Origin: Strigamia acuminata
Taxonomy: Eukaryota; Arthropoda; Chilopoda; Geophilomorpha; Linotaeniidae
Assembly (NCBI GenBank): GCA_949358305.1
Contig: OX442315.1
Span: forward strand, 10,564,427-10,628,426
Length of the DNA: 64,000 nt
Direction of reading: 5' to 3'
Positions 1 to 64,000 of the stretch are shown piece after piece. The position numbers and the translations under genes were made by a program. The notes beneath the pieces were generated by a model that worked only from the letters and a program-made list of their open reading frames with translations, did not search any database and was not told where the DNA came from. Within the stretch, counting starts at the first letter, position 1. Every line of letters begins with the position of its first letter.

Positions 1-244
1 CACGCCTAGCAGCATCATCAAAGCAATGCACGCTGCAGCGCGATTGGTTGACGCTGTTGCTGGGCCAAAACTTGCTGCAAAACACAATATTATTTGGGTA
101 ATATTGTGTCTTGTTTTATATTTTATTAATGTATGTTTTATTTCAATTTACCTTGAAACAAAACATATAAGCTTGTTGAATATGTTTATAAGACAATTTG
201 GAAATATGGTGCGCACTCAAATAGGAATATTTGAGGTCACCACA
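1..244 (-). repeat. 3' LTR, partial (cut by window start)
   Basis: Bases 1-120 match 11814-11932 of the 5' LTR. The LTR continues to 244, where it ends in CACA directly before a polypurine tract, so in element orientation it begins TGTGG. Positions 121-244 have no counterpart beside the 5' LTR, which stops matching at 11932. Confidence 0.85.
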
Positions 245-261
245 CTTCCCCCCCTTTTAAG
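245..261 (-). other. Polypurine tract (plus-strand primer)
   Basis: Read on the minus strand this is CTTAAAAGGGGGGGAAG, immediately followed by the TGTGG start of the 3' LTR. A purine run abutting the 3' LTR is the standard primer for plus-strand DNA synthesis in LTR elements. Confidence 0.85.
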
Positions 262-420
262 AAAGAATCTTATTCTTTTCCAAAAAGAGACAGGTAAGTA
301 TAGGAATAAATACACAAGGTTTCAAAGTAAAATGGAACAGGATATATATTTATTCTTTTTTATTACAATATAAAAAAAATAAAAAAGGAATTATTTTTAA
401 TGAACGGGCGTGTTCCCTAA

Positions 421-3255
421 TTATTTCGGCAACATGTCCGTCGAATGATCGTTTGGATCTTTGTGCTCCGTGACGGTGCACAAAGGTCGGCCGGCGTTTG
501 GTCCTGACCGGAAGCCAGGGTTGATGTGGAGCCACACTTGTTTGATGCGGTCCACACCATCCCTTCGTCCAAAACCCATCTCGAAATACTCCTGCGGGTC
601 TTGAGGCGTAATTCGAGCGAACACCAGGCGTTGATGTAGGATCCACGGCTGCTGTTCCTTGATGTGGTTTTCCAGCCACGCGAGGACTCGGTTGCATAAA
701 TCCTCGCTGTTCTGGAGAATCGTTTTCGTCGCGCTCGTTATGTAGCAAAAGGCGTATAAAGAGCGCAAACGTTGATAGGCGGTGAGGTGGGTGGCCATAT
801 TCGATCCCCTATCTCTTGGCGGCGAATCCTTTGGAGGAGGCGGCGGTGGCGGCGACTTCTTGCAGATCGAGAGGGATCTGGATCTGCGCAAAGCCGGGGT
901 GCGCGTCTTTGGTCTGGCACCGCAGGCCACAGGCACGACGAACTCGCGATCGTCGCTGTCGAGCCACTCCATTGGAGACGAGATGTTGCAACTCGGTGCC
1001 TCGGTTGCACGGGAAACACTCGACGTTGCCGTGATGGCAGCGTGGAGTGGAGCTGCGGATGACGGTGGTGCGCCAGCGGGACGGGCGGTAGCTCGTTCTG
1101 CTGCGCGTCGCTGCTTCAGCGCAGCCCATTCCTGCCGTAGTCGAATGGCGGATCCAGCCGGAGTTTCGCCAGTCGCCTCGGCTTGTTGCGTCAATTCGGC
1201 GAGCATCGTTGGAGGATCGGGGCGAACTGACTCCCAGTCGTCCAGCAAGGCTCGTGGAAGCCCTAACGGCACGGTCCACAATCGAGTGGCGGCCGCCAGA
1301 GCAATCTGTGGGTCGGGAAAGACTCCTTGGAACAGGATTCGAAGCAGTCCCTCCGACAATTTCCTGTTCATTTTCTGCAGCGTCCGTTGCAGTTGCTTGT
1401 CGGACTTGCACGACGCAAGCTCTCGCGCAAGCCATTGCCATTCCTTCTCACCTTCGCGGATCTGAGCGAGTTGGTATTCGTCCAGATGCGCGAGGTACAT
1501 CGCTTGGGCTGTCTCGGGAAACGATGAGAATCGCCTCCAGAGATCAGCGCACTCCTGGGCGGGAAACGGTTCGTGAGAGACGTATCCCTCAAAACGGATG
1601 ACCGATGTCACTTGTGGCACGGGCACCGATGGGTCTGGTCGCATGTCGCTGGTAACTGGACGGCAAGCAAACGGCAAAGAGGTGTTGACGTCTCCTTGAC
1701 CGGCTTGCAATGCGGCGATGCGTTGGTCTTCCTTCGCTATCTCGTCCGACCAGTCAATCCGGCCGGAGGAGGAAGCGCCAAGCTGTGAAGCGTTGGACCT
1801 TTCTTCACGCGACGAGAGTGAACTCCTCGTGGAAGATTGGCGCGATTGTACTCGAGGTCGGCTTCGGGATGTGGGTCTCGACACGGACTTCGAATGTCTT
1901 TTTGGCGGCGTCGGCTCGCGTCGGTGATGCGAGCGATGACGAGCCTTCTGGAGTGGAGGCAACCCTCCAATGGCGCCTTCCCCCGACGACTGTGTTGGGG
2001 AGGAGCGACGGCCACTGTAGGGCGACCTCGAAGATCGTGACCTCGACGTGGAGCGCGGTGGCACCACGTGGATGGTGGAAGCGACCTGTACCCGGGGCTC
2101 AGGCTCTGGATACGGGTTTGGCACGAAATCAGCATGGAAACATCCGCCCATGGCTAGTTGATGCATCTCCGATTGGCATGTCGGCACCCAACGTTTCTTT
2201 CCGTCCGTTGTTACACGGAAAGATTCGTTGTAGAGGCGTACAACCTCGGCTTTGGTTTGGTCCAAGCGTTGGAAAATATCCTCCAAAATCTGTCGACGCT
2301 CCCACGCAGGAGCGTTGAAGTAACGGCGATGGTCTCGCGTTTCTTGATTGATCACTGTGAAGGCGAAGTCGAGCAACACGTTTCGCAGTGGTCCGAAGGT
2401 ATCGCGCTTCATTGCCCACTCGAGGGCGTCGCGATGACCGAATCCATCGATTAAATAGGCGATCCGAAACTTCGTTCCCCATCGCTTGTTTAAGGCCTTG
2501 GAGAATTTGTGTCGGGCCGCCCAAAACGTCAGTCGTCCTTTCGACTTTATGATTTCTGGCGGCAATGCGTGTCGCCAGACACCAGGAGCGGTTGGAACAT
2601 CGGGATGCAGTTCGAGATGTGTTTCCCGAAGCTGGATGATCTGTAAAATATTCGAAGAAATAATTAAAATCCATTTTTTCGTGTAAAATAATTATTTCCG
2701 AATTTTCAGTGAATAAAATCACGGGTGAGATTTCATTCGACAGTTTAGATTCATTAAATTTTTCAAAATATTTGAAAAATCGTGAAAAACGTTGTTTCCG
2801 ACGGCTATGTTTCAATGTTGGAGCGTTACCGTAGCAACGCCTCAAAAACGAGACACAGCGCCATCTGGTGATAATAATGGCGGCGCCTTCTTGCGAAGGC
2901 GTTACCAACGAACTTTTCGCTTTTTCTGAGTGAAAATGCACTTTTAATTACTTTTCATGACTGAAAGGTAATTTTATTTTAAATTATTTACCCGGTCGTG
3001 TCTCTGTGCACGAGTTTCGCCGTTTGGATCGGCGAATAGGCCTCCTCGAAGTTGTGGTCGGGGCGGCGTGACTGGCAAACGGGCAGCAGCGTCGGCCAGA
3101 GCGGCTTGAGCTTCGGCGGACGCTTCGGCGGACTCTTCGGTGACATCCACGGATGTATTCGAAGTGTTTGCGGAACCAAGCAGCGTCGAATTTGTTTCTA
3201 ATTCGAGGCTGTTGGCGCCGGCTTCGCTTCCTTCTTTCGGTTCCTCTCCTTCCAT
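421..3255 (-). CDS. Third retrotransposon ORF, unknown function, probably spliced (about 827 aa)
   Basis: This lies between pol and the 3' LTR, where envelope or accessory genes sit in other elements. I do not recognise the family. Exon 1 (2992-3255) starts MEGEEPKEG, is acidic and Ala/Glu-rich, and ends at a good donor (CGG|GTAAAT). Exon 2 (421-2640) follows an acceptor (TTTTACAG|ATC). Both borders are phase 0, the join runs HDR-IIQLRETH, and the lengths sum to whole codons. Without splicing the exon 2 frame is still open for over 710 codons. Residues near the start of exon 2 look globular (Trp/Arg-rich). An Arg/Ser-rich, low-complexity stretch follows, then a helical Glu/Gln-rich region and a poly-Pro run. 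There is no signal peptide, no transmembrane helix and no furin-like site, so an envelope protein is unlikely. The splice is inferred. Confidence 0.6.
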
Positions 3256-3463
3256 TTGAACGACTAATCCAAATGGAAAGAAAAACGAAAATTAATTTAT
3301 TAGTTTTTCTTTGGAAAATTCCAAAGAAAAAACTACTTACAATTGAAGATTCGGGAGAATTTATCCAGTTGTTTCGCTTTTGGTTTTTCGGAGATGAGCA
3401 CTTAGCACACGTGTGAGATCGAAGTGAACTCAGACGCGAAGTGATCAGTTCAAATACCGGAAG

Positions 3464-6400
3464 TTACGTTTGGGTAACGTCGCTGTTAGTGACGTCATCC
3501 AATCTTATTGTTTGATTGGTTTGAGTATGGCTTGAGGAATTGCTCCTTACGTCATACGGCTGATCCCTGGATCTCGAGGTTAGCGAGGGGAGAAGACACA
3601 TGTTGTTTTTTCCTCTCGGTTTACGAGTCCGAAGATTATATCTCTTTGTCGGCGAGGGATTTATTGTATTTAAATCGCCGTCTTCATTGTCATCGGAGAC
3701 TGAGTCAGATGAGTCTTTTATTTCAGATGTTTTTTGTTTCTTTTCTAAAAACACCTTTTTATTTAATTTTTTAGCAATTTCAAGCTTTTTGAAACTGTCA
3801 CGAAGTTCAACGTCGTTATTCACGAGGTCTGACTCCATTTGTGGTTTGGATGAATTATCGACAGGTATTTTCTTTAATTCATCGTCATCTAACGTATCAA
3901 TTATATTTTCAGTCTTTTGACCGACTTCTTCGCCTTCTAACCATACTTCCTGATCGAAACTCGGGAAATACGGAGTTAATTCAGACGAATGGACAGCTGG
4001 AAATATTTCGTTATTTTCTAGCTTTCTCAATTCTACGGATCCTCCCTGTAATACTTTGGTTATTACATATGGTCCTGTTCTTTTATCAGCGATGCCAGCT
4101 GCAATGCCGCGGGCAGCGCTCGACAAAACATGAGAATCTCTCCAAACTAAATCGTTTAATTTAAAATTGGAGAACTTCTCACCTTCTTTTTTAAGATTTA
4201 CTCGTCTACGCAAATCTAACACGTGTGACATCATGTGCTGATATGTTTCGGCGATAACGGCTTCTAATTTTTGCACGTATAAATGTGGGTTTTTTGGATC
4301 TACGACCAAAATTCCTTCAGGTATTCTTGGATCCCAAGGTACTCTGAGTTCGCGAAAAAAGTTAAGAAATGCGGGAGAGAAGTCTCTTCCTCTCGTCACC
4401 GTAGTTCTCAAACTAAATGCAAATTCACGCAAATATTCGTCCCATTTGGAATGAACAGATGAATAAATTGCAACCAAATATTTGATGTCACGGTTAACCC
4501 TTTCAACCGGGTTAGCTTGTGGGTGATACGTTGAAGTTGGTGTTGGAACCATCTTGAACTTTTCACAAAATTTTTTAAAGACTTGGGCACGAAATTGCGG
4601 GCCGTTGTCAGAAATAATTTTACGAGGGAATCCCATGCTCATGGAAAGGTGATAAATGCAATTTGCCACTTTTCCAGCAGTGGGGTTACACATTGGATAT
4701 AATTCTGGCCAATGAGTTGCCACGTCAAGTATGACTAAAATATGTGTGTTGTTTTTGCGCGTCCGAGGTTTCGGGCCGGTCAAATCAACACTTAGGCAGT
4801 CAAATGGGCTGTAAGGACCCATTTGCGCTGCTTCAATTTGTCCTTTCGTTCGAGGCTTGCAAGCTTGACAACGCTCGCAATGTCGAATGAATCTCGTAAT
4901 GTCCGATTTCATGCCTTTCCAGGTATAAATTCGGCGTGCTCGATAAAGAGTCCTTGCAATTCCTGGGTGGCCAGAAAGTGGGTGGCCATGCATCAGCCAA
5001 ATAATTTTATACTTCAATGTCTGAGGTACAAAAACTTTGAGTGCTCTCCCATCCTCCCCCAATTCATCAGACATTGTGGGATGAAATTGCATTAATAAGT
5101 CGTCTTCAATTAAGAAGGTGGTTGCGTGTTTTCTATATTGTTTCCTCTGGAGTCGCGTTGTGACGTCAGGCGGAAATTGATTACAATTTAAAAAATTACG
5201 CATCAATTGGCACACTTTATCTTCTTTCTGTGCCTTAATTATGTCTTCCCTTGTGGGAGGTTCACAATCAAGACGTTCTACAATTTTGGCGACAAATGCT
5301 TTTATTAAAACATTTGACGAAGGAACTTGGAATTTCCTTGAAATTTGCGCTCTTATGACGTCATCTGATTCCTCAGAGGGGTCATAGATTTTAGTCCAAT
5401 AGTTGACGAATTCATGATCTTCCTTTTCCTCCAGCGTGGAGACAGGAAGCTCATGAAACTTTCCCATTTTCCAATTTCGTTGAGGTGATGGACAGTAAGA
5501 TAATAATTCGTCATTATCTCCATCATCTTCAGGATTTTCCGGTTTGTCAATCGGTGATCTGGATAAAGCATCCGCTAAAACATTTAGTGGACCTTTAATG
5601 TATTGTATTTCGAAAGAATAGCGCATCAGCTCCATTTGCCAACGCGCTAACCTTCCGGCAGGTTCGTCTAACTGCATCAACCATTTTAGTGCTTGATGGT
5701 CAGTCCTAACTATGAATGTGGTAAATTCCAAATAATGTCGAAATTTACGTAATGCCCAGATTACCGCTAGGCACTCCAATTCTGTGGCGCTGTAATTTAT
5801 CTCAGCAGGTTGCAAACTTCTGCTGGCATAAACACAAGGCACTTCGATATTTTGATCATCGATTTCCCTCATTTGCATAAGCGCGGCGCCTAGTCCTTTC
5901 CTGCTGGCGTCGGTATGCACAATAAATGGTTCTGTCAAATCAGGCATGGCCATTGTTTCTGCATTTGTTAAAGCATCTTTTATTTGATCAAAAGCTTCTT
6001 GATGAATTTCTGACCAAATAAATTCCACATCCTTTTTGAGTAAAGGACGTAGAGGTTCCGTCATGACTGCTAGATTCTTGAGTAATCGGTGAAAAAAGTT
6101 TACCATTCCCAAAAATCTTTGCAACTCTTTCAAATTTGAAGGAGCTGGCATTTCCTTTATAGCGGCGACTTTTTTAGGGTCGACACTGACTCCTTGAACA
6201 CTTAACTTGTAACCAAGAAAAGTTAATTCTTTTCTGCCAAATTTTGATTTTTCTGGATGAACATGAAGATTTGCATTTTCAAGTTTACTCAGAATTTCTT
6301 CCAGATGAATCATGTGTTCTTCAAAATTTTTAGATATAATAATTATATCATCGAGGTATGCCCATGCGAATTTTCGATAGGCGTCACCCAAAATTTTTTC

Positions 6401-6577
6401 TATCAATTTTTGGAAAGTTGACGGCGCATTTACGAGGCCAAAGGGCATGACTCGAAATTGTAGTCGACCCAAAGGGCTCCAAAACGCAGTTTTAGCACGG
6501 TCGTTCGGATGAACCTCTATCTGCCAATAGCCTTTTGACAAATCTATCGTTGTGACCCATTCAAATCTTCCGAGTTC
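3464..6577 (-). CDS. pol: pol, part 2: reverse transcriptase (main part), RNase H, integrase
   Basis: About 1030 codons in the same frame as the upstream protease segment, separated from it only by the TGA at 6578-6580. Motifs in order: DLSKGYWQI, MPFGLVNAPSTFQ and YLDD (RT catalytic box, about residue 75); HTDAS and ADALSR (RNase H); an H-H-C-C zinc site (HPLSGHPG to CERCQAC); and integrase D, D and E in SVDLTGP, ISDNGPQF and HPQANPVERVNRD. A TGPYVI segment matches the GPY/F module. There is no chromodomain. The basic, Ser-rich tail (YNLRTRKPRG) may be a nuclear targeting signal. Apart from the TGA at its start I see no break. Confidence 0.95.
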   Translation of the reverse strand, partial: ELGRFEWVTTIDLSKGYWQIEVHPNDRAKTAFWSPLGRLQFRVMPFGLVNAPSTFQKLIEKILGDAYRKFAWAYLDDIIIISKNFEEHMIHLEEILSKLENANLHVHPEKSKFGRKELTFLGYKLSVQGVSVDPKKVAAIKEMPAPSNLKELQRFLGMVNFFHRLLKNLAVMTEPLRPLLKKDVEFIWSEIHQEAFDQIKDALTNAETMAMPDLTEPFIVHTDASRKGLGAALMQMREIDDQNIEVPCVYASRSLQPAEINYSATELECLAVIWALRKFRHYLEFTTFIVRTDHQALKWLMQLDEPAGRLARWQMELMRYSFEIQYIKGPLNVLADALSRSPIDKPENPEDDGDNDELLSYCPSPQRNWKMGKFHELPVSTLEEKEDHEFVNYWTKIYDPSEESDDVIRAQISRKFQVPSSNVLIKAFVAKIVERLDCEPPTREDIIKAQKEDKVCQLMRNFLNCNQFPPDVTTRLQRKQYRKHATTFLIEDDLLMQFHPTMSDELGEDGRALKVFVPQTLKYKIIWLMHGHPLSGHPGIARTLYRARRIYTWKGMKSDITRFIRHCERCQACKPRTKGQIEAAQMGPYSPFDCLSVDLTGPKPRTRKNNTHILVILDVATHWPELYPMCNPTAGKVANCIYHLSMSMGFPRKIISDNGPQFRAQVFKKFCEKFKMVPTPTSTYHPQANPVERVNRDIKYLVAIYSSVHSKWDEYLREFAFSLRTTVTRGRDFSPAFLNFFRELRVPWDPRIPEGILVVDPKNPHLYVQKLEAVIAETYQHMMSHVLDLRRRVNLKKEGEKFSNFKLNDLVWRDSHVLSSAARGIAAGIADKRTGPYVITKVLQGGSVELRKLENNEIFPAVHSSELTPYFPSFDQEVWLEGEEVGQKTENIIDTLDDDELKKIPVDNSSKPQMESDLVNNDVELRDSFKKLEIAKKLNKKVFLEKKQKTSEIKDSSDSVSDDNEDGDLNTINPSPTKRYNLRTRKPRGKNNMCLLPSLTSRSRDQPYDVRSNSSSHTQTNQTIRLDDVTNSDVTQT

Positions 6578-7938
6578 TCACAAGATTTCCTCAATGCTCG
6601 GCATTTGAGGAGGGTCGTATAATGTATGTGCATTGAGTGGTCTAAAATCAATGCAGAGTCTCGGATCACAATCCGGACGCATCACTAGAACTATTCGCAT
6701 TCCATAGTCTCCAGTGGCTTGTTCAACGTATCCATTATCCAACATGTCTTGACAGATTTGACGGATAATTTCACGTTTTTGTGGATTTACACTTTTAAAC
6801 GGAACTCTAATAGGAACTTTAGTGTCCAGTTTAATTTCATGCCTAACGAGGTGTGTTCTACCTGGTCGGCGTGATAAAATCTTTTCATGTTTCTTTAATA
6901 CTTTTTCAAGCATTAAATTATTTTCCATTGACAAATTAGCGTCGCTAACAAGTCTTTGTACTATATTTTCTTCATTTGCAACTTTAGCTTGACACGCAGT
7001 GGCAGAGCCAGCTTTCATGTGATTTGCTTTAATAAAGTCGCGTCTCATGATTTCTTCGGGTGGATCAAGGAACTCTTGATAACGATCAAGAATCGCTTGA
7101 GGAACAAAAGGTAAATCTTCTTTCAAAGACTTGACAAAATTCCAAGACATGGTCTTAGGATTTGGTTGAATATTGAGTCGATTCATGAAATCACATCCTA
7201 ATAAAATAATAGGATATTTATTTCTTAAAATTATGAATGGATGACTTAACATCCCGTGTGTCCACGCAAAAGAAAGTAGGAGAGTTCCTTCAGGGACTAC
7301 ATCTTCAGAAGCAGTCGTAACTCTCACATCCGGTCCAATTGGTCGAATTTCATCTTCCAGTTTCAGCGAAATTACTACGGAGTAGGCCATGAAGCTTCGA
7401 TTAGCTCCAGAGTCTAACATCCCTGTTATCATACCGTTTGCCGTCTGCAATCGAATCGTCGGCAAATCATTGCTGTTTGGTATGTCCGCGTACTTGCACT
7501 TAAAACGTCGCGGTGGCTTAATTTCTATCGGCGGATCTAATGGTAATTCGTCCAATAAATCATTAGTGACTAGCGTTGCAGCCATTAATTTTTCAATACA
7601 TTCATCAAGACCAGGTAAATCAATTTTATCTGACCTTTCAATGATTTCAGGTGTTGGCCTAGTTTTTTCATCAAGTAAAGTAACAGCATCTTTTATTTTA
7701 GATTCCCAATCAATTTTTATTTGTTGAACTTTTTCTTTAAAAAATTCTTCAGTGATGTTCTCATTTTGCAGCACAAGCCTTAAATTGGAAACATCAATTT
7801 TTGGAAATATTAAATTATTTTCTAATTCTAATTTAATCTGAGTATTTAAAAAATCATCTAAAATTTGAGATGGTGTTAGTTCATTTTCCGAGGCGGTAGG
7901 CGTCGCATCCACTAGACCGTCGGGATGCGCGCTTACAA
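6578..7938 (-). CDS. pol: pol, part 1: aspartic protease and N-terminal reverse transcriptase
   Basis: Encodes the retropepsin-type protease (GMLDSGANRSFM, active-site D-S-G) and the first RT motifs (PRLCIDFRPLNAHT), then meets TGA inside the RT finger/palm region, 12 codons before the DLSKGYWQI motif. The frame is open across the end of gag, with no ATG near the overlap. Synthesis is therefore expected by -1 frameshifting at 7939-7945, not by independent initiation. The TGA is most simply a disabling point mutation. Programmed readthrough at this position is unlikely because it lies inside a domain. Confidence 0.92.
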
Positions 7939-7945
7939 GTTTTTT
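7904..7945 (-). promoter_or_regulatory. Gag-pol -1 ribosomal frameshift signal
   Basis: On the minus strand the heptamer A AAA AAC (7939-7945) sits in gag phase two codons before the gag stop. A 9-nt spacer follows, then a perfect 7-bp stem CGCATCC / GGATGCG (7923-7929 with 7904-7910) around a 12-nt loop. Slipping back one base enters exactly the protease frame. Slippery site, spacer and stem match the known retroviral arrangement. CGGT in the loop can pair with ACCG just downstream, so a pseudoknot is possible. Confidence 0.85.
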
Positions 7946-10827
7946 AGAAGTTCGCCGATTGATTTCATCGATTTTTCGAACTCCTCAATAATCTTGTCTT
8001 TGCTCGTTTTCCTATCAGGACATTCTTTAGCCCAATGTCCTAATTTTTTGCAAATGTTACACGGGTCAGTAGCAGGTGATTTTGCGACTTTTGGCGAAGG
8101 CGAGCTTGAGCGTTTGGCTTCGTCCTTTTTCGGGGTCGGCGACTTCGATCTACTGAGCGCGTCTGTCTTTGGTGAACCAAAAGTAACGTTTTTAGGCGCC
8201 ATCTTTGGTCCAAATTTTCGAGCTACTGCGTTATTACGGGCTAATAAAGCAGCTGCAGCCTCGCTTTCTGGTTCCGAGTCAGATTTCTCTGGTTCAGAAG
8301 CAGCTTCCATATCTGTCACTTCGGCTAAGTGAGCTTTAGGGGTTGGATGTGGATTTTTCCCATCCGATCCCTTTCTAGATTCCTTAGCAGTCTCTGCCAA
8401 AAAATCTCCTCGTTTTGGGGGTTGCAAAAGAGGGGTGTTAGCAAAACGTGTGTCTTTTGCCAACTCCTTTCTCCGTTGCTGTCGCTTAGCGTACGCAACT
8501 TTTTCATCAGCTGGTAGATAAGCTTTATAATTTTCGTCAATCCTTATCTGATTAGCTCGCATAAATTTGGCTAATTCAGCGAAACCACCCGGATAAGGTG
8601 CTCGTACAGAAAGTAGAACATTTTTTGAGTAATCTGTCAATCCACGACGGAATTGACGATCAATGGCTGCGTCTCCCATCGTATACGGGAGAGTGACCAA
8701 TAAATCTTCAGTCCTTCTTAAATAAGAGCGAAGACTTTCGCCTTTATTTTGAGAAAGATTATCCCACATTTGTAATAAGTCTTCACTTGACTCTCCATAC
8801 TCAGTCATGAATTCTTCTACAAAGTGGTTCCAGTTTTGAAATTGTTTAGAATAAAACCATTTCTCAGCTCGATCTATAAGAGCTTTTGGTACTACTCTTT
8901 TCAAAGCAGTGTGACATGCAATGCCATTCAACCTTGAAATTCGTAAAACTTCATCTAAAAGAGTGGATCCAGCTTCCCATTCTCCATCGAATAAAGCGGG
9001 TTTGATGTGATCCCATCTAATAGTTCTTTCATCAACTAGATCGTGAGTCCAGTTGTTGGCAGTATATTGAGCAATTTTCTGTCGTAGTGCAATGTCAGCA
9101 TTATCGGCAGTAGCGTCAGATCGATCGGAAGATCGACGATCAGCTAATAATCGATCAATTTCTTCAGCAGTGTAATAATGTGTATTACGCCGTGAAGAGT
9201 GGCCTCGATGTCGACGTCGATGAGATCGATGTCGATTATCGCGTTCTTGTTGCGCATTCGCATCAGAATCCGACCTTGAATCAGATTGTGAATTCGAAGG
9301 CGTGTTGAAATGTGGCGTTTCAGGTGGGTCGGGTGGGTCGCCGTCATCGTCTGGCGGTCGACGTCCACCTCCAGGTGGTCCATCTCCATGTCCATCTGGA
9401 TTTCCTCCATCTGGTGGATTTCTTCTATACTGACCCCCACCTGGCGGGCTTTCATGTCCGTCGGGTGGTTCGCGTGCTGGATTCATTTCTCGTCGACTTC
9501 TTTTCGACGAATCTTGTTGTTGAGTCAGTGGTATCGTTCGAGCAACGTGAATACCTGTTTCATGCCGCCTATTTCGATCGTCTACCATCCCCAGCAGTCG
9601 GTCACTGTTGTGAAAAATAGGATTTCGATTACCTGGGAGCGGATTGCGATCAGCTCTCCGTTCCTCGGAATCTGAAGGACGTTTTCTTTTTGAGCGATGG
9701 CGGCGACGCGAACGTTGGTCGTCATCACTCGATAATCCAGATTGGCTACTTAACTCTGAAACAACGGAAATTGTTATTGTTTCGGGAGTCAAAATAGGGA
9801 CAGTTGGCGCAGCCATTTCTGGTTGCACCAATTGGTCAGTATAATTCCTTGCTTGCAAACGATCTTTCATTTCTGCAAGCTCTTCTTGAGCGCGCAACAA
9901 ATCAGCTCGGAGAATTTCATTCTCATTTATTTGACTTTGCGATTCTTCTGGTTGTAATCGCTTAGCAGGGTTGCTAGACTTGACTTGTCCGCTCGTACTG
10001 GGTTGATCCAGCGAGTGAAAAATCTCGTCTTCACGCTTAGCTATTTTGCTTTCGCGAGTACGCTGTGTTTTAGCACGTGTGTCTAATTCAGCAGCATATC
10101 TCACTAGTTGATTATGATTGCGTTGGTAGTGGTCTGCCAAATCAATCAATTCTTTATTTTTCTGCTCCAGCTTACTTTTGGTAAGCTCGAGCTGTCTTCG
10201 CGCCTCTTGGTGTGAGCGAATTGAAAGTTCATTTCTAGTGTTCATTTTAGAAAGATCTTCCACTTCACCTTTTAATCGGTATTCTCTAGCTTTTTGGGCT
10301 AGAAATTCCTCATTTTGTCGATTGAGTTCCATATGTTGGAGTTCAACCTCCGCTTTTTGTTGTTGAAGCTCAGCTTCTTTTCGTTCCATTTCAAATTGTA
10401 AATTTGAAACGGCACGATCAGTGTGAAGTCGTATCATGGCGCGATGAATCTCTTCCACCGTCATGTCGTCCGTTATTTGGGCGCCATCTTGGCGTGCTTG
10501 ATTTCTCAAAGCATCCAACATGGTCATGCGAGGAGGTGATTCGTGAGACGATTCACTTTCCATTTCACGTAACGTATTTTCCACTTCCTCCAGTGGAAGT
10601 GGCGGGAGTTCTTGGTCGTTAGAACTCGCACTTGAAGCGCTTAATGCTCTAGCAACTTCATTTTCAGCATCCTTAAGTTGTTTCGGATCTGGAACTGGTG
10701 TTATTTCTTCAGAAATAATTTTCTCTGTAAGCATTTCAGGCTCGAGAGCCGGCAAAACCGTCGCTGCTCGTTTCTGAGTGCTTGGTCGACCTCGCTGTCG
10801 TTTTACAATTTGCATTGGCGTCGCCAT
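7933..10827 (-). CDS. gag: Gag polyprotein (964 aa)
   Basis: Structural protein of the retrotransposon particle. The N-terminus carries QRGRPSTQKR, an AT-hook-like basic GRP motif. A long charged coiled coil follows (about residues 130-290, rich in Glu, Gln, Lys), then Arg-rich and Pro/Gly/Asp-rich low-complexity segments. A capsid-type retrotransposon gag domain comes next (about 620-780, including WFYSKQFQNWNHFVEEF and LRSYLRRTEDLL). Near the C-terminus is one CCHC zinc knuckle, CNICKKLGHWAKEC (C-x2-C-x4-H-x4-C), for nucleic-acid binding. The length is about twice that of many gypsy Gags because of the N-terminal coiled coil. The start is the first ATG after the primer site. The last codons overlap the protease frame. 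Confidence 0.92.
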   Translation of the reverse strand: MATPMQIVKRQRGRPSTQKRAATVLPALEPEMLTEKIISEEITPVPDPKQLKDAENEVARALSASSASSNDQELPPLPLEEVENTLREMESESSHESPPRMTMLDALRNQARQDGAQITDDMTVEEIHRAMIRLHTDRAVSNLQFEMERKEAELQQQKAEVELQHMELNRQNEEFLAQKAREYRLKGEVEDLSKMNTRNELSIRSHQEARRQLELTKSKLEQKNKELIDLADHYQRNHNQLVRYAAELDTRAKTQRTRESKIAKREDEIFHSLDQPSTSGQVKSSNPAKRLQPEESQSQINENEILRADLLRAQEELAEMKDRLQARNYTDQLVQPEMAAPTVPILTPETITISVVSELSSQSGLSSDDDQRSRRRHRSKRKRPSDSEERRADRNPLPGNRNPIFHNSDRLLGMVDDRNRRHETGIHVARTIPLTQQQDSSKRSRREMNPAREPPDGHESPPGGGQYRRNPPDGGNPDGHGDGPPGGGRRPPDDDGDPPDPPETPHFNTPSNSQSDSRSDSDANAQQERDNRHRSHRRRHRGHSSRRNTHYYTAEEIDRLLADRRSSDRSDATADNADIALRQKIAQYTANNWTHDLVDERTIRWDHIKPALFDGEWEAGSTLLDEVLRISRLNGIACHTALKRVVPKALIDRAEKWFYSKQFQNWNHFVEEFMTEYGESSEDLLQMWDNLSQNKGESLRSYLRRTEDLLVTLPYTMGDAAIDRQFRRGLTDYSKNVLLSVRAPYPGGFAELAKFMRANQIRIDENYKAYLPADEKVAYAKRQQRRKELAKDTRFANTPLLQPPKRGDFLAETAKESRKGSDGKNPHPTPKAHLAEVTDMEAASEPEKSDSEPESEAAAALLARNNAVARKFGPKMAPKNVTFGSPKTDALSRSKSPTPKKDEAKRSSSPSPKVAKSPATDPCNICKKLGHWAKECPDRKTSKDKIIEEFEKSMKSIGELLKNL

Positions 10828-10899
10828 TTTGTCAAATTGAAAAAGAACAATGAAAATAAAGGATTTTTTCGCAAAAATCGGGTTTTAACAATCAAAACT

Positions 10900-10917
10900 A
10901 TCCCGGACGGACCCCCA
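10900..10917 (-). other. Primer binding site, tRNA-Pro type
   Basis: The minus strand reads TGGGGGTCCGTCCGGGAT two bases inside the end of the 5' LTR. It resembles the tRNA-Pro site used by gammaretroviruses (TGGGGGCTCGTCCGGGAT), differing only at CT versus TC. The identity of the primer tRNA is from recalled knowledge. Confidence 0.85.
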
Positions 10918-10919
10918 AG

Positions 10920-11932
10920 TGCGGCGATCCGGGTTTTTACTTATTAAATTAGGTAAATTTAACAAGCAATCGTCGTAGAGATGCCGTACAGGACTTCTAC
11001 TCTGTGGCCAAATGTTTGTCTAGGGGAATGATTTTACACAGAGTAAAGGAAAAATTAGATAGCTTTAATTGTTCAAAATACAAAGGAGGTATTATTCAAA
11101 ATGTTTGGGGTCGATCTGGCTTCTTCTTCAATATCTACACTCACAGTTGACCGTTGGCTCCAAGATGGCGTCGATGGCGTCGTGTGAGCGCGGGATTTTA
11201 GCGGAGTAAACTCGACGCTAAAATACGTTGCTAAAATATTCTAAAATCCTCGCGGAGCAAGCTCGACACGAGAATACGTCTTGCACACAGCGGTTTGATT
11301 ATTACGGAGCAAGCTCGACGTAACAATCCGTCTTAACACAATTCGCTTTGTGGAGTTAAACTCAACACAAAGCCTTCAAACTAACAGAGTAAACTCGATG
11401 TTAGTTTCACACAGATTTCTTTGTGGAGCAAGCTCGACACAAAGAACTACAAATCGACAGAGCAAGCTCAATGTCAATTCACACACAGAAATGGCTTAAA
11501 TTACGTGTAGTAATTCAAGCTAGAAAGTTGCTATTCCGTACAGTGGGTACAGACCAGCGATGAAACTCAATTCGTCCAAGAATCACAGATCACACTTTGC
11601 AGTTTTGGCAGAAGTTTGACACGGTTGTGAACAGTTTGGAGGTGGAATCAAGAGTGCGGGAAGAGTGGGCCAAAACCGTTTGGCTCACTTCTAAATCTGC
11701 TCAGAAAAGCTGCGCAGATGACGAGTTGCATGAAGATCACACACGGCCGCCTTCGGGTCGTGTGCAACAATCGAGCCGGGCACGCGCGAGGGGAAGGGAT
11801 GCTCCGCCCAGGCACACGCCTAGCAGCATCATCAAAGCAATGCACGCTGCAGCGCGATTGGTTGACGCTGTTGCTGGGCCAAAACTTGCTGCAAAACACA
11901 ATATTATTTGGGTAATATTGTGTCTTGTTTTA
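10920..11932 (-). repeat. 5' LTR of the gypsy element, lacking its outer end
   Basis: It starts beside the primer binding site (minus-strand end CCGCA) and matches the 3' LTR up to 11932. The 3' LTR continues for another 124 bp (121-244), but here the sequence changes to an unrelated foldback region. The LTR would be about 1.1 kb when whole. The part nearest gag contains a regular array of hairpins (11195-11479). Confidence 0.85.
11195..11479. repeat. Array of seven covarying hairpins in the LTR
   Basis: Seven units at about 11195-11224, 11242-11273, 11299-11327, 11345-11373, 11378-11407, 11417-11446 and 11452-11479 share the centre GAG(C/T)AA(G/A)CTC(G/A)A. Each is flanked by arms of different sequence that pair with each other: ATTTTAGCG/CGCTAAAAT, GCTTTGTG/CACAAAGC, AAACTAACA/TGTTAGTTT, TTCTTTGTG/CACAAAGAA. 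Four are perfect over 8-9 bp and three have one or two mismatches. The centre also covaries (GAGC..GCTC or GAGT..ACTC), so each unit can fold into a stem of about 12-13 bp with a 2-nt bulge. In element orientation they lie in the R/U5-side leader. Confidence 0.85.
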
Positions 11933-12400
11933 TTGTGGAGCAACAGTTTAAATTCGGTCTAATATTGTTTAAGAGCAACAGTTCAAGTTGCGTCTTTAAT
12001 GTCTAAGAGCAACATTGCTAATTTTTTATCATTTTTGGAAATGTGGGAAAACGGGGGTCGTTTCATCGAATTTAAATTCCGCTCGATGTGTTTCATCAAA
12101 ATTTCGGCCTTCATCAGGGATGTTATTCACGTGGCTACGTGGTTAGGTTAGGTTGTGTTAGGTTGTGTTAGGTTGTATTAGGTCAGGTTAGCTTAGGTTA
12201 GGTTTTTGGTTTTTGGAAAAAAAAATTTATGGTGTTGCTCTTGGTCATTACATTTACATGCCTAATAGCAACTTACTTAACATGTCTAAGAGCAACACAA
12301 AAAATTTATAGTGTTGCTCTTAGACATTTTTTTAACATGCTGAAGAGCAATGTTGCTCTTAGACATGTTGCTCCCAGTACAGCGCCCCGTTGTTATATCT
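11933..12400. repeat. Foldback region built on a TAAGAGCAACA motif
   Basis: The motif AAGAGCAACA and its complement TGTTGCTCTTA recur in both orientations, for example TCTAAGAGCAAC near 12000 and 12285 and GTTGCTCTTAGAC near 12310 and 12352. This makes the segment self-complementary. It begins exactly where the 5' LTR match stops. No coding potential is seen. It may be a non-autonomous foldback element or its remnant. Confidence 0.5.
12141..12203 (+). repeat. Degenerate TTAGG-type repeat
   Basis: GGTTAGGTTAGGTTGTG followed by further TTAGG, TTAGGTTG and TTAGGTC units. TTAGG is the usual arthropod telomere unit, and interrupted interstitial copies like this are common in arthropod genomes. 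It is too short and irregular to be a telomere. Confidence 0.6.
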
Positions 12401-12684
12401 TAAGAACACGAATTTCTAGAGGCTAAACTAGTGTGGTGTAAAATTTCTTAGCACTAATAATCAAAAGCAACCTTCACTGCAGTGCGCTCAATGTCTACGG
12501 AACGGAAAATTAATCATTATCTAGAATTAAATAAGTGAAAAATTCTCCCGACTCCGACAGATTAAATAAACATAAATGTTTTAATTTCTCTTGATTATTA
12601 CGTAATTAATAAAACTAGTTAGTAAAGTTAGTATTAAAAAAAATAATGAATATAAATTGTGACCATTTTAATAAAAAAAATATG
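12401..12684. repeat. Direct duplication, copy A (without MITE)
   Basis: This ~280-bp stretch (AAGAACACGAATTTC through ATGAATATAAATTG and on to AATATGACG) is repeated at 13757-14456 with roughly 90 percent identity by eye. It holds the motif CTTCACTGCAGTGCGCT. Copy A keeps the uninterrupted site GTTAGTATT, the empty site of the MITE in copy B. No open frame is seen. Confidence 0.8.
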
Positions 12685-13756
12685 ACGTCGCCCAGCCGTC
12701 GTCGCCATTTGTGTTTTCGCGCGCGTGCAACCGTTGTTGTGCGTGCTTTCCTTTGTTCGCGACTTGTCGCATTACTTTCATTTATTTCATTTGAATACTC
12801 ATCCTCATATAGTATAATAACTTTTGTGCTTATATTTAATTCACCCCTAGACATTTTTTTTGACAATATCTTTTGAAATTATTTAGTTATTGACACTTTT
12901 ATTGATTTATATACCCAAATATTAATTTTAATTGACATATGGTAAAAGGAAATTTATTTTCATCTCATTACCTTTTTGGAAGTTGATGTCCTGATTTCAT
13001 CTTCATTTTCAGAACTCTATTTATAAGATTAAATATAAAAATTAGAACTTCTTTCACTAATACAGAGTAATTCGAAATAATTTTAAAATTACCTCAGCTG
13101 AAAGGTTAACAATATCAGGCTCCCGGACATCCATCGGGACTATTATTATTGATCACTTGTGTCTGGGTTTCAAGCTACATGAAGGGTAGTTGGAAAATGT
13201 GAGACAGATGGTAACACAAATGAAATTTTCGTTTTTTTGAATGAAAACATTTGAAATTTTTATTTTTTTTAGAGAAGAAGAAAATCTTTACGTAATAATT
13301 ATTACATTTATGACTATGGTATTTGTTTATTTTTAGGACTTTGGGTTATACCCCATGAGGTACCCCATTTGGGGTGTACCACGTGTTTTGTAGTGACCCC
13401 GATTTAAGTCTCTTAGCAGCATTCAACTGGGATATTATTAATTGTAATATTATTAGAAAACCCAGATCGCAAAAAACTTTCACGATTTTTCATCTTTTCA
13501 GACATTTTCTTGTCTATTTTTCACCATTTCAGACATATTTTCAACTATTTTTTATCATTTCAGACGTGTTTTTTTTTTTTTTTTTTTTTTCAGACATCCT
13601 TTGATGAATATTTAGTCATTTTGTACTTTTTTGGACGGATATTTTATTGTTTTAGACGTCTATTGATGGATATTTTATTGTTTTAGACGTAAAAAAAAAA
13701 TAAAATAAAAAAAAAAAGTAAAACAAACGATTGTATCACCATATTGTCATATCACA
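12685..13756. other. No gene seen; low-complexity DNA between the duplicated copies
   Basis: AT-rich. Around 13480-13690 a TTTCAGACATTTT-type unit repeats imperfectly beside a poly-T run (13568-13590). A short GC-rich patch (12686-12765) has CG-rich words but no convincing frame. Whether copies A and B bound an element or are a plain segmental duplication cannot be decided here. Confidence 0.4.
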
Positions 13757-14456
13757 GAGAACACGAATAAGTAGAGGCTAAACTAGTGTGGTGTAAAATT
13801 TCTTAGCACTAATAATCAAAAGCAAGCTTCACTGCAGTGCGCTCAATGTCTATGGAACGGAAACTTAATCATTATCTAGAATCAAATAAGTGAAAAATTC
13901 TTCCGACTCCGACAGATTAAACAAACATGCAAATGTTTTAATTTCTCTTGTTGATTACGGAATTAATAAAACTAGTTTGTAAACTTAGGGGCCGTCCATA
14001 AATTACGTAACGCCTTAAGGGGGGGAGGGGGTTTCAAATTATGTTACGAGTTGTTACGACGGGGGAGCGGGAGCTTTGCAATAATGTTACGTAACATTAT
14101 TGAAATTTTGAACATTGAAAAAACAAGAGTTTGCCTTGGGAAGAAGAAGTTTAAAAAGTCAAAAATACCCGTATTCATGAAAATTAAATTTTTTAAATGT
14201 CATTTTTAAATTAAAAATTAAAAATTTTAAATTTTAAATTGAAATTACTGAATTTGTATCAAAATTTGGGGGGGGGGGGGGTGGTCAGTTTTGTTACGTA
14301 ATTTTCGAGGGGGGTGTGCGGATTTGTTACGACCTTGTTATAGGGGGGGGGGGGTCTAAAAACGTAAAAATTTGCGTTACGTAATTTATGGACGGCCCCT
14401 TAGTATTAAAAAAAAATTAATGAATATAAATTGTGACCATTTTAATAAAAAACTAT
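13757..14456. repeat. Direct duplication, copy B, interrupted by a MITE
   Basis: Matches copy A on both sides of the 412-bp insertion at 13988-14399. The match resumes at TAGTATTAAAA and runs through AATGAATATAAATTG to the AATAAAAAA stretch near 14450. Confidence 0.8.
13988..14399. mobile_element. MITE with GGGGCCGTCC terminal inverted repeats, TTA target duplication
   Basis: Ends GGGGCCGTCCATAAATTACG and its reverse complement, flanked by TTA on both sides (13985-13987, 14400-14402). The interior has runs of G and an AT-rich centre, with no ORF. Copy A of the surrounding duplication carries a single TTA at the same point (12628-12630), which directly demonstrates insertion. It is non-autonomous. 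The superfamily is not determined. Confidence 0.9.
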
Positions 14457-15574
14457 GAAATAAAAAAATATATATATACTTGCAAATACTGAACGTGTTG
14501 TCTGTGAACAATGAATTGCTTTTCTTTCGCTAGTGATTAGTTTCCACCTGTTGCACTGAACTAAAATAAAACGGATAAGGTTGGGTTTGCGGAGACACTC
14601 ACAAGTCAGCATAAGGTAAAATGAGACGATTAAACGAACCGTAGTATTACGATTATTGCTACTAGAGCGCGCTGCACAATAAATATGGCATAGAATATGG
14701 AATTGTTGGAGCCATGTTTGATAGTTGATGTATAGTTTTCGAGTGATCTGGATGTGAATAAAACACGTCTAAAAAAATTAGAATAATGAATATCTTGTTC
14801 AAAAAGTTTGGATTATTCTTCTTTAATACTTAGTAACATGTCTACATATGCATAATGAAATGATCAGACGATCAGATCGTGTGATACTACGACCAAGATG
14901 TCATATTCACACGGTTTGAATTGCAATGATGATATTTCACTAGTTGGCTAAAATTCCTTAGTTTATGGTATCAAACTCAAATTAAAATATGACTTTTTGA
15001 GCAAAAACTGGACTACAGTGGTTGACAATTTCCTCAAGTCTGGTAATTTATTTTAAAGATTTTAAAAATTTTGCAGTAGGCACCTCCATTAACAGTACCT
15101 CAGATGAAACAAAATTCCCCTGTGTCATTATAATCGAAGCAGCTCCACATCGTCAGTTTAGCAAGAAATTTTATAGTGAATAAGCCATCCGGGTGGCTAT
15201 AGTTTTATTTTTGAGTCTCTAAATCTTCCCAGCATTATTTAGATCCATACAAATGTCGAATTTTTCCTTTTTAACCCCTCAAAACAAGGTTAAAACACGA
15301 AATACGTGTAGACAGTGAATCCATTTGAAGCCAGCCAATCAGAATGCTCGAAACCGAACATGAGTATAAACAAAATTGAAAGTAAAATATAACAAGGTAA
15401 ACATACAAATTTCTATAGAAAATTAGCATTAATTAATACATTAACAACAAGTGTATTCCTCCTAGTTCTCAATTCTGACACACGTAGACATGGCGCACTT
15501 ACTGGAGATCTTGCTCATAAGAGCAACGGAACTTTCGCCGCCCGTAGCCGTCCAACAAGAATTTTGATCGTATC
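14457..15574. other. Intergenic DNA, no gene seen
   Basis: AT-rich, with no long frame, no splice-supported exon and no obvious tandem array. It lies downstream of the first TRPA gene. Confidence 0.5.
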
Positions 15575-15590
15575 TTTATTTCACTTTATT
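15575..15590 (-). terminator. Candidate poly(A) signals of TRPA gene 1
   Basis: AATAAA appears on the minus strand at 15575-15580 and 15585-15590, about 190 bp after the TRPA stop codon. This is a prediction from the hexamer alone. Confidence 0.4.
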
Positions 15591-15774
15591 CACACATCGT
15601 TGATGGTTAAATAGGTAAACAAAAAACAGTATGCGCATTTATACATCGTGTACATCATGACTTTTAATGCAGATTTCAGAAATTTCAAAATCAGACTTTG
15701 TTTTTCAATGCTACAATAAATATGATGAGACGACAACAAAACAAACATTCGATATTTGAACACAAAACAATTAA

Positions 15775-18700
15775 TTAAATGGCTTGATCTCTGGCTTTCT
15801 GCATAAGGCTGGCAATGGCTTGAACCTTCCTTCTGAATGCAGGAGACGTCCATTTGGTGTTCTTATTCACTTTTGGTTCCACGCCAGGTAAATGTTGATC
15901 CCCTTCATCCCAATCATTAGATTCGGCCTGGATCTCCATCTTTTGCACAATTAGCCTAACTAAATTGTGCACACTGTCCAATGAACTTGTCATCTGCTTC
16001 ATTCTATATATTTTGATTAAATTAAATTTAATTAAAAAAAATAATAATTCAACATTTTATTCTACAATTTTTAAACACCAAAACTAACTTTTGTCTTTGT
16101 TTATACATTTCTTCATAGACAAAATCATCTTGTTGACTCACTTCCGAATATTCCATTAGTTTTTCTGATGAATTCGTGTAAACACTTCCAAACCATTTTT
16201 GAACCAATGGCATGAACTGGAATAAATACAAATGATTAATAATTATATTTATAAATGTGCAAAGATAAAAAAAAAAAAACTTACAAAAGATGTAAATTTA
16301 GTATTTTTATCTGTGTTTGGATACTCAATGACCTCAGTTTTGTCAACTCTATCAAGTAAGACCAATGGAAGCTTTCTTTCCAGTTCAGTGTGCAATTCAA
16401 CCTGCATTGCTAATCTCTTCAAATAAGCGTTTCTTCGAATACTTTCAATGTCACCAACAGCTAGACCAATCTGCAGAGCACCAAATACAATTTTCAATAC
16501 AAACAATTCTTAGTTTTTATACGTTTAATGAGCACTTACTAAGAGATTAACCAGTAGAATAGGCATTGAAATCATGAAAAGAAAGAGGAATCCAAAAGAA
16601 AAGTACGGATAAGGTAGACTTGTGCCAACTGATGTGTGATTACTCAAGAAATATGGTTGGACAAATGTTCCCAAAATGTCAAATTCGCCCAACATCATTG
16701 AAAAAACACGAAACAATGAAATCGGAATGTTGGAAAATCCAAGATGATTCCCCTGAAAAAAAAAAACAATCGTTAAAAACTGCCAATTTACAAAAATTTG
16801 TACATTTCTAACCCGTGATAAAAGTATATAAAACGCCAATGCAAAAGCGATGAACAATATGGAGAAGATGAGAAGAGCTTTGATTAGAGTTTTCAGTATT
16901 TCCAGAAACATGACAACATAAATTCCAATTCTGTCAAATCTGGAAACAAAAATGAAATACGGAGTAAAAGTTTTGCGAGAGACGGTCGGTTGCCGCATGG
17001 CCAGGGGAGGACCGTGGGGCGTTTGGACACCATTCACGAGTAAGAACAACACAGAGAACACAGTTTGAATTGATTATATTTTAATTGCGGTTGTCTAGGG
17101 GTTGCGCGTTCACCATGTTATCGCCAAGGTCTCGCGAGCGATTTCCCCTCTTGTTGTGACCGTTATCCTAAGGATTATCCTTATAATGTTGCCAGTGCCA
17201 ACAGATGCCAGTTGGTCACAGTTTTATTAAAGATGTGATTTAAAACAAATCCATGTCTTATTTACCTTTGTAAGTAGAGGAGGAAATTGAACCAAGCCAG
17301 AAACACTGCAACTGCTGAACATGCCAATTCGCTTTGATGCAGCTCTCCACTAAAGACTGGATACACCATGATTGCAGAAGTGATGTAGAGAAACCATTCA
17401 AATAGGTTTATGGGGTTGGTCAAGTATTTCATCTTTTGTTGGTAAAACTGAATCATTTCTTTAATGCTATTTATCATGACAAAAGCCATGATTGTAGTGG
17501 CGATTAAGTAGAATGTAGCTGAAGAGGGCATCTGCAGAGAAGGAAAAATATTTTTCTTTGAGAAAATGCTACTCCAAATTAACACCAGGTTCGTCAATTT
17601 ACGGATTTTGGAAAATTGTCGAATTCTTCGACAACGGGGTTACGGCTTGACAATTTTTTGTAATATAACTTTGGCGAGATGTCGTTCACAACATCCATTA
17701 ATAAAGTAGCAAAAAGTGTTAGAAGTGCCATGAAAACAACATAAAATATAAGGTTTGCCATGTGGAAATGCATTCCATATGCTTTCCTGTTATTAAAGAG
17801 AAAATAAATTATTTCTTGATTATTTTTTTTTTAACATAAAAATAATTTTTTTACCATTTCATTTGTATGTATTTTTGGCAAACTGGATGGCAGAGTAATT
17901 CTAGACGTTTGTATTGAACCATGGTCTGCATATTAATTAAAACATATTAGTTAATTTGTAGTAAAATTTTGTTGTTCGCATAACTTACGTTCATTGCAGG
18001 TAAAGGTGTAGACTTATAATTTTTTAGTTTTGATTCCATCTGCTTGGACATTTGCCTCGAGAACTGAAGAAACTTAAAACTGTATTTAATCTATCAAAAA
18101 AATATCATAAAATAAATCATTCAATAAAAAATGATGTCAAAATGACTGGCAACAACAGGAATGTCATGCAGGAAAGTTTAGGGCAGATGAGCAAAAATTA
18201 TCATTGCTGAAAAACTATTGGAAAATAATTGAAAAACAAAAACAAAACAAAACAACAATTACCAACAGTTTTTAATTCTTTATTTGGCTGCCACTGGGCT
18301 TTCCTGCACTGCCTTACGTGGAAAACCAGACATTTTTAATTAGTGTACAGCAGGAAAGGTTTTTAAAAAGGATGTGGGTAGGGAGATTTAAAATATCGAA
18401 ACAATATTTACAGAATAATCTTCACGGTCTTGATTTATGTCCGATTTAATAATGCAACGATCCAACACTGCCTTTAAAAACAATTACAATTACAAATCTT
18501 CAATATTTTATTTTTATTTTTATTTTTTGTTCTCTACCACATAAACTTCAGGCATCAATGCTATAAGAGCTTGGATCACTCCTTCAGCTTTCTGACAATT
18601 CATTCTCAATATTTCATAACCCCTAAAATTTAAAAAAAAAATTAAAAAAAAAAATTAAAATTATTTATCAATTTATCTAAATACCTGTCTTCATGAGTCG

Positions 18701-21700
18701 CCATTGCCATTGCCGCCTCGCAATGCTTATAAATCAGTATCAAATCCATCGCAGTCTGATGTTTATTATTGTGCAGTATTTTGCACTTCTTATTCAACAG
18801 CAATGTGATGGCCCCCACATGGTTCTGAATGGCAGCCATATGTAGAGCTGTGTTCTAAACGATAAAAATAACAAAAATTAATTAAACTACTTCCTGTTAA
18901 TATATTTCGTTTTGTGTATTTGCCCCATCTTTGTCCTCTTGATCAAGAAGCAGCAGGTGTACTGTCAAAATTAACTGCATCGTCTGCGTGTAACCATTAA
19001 AACTGGCCAAATGAAGTGGTGTTCGGCCTCTGTGATCTCTAATATTAGGTTAGGTTAAAATATAAATACAATTTAATTTAATAACTCAATAGTGAACATT
19101 AATGACAGGCATGGATATAGCAAGAAATCGTTTGGAGCCTTTGCTTTAGGGTTATGTTAAACCAGATGGAGTTAAGACTGACTAAAATAATTAACAAACA
19201 GAAGGATAGTTTTGCTTAGAAGTCGGTTTAGTGGCTTTGAAATTATTTTAAAATATTGTTGTGATTAAAGTGTGATCAAAGAATCTTCTATCAAGATCAT
19301 GAGTCAGTTCTTCGCAGCTTAGTTGCACGGGTATACAGAATAAGAATTTAGTTCTTAGAAAAATTAGTTGAGACTGAGGTTCGTATATAAAGTCTAGTCC
19401 AAATGATGGACACTATTGGAATTTGCGAGGTACTTATTAATGACAATAAAGGTTCATACTTCCAGAGACTGTACAGTCACGGACTAAATGAAGAGGAATA
19501 TGGTAATTGGTTTGAGAAACGACTAAATTTGCAATTGATTCTCTGGATATGCAAAGATTTACTGGATTTGCAATGATTCACTGGATTTGCAATGATTCAC
19601 TGGATTTGCAACTAATTTGCTGGATTTGCAATGATTCACTGGATTTGCAATGATTCACTGGATTTGCAATGATTCACTGGATTTGCAATGATTCACTAGA
19701 TTTGCAACTGATTTGCTGGATTTGCAACTGGTTTGCTAGATTTGCAATTGGTTCAATTGATTTTCAACTGGTTTGCTGGATTTGCAATTGATTTAATTGA
19801 TTTGCAATTGGTTTGCTAGATTTGCCACTAAATTTGCTGATTTGCAGTTGATTTCTCACATTTGCTGAAATTGTAGTTGTTTTTTCCAGATCTGCTGAAA
19901 TTGTAGTTGTTTTTTTCCAGATTTGCTAATTTTGGGATTGATTTACCAGATTTGTTGAATTTACAGTTGTTTTTCCAGATTTGCTAAATTTGCAGTTGTT
20001 TTTCCAGATTTACTGAAAGTGTAGTTGTTTTTCCAGATTTGCAGGACTTGTAAATGATCAGTTGGATTTGCAGCAGCTGATTTACCAGATTTACTGGATT
20101 ACCATGACTTGCTGAATTCTAAAATGCTAATTTACTGCCTTGTGACGCACTAGACCACATCCAGATGCAAAGACACACACTCCTTCGCTGTACTCTTTTT
20201 TCTTTTCAAGTTCAACAACCAACATTGTCTCCATTTACTTAGTCCAAACTAAAACGTGCAGTATTTATGACATCTGGTCAATACGACAAGCGTCACCAGT
20301 CACACATTAACTCTCACGTAAAACAATTAATAAAAAAAATAATTCCAGGCATCAATTTTACACGCCAAACGCATCTGCCGTTTCCCTAGTCACCGGTGCA
20401 AATGCAAGGCTAAATCTATATAAACATCGCAGCCCCGGCCAAGCAATCTGCCTTCTGGGACACAACCATGGCAACTCAAACTCAATCAAATTGTGGAGTA
20501 CGTAAAAACTAACTTTTGTAATAAGGCTCCTTTGGACAGCAACAGTCTGACCACCTTTTTGTGCCCATTCTCCGCTGCGATGTGTAGCGACGTTCTGCCT
20601 TTGCTATCAACCTCGTTGATAATCGACGGTCCCATCGTACCGTTAATCAATTCGTTTACCGTATTATATCTTCCGTACCTTGAAAAACATTCCAAAAAAA
20701 ATTGTCACAAATGCGTAATTATCTAACGATCGTTCTTTTCAGAGAACAAACAACAAATAAACCAAAATGATCTTAACTTTGCTGCGAAATGCAGCGGCGA
20801 CTCATTAAGGTTATTTTTCGGATTAACAATCGCGCCCATGCGAAGCAAAGACTCTGTGCTTCGTAATTTCCCGCCTCTGGATGCGTAATGTAAGGGCGTA
20901 CAACCCAGAGCATCCTTTTCATTAAGCAATTGGTACAAGCGACTCTGGAATTAATTCGGTAAACAGTTTTCGCGGTTTCAAAAATTTACATGGTCTTACC
21001 TTTGCAAATTTCGACGAAAATGCTTCCAAACTGCCGCCATTCATGACTACGTAATGCAGAATGTTGCGGCCGGACGAGTCGCAGACGTTGACGTCGGCGC
21101 CGGCATTTAGGAATAAGTAGACGGTGTTCCATGCACTTCTTGAGGCGGCTAGGAGCATTGCTGATCGTTGCTCGCTGTCCACTGCATTCACGTTGGCGCC
21201 CTGTGGTGTGGTTAATGAAGAATGATGCGATAAAAGAATTAAGTTGGTTTGGTTTGTACCTCTTTGATTAGGAATTCGACTACGCGGGTGTGGTCGAACA
21301 TTGCTGCGTAGTGCAGGGGCATCATTTTCTGAGCGTCACACATGGTTAAGCATCGGTCTTTGTCTTCGGGTTGCATGGTGAACATTAGAGAAATGATGTC
21401 CAGTTGACCCATTGAACAAGCAAGATGAAGAGCTGTTGAGAGATCTGATTGCTGAGCAATCATCCGCGCTCCGCTTTCCAAACATAAAAGTACGCACTGA
21501 AAGAACGCAACAATTCAATTAAAGTAGAATAAAATGTAAGGTAAGATATTGCATTGTTGTGTTTTTTGCATTGTATGTGTGTTTTTATGCGTTGTTATAT
21601 GATTTTATGAAATTGATGTATAATTTTATGAAATTGTGGTATGATTTTTATGAAATTTTGTATGGTTTTATGCATTGTTACATGATTTTTATGCATTGTT

Positions 21701-24700
21701 ACATGATTTTTATGCATTGTTACATGATTTTATGAAATTGATGTATAATTTTATGAAATTGTTGTATGATTTTATGAAATTGTTGTATGATTTTATGAAA
21801 TTGTTGTATGATTTTATGAAATTGTTGTATGATTTTATGAAATTGTTGGATGATTTGATGAAATTGTTGTATGGTTTTATGCATTGTTACGTGATTTTAT
21901 GCATTGTTACATGATTCTATGCATTGTTACATGATTTTATGCATTGCTACATGATTTTTATGCATTGTTACATGATTTTTATGCATTGTTACATGATTTT
22001 TATGCATTGTTACATGACTCTTATGAATTGTTACATGATTTTTATGCATCCTTTCACATTCCTGCAGAAAGTACGAGTAATTTGCACAAAAACACAAGAA
22101 CAACTTCCCGCATAATTTGCATTACGGTCATCAGCAGTGATAAAACCGCTTAATTTACACAAATTAAATGAATAAAACAAAATAACTTACTTTAAGATTG
22201 CCTCCATGGATGGCAGAATGCAAGCAAATATTGCCTTCCCTGTCAATATAAGCCATCATCTCGTTCCTGGAGTGTGCCATCGTCTCACCTGTTGCCAGCA
22301 CGAAACAGAAATGTGTAATAAACCTTCGGTCAACGGATTTTCACATCAAACACATAAGTAAAGGATATCGTTGGTCAGTTTATTTCAAATCCCAAAGGAT
22401 GTAATGTTGACATTGCCGGTCAAGATTAATCATTTTTTTCCTTTTGACCGGCTCACTACATTTTACTGGTTACGGTGTACTCAACGGAAAGATTATTTTT
22501 CATCAATTAAACTCAGTGAAGCTGAAATCGTTGCATTGATCAGAAAAAGTTACACAACATTCTGTTACCCACCCCAATTAATCATCAACTCCAACGTCTC
22601 TGCAGCAGCTCCTCTAGCGGCCTCGTGCAGCGGCGTGTAACCGTTGTCGCAAGGTTGATCAAAGTTGTATCTTTTTGTCACTTCTAACTAGAATTATGGA
22701 AAATACGCGTTGAATTGTTATTATTATTTTATTTCTGTAATTTTATTTGCGTTTTAAAGACTGAATTACCAACAGTTTGGCGCATTCGTGATGATTATGA
22801 ATGGCGGCGATGTGGAGACAAGTGCGCCCGTTTTCGCCAGCCAAAGATACGTCCAAATAGCTGGCATTTTCAAGCAGCAGCTGTTGAAAATTAGTAGGAT
22901 TTTTCAGTTAAAGATTGTTATTGAGGCTGTGAACCTTCGTTATAGTCTATAGGAGCGGTGGCGAGAATTAACAGAGCAAGGAGATGAGGCTGGTTTTACC
23001 GACATGCTGGCCCCTCAACCCGCGTCACGGACAACTGTGTGGGCGCCAGGCGACTTCGGAAGAAATTGGGAAGGATCAGGCTTTGGGAAGACTGGTAAGA
23101 GAATAAGCTAAGACATCCACTCTGCGTGGAGTCTAAGTCATTAAAGATTTAATTAAAGAAAAATAAAATTTTAATGAAAAAAGTGAAATTTCAATGGAAA
23201 AAATTAAAATTTCACTGCGAAAAATAAAATTTTAATGAAAAAAGTAAAATTTCAATGGAAAAAATTAAAACTTTACTGCAAAAAATAAAATTTTAATGAA
23301 AAAAGTGAAATTTCAATGGAAAAAATTGAAATTTCACTGCGAAAAATAAAATTTTAATGAAAAAAGTGAAATTTCAATGAAAAAATTAAAACTTTACTGC
23401 GAAAAATAAAATTTTAATGAAAAAAGTGAAATTTCAATGGAAAAAATTGAAATTTCAATGAAAAATTTGAAATTTCAATGTAAAAATTTAAATTGCAATG
23501 TAAAAATTGAAATTGCAAAAAAAAAATTAAAATTTCAATAAAAAAATTGAAATTTCAATGAAAAAATTAAAATTTCAATAAAAAAAATAAAATTTCAATA
23601 AAAAAATTGAAATTTTAATGAAAAAGAAACAATACGTAAAATACTAACAAAGAAAACTTAGAAGAATAATATAGTGCATGAATTTAAACCTAACAAATAA
23701 CCACTGTTGTCAATAATAGCACCTGCTAAAAGGCTTAAACTTAGGGTTAACAAGAGAACAACATGTAATGAAAGAACAAACCTAACTAACCCTCTTGGCT
23801 ACTGGAAAGCTTTCCACGGTGCTCTAAATGAGAGCAGCAGGTCGTAGTTGCAAAGTGGCTCGAACAACGAGCAACACACTTTACTGTGTATTCGTCATCA
23901 ACAAGCGGTGCAATGCAATGCAAACACTTGATTATTGCGCAATGAAGCAAACAAACAAAACAGAAGGAAAATGGCAGCAGTGAAAGAATAGGCATAGGCA
24001 GTTGCGAGCCAATTCTGCAATATTAAGCAATATTTTGCCACAATTTTTTGCAACATTGCTGCAAATTTTTCTCCCATGTTGAGATTTCATGCAAATTCAA
24101 CATGGATGACCAATCAAAATGCATTTTGCCAAACAAATATTGCATGTACACAAACAAACATTGAGAAGAAAAGAGAGACTTGATTTTGAAAGTAGTTCCA
24201 AGGCCACTAAGAAGAACAATTTGATGTGCGTGTCTATCAGAACATCTCCCAGGGCTTATTGTATTGTTTTGTAACCAGTTACAGCTTTTTATTCCCATAG
24301 GTCCAACTTGCAGATGGAAAAACAATCTTTCTTGTGTGTGAATGCATCAAGTGCATCATTGTACAAGCAAATCACCTTAAAAGGACACTAAGGTAAGGTA
24401 ATAACTTTGTTAGATTTCCCTGGCTGCCAGTAGATGGAGATCGATGCCTGTAGCTAAGCAGCTCTTTCTACTTCAATTACTTCCCAATGTACACAGATCG
24501 ATGCTCAAACCTCTCCACACACTCCAAACTGTCTCACAACTCGAGAAAAACGCCCAATCTTGCTGCAAATTGACATTTGCGAGCAGAAACCCAATAAAAC
24601 CAAGTTAAAAAATTGATTTAGGCAGTGAAAATTATTACTTTTTAAAACTTTGACAGTGCCTGCGTCATCCATTAACTTTTATTAATTTACCTTTGCCATG

Positions 24701-25309
24701 GGTATTTCGTTTTGTCCAACCGCGATGTGTAGCGGCGTGTTTCCAGTGTTATTCTTGATCCTCGTGTCAGCTCCGTGTGTCAGAAGATACAATGCAGCTT
24801 CCAAACAATTCTTTTTGACAGCCAAATGCAGTGGGGTGTCGCCTTTCTTGTCCCTACTATTCAAATCTACAATAAAAACAAATAATTTACTCCAAATAAT
24901 TAAATAAATAAATAAAATCCAAATTTAAAATTTAAATGAGTGCAAAAACTACACAATTCTCACCAGAAGTGTCATCGTGCAGTTTTTCTAACGCAATTAC
25001 GCGGTTTTTAGCAGCGGCCTGGTGGATTGGTGTGCGATCCATCTGGTCGCGACATTGACCCAGTTGAGGGTTCGCTAACAAAAGTCTCTCTAACTCCGAC
25101 GCATTATCTTTATTAATCGACTAAATTAATTTAAAAAATTAAATTATTTTTTCTAAAAAAAAAAAAAAAAATTAAATGTCGATTAATTCTACCTTAAAAG
25201 CGCATTCGACCATCTCTATGTCGTCCTCCTCTTGCGGAACCGCAAAACTAAGCTCGCTCATGTACCCCCCAAGTGGTGGCAAATATCTAGACCTATTTCG
25301 CGTACTCAT
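15775..25309 (-). CDS. TRPA: TRPA-family cation channel, paralog 1 (about 1159 aa, 23 exons)
   Basis: Complete gene. Exons: 25193-25309, 24964-25120, 24691-24866, 22770-22880, 22573-22687, 22191-22288, 21260-21496, 21000-21200, 20778-20944, 20514-20678, 18924-19038, 18685-18854, 18538-18622, 18412-18471, 17989-18090, 17855-17925, 17603-17786, 17266-17531, 16813-16939, 16540-16752, 16285-16470, 16089-16216, 15775-16003. The lengths sum to whole codons. Residues 40 to about 620 are ankyrin repeats (TPLHLAVKKN, TPLHEAARGA). S1 to S6 span about 722-979, with pore SMMLGEFD (Glu 931) and S6 MPILLVNLL-IGLAVGDIE. The TRPA1-type tail RLAMQVELHTELERKLP and a coiled coil follow. It forms a plasma-membrane, probably Ca-permeable, tetramer. 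The intron after 18924 has a GC donor. The VGDI/VELH exon is fused, unlike in paralogs 2 and 3. A large intron (19039-20513) is mostly repeats. Confidence 0.93.
19547..20110. repeat. Minisatellite, 19-bp unit GCAATGATTCACTGGATTT, in a TRPA1-paralog intron
   Basis: Nearly perfect units at 19555-19700 decay rightward into related TGGATTTGCAA and CCAGATTTGCTGAA words through about 20110. It fills part of the intron between the ankyrin exons at 20514-20678 and 18924-19038. Confidence 0.8.
21585..22050. repeat. Minisatellite of 21-bp units (two alternating subfamilies)
   Basis: Units ATGATTTTATGAAATTGTTGT (21 bp) form the middle block. GCATTGTTACATGATTTTTAT (21 bp) forms the two outer blocks (about 21665-21735 and 21885-22045). 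It lies in the TRPA paralog 1 intron between exons 21260-21496 and 22191-22288. Confidence 0.85.
22881..24690. other. Large TRPA paralog 1 intron: array of AAATTTCAATGAAAAAA words, no exon seen
   Basis: From about 23140 to 23630 the words AATGAAAAAAGTGAAATTTC and AATGGAAAAAATTAAAATT alternate with a double period near 37 bp, then degenerate. A moderately GC-rich patch (22960-23110) carries an open but unrecognised frame and resembles transposon remnant. The remainder is unremarkable. Confidence 0.6.
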
Positions 25310-25666
25310 AGCGTCGTGCAGCACGTTTCACTCCTGTTTACCGTTTTCTAAATCCTCGTGCAACTTTGAGATGTTGCTCAATATCACATTGCGCATCATC
25401 GATCAGCCAATCGTACTCCTCCGAGTTCGTCCTCGAAATCACTCGAAACAATCTCCATTTTACCGTGTACGGAGAACTTTATTTACCATATTTTATTCGT
25501 TTACAACACACATTTTAATTTTAATTTTTGTCGGGTGGAAAACGTTTAACAACATCGATTTTTTGACATTTGCTCTGTATTTGTGTAGACAGGTCGACAG
25601 CTAAACTATTAAAGCTTGTTTACTACTTGGGAGTGTGGAAACAGTTCGATAGTGCTATGGTGATTT
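25310..25666. other. Short spacer between TRPA paralogs 1 and 2
   Basis: 357 bp separate the start codon of paralog 1 from the stop of paralog 2. It must hold the 5' UTR and promoter of paralog 1 and the 3' end of paralog 2. No TATA box could be assigned. Confidence 0.6.
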
Positions 25667-25671
25667 TTATT
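25666..25671 (-). terminator. AATAAA overlapping the stop codon of TRPA paralog 2
   Basis: The minus strand reads GGCAAATAAAAATC, so the TAA stop (25667-25669) lies inside AATAAA. Whether the hexamer is used for polyadenylation is unknown. Confidence 0.35.
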
Positions 25672-28600
25672 TGCCGTGGCTGGGCATGAGGGCGTTAATG
25701 GTTCGTAATTTCATCTTCAGGGCTGGTGAACTCCACTTGTTGTTGCCACTTGTTGCTTGGTCTTTGGAGACGTTTTCGTCGCAGTCGTCCGCTTCGGTTC
25801 GGATTTCCATCTTTCGTACGATTAGGCGCACCAGCACGTGGAGTTGATCAAGTGTGCCTGTTAGGTCCTTCATTCTGTCATAAATTTTGGAAAGATTTGG
25901 ATACATTTTTAATTGATTCTTCAAAAATCGATTTTGTAAAGTGGAGCAACGAAATTGCTGTTGTGGGAATTGGAATGATTGGAAATTTTTTTTTCAACAT
26001 AAATCCTAGATTTTTGGATGGGAAAATAATTCAAAAAAATTGATCTTTTTGTGCACAATCCACTTTGATTTGGCTTTCCTGCAGCACGTGGTAGTTAATT
26101 GTGTTCATCCATAGCTTTACTGCAATACAGAGTAACTTGCACAGTTGTTTTGGGAATTTAAATGATTGGAGTTTATTAAACATAAAAAACCAAAAATTTA
26201 TTTTAAAAAAAAATTTAAAAAATTAATCTTTTCATGCGCACAAAGATTTTTTATTTGACTTTCCTGCAGCATCCAATATAGCTTCACTGCAAAACACAGT
26301 GTAGCTTCACTGCACCACACAGTGTAGCTTCACTGCACCACACAGTGTAGCTTCACTGCACCACACAGTGTAGCTTCACTGCACCACACTGTGTAGCTTC
26401 ACTGCAATACATAGTGTAGCTGCATTGCAATTCACAGTGTAGCTTCACTGCAACACACAATAACTCACCGTTGTTTCTGTTTGTATAATTCTTCATACAT
26501 GTACTCGTCAGCTGATCCTGTTTGAAGATCAGCTATTTTTCTCTCTCCTCCAGCATACCCTCCTCCAACGAATTTTTGTATCAGTGGTACCAGCTTTTAT
26601 TATTGGAAAAATAAATTATTATGCAAATTGAGTTATAATTGAATTGGGGAATTACCCATTTGCAGGGCAGATCTATTATTGCATTTGGGTATTCGATAAT
26701 TTCTTCTTTATCTACTTTTTGTAAAATAAAATGTGGTAATTTTCTCTCTAGTTCTGTATGCAGCTCAACCTTAAGTTGAATAAAAACAAATTAATTCTTG
26801 TAAAAAATTATTTGTATTCATAGAATTTAATTACCTGCATTGCAATACGCTTTAATTGTGCATTGCGTCTTACTCCTTCAATGTCACCAACAGCTAAACC
26901 AATCTATTCATTACGTAAGAAGAAAAGTTTTGTTATTAAAATTCCATCTCATTTCCATGGCAATAAACTCAAGCCAGAATGCTTAATCACTGTAGTAAAA
27001 AATGCACTAACCAAGAGATTGACTAGCAAGATTGGCATTAAGATCATAAAAATGACCAAAAAGACCAAAGTGAAGTGTGGAAAAAATGATTTCTGGTTAC
27101 GGTTTGCTCTGAAAATTGGAAGAACAAATGTTCCTAATATGTCAAATTCTCCCAACATCATTGAAAACACTCTGATGAACGAAACCGGTAGGCTGGAAAA
27201 TATGAGATTGTCCTAAAAAAATAAAAAAAAATATTTATATAAAATATAAAAAATGTAAAACATGTAAATGGAATGAAATTGATTTTACATGAGAAAGCAA
27301 GATGAAAAATGCCAATCCAAAAGCGATGAATAGGATGGAAAATATCAACAAAGCTTTAATCAGGGTTTTGAGAATTTCTAAAAACATGACCACATAAATT
27401 CCAACTTTATCAAATCTGAAAAATTAAATTTAGAGAAGAGATTGAATTTATATATTCTACTGTTACCTTTGTGATTATCTAAATTAAAAAAAAAATTGAC
27501 CTTTGTAAGTATAGAAGAAAATTAAACCAGGATAAGAATGCAGCAATAGCTGCACACTGCAATTGATAACCTTCAATTTCACCATTGAAGATTGGGAAAA
27601 CCATAATAGCAGCAGAAATGTACAGGGTCCACTCCAAGATGTTCATGGGGTCCATCATATACTTAAGTTTCTAAAAAAAATTACAAAATCCATTTATGTG
27701 TGTGTAAATTGAATGCAAATTTTACAATTCTTACCTGCTGGGCAAATTGTAAAATTTCTTTGACAATATTAAAGAATACAAAGGCCAGGATTATTAAGCC
27801 ATTTAAAAATAAACCTGAAGTTGACTGAAACTAAATATTTTAAAAAATAAATTGTGAAAAATGTTCATTTATTTTTTATTCAAAAAATTAATCAATCATT
27901 TAATTTACTCACATTGTCGAGAATTGTATTAGAATCAGGTTGAACTCCCCATTTGTCTTGTCTGAAACTTCGATCAGTGTTGTTTATTTTGACAGGAGTC
28001 GTATAATTAGCAGGTGCTCTAATTTCAGTCATGAGTGTGGCTGCATACGATGTTAAAAATATCATGAAAATCATATAGATGGCTAAATTTGTCGTATGAA
28101 TGTACATCCCATATCCATTCCTAAGAATAAATATATAACAAGAAATAATAAATTAATAAAACTCATGAACCTACGTGCAAAAGTCCCAAACAAAAGTTAG
28201 CTTCACTGTGCTGCATTGTGTTAGCTTCACTGCGCTGCATTGCATTAGCTTCACTGCGCTGCATCGTGTTAGCTTCACTCGCTGCATCGTGTTAGCTTCA
28301 CTACGCTGCATTGTGTTAGCTTCACTACGCTGCATCGTGTTAGCGTCACTGCGCTGCATTGTTAGCTTCACTACGCTGCATCGTGTTAGCGTCACTGCGC
28401 TGCATTGTTAGCTTCACTACGCTGCATCGTGTTAGCTTCACTGCGCTGCATTGCATTAGCTTCACTGCGCTGCATCGTGTTAGCTTCACTCGCTGCATCG
28501 TGTTAGCTTCACTACGCTGCATTGTGTTAGCTTCACTACGCTGCATCGTGTTAGCGTCACTGCGCTGCATTGTTAGCTTCACTACGCTGCATCGTGTTAG

Positions 28601-31600
28601 CGTCACTGCGCTGCATTGTTAGCTTCACTACGCTGCATTGTGTTAGCTTCACTGCGCTGCATTGTGTCAGCATAACCGTATCCTTAACTGCGTCAATAAT
28701 CAATTTTTGTTTCTTTAATTTCTAATTTAATTTAATTTAATTTATTTAATTTAATTTAAATATTTTTCTTTCTATAAAAGATACACACCATTTCATCTCA
28801 ATATATTTCTGACATACTGGATGGCACAATAGCTCCAACCGTCGAAACTGAACCATTTTCTAAAATTAATTAAAATTATGTGGATTAATTTATTTTGTTG
28901 TATTTAACTGTGTAAAGATTTTATAAATCAAAATTAATTTACGTTCATAGCTGGCAACGGTTGAAAATCATACTGCTTATTATCACCTTTCATCTGTTCA
29001 TAAATACTTCTTGTGTATTGTAGGTATTGAAAATCATAACGTATCTACAACAACATCCACCAAAATCATTAAAAGCACCTAAACATTTTCAAAAAATTTC
29101 TTTGAAGACATTTACATAATAACTCCCAGCATCTTCTTTATTGTGTGTCGACTTTTCGATGCATTTGTCTAATACAGCCTGGAAAATAACACAAAAATAA
29201 GTGATAATAATTCATAATTGAGTAATTATTTTCCACTCTAGTGCTCCAAAAAGACTGCTTGTCTAACAAACACCATACACTTGAACAAAAGTATGCATTT
29301 GCTAATAATCTTACCACAAAGACTTCAGGCATGTTGGATATTAGATTTTGAATAATTTCTTCACACCGTGTTGAATTCATCTCTAACATTTCCTTCGCTC
29401 TGAAAATAAGAAATTTTCATTTCTCTTCTACACCAAATGTATTTTCTTACCTGGTATCATGAGTAGCCATTGCCATGGCAACTTCATGATGCTTATAATG
29501 CAATGCAAGATCCATGGGTGTAAATCCTGCTTCATTCTTGATGATGGTACATTCACCATTCAACAACAAACCAATGGCATTAGCTTTGTTGTGGATTGCA
29601 GCTAAATGCAGCGGTGTATTCTAAAATAAAATAAAAAAAGTGAATAAAATAAAAAATATTTTTTCACAAAAAATCAGAAAACACATTTACCCCATTCTTG
29701 TCGACTTGGTTGACCATCTGTGCATGCACACCCAACAGTGCGGCCATAGTCTTCACATATCCATTTTCAGCAGAGAGATGAAGTGGTGTCGAGCCTTTGA
29801 AATCTCGTTCCAATAATGCTCCTTTATTGAGCAACAATTGCACAATACGGGTATGGCCATTTTGGGCAGCAATGTGTAATGGTGTCAAGCCTTCGCCATC
29901 AGTTTCATTGATGATGTACGAACCGCGCTCGCCTGACAATAATTCGACAACGGTGTTGTAGCGACCATATCTGCAAAAATAAAGCATAAATAAAAAGTTT
30001 GTTGTTGTTTAAATTTGAATTTATGTCGATGTCCAATTATGAATTGACAGCATTTATTTTTGCGGTTATAAAACAACCACTTCATAATTAATTTTCTCCT
30101 GCTCTTATTATTCTACCGTGTAGCAAAGTGAAGCGGGGATTCATTATCATTGTTTTTTGTTGTGATACACGCGCCAAGTTTGATTAATGATTCGGTACTA
30201 CGGATTCTGCCACCTCGAGTAGCAAAATGAAGTGGCGTACATCCGTGAATATCCTGTTCATTTAGAAGCTGATGTAACTCTTGTTTGTCAATCTAAAAAA
30301 ACAATAACAACAACAGTAACAACAACCACAAATTAAAGGTCAAGTGCACTGAGTGGGTTTTATTTTTTTTCAGATAGAGCCTAATGAAAAATTATTTTTC
30401 ATGTTAAAAAAAAATAAAATTTGGGCCTTTATCATTGTTTAATAACAATCGCAATATCGGGTGTTGACAAGGCAAAGAATCATGGGAGTATGACGTTGTC
30501 AGTTCTCTAGTTCAGTTGACCTGGAACTAGTTCCGAGCCTAGGGTGGATTCATAATGGCTGACCTTGATTGCGGGAGTTTAAAACTGTCTTTTGCGCATG
30601 CGCAGTTTGATGCGCATGCGCAACAACACCTCCACCAACCACCACAGAACTGATGACGTCGGACATCCAGCCAACAACCATGATGCATCACATTGAAAAA
30701 GTCAACTTTTTCAATTGTTATTAAACAGTGATAAAGGCCCAAATTTTATTTTTTTTTCACATGAAAAATATTTTTATATTAGGCTATATCAGAAAAAAAA
30801 TAAAACCCACTCAGTGCACTTGACCTTTAAATAAATAAATAAATAAAAACCCACATACTTTACTCAATTCTTCTGAAAAGTCTTCCAACGACCCACCATG
30901 CGTGACAATGAGATGTAAGAGGTTTCGATTCTCTTTGTCTCTGATACGCACATCAGCTCCGAGGCGAATTAGGAGCTGAACGGTTGACCAACCTGCTCTT
31001 GAAGCCGCCAATAGGAGAGAAGTACGACCTTCGTTATCCTTCAAATCAATGTCAGCACCCTGCGGAAGACAAAAAGTGCGTGGCAGTCTAGAAAGAAGCT
31101 CTAAGTATCAGTAAATCAAAAGTAAATCACCTCTTGAATCAAATAAGTCACTAGTTCATGATGGTTATAGCTTGCTGCACAGTGTAATGGCGTCATTCCT
31201 TGCAAGTCTCTCATGAGCATTACTTTGTCTTTTTCTTCCGGTTGCCAGACAAACATTAGACGAAGTATTTCATAAGTACCTTGGGCACAGGCCAAGTGTA
31301 CTGGTGTAACTTTACTATGCTCTTGTGTGGTGATTTTTGCTCCATTTTGCAAGCACATTTTCACTGTCTGTTTGAAAATAGAGGAAATAAAATAGAGAAA
31401 AGTCTAATACAGAGGTCTTTCTATCAAATAGCTCTTCAATAAGGAAGGATATTTAAGTTGCAATTATGTTTTCACACCCAATCTATGCCAGAACTCTTGA
31501 TTTATTGACCTGATTGAGACATTTTGAACTGAAAACATCAAAGTGATGAAGTCATTTCCCACCTGCATTTTTTTGTCAATGCTAATATTTTCTTCATTCC

Positions 31601-34600
31601 TTTTGTCATGCTAAAAATACAAGACTATTTCATTTTCTATTCTAATTTGAGTCAGTAATAATAATAATTAAAAAAAAAAAAAACACTTCCCCATTACAGA
31701 ACCCGTACAAACAACAAAATAGGCCTAATGTGAAACAGTACCTCTACATCTCCACTATGAACTGCAGAATGCAAAGGTGTGTTTCCTTCTGCATCAACTA
31801 ACTTCAAAATATCAGAGGGTTGATAGCCGATGTCTTTGCCTGGAAAACAAATATAATCCAAAAAATATATTTGACAAATTAAAGTGTATATTGTATAGAT
31901 GTGTACCAGCTTTTAGCATTATGTCCAGTGTTTCGTGAGCTGCATTTCTTGCTGCTTCAACCACAGCTGGAACTCCGTGATCGCAAGGTTTAGTTAAACT
32001 TAAGCGTAATTTAGCGCTTAACTGCAAGTTTTACGGTAACTTTTTAAATTACCATGCACCAGGATGCCTCCCACATAGCACAAAGATGTATATCCATGTT
32101 TAAACTCGTTTTAACTGTTTTGTCACAAATTTCAACACGTTTTAACGGTTTTGTCACAAATTTCAACTCGTTTTAACTGTTTTGTCACAAATTTCAACTC
32201 GTTTTAACTGTTTTGTCACAAATTTCAACTCGTTTTAACTGTTTTGTCACAAATTTCAACTCGTTTTAACTGTTTTGTCACAAATTTCAATTCGTTTTAA
32301 CTGTTTTGTCAAAATTTTCAACTCGTTTTAACTGTTTTGTCACAGATTTCAACTCGTTTTAACTGTTTTGTCACAAATTTCAACTCGTTTTAACTGTTTT
32401 GTCACAGATTTCAACTGGTTTTAACTATTTTGTCACAAATTTCAACTGATTCGTTCCAGATTTCACCTGATTTGTCCCTGATTTCAACCGTTTTGTCTCA
32501 GATTTCAACTGGTTTGATGTTGGTGGGTGGATATAAGGATCGAATTGTGCTATGTGGTGCGCCAAATACTTACAATTGCAGCTGCTATTTCGTGAAAATT
32601 ATTGTTGGCAGCAATATGCATCACAGTTTTGCCGTTTTCTCCACCCATTAAAATATCAACTTTGTCCTTATGCAATACAAACAACTAGATAAAACAAAAC
32701 AAATTTTTTTTAAAAATAATAAAAAGGGCTAATTATTATGTTCAATTCCACCGAATATACTCTACGCACACACAATTTCGATTTTAAATTACTTGTATTG
32801 CTTTCAAGTTGTTTTTCTCAGCAGCCACGTGAATCGCAGCCATTCGTTTTTTATTTTTTACCGTCGGGTCGGCATTTCTGAATATCAAGTATTCCAGACA
32901 ATCCACCGAATCGTATTCAGCGGCCGCGTGCATCGCTGAGTTTCCTTCATTATCTACCGCATTTATGTCTGAAAAAATTCGATTAAAAGAAACATTCTCA
33001 AAGGTATAAACATTTCTGTTCATTTACCCACTCCTGACGATAAGAGAAAGTCAATAATCGTTGCTTTATCCCGCATTGCAGCCAGGTGGAGGAGACCACG
33101 GCCTTGATCATCTTTGTATCTGATGATAAGTCGTCCGGAATGCTGCAACTGCTCTAACTCTGTCAAATTTCCGTCTTGAACTGCCTGTAATAAACAAGAG
33201 ATTTTTGTACACATGTTTGTTGGATTAATAATACAGCTATCAATGCTAGATCTACTCGAAACCACACTAAAAGCACGGATCAGTCTGCGGTGAAAAGGAG
33301 TTATGAAATAATGATGACGTCAAAGAAGATCCTAAAAATGTGATCAAGCCCCTAGTGAAATAATTTCAAAGAAAAAAAATGTTTTAATGCTAAAAATGTA
33401 ATAGGAATGCTTGGAAATAAATTGCAATTGTGAAATAAAAATTTGCAAAGAGATGAACCGTGATTCTTAAAAAGTTTGCTAGGTAACACCGTGTCCCCTG
33501 GATGCTTCACGGCTGTACACCTTAAAGCTTCACTGCAGCGCAAGTTTATTATTAAAATCAAATGTTTTCCTCTAAAATTCTTTTCTTTTCCAATTTCATT
33601 TGATACAATTTTCTGCCACAAAGTCAGGAGAAACTTGTCGTTAAGTAGTGTCATTTAGTGTTTAATTACTACTTACTACGTGTCTGTGTTTGAGATTAAA
33701 AATTTTGTTTTACGTTTTACCATCATGGCACAGAAAGTAGCGATCGGTCGTAATTATTTTAACCGGTCTCAAATAGGGCAGCAATCAGTTTTCTGCCAAC
33801 AAATGCAAACAACTGTATATTCTATTTACAAAAATAGATTACTAGTTTATAAATAAAATTAAAAATTATAAGAAACTAGAAATCCTATTCATCCTAACTC
33901 CAAAAGTAACCTTAAAACTTTTATTGGCACCCATCTTGTTTCTTTTTCATGGCCATTCACCATTTCTTTTCTGTTGCATAGAGCTGTGAATACCACAAAA
34001 ATGTCTGGTGTGACAGACTGGCACATGTCGTGCTACCAGATGATTCTATAGGCTTTTCGGTCAAGTCTATACACTCAGAAGATAATCTTATGAGTGCTAA
34101 GCTTATCTTTTGAGAACATTACTGTAGACTCCACTGATTGCAAAGGACCGAATCATATTTTTCACCTCACTTTTTGTTAACAACCCCGGGAATCAACAAT
34201 GCAGCAATAACATAACCCAATGTGTACAGACACATTTCTTACTTCTCTCACCACAGACCAATACTGACAGCAAACACTCCATCAACCGACAACAACAACT
34301 TCTAACGCCACTCCTGCCTGGATATAACTTCAATGACTTTTAGTTTCTATCTTTGAAACTATTTAAGATAGCCATTTATTTAGTCAAGAAAATGTTTAAA
34401 ACATTACCATTAAACATCTATTTCTTATGCATATCATTTTGGGCTTTTAATAGAGAGAATTAAATGACAATTTCAATATGCGATTTATACCAAAGGCCTT
34501 TCCACTGTTTCCAGTCATCTTTAGTCATCTAAAAGATTACACAATCAGTTATTGAGAAACGTTTCTAAGAAACAAAAATGAAAAGAATGTTTTTTCAATC

Positions 34601-35002
34601 AATAAAAACTGCACCTTGAGTAAAAGACGAAATCAAGACATTTCAAAATTTACGTAACCAGGCAAAACCGCACTTGACTCTTTCAGTGTGCACAATGCAT
34701 AAATTTAACGTTTTATTGGTTTCAATTATCAAAAAATGAAAATTACATAAGGTAATACAATAAACTGACATTTGCGTCAAGTAACATGTTCGTTTTTCCA
34801 GGCTTCTGCAATGTGAACACTGAGAACACAATTAAAGGCAAACCCTCGTTGTATTTTCAAATTTTATTTACAATAACTAATTTTTTGTAAATAAAATTAT
34901 CCAACACCTACTTACCGCGATCAATTTGTTCTCGGTCTCAGGATCCTCTTCGGGTGAAATCTTGATCTCCCGCACGTGAATGACGCTGCAAAAACCCGCC
35001 AT
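25667..35002 (-). CDS. TRPA: TRPA-family cation channel, paralog 2 (about 1150 aa, 24 exons)
   Basis: Complete gene. Exons: 34916-35002, 33028-33184, 32793-32968, 32574-32684, 31907-32021, 31742-31839, 31131-31373, 30859-31059, 30117-30292, 29691-29970, 29451-29620, 29315-29399, 29116-29178, 28943-29044, 28789-28859, 27913-28120, 27735-27830, 27501-27670, 27289-27415, 27012-27212, 26835-26903, 26656-26769, 26469-26593, 25667-25874. Lengths sum to whole codons and most equal paralog 1. The start MAGFCSVIHVREIK is the first ATG before a good donor. Ankyrin repeats are followed by six membrane helices, pore SMMLGEFD (Glu 934), LLVNLL-IGLAVGDIEGVRRNA and MQ-VELHTELERKLP. Compared with paralogs 1 and 3 it lacks one ankyrin intron (the 280-bp exon equals 165+115) and has an extra intron in the S2-S3 region (96+170 equals their 266). 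Its TAA stop overlaps an AATAAA hexamer. Confidence 0.93.
26274..26458. repeat. Minisatellite, 23-bp unit with AGCTTCACTGCA core
   Basis: About eight units of the type GTGTAGCTTCACTGCACCAC plus ACA, in the 3' intron of TRPA paralog 2 (between 25874 and 26469). The core is shared with the array at 28195-28672. Confidence 0.85.
28195..28672. repeat. Minisatellite with 24-bp unit and 211-bp higher-order repeat
   Basis: Units of the type GTTAGCTTCACTACGCTGCA plus TCGT, with shortened variants (CACTCGCTGCA). The same series of variants recurs 211 bp apart (for example 28232 and 28443), showing higher-order duplication. It lies in the intron before the S1 exon of TRPA paralog 2. Confidence 0.88.
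30337..30826. mobile_element. piggyBac-like MITE with TTAA flanks (490 bp)
   Basis: Bounded by TTAA on both sides (30333-30336, 30827-30830), with ends AGGTCAAGTGCACTGAGTGG and its reverse complement. The inverted repeats extend imperfectly about 130 bp inward. The centre contains the near-palindrome GCGCATGCGCAG twice. There is no transposase. It lies in an intron of TRPA paralog 2. Confidence 0.85.
32105..32515. repeat. Minisatellite, 31-bp unit (CAACTCGTTTTAACTGTTTTG...)
   Basis: About a dozen units containing TTTCAACTCGTTTTAACTG then TTTTGTCACAAA, degenerating at the right end. It fills the intron between TRPA paralog 2 exons 31907-32021 and 32574-32684. Confidence 0.88.
33185..34915. 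other. First intron of TRPA paralog 2, nothing further recognised
   Basis: 1.7 kb of AT-rich sequence. A lone AGCTTCACTGCAGCGC word at 33523-33541 resembles the core of the nearby minisatellites. No alternative first exon stands out. Confidence 0.4.
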
Positions 35003-35464
35003 CTTAGTCTTCGTTGGCTGTCAGAATCCTTCAGACGCAGTATCAACGCTCCGTCAGTCTTTTATAACGTGCGACTTCTCGGTGATCGAATTCATCAATG
35101 ACCAATTGCCAACCAACAGTGTCCGCTTAATGATTTTAAAGTGCATTCATCACTTATTCATACGAAAATCCAATCTCGCCATTCACGCTCATCTCTTATT
35201 AAAGACGACAGAAAACACTTTGGAATTAAACTTACACAACACCAATCTGAATTAACATTTATGAACGTGTCTAGGGAGATGTAGTTTGAAATATTGCGCA
35301 AGAATCGTGTCACATTTGATGGATTAAATTCGTTTTTTGTCCATTAGCAATGAATTGGGTTGGATAACACTGACCACTTGCTTTTAATTCGTTTGATGCA
35401 AAGAATACACGTTTATATGTCGTTAATTAAACACAATAAATAGTTTAAACTATGTAAATCACGT
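35003..35464. other. Short spacer between TRPA paralogs 2 and 3
   Basis: 462 bp between the start codon of paralog 2 and the stop of paralog 3. Nothing else is recognised. Confidence 0.6.
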
Positions 35465-38400
35465 CTATTTGTCTGGTTTCTTGAAATGTGAAGCGAATGC
35501 CATGGATGATTTGAGCTTCTGGTTGAATTTTGGTGATTTCCAAGTGTTGCCGTAGGTTTTGGCGAGGCTGAGTTTCTTGTTGTCGATTCCCTCGTCGTAG
35601 TCGTCGGCTTCGGTTTTGATGTCCATCTTCTGCATGATCAGCCGAAGGAGTTGCTGTTGGTGTTCCAGTGATTTGGTGATTTCCTTCAGTCTGTGAATTT
35701 AAAAAAATAAAAAAAAAAATATATATATATAATAGACATTTAAAGAAACTAAATAAGAGTCCAACTTTTGTTTGTGTTTGATTAATTCGTCGAAGTAAAT
35801 GTCGTCTTCTTGGTAATTATCCAACTGGAGAATTGTTTGCTTCGGTTTCGACATGCCGACTCCCAGGTATTTGTATATGAAGTTCCAAAACTAGAAAGGG
35901 AATTGATGATTAAATATATTTAAAGTGGCAAATGTGGTTTTACTGTACATTAGATTTGCTTACAGTGGTGAACGACTGACAAGCATTGTTTGGGTATATG
36001 ACTATTTCATCTTTGTCCACTTTGTTCAGTAAAAACTGGGGGAGTTTTCGTTCCAACTCTGTGTGTAGTTCCACCTAAATATATAAACATGTAAACACAT
36101 CTATTCTACAAAAGGGAGAATGAATTTGCAAAGGGCGGGGGGATAAAAATACATAAATAAATAATATTAGATCGGTTCTGAGTGAAAATTTGTCACATTA
36201 TTTTAATAATAACAATTTTAGACTATTTTGGTGATTTTTTTTTCAATGAGAATTGAACCAAAATATGCTTAAAAAGCGTTTTTAGATGTAGGAAATTGGC
36301 CTGACCTTAAATTTTCCAAAACTTTAATAATAACCTTCAAGATATCAAGAAAACTCAAATTTCTCATAATTATACATCCAGATTTGTTTAATTAAAAACC
36401 AAAAAACCAGATTTTTCACTTATACAGGCATGTCTCACTATTTTGCCAGCCCGGTTAAATAATTACGATGGAATTTAGGCCTGAAATATGAGTTTTCTTA
36501 ATTTCCTGAAGATTATTGCTAGAATCAGGGTAAAATTATAGAAATTTAGCCCAATTTCGACATTTTAGACATCTAAAAATGCCTTTTATGCTTGTTTAGG
36601 CTCAATTTAAACAATTAAAAAAATTCGCACTCACTTACACCGACATGCCAGTTAAAACAGGGTTTATTAGCATGTCGGCATTTTACACTATACCGGCATG
36701 CGGCTTAAAGCGCGGTAACACAGTAACTAATTTTGACTGAAAAATCTAAGATTGAAATCTAAGAAATTGAACCACAAACCTGCAGATTTATACTTACTTG
36801 CATAGCTATACGCTTCAGCTGTGCATTGCGACGCACCGATTCAATATCTCCAACAGCTAAACCAATCTGAATAAAGCAAACATACCGATAGTTTTTTATA
36901 ATGTAATAATTATCGGATTCTATAACTAAATCGTACCAATAAATTCATCAACAAGATTGGCATGAAGACCATGAATATCACAAGAAATCCTAAATTAACT
37001 TCTGGGTATGGTAGAGAAGCGAAGGTTGGACTGTTCACGTGTTTGCCTAAAGATGGCGTCATGTTGCCGTGGGTTTGATCGGAAAAGTAGGGAGCAACGT
37101 AGGAGCCTAGAAAATCAATTTCTCCTAACATCATCGAGAAAATGCGAATCAGAGAGAGTGGAGCATTGTTGAAAGTCAGTTGATCCGCCTGTGTTTTTAA
37201 GAAAAAAATGATTGTTTAGTTTTTGTTAGATATTTTGGAGGCGCAAAATGTACTTTGCACATCAAAATGAATAGTGCTAGTCCAAAAGCAATAATTAGAA
37301 TGGAGAAGAGCAGAAGTACTTTGAGGAGTGTCTTGAGAATTTCCAAGAACATCACCACGTAGATGCCAACTCTATTGAATCTGCAAAAAGTAGAGCAATG
37401 TATTTAGAATTATTTTTTTAAAATTATTCTTAATTATTTTTTAAAAATATTTTCTAAATCTTTCCAAATTTTCTCTCAATTTTTGATCAATGAATTCAAT
37501 ATTTTCTATTAAGTTTTTGAAAAATTTTGTCTCAATTTTTCAAAAATTTTGTCTCAATTTTTCAAAAATTTTGTCTCAATTTTTCAAAAATTTTGTCTCA
37601 ATTTTTGAAAAATTTTGTTTCAATTTTTCAAAAATTTTGTCTCAATTTTTCAAAAATTTCGTCTCAATTTTTCAAAAATTTCGTCTCAATTTTTCAACAG
37701 GAATATTTATTATTATTATGATAAAAAAATTTACCTTTGTAAATATAAAAGAAAATTAAACCATGCTAAAAAGATAGCGATGGAAGCCGAAACGATTTGA
37801 CAATACCACAAATTGTCAAAGTATATAGGCCAGACCATAACGGCTGAAGAAACGTAGAGAATCCATTCCAGTAAATTTATAGGATCAGTCAAGTATTTAA
37901 TGCGCTGTTGGTAAAACTGGAAAAATTCTTTGACAAAATTCATAAAAATAAAAGTTGAAATTATGAGTGAATTGATTTGACACATTGGCTTTGCACGAAA
38001 CTAAAAAGAGAAATTCCAATTAGTACACATTGTAAATAATATTTAATAAAAAAAAACAATAATAACAAAACTCACAGCGTTTGTATTTTTTCCGTTCGTT
38101 ATATCATCTTTATGAACCTGTGCCAGACTACAAGTAAAGAGAGTCAGAAAGAACAGGAAAATAATGTATACAAAAAGATTGGCCAAATGGAAATACATTC
38201 CGTAAGAATCCCTGCAATAATCAATAGAAAAATAAACATAAATTTGTTTCAATTTATAATAACAGAATACAACTTGTACCATTTCATCTGCAAGTACTGT
38301 TGTGTGACTGGATGAGTCAAAAGTTCGACACGGCCATTTTGAACCATAGTCTGTCCAAAAAATTAAAAAATTAAAAAATTAAAAAATTAAAAAAATAAAA

Positions 38401-41400
38401 AATAAATTAACTTAATATTATTTTCTTATTTTTACATTCAGTGCTGGTAAAGGTGGCGGTTTAAAAGTTTTATCCTGAGATTTAAATTCCTGAATATATT
38501 GTTGGGTCAATTGCAAATGCTTGAAACTGTATTTCACCTAGAAAATAATGTTAAAAATATGAAATAAATTTGTAATAAATTTAAATTTTAACAAATAATA
38601 CAAAGTAAGTTTTTGATTCTCTCTTTTCAGCAGATCTAGTGATGCTTTTATCCAGAACAGACTAATTTTGTGCAGCAAAAAAAACAAACAATTAATTAAA
38701 CCCTTCAATTCAAGTTTATTCTCATTTTTCTCACCATGAATACTTCTGGCATTTGTGATATCAGAGCTTGAGGTAAATTTGTAAACACTTTGGAACAATT
38801 ATTAAATATCTCTTCTGACCTAATCCAGAAATTAAAACAATAATAAATTCCATATTTCATTTTTTAATAATTCAATTAAGCCTATTAATATTTTACCTTC
38901 CATCATGAGTTGCTAAAGCCAAGCACGATTCTTGGTATTTAGATAAAATGACAATATCCATCGGAGACTGGCCGGCTTTATTTGTTAGCAGTTTCCCTTC
39001 CAAATTCAAAATGTACGTGATTGCCCCTGCTTTGTTTGCAATGGCTGCCAAATGCAAAGCTGTATTCTATACATAAATTATACCAAAAAATGTCCATTAA
39101 TTTTTAAAATATAATTTTTAAAGAATAAAAAACTACACCCAACTTACTCCATCTTTGTCCATTTGATCTAGCAAATGTGAATGAATACATATCAACATAT
39201 CCATAGTTTCAATGTAGCCATTTTGTGCTGCTAAATGAAAAGGAGTTCTTCCATCGTGATCCCTTCAAAAAAAAGAAATATTATATAATAACTAATTTAA
39301 AAAATCAATATTTGTTTTTACCTATGCAATAATGCACCTCTAGCAAGCAATAACTGCACAACTCTGGTGTGACCATTTAAAGATGCTATATGGAGCGCTG
39401 TTTGTCCCTCGCCGTTTGATTCATTTATAATGAATGGCCCTTTATCAGTCTGCAATAACTGTCGAACTGTATTGTACCTTCCAAATCTTTTAACAAAACC
39501 CAAAAAAAATATTGTTAAAACTCCTGTGGTTCCTAAAAAATAATGCTGTTTGTTGTGTTGCAAGAAAGACTTGCTGTGAAGACAGTGACAGAAACAGAAG
39601 AAACAAATATCTCTTAAACAGTGAACTTAATAACCTAGCAGCAAAATGCAGTGGAGACTGGTGGTCATTATCTTTCATATTAATTGTAGCTCCCAATTTA
39701 ATGAGTGAATCGATGCTTCGAAAATAACCGTTCTTTGACGCTAAGTGCATCGGTGTACAGCCGGTCGTGTCTTTTTCATTTAGTCGATCAGCTACAGGAA
39801 TGTGAAACTAAAAAAATAAGAAAAATATAATACAATCTGCAGGTTTGTTGTACCATGAACCAAGAATAACAAGGACGACTATCCGTGGTTTATTTCCTAT
39901 TTATTCGTTGTTCTGCGCGCTGATTGGATGACATTGGACTTATTTTATATGAAAATAGACTTTATTTATTAAAAGAGTTGGAAATTAGACCACTATCAAA
40001 TATCCGTGTTATCCTTGGTTCATGGTTGTACATTTGTGTGTGCTGTACAGGGCTAACGCGAGGGGAAAGGCGGTGAAGTGACACAATTCAAGGGGCAGCA
40101 TTTTTCTTGTTAAAGGCTAGTTATGACGCGCCGGCCCTGTTTGTGCACATACTTACGTGTTGCATCAAAAGAGCAAATTCTTCCAAACTACCTCCTTGAA
40201 GAACAATGAAATGAAACACATTCCTGTTATTCATATCTCGAGTTTCGGTGTTGGCCCCAATGTTAAGCAAAGTACGAACAGTTTTCCAGCCGCCGCGAGA
40301 AGCAGCCAACAGTAGAGGAGTTCTGTGTTCTTTGTCCGATGGGTCAATTTTAGCACCCTGCCAAAACAAAACACAAATCAAATCATAAATAAGTGAAAAG
40401 GATCTAGATCCGTGAACAGAGATCAGTGTTCACACCGATCATGGATCTATATCTGCAGCTTCGGATGAGATCCAAAACCTTGGTGTAAACAAGGTATCAC
40501 CCAACCATTGGGAGTTTTTCACAAGCTTTTGCAAGGATTATTTTTCTAATTAGATTTTTCTACCTCGGCTACAAGGTAGTCGACAATATCCACATGATCA
40601 AACATTGCAGCACAATGCAGTGGTGTCATCTTTTGCACGTCAGCGGTGGTAAGTGCTTCCATCTTATCTTCAGGTTGTAAAGTGAACATGAGTTTAACTA
40701 TTTCTAATGATCCTTGTGCACAAGCTAAGTGCACTGGAGTGGATAAGTTGTTTTGTTGAGTGCTGATGCGAGCGCCATTCTCCAAACAAAGTTTCACTGC
40801 CTAAGAATTCAAATCAATAAAAATTTGCCATCAATATGGTTGAATACTAATTTACCTTTACGTCTCCTCCATTGACAGCTGAATGTAATGGATCATTGCC
40901 TTCGAGGTCTTTACAAAGCATCAGTGAAGTTCGGTCATATCCGATTGATTCACCTTCAAAATTGCAATATTAATTTTGTTTGTTGTATGAAAAATATTGC
41001 AGACATGCCTTTTCTTAGCATTACGTCCATAGTCTTTGCAGATGCATTTTTAGCAGCTTCATGAATCGGGTAAAAACCATTGTTGCATGGTTGACGCGGA
41101 CAACATTTCAGCTCTGACAACTACCAAGTGAATCAAGTACATCAGAATAACAGACATGTCATCTACTGAGAACTTACGAGCACGTCAGCAACTTCAGGAA
41201 AGTCATATATAGCGGCTAAATGAAGAGCTGTTCGTCCATGTTGCCCTCCTTGCATCACATCTAATTTCTTAGCATGTTGTACCAATTGCTTGAAAAATAA
41301 ATAAAACAAACTTAATAATAGAGAGTTTGCGAGATGCTTTTTTCCCTTATTTTTCTCTACGTTACACTATTTTAGTGCCATATCGTAAGGGAAAAATCTT

Positions 41401-44400
41401 TAGCGTATCGTTTTCAACACTAAATTAAAATATAGCGCAGCCAATCAGAATTGAGAACACTATATTGTTAGCTCCGCCCATTGCAAATGGTGATTATTTT
41501 GTTGTCCCGATCAAACACATCAGTCATAGGTACGTAGATTGAATGATAAGTGAGGCCCAAAATTGAATTTTAGGCCCAAAACCATACTTTATAGGCATAA
41601 TAATAGAATTTTATGCAGAAATTTGCACATTTACGCCCCCAAATTGAATTTTTAGGCCCAAAATTACTAACTGTCAGTAGTTGGCTGAAATAGTGTAGTG
41701 ATAAGGAAAAAGTGTTTCTACTTACTTTAACAACTTTAACATTGTTGAGTACTGTGGCCAAGTGAATGGGTGCTTGTTTGTGGTTATTGAGTATCTGTGC
41801 ATCAGCTCCATTGTTTATTAAGAAATCCAACGATTCCAATGCCTCGTGTCTTACAGCTATGTGCAGCGCTGTGTCTCCTCTGTGGTCTTGATCGTTGACA
41901 TCTAGTGTTATGAATCAGTTTCATTTTGTTTTCTTGCAAAACCTAAGTTCTATTTTGTATTTTGCTCACCTGCATCATGTTCTAGGGCATACTGCAAGAC
42001 ATTAACCCGGTTCTTACTTGCAGCTGCGTGCAAGACATTGCGGCCTTTAAGATCTTTCGATTTCAAACGTGTTGGATCAGCAAGAAAGAGTCTTTCGAAT
42101 TCTTTCAAGTTTCCTAATTCTGCTACCTGCAATTAAGTTTTGAAAAATTTAAATTTTATCATCAGCAATCTCAATCATAACAGTAAATAAATAATTTTCT
42201 AATATAATAGAATCAAAAACAAGATTGATATCTTTTGTTTATCTATGTGTGCAAACAGTTTTGTGAACTATGAAAGAATTTGCATGAAAATTGATAAATA
42301 TTGCACTGCACTGGCAGTGCTAAATGTCATAGACTAAGTGATTGATTAACTTGTTTACAATTTGTTTTGCTCTATTCAAACAATGACTCCACATTTTATG
42401 TGTAAAACCCCCTATGGTTTGCAACTGATTATTGATTGGATGATTGCTAAATGATTATATATCCTAGACATTGTTCCCTAATCCCTGCTATTAAAAGATA
42501 ATTGCACATCCTTCAGTTTGTGTGCATATAATATAAGTAATAAATTAGTAATTGGCTGTTAACTCATTGTAGCATGGCAACTAACTATTGTTCAGGTTTT
42601 TTATACACAAATTTCCTTTCTCAGAAAATTATACACACAAAAAAAAAATTTTAAAAGTAAAATAGATTTTATCATCAGTTGTTTGAAACATAAGATAAGG
42701 TACAATGTTGATACAAGATTATAGTATTTAATTTTTTGATTTGATCTGAAGTGTGGTTTTTGTACATAGAAAAAGCTGTTGTAGTTTCATTATTAATGGA
42801 AACTTGGAGTTTGGATTCTGTTTACCCTTAGCTTCATGTCTAATCAAATTACAATTACATGATTGATGAATTGCACGTACTCAGACCCTCTCACTAATTG
42901 ATGTTAGCGTATAACTTCAATTAATAAAATGCATTAGTGCTTGTAGAAAAGTTAATTTTATGAAAACAATAAGATGATGATATGAAAACTTGAAACTATT
43001 TTATAAACAATGGAAAATATACTTTGTCAACAGTGGAAACAATTTTTGAAAACAATGAAAGTTATTTTGTAAGCAGTGAAATCTAATTTTCAAAGCAATG
43101 AAAACATTAAGTGAGTTCAAAGTTTCGTGTTATACCGTTTATGTCGTTTATAAAAACGTGCCTAACCAACTCTTGTTGAACTCAAAAAGGCCCCCAAATC
43201 TCATTGGTCGAGCCATTTTACTGGTGTAGTGATCCAAAAAAATAGACTCAAACACTAAAATTGCATTACAATGTACAGACGTTGTAATCGATTGCCTAGG
43301 TAACCGGCAAAATTTCAAAATTATGTGCTTTCCAGACAACGCAACCAATAAACAGAACAAACATGAGTTTTACATTTATATGTGCATAAAACTATATTTC
43401 ATAAATGAAAATAACATTTTTTAATAAGAAAAATCAAAATTATATTAACTTAAATGGTCATAACAATTACAAAAATAAATAAAAATGAAAAATATTTCTC
43501 CTAGTGGTAGTATGTAGTCTGGAGTTAGTAGTAATGAGGCTCAGCCAATGGAATTTGGGGGCCTTTTTGAGTATATGTTCGTTTTTAGGCCCGCTTGTTG
43601 TATCGTTTTTGCGTCGCAACCGCGCGAGTACATGGTGCATAAAAATTCCATTTCTTTCACTTAATCAACGAATTGTGGTTGTGGCTCCTTATTTAAACAT
43701 AATTTAGCATCCACTCACATTTTTGGAGGTGGATGCATCCCCTGGAAGTGTTTATGACACTTGAAAGTCTGATCCATCGATCAAACTTTCGAGGCGGCCA
43801 TTTTGAATTTGGTTGTAAAAACCAAAATCCGGAATAAACCGATTCATAAAGCCAATTTCCAAACAATAAAACCAATTTACAAACAATAAAACCAATTTTC
43901 AAACAATAAAGCCAATTTTCAAACAATAAAACCAATTTTCAAACAATGGAAACTATTTATAATTATTTAACATCAAAACAACAACTTTTAAAACATTTGA
44001 ATATCCAGAAACTTGTTTTGATTGCATTTTTTTCCCATTCTGGCTTCTCATTGACTTACAAAAATATTTTTCATTGAAAACTTTAACTTGGCAATAAAAT
44101 ACAAGAATTTGTACTTCCTACTTACTACAACAATAGCTCTTAAATCATCATCATCATCATTGTCACTAGCAGCACAGGCAGACCTAAGATAACACTTCTT
44201 GCCCTTGGTCGCTCGACTAGGCCACAGTTGGCGTAATAGCGATGACGTCATATCAATTCTACCATCAGATGATAAATTCCGTGGTTAGCACGCGTTCAGA
44301 GTTGTGTGTCTGGGGACAGCCAGTTTGAAGGTGTGGACACCAAGAGCTTTCAAATGCAATCCACGTGATTGTCCTTTCAACGATCTAATTGGTCAGTTCA

Positions 44401-44795
44401 TTACAGCACGTAATCGACTAGACTTTTGCTCGTAATTCCTCAATGTTTCATTTTTCGCACTAAAAATGCACTTAATGCATATTTAATTCAGAAATCGATA
44501 TCTATTTATTCTGATACGTGACACCAGGTGCCGTTTATTTAGAATTCTAATCAACAAATTAAATTTCAGTTTTTAGGATTTTATATTTTTTTTGTGTTTT
44601 TTTTTAGGTATTTTTAGATATTTTTAGATACTTTTAGGATTTTTAAGTATTTTATGTGTTTTTTAAGTATTTTGTAGTGTTTTTATGTATTTTTAGGTAT
44701 TTTTAGGTGTTTTAAGGTGATTTTTGGTGTTTTAAGGTGATTGTTAGGTGATTTAAGGTGTTTCTAAGTGTTTTTAAGTGTTTTTAGCTGTATTA

Positions 44796-44868
<73 letters not shown>

Positions 44869-46991
44869 GATTACTATTATTTTTATATTTAAAGTCAAAA
44901 TTATTATTTTTTGGTTGCGAAATAGTGTGATCACTTGATTTCAGTATTTCATCCCCTGTAATTGAGTTGCTATCTGAATGCAACACTAATTTGCAATTCA
45001 TAAACACCCAATCATTAAATGCGCAGTTTGATTTAATTTGTTAGATTAGAGTGCTATTAAACTCATTTTTGTAACTACACGACTTTCTTGAAATTATGAA
45101 ACTATAATTATGCATTTAAATTGAGCAGCAAACTTTGGTTTAATTGGCTCTAAAGTAACTGATGCAAGCTCTGTTGGTAATTCAATCTGACTTCCCTGCA
45201 CGTGAGATAAGAATAAGCGGCTGCTGCAATTGGCGTGGTCAGCAAAAGTTACAATAAAATATAAAATGAAGATTTTGAAGATGATCTCTGGAATGGAAAC
45301 AGGAAACTGTAGAGTTGACCCACGGTTGTGTTATTGTAGACTACTGTTATCGTAAAGCTAGATCTTTTTTATCTCTATCTGACTTAATAGCAACAGTTTG
45401 ATGTTCATTTTCACCTCAAAAATTTATTAATAACATAAAAGTTTCCTTTTGTAGATAAAAAGTCCATTTTTGCAGATAAAAAATTGTTGTACATAAAATG
45501 TCCATTTTTATACATAAAAAGTTCACTTTTGTACATAAAAAGTTCACTTTTGTACATAAAAAGTTCACTTTTGTACATAAAAAGTTCACTTTTGTACATA
45601 AAAAGTTCACTTTTGTACATAAAAAGTTCACTTTTGTACATAAAAAGTTCACTTTTGTACATAAAAAGTTCACTTTTGTATTTAAAAAGTTTACTTTTGT
45701 ACATAAAAAGTTCACTTTTGTATTTAAAAAGTTTACTTTTGAACTTAAAAGTTTACTTTTGAACTTAAAAGTTTACTTTTGAACTTAAAAGTTTACTTTT
45801 GAACTTAAAAGTTTACTTTTGAACTTAAAAGTTTACTTTTGAACTTAAAAGTTTACTTTTGAACTTAAAAGTTTACTTTTGAACTTAAAAGTTTACTTTT
45901 GAACTTAAAAGTTTACTTTTGAACTTAAAAGTTTACTTTTGAACTTAAAAGTTTACTTTTGAACTTAAAAGTTTACTTTTGAACTTAAAAGTTTACTTTT
46001 GAACTTAAAAGTTTACTTTTGAACTTAAAAGTTTACTTTTGAACTTAAAAGTTTACTTTTGAACTTAAAAGTTTACTTTTGAACTTAAAAGTGTATTTTT
46101 GCATATAAAAAGTGTACTTTTGCACATAAAAAGTGTATTTTTGCACTACAAAAAGTGTACCTTTGCACATAAAAAGTGCACTTTTAAACCTAAAAAATGC
46201 ACTTTTGCACATAAAAAGTGTACTTTTGCACATAAAAAGTGCACTTTTAAACCTAAAAAATGCACTTTTGCACATAAAAAGTGTACTTTTGCACATAAAA
46301 AGTGCACTTTTAAACCTAAAAAGTGTACTTTTGAACATAAAAAATGCACTTTTGCACCTAAAAAGTGTACTTGTGAAGTAATCAGTAGTTCACTTTTACT
46401 CAAAAAATTACTTTCTCTAAACAACAAACTTACCTTTTATACCAACAAACTTTTATAACTAAAAAACAAAACCCAACCTAATAAAACCCCAGCCGGTTAC
46501 TGTTAAACAAACATCTTGCCTTTTTCTCTGCTCTTCACTGGAGAAAAACTACCAACACAATCACATTCCTAATCCTCCCTCTTATCAATTACGAAGTACT
46601 TCTTTTAACAATACCCTTAAATCTAATTATAAAGCTTAAAACCAACAACAATTTCATCTAAAAAAAAAATAAAAAATAAAAAATAAAAAAAATCACACTC
46701 AACATTATTAACCATTAAAAACAAATCGATGTACGTGACAAACACCAAAATCCAACCTCATTAAAATACCTTAAAAATCCTGTACGGACTTTCCTTCATC
46801 GTACAAATTGCGCCATCAATTTGCGTGTTGGCGTCCGGGTTCGTCTTCGAGTCACCATTCAGCCCTTCCGTTTCGTCTGCATCGTCTCCATCCAAAGGAA
46901 TTACGACCACTCGATCCCTGTTACGTCGTCTGCCATCTGCACCATGTTGCCATGTCTTGACCATTCGAAAAAAGCCCCACGGATCTGCCAT
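35465..46991 (-). CDS. TRPA: TRPA-family cation channel, paralog 3 (about 1188 aa, 24 exons)
   Basis: Complete gene. Exons: 46770-46991 (or alternative 44126-44251), 41970-42126, 41726-41901, 41178-41288, 41009-41120, 40856-40953, 40564-40800, 40157-40357, 39635-39807, 39322-39486, 39148-39262, 38897-39066, 38735-38819, 38602-38661, 38436-38537, 38280-38350, 38076-38211, 37735-38000, 37254-37380, 36937-37188, 36798-36866, 35964-36074, 35766-35890, 35465-35690. Lengths sum to whole codons with either first exon. Ankyrin repeats are followed by six helices, pore SMMLGEID (Glu 951) and a longer pore-to-S6 loop than its neighbours. S6 is MPILLMNLL-IGLAVGDIESVRR, then MQ-VELHTELERKLP. It differs by VLDKS and HPVTQQ, where paralogs 1 and 2 have VLDRC/VLDKC and HPVCQK. 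The intron at 41008 has a GC donor. The N-terminus is charged and low in complexity. Confidence 0.93.
37505..37697. repeat. Minisatellite, 22-bp unit TTTTGTCTCAATTTTTCAAA plus AA
   Basis: About nine nearly identical units in the intron between the S4 exon (37735-38000) and S5 exon (37254-37380) of TRPA paralog 3. Confidence 0.85.
43181..43570. mobile_element. Foldback/MITE-like element with CTCAAAAAGGCCCCCAAAT ends
   Basis: 34-bp imperfect inverted ends (CTCAAAAAGGCCCCCAAAT at 43181; complement ending 43570), 390 bp in total, AT-rich interior and no ORF. It lies in the first intron of TRPA paralog 3. A target duplication could not be assigned. Confidence 0.6.
43845..43950. repeat. Minisatellite, 20-21 bp unit AAACAATAAAACCAATTTTC
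   Basis: About five units, with A/G and C/A variants, upstream of the alternative first exon of TRPA paralog 3. Confidence 0.75.
44126..44251 (-). CDS. Candidate alternative first exon of TRPA paralog 3 (42 codons)
   Basis: Encodes MTSSLLRQLWPSRATKG and ends with an acidic run (SDNDDDDD) and LRAIVV at a strong donor, GTA|GTAAGT. It is phase 0, so it joins the next exon (VAELGNLKEF) in frame exactly as 46770-46991 does. Drosophila TrpA1 is known to use alternative first exons with different sensitivities, so an isoform pair is plausible. No transcript evidence is available. Confidence 0.5.
44585..44872. repeat. TTTTTAGGTGTTT-type repeat followed by an (ATT)n microsatellite
   Basis: Short TTTTTAGGTATTTTTAGAT words (44585-44790) run into about 25 ATT units (44795-44870, with a few GTT and ATG interruptions). 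It is intronic or in the promoter area of TRPA paralog 3. Confidence 0.8.
45425..46380. repeat. Large palindromic minisatellite, 20-21 bp units in three blocks
   Basis: Block 1 (45425-45735): AAAAAGTTCACTTTTGTACA plus T. Block 2 (45735-46090): AACTTAAAAGTTTACTTTTG, 18 or more nearly identical units. Block 3 (46090-46375): CACATAAAAAGTGTACTTTT plus G, with AAAAGTGCACTTTT variants. All share AAAAGT-NN-ACTTTT, an inverted repeat. It lies in the intron after the distal first exon of TRPA paralog 3. The open frames across it are a by-product of unit length. Confidence 0.92.
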
Positions 46992-47941
46992 GGCCAGTCT
47001 CTGGGACAAAACAACAACAATTACCGCTCACATAAACAACTAGAATATTATTTTGGCTGTCAAAAGCTGCAAAATACATCCAAATTCACTTTTCATTATA
47101 TTTTTTTTGTTAAAGTCAACTGTCGGAAATTAAAAAAAGAAAAAATATTTGCTTGGGTGATGTGCAGGTCTCGAAAGGTGATTAAATAGTTGGGTGGAAA
47201 CGAACAGCGTGCGTCGGGAGAAGTCGATTTTCCACCGGGGTATTGCAGCAGACTGTTGCTTTAGGTTTGAGTAAACAGTAATGTATTTATTCATAACAGG
47301 AAACGTTTTCTTTCGCTCGTTTTTATTCATTTGTTTACCAGTTTCTTCTGTTGGAGTGATGAGGTTAGTGTTTTACGATTTTCTGGACGTTTGTGGACGT
47401 TTTCCATGAAAATTAATATCATTGAAAGGACAATGACAAGCAAAAATGTAATTAAAGCGAGCGATTTCCACAAACAAAACTGTCCATCAGTTGATTGGCT
47501 CAAACTGAATTACCAAGAATTATAAAAGATGAATTTATTGACATCCATTTTGGATTCAAATTTTAAATAAACAAAAATAAAGTAACAAAAAAAAACCTGT
47601 GATAATAAACAATTATTTTTTGGGGGTAAATATATTTCTTTTTTTGGCTATTTGGGGCCCAGGGCACTGATGATGGGTGGGCCCATGAGGAATTCTGGGA
47701 TGTGTGGTTGGTGACTCCTATTACAACTTATATGCTGAGTAATTTTAATGGGTTTTACTAAAAATCTGGAGGAAATCTGGGAGGGCGGATGCCCCCCCCC
47801 TTCCAACCAAGTCTGCCCATATGATTCAAAAATGTATTTTACAAATTATTTCATACTATGCAACATTTTCAAAAATGTATTATCATTTTCATACCAATAG
47901 TACAAATATATTACAAAATACGTTTTCAAAAAAACCTAATG

Positions 47942-48457
47942 TACCGTATTTTGCCAAATAAGAGTCGCGGCTCTTATTCAAAACGGGCACTCTGAGCTGC
48001 GGCTCTTAATCGAGGGCGGCTCTTATTACAATTGTTTTCCATATTTTCATTAGAATTTCAATTTTTTCATTGAAATTTCACTTTTTCCGATTGAAAATTC
48101 ACTTTTTCCGATTGAAAATTCACTTTTTCCGATTGAAAATTCACTTTTTCCGATTGAAAATTCACTTTTTCCGATTGAAAATTCACTTTTTCCGATTGAA
48201 AATTCACTTTTTTCCATTAAAATTTCACTTTTTCCGATTGAAAGTTCACTTTTTTCCATTAAAATTTCCCTTTTTTTAAAATTTTCTATCTAAATAACCA
48301 TCATCATCGACGAACCGTTTCCTGTTCGGTTACAAAAGCTCTCGAATAGTAGCCGCGGCTACTATTAGCTCTTATTTCAAACCCCCTCTCAGAGGCGCGG
48401 CGACTATTCGAGGGCGGCTACAAAACGAGGGCGACTCTTAATTCATAAAATACGGTA
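47942..48457. mobile_element. MITE with TACCGTATTTT ends and an internal minisatellite
   Basis: Ends TACCGTATTTTGCCAAATAA and the complement of TTAATTCATAAAATACGGTA, sharing ACCGTATTTT and AAGAGTCGC. The flanks are rich in GCGGCTCTTA / CGGCTACTATT words. The centre is a 21-bp tandem repeat, TTCACTTTTTCCGATTGAAA plus A (48060-48265, about eight units). Confidence 0.8.
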
Positions 48458-49568
48458 TTTCAAAATGTAATCCAATACAAATTTTCTGTATTTTTCAACC
48501 ATATGAGATAAAACCAAGAATTATTTTTAATATATTATTTTATTTTGAACTTAATACACATGTTTATAGATATGATTTTACAGAAGTAGCACTTTAACTT
48601 TGAACGTTCAATCAAAGCAAAATCACCTTATCATTGCTGTTGACAAGAAAAGCCCTCTCCATTATGGCACCACATTGCAGATGCAGGAGGCAGCAGATGT
48701 CAATCTAATCTTCAAACTATAAACTGCCTGCATGATCGCTCGAACAGCGAATCTGAACACTTTAAAAATAAATACGTATAAGACGTATTAAATTACCTCC
48801 AACTAACTAACAGGAGCTGATTTATAGATTCTTGCCAGAGAAGGACCACATGGGGCTGTGGAAAGAATCAAATTCCAAAGAAAAAAATTATTCCCATAAA
48901 TACTCTTCAAAATAAAATATTTTTCAATTTTTATTCCTACATCCTGCCCCGTTTAGCGCAATTTGCTACCTAATTTATGCTTGTATTACTTTACTTTTAC
49001 TTCTTCGTTGTTTACTTTACTTTACTTTACTTTACTTCCAAGTGTCTGAGAAAGAATGCAGTTTCTTAGCCCCCTCACGGACCCAAGGTGGGCTTATGGG
49101 ACGAGCACAAGAGACCCAGACAGCGAGCAGCAATATTTTAGAAGCCGCATTAAGCTTAATTAATCAGCATAATATAGTTGTATTTATAGTGCTGAATTGT
49201 GAGAAATTCTTTATTAAAGAGACCCTTGAGGTTCAAAAATATATTTTACAACACACGGTGAGGTACCTAACGTGACATTTCTAAATAAAGTCGAAACTCT
49301 TTATAATGAATCGCAAGAGACCCGAAAAATTGATTCGTTGTATCGAGAATTCGTTATATCGATATTTTATAACATGGTCTTCTATGGCCAGACAACCAAA
49401 CCAGCCATTTTTAGATATTCGTATAGGCGCCTCCTACAAAAAGTCTTCATGATTGTTCAAATGTAAGCTGGACTTGTAGACCCGTTCCTACACATTGTTG
49501 ATAGTGTGTACAACACACGGGTGCTAAAGGTCAAAGGGCGCCACCCCGAGTGGCATTTTTTCCCTGAA

Positions 49569-49650
49569 GATGCATTTTTATGTCCGAAAATGCATTTTTA
49601 AGTCCGCAAATGCATTTTTAGGTCCAAAAATGCATTTTTTGGTTCGAATT
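49569..49650. repeat. Short minisatellite, 20-bp unit AAAATGCATTTTTAAGTCCG
   Basis: Four units with a palindromic AAAATGCATTTT core in the intergenic region. Confidence 0.7.
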
Positions 49651-52077
49651 TATTTTTCACAAAAATGCTTACCGGTACTTCTTTTGGAGGGCGGTGGGAA
49701 TGGGGCACCAGCATGCCCAAAAAACACGAGTGCACTACAAGTATACCCTAGGAAGGGGCCTGTAAAATTATAACTGTAAAAATAATTTTTGTTTATTACG
49801 ACAAGGGGCAAGGAGCGCCTGATTTTTTTAAGCCCAGAACGCTGAAAAGTGTTAAGACGACCCTGACCACAAAAGAAAAATCTTATTTCAAATATAGCGG
49901 AAATACATCTTTCAATATCATACTCAAAATGCCACTACTGGATATATAACTTTCCATGCCATAAATTTTCCATATATATTTCCACGAAGTACAAAGATGA
50001 TTTTTACACGATACACTAAATTTCCATTAAATTATCCACATGGAAATTCACGATATTTTGCAGTTTTATTGCTTGTTTAAATACAATTCACTTTTCATTT
50101 AAAACTTAACTCTAATTGCTTGTTTAGAATGCATTTCTACACTAATGAAAATTTATGGTGCAACGTTTTGAGTGTGCTGGAACTTACCCAAAAACAGTTG
50201 GCGATGAGTGATATCAACCATGCACCGAGGCGAAACTTTCTCTGCATCTTCTTCTTCTTAACCTTACTTCTCCCCATAACAAATATCTTCTCAGACATTT
50301 TGGACACTGAGGAATCAGGACTTGGGACCTAAAACCCAATGGAAATCACTGCCTGCATGAAGAGTGGTCAAGAAAATGATGATCCAGTATCAAGGTCAAG
50401 GCTTTTAAGTATCACTAGATCAAGAGAAGATAAATAAGGAAGTGGCTTGTGGACAAAGTAAGTGGACATTAAAATGCGCAAAGTAGTGTTCAACACAAAA
50501 GACAAGAGTGATTTATTAGTGGACAACAAGGAACTTGCATTAAGGATTGGCTATTGTATACTCATTTAATAAGCTTAATAAATCTAAAAGAAAAAAAATA
50601 ACACACAATAGATTATTGGGTGCAAGATTATTGGTGAGGTTGATGTGTAGTTTGTTGAGGAAATTGACATGTGGCTCTTTCCTTTGGTAGAAATTTAATA
50701 ACAGTGTAAAAAGAGCTTCAACACACAGATTATGTCTTCAGTCTTCGCCATGAAGAATAGGTGGAAGGGAGATAAGTGTTGCACCAAGGATGATTACACT
50801 GAAGCCAACACAAGATTTTATTGAAGTGAGCCTTCTAAATGCATTGAAAAATGATATAAAAACTTTCCACTAATTTTTACCAGGTGGTGGATGGTGATGA
50901 CATAACTGAGCATGCTCAGTCAGGTTTAAAGAACCAGAGACACTGCAGTGGTATAGATTTACCTTAAAATCCAAATTCACTACATTCTCAATTTCATTGC
51001 AGATTGCATCAACAGATTTTGGTGTCACAATAAATTGGCTCGCGATTTTGTTTTTAGTCCTAGAAGACACGCCCAGCTAACTTATGATCTGTGACAATCT
51101 TAATTATTTTTTTAGTTACTTTTTGTAATCTAATACTTAATTTTTAAAATTGATGCTATAATAATTATTTTTTTTTACAAATTTAATTAATTATTCCAGG
51201 AAATCTTGGGTACCCAAATTGGATACCGCATTTTTGGTATACTTAGCAGTTTGTTCAGATATATCACAAACATGTAATGCGCTGATTCGTCCACTGTAGA
51301 TCAATCTCATTAACATGTGCAAAACGCACCAAAGTTGTAAAAGAAAATTAATCTTTGAATCGTGTCACAGTGTTTACTTTGCCTCTGTGTTCGTGCTTTC
51401 AAGCATTCAATAAAATATTTGTTTAAACAAACTCATTTGAATGCTTTAGATGTTGACTTAAACTGATTATATATTTCAACATTAAATCTTTTATAAATAC
51501 AAACTTTGCTTTCATTATGTGTAAACACTGCATTAAAATTAACATTTTACTGTTTACATTATCTTTATATTTACAACACGCAAACAGAACTTAATTCAAA
51601 GAAATTGTAAAAAAAATTATGATTTAGATTTCCAATATACAGTATTACATTACAACTTCATAGCTGTTAATTAGTACGTTATAAATCACATCTCATCTTA
51701 TTTGACTACTGGTGAAAAATACCTGTTTCCACTAATAGAAAATCTACAAGAAACTGGACATTCACACGGTCTGAAGGTACAAGAACTAAAATTTATTCTT
51801 TTTTATCCTTCCTGCAACTACCTGTCAACATTTGCTCACGTATGCGAGAAGAAATTATTAGCGCAAAAAGAAGAAATTAAGCACTTTTAATTCCCATAGT
51901 TCACTTCGTAGACTCGAACGATCCTGGTCACGGCACCATGATCATTCGAGTCTGGTTCTTAACTTTTGCAGTAGTTGACACTCACTTGACTTTTAAAATC
52001 TGAGCTCGCACCTCTTACCAAAGCAAAATATTTATTTGAACCAGTTTGTTTACTCATTTCACTTAACCACTTATATA

Positions 52078-52558
52078 CAGGGTGTCACGCCGAACACCTA
52101 CCAGGTGAATTATTTCACAATCATGTAAATTTAAAAATACTTTTGATTATGAATTTAAGTAAATGACATGTGACGAATTCAATGAAATATGTTAAATTCA
52201 TGTGACATTGTTGCATCACTGTTTTGAAACTCGTAACTTTTAAACCAACAATGCTACGCAAAAAATGTCAATTGCAAAGTTGTAGAGAACCATCTAATTA
52301 GTCTAGAACTGTTCTTAAAAAAATTATTTCTTACTGAAAAGTTTTGAGAAAAAAAGGTTTGAAATGTTAGTCTACTCAGCTTTGTAACCTAAAACTATCG
52401 TGTGGCATGTATTTCCAAAATAAATTATTTCTTTTCTTTTGTGTTTCCTCTCTTCTCCTTCCAAGTATGACCCAATAAAGTGTCCTAATTGAAGATTAGC
52501 TTGGTTGCCTCAATAGTTTTAGGTTACAAACCTGGTAGTTGTTCGGCGGGACACCCTG
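52078..52558. mobile_element. MITE with CAGGGTGTC(A/C)CGCCGAACA ends (481 bp)
   Basis: 29-bp terminal inverted repeats (CAGGGTGTCACGCCGAACAC at the left, complement of TTCGGCGGGACACCCTG at the right), no ORF, flanked by TATA-rich DNA. It ends only 121 bp before the DEG/ENaC start codon. Confidence 0.85.
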
Positions 52559-52679
52559 CATATACGTATACTGTATATTAAACATTTTTTGAAGTCGCCT
52601 CCCAAATCCAGAGAGCCTACCTCATGTATCCCAGTCATTAAGAAACGCTGTTCTGCACATCTGAAAAATTTAATACACC

Positions 52680-55600
52680 ATGACTGGAGTTAGACACGTC
52701 AAGTATGTGCGAAAACTGAAAGAAATGATCTTGGAATGTATAGAAATGCACTTTGAAGTTCCTCAATTTCTCCCTCCATTTCCACAAATCCGCAAGAACA
52801 AATTTCGTCATTTTTATTCTGTGATTTGGTATTTCATCATCGCATTAATCGTGTCAGTGTGGTTCTACCACTCATTTGACCGGATCAAATACTACGCTTC
52901 ATCACCGGTCAAAGTTGCTGCCATTATCAACGAAGGCGACGACTTTCCAGGAATATCCATCGGTATTTTTAGTTTTAGTACTATGGAAAGTGCCTTAGTG
53001 CATCAATCAATAACAGATGAATCTCCCGAAGGTAAATAACTTTTTTTTTTAATAGTCTACAACGAAGTGATACCTTAAAAATTATCTTTTTTAAACAGCA
53101 AGTCTGTGCAGCACCGTTCCATTTTTTTTTATAGATGAAAAAAGAAAGATCAGTTCAGTGTGGCGTTACAAAAGAATTAAGCCTTTAATAAGAAATATAA
53201 CTATATCTTACGACAAGGTAAACCTATAATAATCTCTAATCCAATGTGAACTAGTATGTTAAATCATTCATTGCAGGGGTCTAAAAGTATGTGTGACTAT
53301 ATTCAGAGCAATGTAGTTGCCGATGAAATGGACATTCTACTAGGAAGTGAAATGGTTATAACAACCGGTAAGTATTACAAAATATTTAACAAGCTGTAAA
53401 ACAAAAAACACCATAATAATTTTCCTAAAATTTTTTATTACTTAATTGGCAGAGGGAAAAATACCAGTTGATTGCCAAGCAAAAATTATCATTAAGTATA
53501 ACACATTTAATCGTAGTTTAATTACAAGTGCAACTGAACGTGCAATTTTAGGATATGTAATGGTAAGACAATTATCATAATAAGGCAGAATTTTATTTCC
53601 CCCTTTCATCTAAGAAGAAATTAGGCATTAGGATTTAAATATGGTAACAAACAATGAATTAAAATTCTGCTATCAGATGAAGAATGACCCAAATTAAGCT
53701 TAGATTTTGTATTCACTCATTCTGTTGCCACATGATAACAGGTCAACTTAAAAGAAGAGAATAAAAAACATAAATTTGTTGGAACTGCTATGGTGCGCTC
53801 CTCATCTGTTTTGAAGCATTCTGAATTATTATTCACAATTAAGAGAGTAAATTACTTCAGATTTTTGAACGTTGTAACCAGATGGATAAGATAAAACAAG
53901 GTAATTTGTGGTTACAGTACAAATTTCAAAACAGAAGAAGTTTTCCTTGTGTGGAAGAACGTGAAGAGCTAAAATGCCATCACACATGTCTCGAAGAAAG
54001 AATATCAACTGATGTGAAGCCTTTCTGCAAGTAATTATACAAGCTTATAACCACATCTAAATAAGCAAAGCCCTGAAGTTGTGTGCAGTGTTTGGTGTTT
54101 GGTTTTAGTGACTTTCCTGCATGGCATTGCTGCTATTGGAATGATTTGTCTTATTTGTTTGCAGGTGTTCTTTAGTTTACAATTTACAATTGCGAAAAAT
54201 TGTTAGTTTGCCAACCGCAATATAAGTGTGTAAGCCTGCGCAAAAGTAAAATTAAATTTTTCTGAAAATTATGAGCATAATAAACATGATTTAATGTAAC
54301 TTTCCGACTCCATATTACCATGTGTGGCCAATAATTCCTCAGATCCAATTCCTTCAATGCTAGAAGCCCCTTTCCCTTGCTGCACTGTATAATTCAGAGG
54401 CTTAGATTTGCAAACACTCTTTGCGAAAGGGACAACATTGTCAAGCATACTTTTATATTACCAGCGGATATAATAATATAATATAATATAATATAATATA
54501 ACATAATATAATCCTTTCAGATTGCCCTTTATGCCTGATTCAGATCTTAAAGAGTGCATGGCAAGCAACCAGACCTGCACGACTATGACAGAAATTCAAG
54601 AAAGAGTGAAACTTATCAATCCGCATTACAATTGTAGTTGTGAGAGAGCATGCAACAAAATTATGATAATTGCTCATCAACATTTCGATAATGTCATCGA
54701 TAACACTTTGACCATTTCTTCATTCAGCGACAAAAGACTCACTTTGTTCGAAGAATTTTGTTACGACATCATCGCTCTACTGTGTGACATCGGAGGCTTT
54801 ATGGGCTTGTACGTAGGAACCTCATGTTTGAGTTTAGTCGAAATCATCACTCGCAGAGCCCAAAAACAGTACAAAAAGACAGTCATGTCCCAGAAATGGA
54901 AAAATGTTCACGAAAAAAAAATTTTTCAAACAATTCATGAAATTGTAGTCACACAAAATGAATCCACAATGTCTAATGTTTTAAACACTTATTCAAACCG
55001 GCCTTTAATGTGGATCAAAGCATTGATTGTGTTCTCATGCATTTGTGTCTGCTTTTACCAGGTCAGCAGTCGAATAATGTCATTTTACTCGTTTCCTGTC
55101 TACACCATAATTGAAGTAGTGGAAGATGAACATGTTCAAATCCCAACAGTACTTATTTGCAATGAGGATGATGCAGTGATTGACGAAAAAGAAAAATTAA
55201 TAAAAACCAACGGTATGGAAGAAAAGTGTGTTGAGAAATTGAGCATTGCCGAATTACTCGACCCACCATCGGAATTTACTGGCGATGCAAATGGTTTGTG
55301 GGAAGCCTCGTCTAACCTCGGCAGTTTTTTGCCCTTTGTACGTTTTTTCATAAACAATATAAAGTTTTGAGTTTTGAAGAGGTGAAGAGATATAACTTTT
55401 AGTAAAATTTATGTTTTAATGCAGAGTGCTGTCGCCCTGGATTCTTCATTTGTAAACAAAGACGAAGGAACTAAAGCTACTGTTTCGACCATATTTGGAC
55501 AATGCACTAAAATAAAATATGGTAAAATGATTAAATTGGTTAATTCTATTTGTATAGTAAAGTAATACAATGTCGCCATAGATGTCGTGCAATACAATAT

Positions 55601-56012
55601 AGCAACTGGGTATGTTTTCATCTTGCAATATATTCAAAATAGAGGTTGCAATTCATTTTCTAAAGTAGGTCCATTATTCAAGATTGTTCAGATTAGAATC
55701 AGTTTTAAAACAAAAACTTCCTTTATTTTAAGGCCATTGTGTATAAAAAGAGTTTAAAAAATGGTGTTTAATTAGTTTTATCTGCATATTCTGGCACCCC
55801 GTCGACTACCCTGCGAACAATTTCGTTGCCCCAAAGATTAGAAATGGCCAAATGTTCGTATGAGCCCCACCCTGGTACCATATATCAAATGTTCCACAAC
55901 TCTGGTTGTGAAAAAATTCCATGACCGCTCCTGTGAGGGAATACGGGATTAATTATAATAATTAATATGGTTATCAATATTGTTAGTCATTAGTTTGATA
56001 TTTGTAGTTATG

Positions 56013-56045
<33 letters not shown>

Positions 56046-59000
56046 TATTTGTTTATTTATTATTTATAATTATTATGGTTATTATTATTATTATTTATAA
56101 TTATTATGGTTATTATTATTATTATTATTATTTATTTATTTATTATTTATTATTATTATTATTATTAGTTTATGTTTACGTTTGACTCAAGTTCAAGTTT
56201 GAGCTTGACTCAAATTTTAGTCTTAGCTTTGTTTGGCTTTCAAATGTAAAAGTGTGACTGTTATGGTCTTCTCCGTGGCTGTCTTGGGACTGGATACCAT
56301 GGGTGGGTCGTACCCTCACGTAAATGATAGAGCCGGGGACTCCAGATTGTTGGTTGTTGGCCTTTAATCCGTTGTCTAGGGATCGGAAACTCCCATCACC
56401 CGTGTTGGCGGTGCCGGGAAGGCACGCCACACCATCAACCGACCTGTCATGCACAGGGATGAATCCCCATGGATGACTAGTTGGTTAACATAACATTCTG
56501 CTGTACTCATCTACAGCCCACGCAGCCGCTATGGAGGCTGTAGCAGGCCCATCGTCCTGCTACTGAGTGTCGCAGTGGTGAATGGAGAGGAGAGCGGTGT
56601 CAGCACAGGGCATGACTGCATGACTGCCCTTGCTGGCTTCAGGACATTCCTTGCACATGACTGTCTCATTTAAGACCCAGCGCTCTTACCTCTGTCATGG
56701 TTGGTGACAGACTCTCTTCTCCCCCACCACTCAGCTCCCTCCTTCCCTATACTGGGTCAGTTTACCCCACAAGGGGGAATGACCTTAAGGTCAGTGAGCA
56801 GCGTGTGGAGTGACGCAGGTGACCGTGGGTGGCCAAGCGGTCACAAAAGTAATTTAGAATATCAGCTCTGAAAAGATGTGGATTTTACTTGTAAACACTC
56901 AACAGCTCCCACACAAAACACCTGCCCAGTGCCCATACGGTGCCAGAATGTATAAAAAAGTTGTTTTCCATTGAGTTTGATGAAAATTGGTAAATTACTG
57001 ATTGAAAACAATTCATTAGGCAATTCATTACATTATTATGTGGAATAAATATTCTGATACCATCTGGACAAAGTTGTGCAAACTGTTACAAGAATGCTTC
57101 TTTGTTGTTAAGTATTGTTAAGTATTGATATTAATATTAATATAGACTTTCTTAATGGCAACAGAGGATCGAATGGATTTTACTACTTATATGATTCATC
57201 CGCATAATTCATGGATGCACGTCACTTTCACAAGACAATCTGTAAGTTTCACTTGTTAAGTCAAATACGACTTCTATTACCATAAACCAGGGTTACTTTG
57301 ATCCAATTTTGTTAAATTTTATTATAATTTGAAAACTAATTATGAGAATTTCTCCATATTTTGATACAAAGTACAACTACATTTCAAAAGTTTAGAAAGT
57401 GAGTGAAAAATTCATTCACTTTGTGAATAACACCAAAAATATGACTTAAAAGTTAAGCAAAACCAATTTATACCATCAGATTTGAATAAAACAATTATTT
57501 TTCATCTAAAATAGCTTATAGTTACATATATTTAGTTATATAGTTTAGTTACAAATCGAGATTTTCAAAACCTCACTTGTGTCAAAAGTTTAGAAAGTTG
57601 AAAAAATCATTTCATAAGTTTAGAAAGTGCAACATAATTCCTTTATTTCGACTTGAAAATAGGACATTTTCATTTTTTTGTTTAGTATTTTGTTGGATGA
57701 TCTCTGCATCGTATGACCGCTTTCAATCTGCGAGGCATTGTAGACAATACAGTAGGGGGCAAAACAATTGCGACATGTTGAATATCATGGCTGTATCTCG
57801 ATAAATAAAGGAGGAAAATCAATGAAATTTTAAGTGAATATTAGTCCAACATTCTGCTTTTATGACAATCTATCCATTAGTTCTAGAGAAAAAAATTATT
57901 TTATGAAGTGACTGCTCTGAAAAAATAGTTCAGTGTTGATTTGGGAATGCGAAAGGTTGGAAATCTCCAATCCATTGAAGAAATAATGAATACTAATGAT
58001 TACAGAGACAATTTAGAAAGAAATCTTGAGGAATAAAAAAACATTGGCGTTGGTTGTATCAACAGGATAACAACCAAAAACATACATCAAAATTTGCGTG
58101 TGAATATTTCACACCAAAAAAAATCAGACATCTTCAATGGCTTTCTCAGTTATTTGAAACTTAATCCAATTGAACAGTTATGAGATGATTTCTTGATTTA
58201 AACCAAAAACTTTCTCTAAAGTTGAGAAAAAAATGTTCCAAAGTTGAAATTAGCTTTGCTTGATGTTTGGGTGTAAAGTGTGTCTAAAACAGTGCTACTA
58301 AAATTGCTTGGAAGTCTGGCTGAATAATTGAAAGCAATAGTAAGCTAAAAGATGGCCAACAAAGCATTAACAGACATTGTTGTAAGGTTTCTCGATGGTT
58401 AACAGAGTTTGTTAACTTACCTTTGCCTCTTAAATTTTGATGTCACTTCATAAAATAATTTTTTTCTCTAGAACTAATGGATAGATTGTCATAAAATTTT
58501 AGGTGAACAAAGCAGAATGTTGGACAAATATTCAGTTAAAATTTCATTGGTTTTCCTCCTTTATTTATCGAGATACAGCCATGAGATTCAACATGTCGCA
58601 ATTGTTTTGCCCCCTGCTGTATTGTCTACAATGCCTCGCAGATTGAAGGCGGTCATACGATGCAGAGATCATCCAACAAAATACTAAACAAAAAAATGAA
58701 AACATCCTATTTTCAAGTCGAAATAAAGGAATTATATTGCACTTTCTAAACTTATGAAATGATTTTTTCAACTTTCTAAACTTTTGACACAAGTGAGGTT
58801 TTGAAAATCTCGATTTGTAACTAAATTATATAACTAAATATATGTACCTATAAGCTATTTTAGATGAAAAATAATTGTTTTATTCAAATCTGATGGTATA
58901 AATTGGTTTTGCTTAACTTTTAAGTCATATTTTTGGTGTTATTCACAAAGTGAGTGAATTTTTCACTCACTTTCTAAACTTTTGAAATGTAGTTGTAGGT

Positions 59001-60026
59001 AAGTATGTATTGATTCTGATTCCGTTATTAAAAAAAATCTGGACTCATAATGGTGTGGACAATCTCACCTCTGCAAGGTGATGAGTTTGGCCGGTTATCA
59101 AAAATTGCCGAAAAAACATAGAAAACCTCATAAGGTTAGTTTTACATTTTTTAGCTTGAACAACTAGATATACATGTATATAAAAAATATGAAAAAAAGC
59201 ATGCTTTAATGCTCATCTCCATATTTTTTCCATCCTGTACTGTAACAACCAAGAGTTTTTTCATAGTCAGACACTACTTCATTTTTTAATTTTTGGCCAA
59301 AGTCACCCCGGTTTACAATACTTCTATAATATTGATAAAACATGACAGTGATCCTGGTTAGGCATTGCTTCCTTAAAGTTCCTGATTTTAGTTATTTCCA
59401 CGCATCATTTAAGATCAATAATGTGCATCAACAAAAGATATTAATTGTAGGAAATACTAACATTATTACCGTATATTTAATTACCAGTTTTCTCGGTTGA
59501 AAACACCAACAAAACCTTGTGTAGACATGGAAGAATTTACAAAATGTGAGGACGACTGTCTTATGGAAAACAGACAAAACATTTCATGCAGGTTTAACGA
59601 AATAAATTTGTGTTTTTGCGTTGTTCTCATTTTTTTATCACCCTCAGCTTACCATTCATTACCAACTCGTCGTTGCCTTCTTGCGCCAATTCCACCTCGG
59701 CTAACCGAGTTATCAAATCTTACCTGAAGGATGTTTTGAAAACCAAATGTCGGTGTCATCCTCCGTGTCAACACACCTTCTACATTCCCCAATTGGAATA
59801 TAACCAGGTATCCCCCGCAGCCATTGAGCGATCTGTTCTATTGTCGCATTTTGAATTAGAAAGTAATTTCCGAGAAGTGTTCAAAGAAGAACTAGTTATA
59901 CCATTTGAAAAACTTGTTTGCGATATCGGATCTATTCTCGGATTCTTTCTGGGATTATCATTTTTTTCACTTTTGAATCAAATATCCGACATTTCCTCTT
60001 TTCTCAACAATTTCTTTAAAACCTAA
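52680..60026 (+). CDS. Concatenated two-subunit DEG/ENaC sodium channel (about 787 aa, 11 exons)
   Basis: Exons: 52680-53031, 53135-53217, 53277-53367, 53453-53562, 53742-53846, 53918-54030, 54521-55337, 55425-55538, 57146-57241, 59488-59591, 59648-60026. Phases agree throughout and lengths sum to whole codons. Unit 1: TM1 (FYSVIWYFIIALIVSVWFY, about 42-62), FPGISI after TM1, cysteine-bearing ectodomain, TM2 with CDIGGFMGLYVGTS (GTS at 384-386, the G-x-S selectivity motif). Unit 2: TM1 (WIKALIVFSCICVCFY, about 449-464), IPTVLICN (the FPAVTIC counterpart), ectodomain with KCRCHPPC, TM2 with CDIGSILGFFLGLS (about 753-766). TM2 of unit 1 and TM1 of unit 2 lie in one uninterrupted exon. Both ectodomains are shorter than the usual family length. 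The end of exon 8 is less certain (alternative donor at 55521). Confidence 0.87.
55539..57145. other. DEG/ENaC intron with (ATT)n repeat and a GC-rich foreign-looking block
   Basis: ATT/ATTT microsatellite at about 56010-56167, followed by a ~600-bp block (56262-56865) of clearly higher GC with unique-looking sequence and several short inverted segments. No intact ORF or recognisable RNA gene is present. Remnant of a non-LTR element is one possibility. Confidence 0.5.
57372..58997. mobile_element. Degenerate Tc1/mariner element with very long inverted repeats
   Basis: TA-flanked ends CTACATTTCAAAAGTTTAGA and its complement. The inverted repeats run about 530-540 bp on each side (57372-57910 and 58440-58997). 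The centre, read on the plus strand, keeps a broken transposase tail: QQDNNQKHTSKFACEYF and LNPIEQL, with stops and frame breaks. These match the Tc1 catalytic region (QxDNxPxH and NPIE). It lies in the DEG/ENaC intron between exons 57146-57241 and 59488-59591. Confidence 0.88.
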
Positions 60027-61205
60027 CCAATTTTAAAATTTAAAAATTTAAAAAATGTAATACACACTTAAACTAAACTTATATTAATTGTGGACAGTGT
60101 TGTTTAATTAATTCTGAAGTAATTTTTTTCCGCTCTTTCGTTTGGTGTTTAGTTTATAAGCTTATGTCAAAAAATGCTGTAATAATTCTAAGCCATTGAA
60201 GAAATTTAATCTCGATGTAGTTACTTAATAAAACCGCACACAATAAAAGATTGAGTCATTAATTAACCGAAAAATATTTTCAAAAAATTTATCTTGCACA
60301 GCCAATCAACAATTTGGTTTTCTTTGTTATAACATGTTGTAACGGTTTAATATTAATAAATTCTATCCCTTCTCTATTTGTGAAACATTCTCCTTGCCTG
60401 CTCACAATATTAGAAAATTAAGTGACATCCTATAAAGTAAACAGTGCTTTTTATGTCCATAAATATAGGAAACCTAATTAACACTTGGTTCAGCACAAAC
60501 AAACAATAAAACCCTAAATCCATCAAACAATTTAAAATTAAAGTAAAAAAAAAAAACCATATGGCAAATTATTGAAGCTTTACTCACCTATAGGGATGCT
60601 GGATAACTTGAAGGGGCGCTATGATAGGACACCATGATCACCTACAGGAGACCCGTGAACCAAAAACGTTTGGGAACCACTGGTCAAATACTTTCATTAA
60701 AAAAATAATAAATTTGCTTGCACACAAGTAAATGCTGACTCATATCTACTTAAATCATCTTAGCAACCACGCTTCAGCTTCAATTAAAACACTTCATAAA
60801 TTGCAATTTCATAAAGTGACACAAAGTTTTATCATTCATTAGTTAATTGTTTCATTTTCCCTTCCCCACACCCCCTCAAAAAAGACAGACACAAACTAAA
60901 ACTGTTATAATATCACGCCAAATAAGAGAATAGATTTTATTACTACTTTTATGACTGCAACATGAAAATAGAAGAAACTTTTAATATCATCATAAAAAGG
61001 CTTAATTTTCAATTAAACCAAAATAAACGTTTGAGTGCAGTTAACAATCTCAATATACATATACATATATACATTGAATGCATACATATTTATGTGAATA
61101 TATAGATCATTTTTATACAATGTCTGTTTAAACTTTACACAAGAAGCAAAGTGTGAGAAATGACAGAGAAACAAAACTCAACAAACAAATGAATAAATTA
61201 GTAAA
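60027..61205. other. Intergenic region between convergent DEG/ENaC and otoferlin genes
   Basis: Holds both 3' UTRs. Plus-strand AATAAA occurs at 60227-60232 and 60242-60247 (DEG/ENaC side), and minus-strand AATAAA at 60936-60941 (otoferlin side). Nothing else is seen. Confidence 0.5.
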
Positions 61206-63824
<2,619 letters not shown>

Positions 63825-63837
63825 TCAAAGTAGACTT

Positions 63838-63912
63838 TGACCAATACCGATACCGGTATCGGCCGATATTTTGATATTCACCGATATCAGATCCGATATT
63901 TTTTTGCGTGGC
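63838..63912. repeat. CCGATA-based palindromic repeat in an otoferlin intron
   Basis: ACCGATACCGGTATCGG followed by more CCGATAT and GATATCGG words, strongly self-complementary. Likely one end of a short foldback element. Confidence 0.6.
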
Positions 63913-64000
63913 CGATACCGATATTGCCATGTTTCTAAAACGTATCGTTTTAGACTAAAACATAAAATAAATTAATAGACGCAATTTTGATTTAATTTTT

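What the first reader, a model, noticed from the sequence alone, without database searches (positions are those of the whole stretch)
52680..60026. Two complete DEG/ENaC subunits encoded in one reading frame
Seen: exon 54521-55337 has no stop between the TM2 of a first unit (DIGGFMGLYVGTS) and the TM1 of a second unit (WIKALIVFSCICVCFY), and the later exons supply a second ectodomain and a second TM2 (DIGSILGFFLGLS). The frame is phase-consistent from the ATG at 52680 to the stop at 60026 (788 codons). Known: DEG/ENaC channels are trimers of two-helix subunits. Inference: a natural concatemer with four membrane helices would raise a stoichiometry problem for a trimer (1.5 copies, or one copy plus a partner, or only one unit used). 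Both units are also compact. I know of no described fused member.
Basis: partly seen in the sequence, partly recalled or inferred. Interest (0 to 1): 0.88.

Follow-up and report, generated by a model that had tools for sequence, protein, structure and literature searches.

The report
Giant family of two-in-one sodium channels
In a soil centipede, two subunits of a sodium-channel family that normally assembles from three separate proteins are encoded as one chain, and the joint recurs at more than 400 places in its genome, which makes the rule for building this three-part channel directly testable.

Summary
The window (Strigamia acuminata, a geophilomorph centipede) fits a 12-exon gene model of 809 aa: two complete DEG/ENaC subunits joined inside one uninterrupted 817-base exon. 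A match spanning the same TM2-linker-TM1 joint occurs at 422 or more loci; 408 show no stop. All 23 copies whose DNA I read are open across the joint. In 28 loci of conventional DEG/ENaC genes from the same genome no exon spans it. The linker evolves under purifying selection (dN/dS 0.38), and trees fit one old fusion that was then amplified. An assembly error or lone pseudogene is excluded. Seven searches of open papers found no described fused DEG/ENaC. How two-subunit chains fill a trimer is unsolved; I favour one fused chain plus one conventional partner (about 45%). A sensory role is inferred from copy number and clustering. No transcript, protein or structure evidence was available, and most loci are known by this one exon only.

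The parts
52680..53031 (+). exon 1: start codon, unit 1 N-terminus, TM1 (FYSVIWYFIIALIVSVWFY), start of ectodomain; phase out 1
   Evidence: hydropathy peak at residues 45-63; in-frame TAA three codons upstream of the ATG
53135..53217 (+). exon 2 (unit 1 ectodomain), phase 1 to 0
53277..53367 (+). exon 3 (unit 1), phase 0 to 1
   Evidence: same phases as exon 8
53453..53562 (+). exon 4 (unit 1), phase 1 to 0
   Evidence: same phases as exon 9
53742..53846 (+). exon 5 (unit 1), phase 0 to 0; absent from my first model
   Evidence: inside a block conserved in L049; GT-AG; same phases as exon 10
53918..54030 (+). exon 6 (unit 1, Cys-rich), phase 0 to 2
   Evidence: same phases as exon 11
54521..55337 (+). 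exon 7, the fusion exon: end of unit 1 ectodomain, TM2 with G-x-S tract, linker, unit 2 TM1 and first part of its ectodomain; no stop
   Evidence: a match spanning TM2 to TM1 at 422 loci
54852..55004 (+). linker between unit 1 TM2 and unit 2 TM1 (residues 396-446 of 809), basic-rich
   Evidence: residue landmarks; dN/dS 0.38, bootstrap 0.22-0.61, over 11 copies
55425..55521 (+). exon 8 (unit 2 ectodomain), phase 0 to 1
55582..55664 (+). exon 9 (unit 2), phase 1 to 0; absent from my first model
   Evidence: conserved in L049
57146..57241 (+). exon 10 (unit 2), phase 0 to 0
   Evidence: acceptor conserved in L049
59488..59591 (+). exon 11 (unit 2, Cys-rich), phase 0 to 2
59648..60026 (+). exon 12: end of unit 2 ectodomain, TM2 (DIGSILGFFLGLS) and stop codon
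   Evidence: copies at 72-80% identity

Best explanation
The locus is one gene encoding a natural tandem dimer of DEG/ENaC subunits (in, TM1, ectodomain 1, TM2, cytosolic linker, TM1', ectodomain 2, TM2', in). It arose from one old fusion of two tandem subunit genes that removed the stop of the first and the 5' end of the second, leaving one exon where two gene ends had been, and was then amplified to more than 400 loci in this centipede lineage. SHOWN from sequence: the open joint, two complete units, shared intron phases, the number of loci with the joint, purifying selection across the joint, and separate grouping of the fused halves. INFERRED: the mRNA is made and translated as one chain; both units fold; the linker is cytosolic; each chain supplies two neighbouring subunits of a trimer and a conventional subunit supplies the third (about 45%; alternatives below); the products are cation channels used as variable sensory (chemo-) receptors (about 50%). 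The confidence given is for the core claim: a real, single-polypeptide, amplified fusion family.
For: Gene model: 12 exons, all introns GT-AG, 809 aa, phases 1-0-1-0-0-2 in unit 1 and 0-1-0-0-2 in unit 2. Two full units by match to solved subunits. A second gene, L049, has the same exon series in order. Family: 422 distinct loci with a match spanning TM2 to TM1, 408 without a stop (all rows except 20 partial ones); all 150 scored rows (of 1065 candidates) span the joint without a stop. Control: in the same HMM scan none of 71 distinct conventional exons (38 with TM2; 33 with TM1; loci L001-L028) spans both halves, while every fused locus does. L059 and L060, not used to build the HMM, match across the joint (E 6.5e-27 and 3.1e-24 in a search of two sequences). 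Selection: linker dN/dS 0.38 over 11 copies, 0 of 2000 bootstraps at 1 or more; window against seven paralogues: linker 0.25-0.61, unit 1 0.31-0.52, unit 2 0.32-0.47. Trees: 22 fused unit-2 N-halves on one side of a branch, 95/85; 20 fused unit-1 TM2 exons likewise, 91/18. Loci in arrays, the largest 39 in 0.6 Mb. In Strigamia maritima 'sodium transport' is enriched among lineage-specific duplicates (passage of PMC4244043).
Against: No RNA, protein or structure data. Whole-gene architecture was followed from exon 1 to 12 only in the window and L049; most loci are known by the fusion exon alone and some may be fragments. 14 of 422 loci carry a stop, further partial rows are broken copies, and L039, one of the 11 cluster copies, changes frame just after unit 2 TM1. 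Some loci are near-identical or on unplaced contigs and could be assembly duplicates. The second support value for the unit-1 group is weak (18), and long branches are flagged in the trees. dN/dS pairs are not independent and gene conversion may bias them. The glycine motif before TM1 that conventional members carry is missing from the fused linkers, so normal pore geometry is not assured. An in-frame Met occurs in 18 of 21 linkers, so internal starts cannot be excluded for most members.
Confidence: 0.88

Rival explanations
1. Three fused chains assemble as six subunits: unit 1s form one trimeric pore and unit 2s another, giving a bridged double-barrelled channel or a dimer of trimers.
For: Both units have a full ectodomain, TM1, and TM2 with a G-x-S tract, and both are under similar constraint, so both may line pores. 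No outside partner is needed.
Against: A linker of about 50 residues must bridge two separate trimers; nothing in the sequence favours this over 2+1. Not testable here.
Confidence: 0.25
2. Only one unit per chain enters the pore; the other hangs outside as a regulatory or ligand-binding module.
For: Unit 1 is more divergent from Pfam ASC than unit 2 (E 3.1e-6 against 4.7e-19). Engineered concatemers can be used incompletely (general knowledge).
Against: Pore-lining features persist in both units and both are constrained.
Confidence: 0.15
3. The chain is cut, or unit 2 is also made alone from an internal start or promoter, so that ordinary two-helix subunits assemble and the fusion only co-expresses a pair.
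For: An in-frame Met occurs in 18 of 21 linkers read. A fly DEG/ENaC gene is described as co-transcribed in an operon-like way (start of abstract of PMC2827562 in the listing).
Against: The linkers of L036, L052 and L054 have no Met in the stretch tested, and the Met position is not conserved. None of the 23 unit-1 ends read has its own stop. Selection keeps the linker coding.
Confidence: 0.12
4. Assembly error, hidden stop or pseudogene in a single copy.
For: None found for the window gene; some other members do carry stops (14 of 422).
Against: The joint recurs at hundreds of loci down to 19% identity to the window exon among the copies read; linker dN/dS is well below 1; the published assembly is HiFi with QV 59.6 (passage of PMC10556566).
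Confidence: 0.01

Closest known systems
PDPNaC1 (PDB 9jf7), Scolopendra subspinipes mutilans
   Same: Centipede DEG/ENaC; unit 1 aligns over nearly its whole length, residues 46-396 to 39-394
   Different: One subunit per chain; reported as a homotrimer and antennal proton-gated channel (abstract of PMC12714832)
BRTNaC1, broad-range thermal receptor 1 (PDB 8ymr, 8ymw, 8ymx), same Scolopendra species (passage of PMC12714832)
   Same: Unit 2 aligns to 57-407 in one stretch, E 1e-19 with 8ymw
   Different: One subunit per chain
Engineered ASIC concatemers (ASIC2a/3, passages of PMC10329638)
   Same: Subunits joined in one chain through designed linkers to study stoichiometry
   Different: Man-made, three subunits, 19-residue linkers; here natural, two subunits, linker of about 50 residues
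Expanded arthropod DEG/ENaC sets (31 fly ppk members, start of abstract of PMC12304301; mite ENaCs discussed in passages of PMC7738191)
   Same: Lineage-specific expansion and proposed sensory use
   Different: To my knowledge single-subunit proteins (recalled, not tested here); the fly set is far smaller than the 422 loci here
Natural pseudo-oligomers in other channel families (K2P, Nav/Cav; recalled, no call)
   Same: Subunits fused during evolution, fewer chains per pore
   Different: There the number of fused units divides the pore symmetry; two units per chain do not divide three

Membership tests
DEG/ENaC (Pfam ASC, PF00858) | Profile match over the curated cut-off | tested here: met
   Whole 809 aa 83.9 bits; unit 1 alone 26.9 and unit 2 alone 69.2; cut-off 23.6. 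In the whole-protein scan only one stretch, in unit 2, passes on its own
DEG/ENaC (Pfam ASC, PF00858) | TM1, large Cys-rich ectodomain, TM2 | tested here: met
   Met twice in one chain: alignments to solved subunits and repeated Cys spacing. Unit 1 TM2 gives no hydropathy peak above 1.6; it is placed by homology
DEG/ENaC (Pfam ASC, PF00858) | G-x-S selectivity tract in TM2 | tested here: met
   Unit 1: 21 of 21 fused loci match a motif that contains it; unit 2: G-L-S in 8 of 8 last exons. Meaning of the motif recalled
DEG/ENaC (Pfam ASC, PF00858) | Glycine (HG-type) motif before TM1: usual, not strictly defining | tested here: not met
   Pattern xG-phi-x-[KRQN]-phi in 31 of 33 conventional TM1 exons; in 2 of 21 fused linkers, both at the start of TM1, and 0 of 2 further ones. 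Pattern written after looking at the sequences
DEG/ENaC (Pfam ASC, PF00858) | One two-helix subunit per polypeptide: usual architecture | tested here: not met
   Two subunits in the predicted polypeptide: this is what makes it a variant
DEG/ENaC (Pfam ASC, PF00858) | Trimeric assembly | not testable with these tools
   needs biochemistry or multimer modelling
DEG/ENaC (Pfam ASC, PF00858) | Amiloride-sensitive Na+ conductance | not testable with these tools
   needs expression and recording
Chemoreceptor family | Large clustered family with broken copies | tested here: met
   422 loci, 70 clusters of two or more at gaps under 60 kb, 14 with stops
Chemoreceptor family | Expression in chemosensory neurons and response to ligands | not testable with these tools
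   no expression data

The most novel reading that the evidence does not exclude
A centipede lineage evolved a new class of receptor channel: hundreds of natural two-subunit DEG/ENaC chains that work as variable sensory receptors. Each is completed to a trimer by one or a few shared single-chain partners, or assembles as bridged double trimers, and together they form one of the largest receptor repertoires of the animal.
Probability: 0.45. Interest if true: 0.95.

Novelty: new variant of a known kind. Interest (0 to 1): 0.9.

Why it matters
DEG/ENaC channels are trimers, so a chain with two subunits does not divide evenly into the pore. If the joint is kept and amplified hundreds of times, the arithmetic must be solved somehow: an obligate partner, a double pore or partial use. 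Each answer is testable and would be new. Fused pairs with fixed neighbours also offer a ready-made tool for ENaC/ASIC stoichiometry. If the family is sensory, it exceeds by several-fold the 77 GRs and 54 IRs reported for the sister species Strigamia maritima (passages of PMC4244043) and would change what is thought to mediate smell and taste in these centipedes.

Tried and rejected
Rejected: a single-copy artefact (hundreds of loci); compact ectodomains (my first model lacked exons too); a '670-aa single frame' at C3:10.30 Mb, which I took from a column and withdrew after reading L035. Chains of three or more units are not supported: the window gene ends in a stop, and no two neighbouring fusion exons of the 422 lie closer than 4.5 kb; not excluded elsewhere. 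The 5.8-billion protein search scored nothing at E 0.001 or better, so other species could not be compared. Rfam and tRNA scans of the window were empty. The fusion exon could not be folded (alignment A2, queue full). I did not submit the spliced 809-aa protein for folding, because I read the stated rule as admitting only contiguous translations.

Counting rules: rows not spanning TM2 to TM1 of the query were dropped: 8 of 143, 0 of 150, 0 of 150, 0 of 143, 4 of 146, 8 of 144. Overlapping rows were merged (complete recount gave the same 422, 408 and 14). Rows dropped before trees: one TM2 row of L019 and one of L058 as atypical; L039 and one L018 row as too short and six duplicates. The first TM1-side tree (21 fused rows, 98/83) had lost the window row to my duplicate filter; one search repeats it with the window.
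Full report
WHERE. G000 has 237,517,015 bases in 157 contigs; the window is C3:10564427-10628426. Contig lengths 66,985,994 (C1) and 9,836,499 (C11) equal the longest scaffold and the N90 of the Strigamia acuminata assembly qcStrAcum1.1 (passages of PMC10556566). The paper's assembly has one scaffold and 17 kb more, and its 19,347,077-base N50 scaffold is 3.8 kb longer than C4, so the held version may differ slightly. The animal is a geophilomorph centipede.

OBSERVATION. The + strand holds an open stretch 54507-55370 with an acceptor before 54521 and a donor after 55337. My first splice model had ten exons and 740 aa. Comparison with a paralogue at C3:10.30 Mb (L049) showed conserved blocks that it did not use. 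Adding them gives 12 exons, every intron GT-AG, 2430 nt, 809 aa, one stop at the end.

TWO WHOLE UNITS. Unit 1 aligns from residue 46 to 396 with PDPNaC1 39-394 (9jf7, E 6.9e-12). Unit 2, given with most of the linker, aligns from query residue 41 to 388 with BRTNaC1 57-407 (8ymw, E 1e-19; the best entry, 8ymx, in two stretches). Both solved channels are from one Scolopendra species (abstract and passage of PMC12714832). Pfam ASC: 83.9 bits for the whole, 26.9 and 69.2 for the halves, cut-off 23.6; unit 1 is the more divergent. The last five introns of unit 1 and the five of unit 2 have phases 0-1-0-0-2. The Cys series 258-267-271-284-297-(304)-323-325-329 is repeated, without the bracketed one, as 660-669-673-683-696-718-720-724. 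The plain reading is a tandem duplicate, with the end of the first copy and the start of the second now in one exon.

A GIANT FAMILY. Searching the genome with the fused protein returned the fusion exon itself at many other places: eleven rows at 60-98% identity on C3:10.3-10.6 Mb including the window, and many at 30-40% elsewhere. Queries from more distant members kept finding new ones. The union of all rows that span TM2 to TM1 is 422 distinct loci, 408 without a stop: C6 143, C1 135, C3 59, C8 39, others 46. Each of these searches scored only 143-150 of 1065-1536 candidates, so this is a lower bound for matching exons; some loci are near-identical or on unplaced contigs and might be assembly duplicates. 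At gaps under 60 kb they form 70 clusters of two or more, the largest 39 loci in C6:3.72-4.33 Mb, and 104 singletons. I read the DNA of 23 distinct fused loci; in all 23 the frame is open across the joint (21; L059 and L060). One of them, L039, changes frame just after unit 2 TM1. Within the 1.5-kb flanks, unit-1 exons before and unit-2 exons after the fusion exon lie in order on one strand in L030, L031, L034, L035, L036 and L037. Divergent L044 and L051 also show an exon before and stretches after; in L050 only the exon before is seen, weakly (E 0.018).

CONTROL. L001-L028 were taken from the best Pfam ASC matches of the same genome, mostly from tight arrays, not at random. An HMM of TM2-linker-TM1 made from 11 fused sequences finds their TM2 and TM1 exons separately: 38 distinct TM2 rows and 33 distinct TM1 rows, none spanning both. 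Fused and ordinary genes coexist, and tandem neighbours do not look fused by default. Some other rows (for example C8:11122379) are fused loci.

SELECTION. Over 11 copies of the window's own cluster (L029-L039, L029 being the window), pooled pairwise dN/dS is 0.46 (end of ectodomain 1), 0.24 (TM2), 0.38 (linker; bootstrap 0.22-0.61; 0 of 2000 at 1 or above), 0.49 (TM1) and 0.38 (start of ectodomain 2). Window against seven paralogues, on the codons that could be matched: unit 1 0.31-0.52, linker 0.25-0.61, unit 2 0.32-0.47. Pairs are not independent and conversion may act, but the linker evolves as protein.

ONE FUSION. In a tree of 56 TM1-side sequences the 22 fused unit-2 halves, the window among them, lie on one side of a branch (95/85). 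In a tree of 65 TM2 exons the 20 fused unit-1 ones do so at 91/18, in 90% of bootstrap trees, and the eight unit-2 last exons, all from the window's cluster, at 100/100. The single unit-1 N-half included joins a conventional sequence of L019 on long branches. Long branches are flagged in both trees and the second support value for unit 1 is poor. The data fit a single fusion followed by amplification but do not prove it.

A STRUCTURAL ODDITY. 31 of 33 conventional TM1 exons carry a glycine motif (such as IIGVDKI or LFGLNKF) shortly before TM1, the place of the HG motif of ASIC/ENaC (recalled). Fused linkers lack it: the only 2 matches among 21 lie at the start of TM1, and L059 and L060 have none. 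The pattern was written after looking at the sequences. The inner mouth of the pore may be built differently.

MECHANISM. Shown: one uninterrupted coding exon, two whole units, constraint on both and on the linker. Inferred: one polypeptide with four helices and a cytosolic basic linker (50 residues in the window and 45-50 in the other cluster copies by the boundaries; 51 if TM1 is started one residue later). For the trimer problem I rank a fused chain plus one conventional subunit first (about 0.45), then three chains giving two bridged pores (0.25), then one unit unused (0.15), and cleavage or separate starts last (0.12). The 2+1 scheme needs no new pore geometry and possible partners exist in the genome, as co-receptors do for insect receptor families (general knowledge). 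Internal starts are a poor explanation: three of 21 linkers have no Met in the stretch tested (L036, L052, L054), the Met is not at a fixed place, and no unit-1 end read has a stop.

FUNCTION. Copy number, arrays and broken copies point to sensory, perhaps chemosensory, receptors; this is inference. In the sister species S. maritima the genome paper reports 77 GR and 54 IR genes, no OR, no opsins, and 'sodium transport' among functions enriched in lineage-specific duplicates; the words ENaC, sodium channel and amiloride do not occur in its main text (passages of PMC4244043; supplements not read). That enrichment may be this family, seen but not described.

LITERATURE. Seven searches (open-licence PubMed Central papers only, read as listings) showed no described fused DEG/ENaC. 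A DEG/ENaC review describes two helices per subunit and trimers; words beginning with fused or fusion do not occur in it (passages of PMC10148893).

LIMITS. No transcripts, no other myriapod genome, no structure model. Most loci are known by one exon.

Noticed in passing
window 57372-57860 and 58509-58997: 489-base inverted repeat, arms 98% complementary with 648 bases between, inside intron 10 of the fused gene; looks like a foldback or MITE-type element (name recalled).
   Followed up: partly
window 3464-10884, minus strand: LTR-retrotransposon-like frames: gag with zinc knuckle (7933-10884) and reverse transcriptase, RNase H and integrase (3464-6577); described only.
   Followed up: partly
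window 16525-41914, minus strand: One frame with an Ion_trans match (16525-17073) and frames with ankyrin repeats (29664-30008, 39490-39807), possibly one TRPA-type channel gene (recalled).
   Followed up: partly
window 61206-61505, minus strand: Ferlin C-terminus (PF16165, E 7.8e-13), convergent neighbour of the fused channel gene.
   Followed up: partly
window 45411-46458: Tandem repeat giving long open frames of repeated peptides (such as KSELFMY) on both strands.
   Followed up: no
L001-L028 (C1, C3, C4, C5, C6, C9, C11): The same genome also has tandem arrays of conventional single-subunit DEG/ENaC genes, possible partners of the fused chains.
   Followed up: partly
window 56364-56645 and L049: A repeat about 71% identical lies in different introns of the two paralogues.
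   Followed up: no
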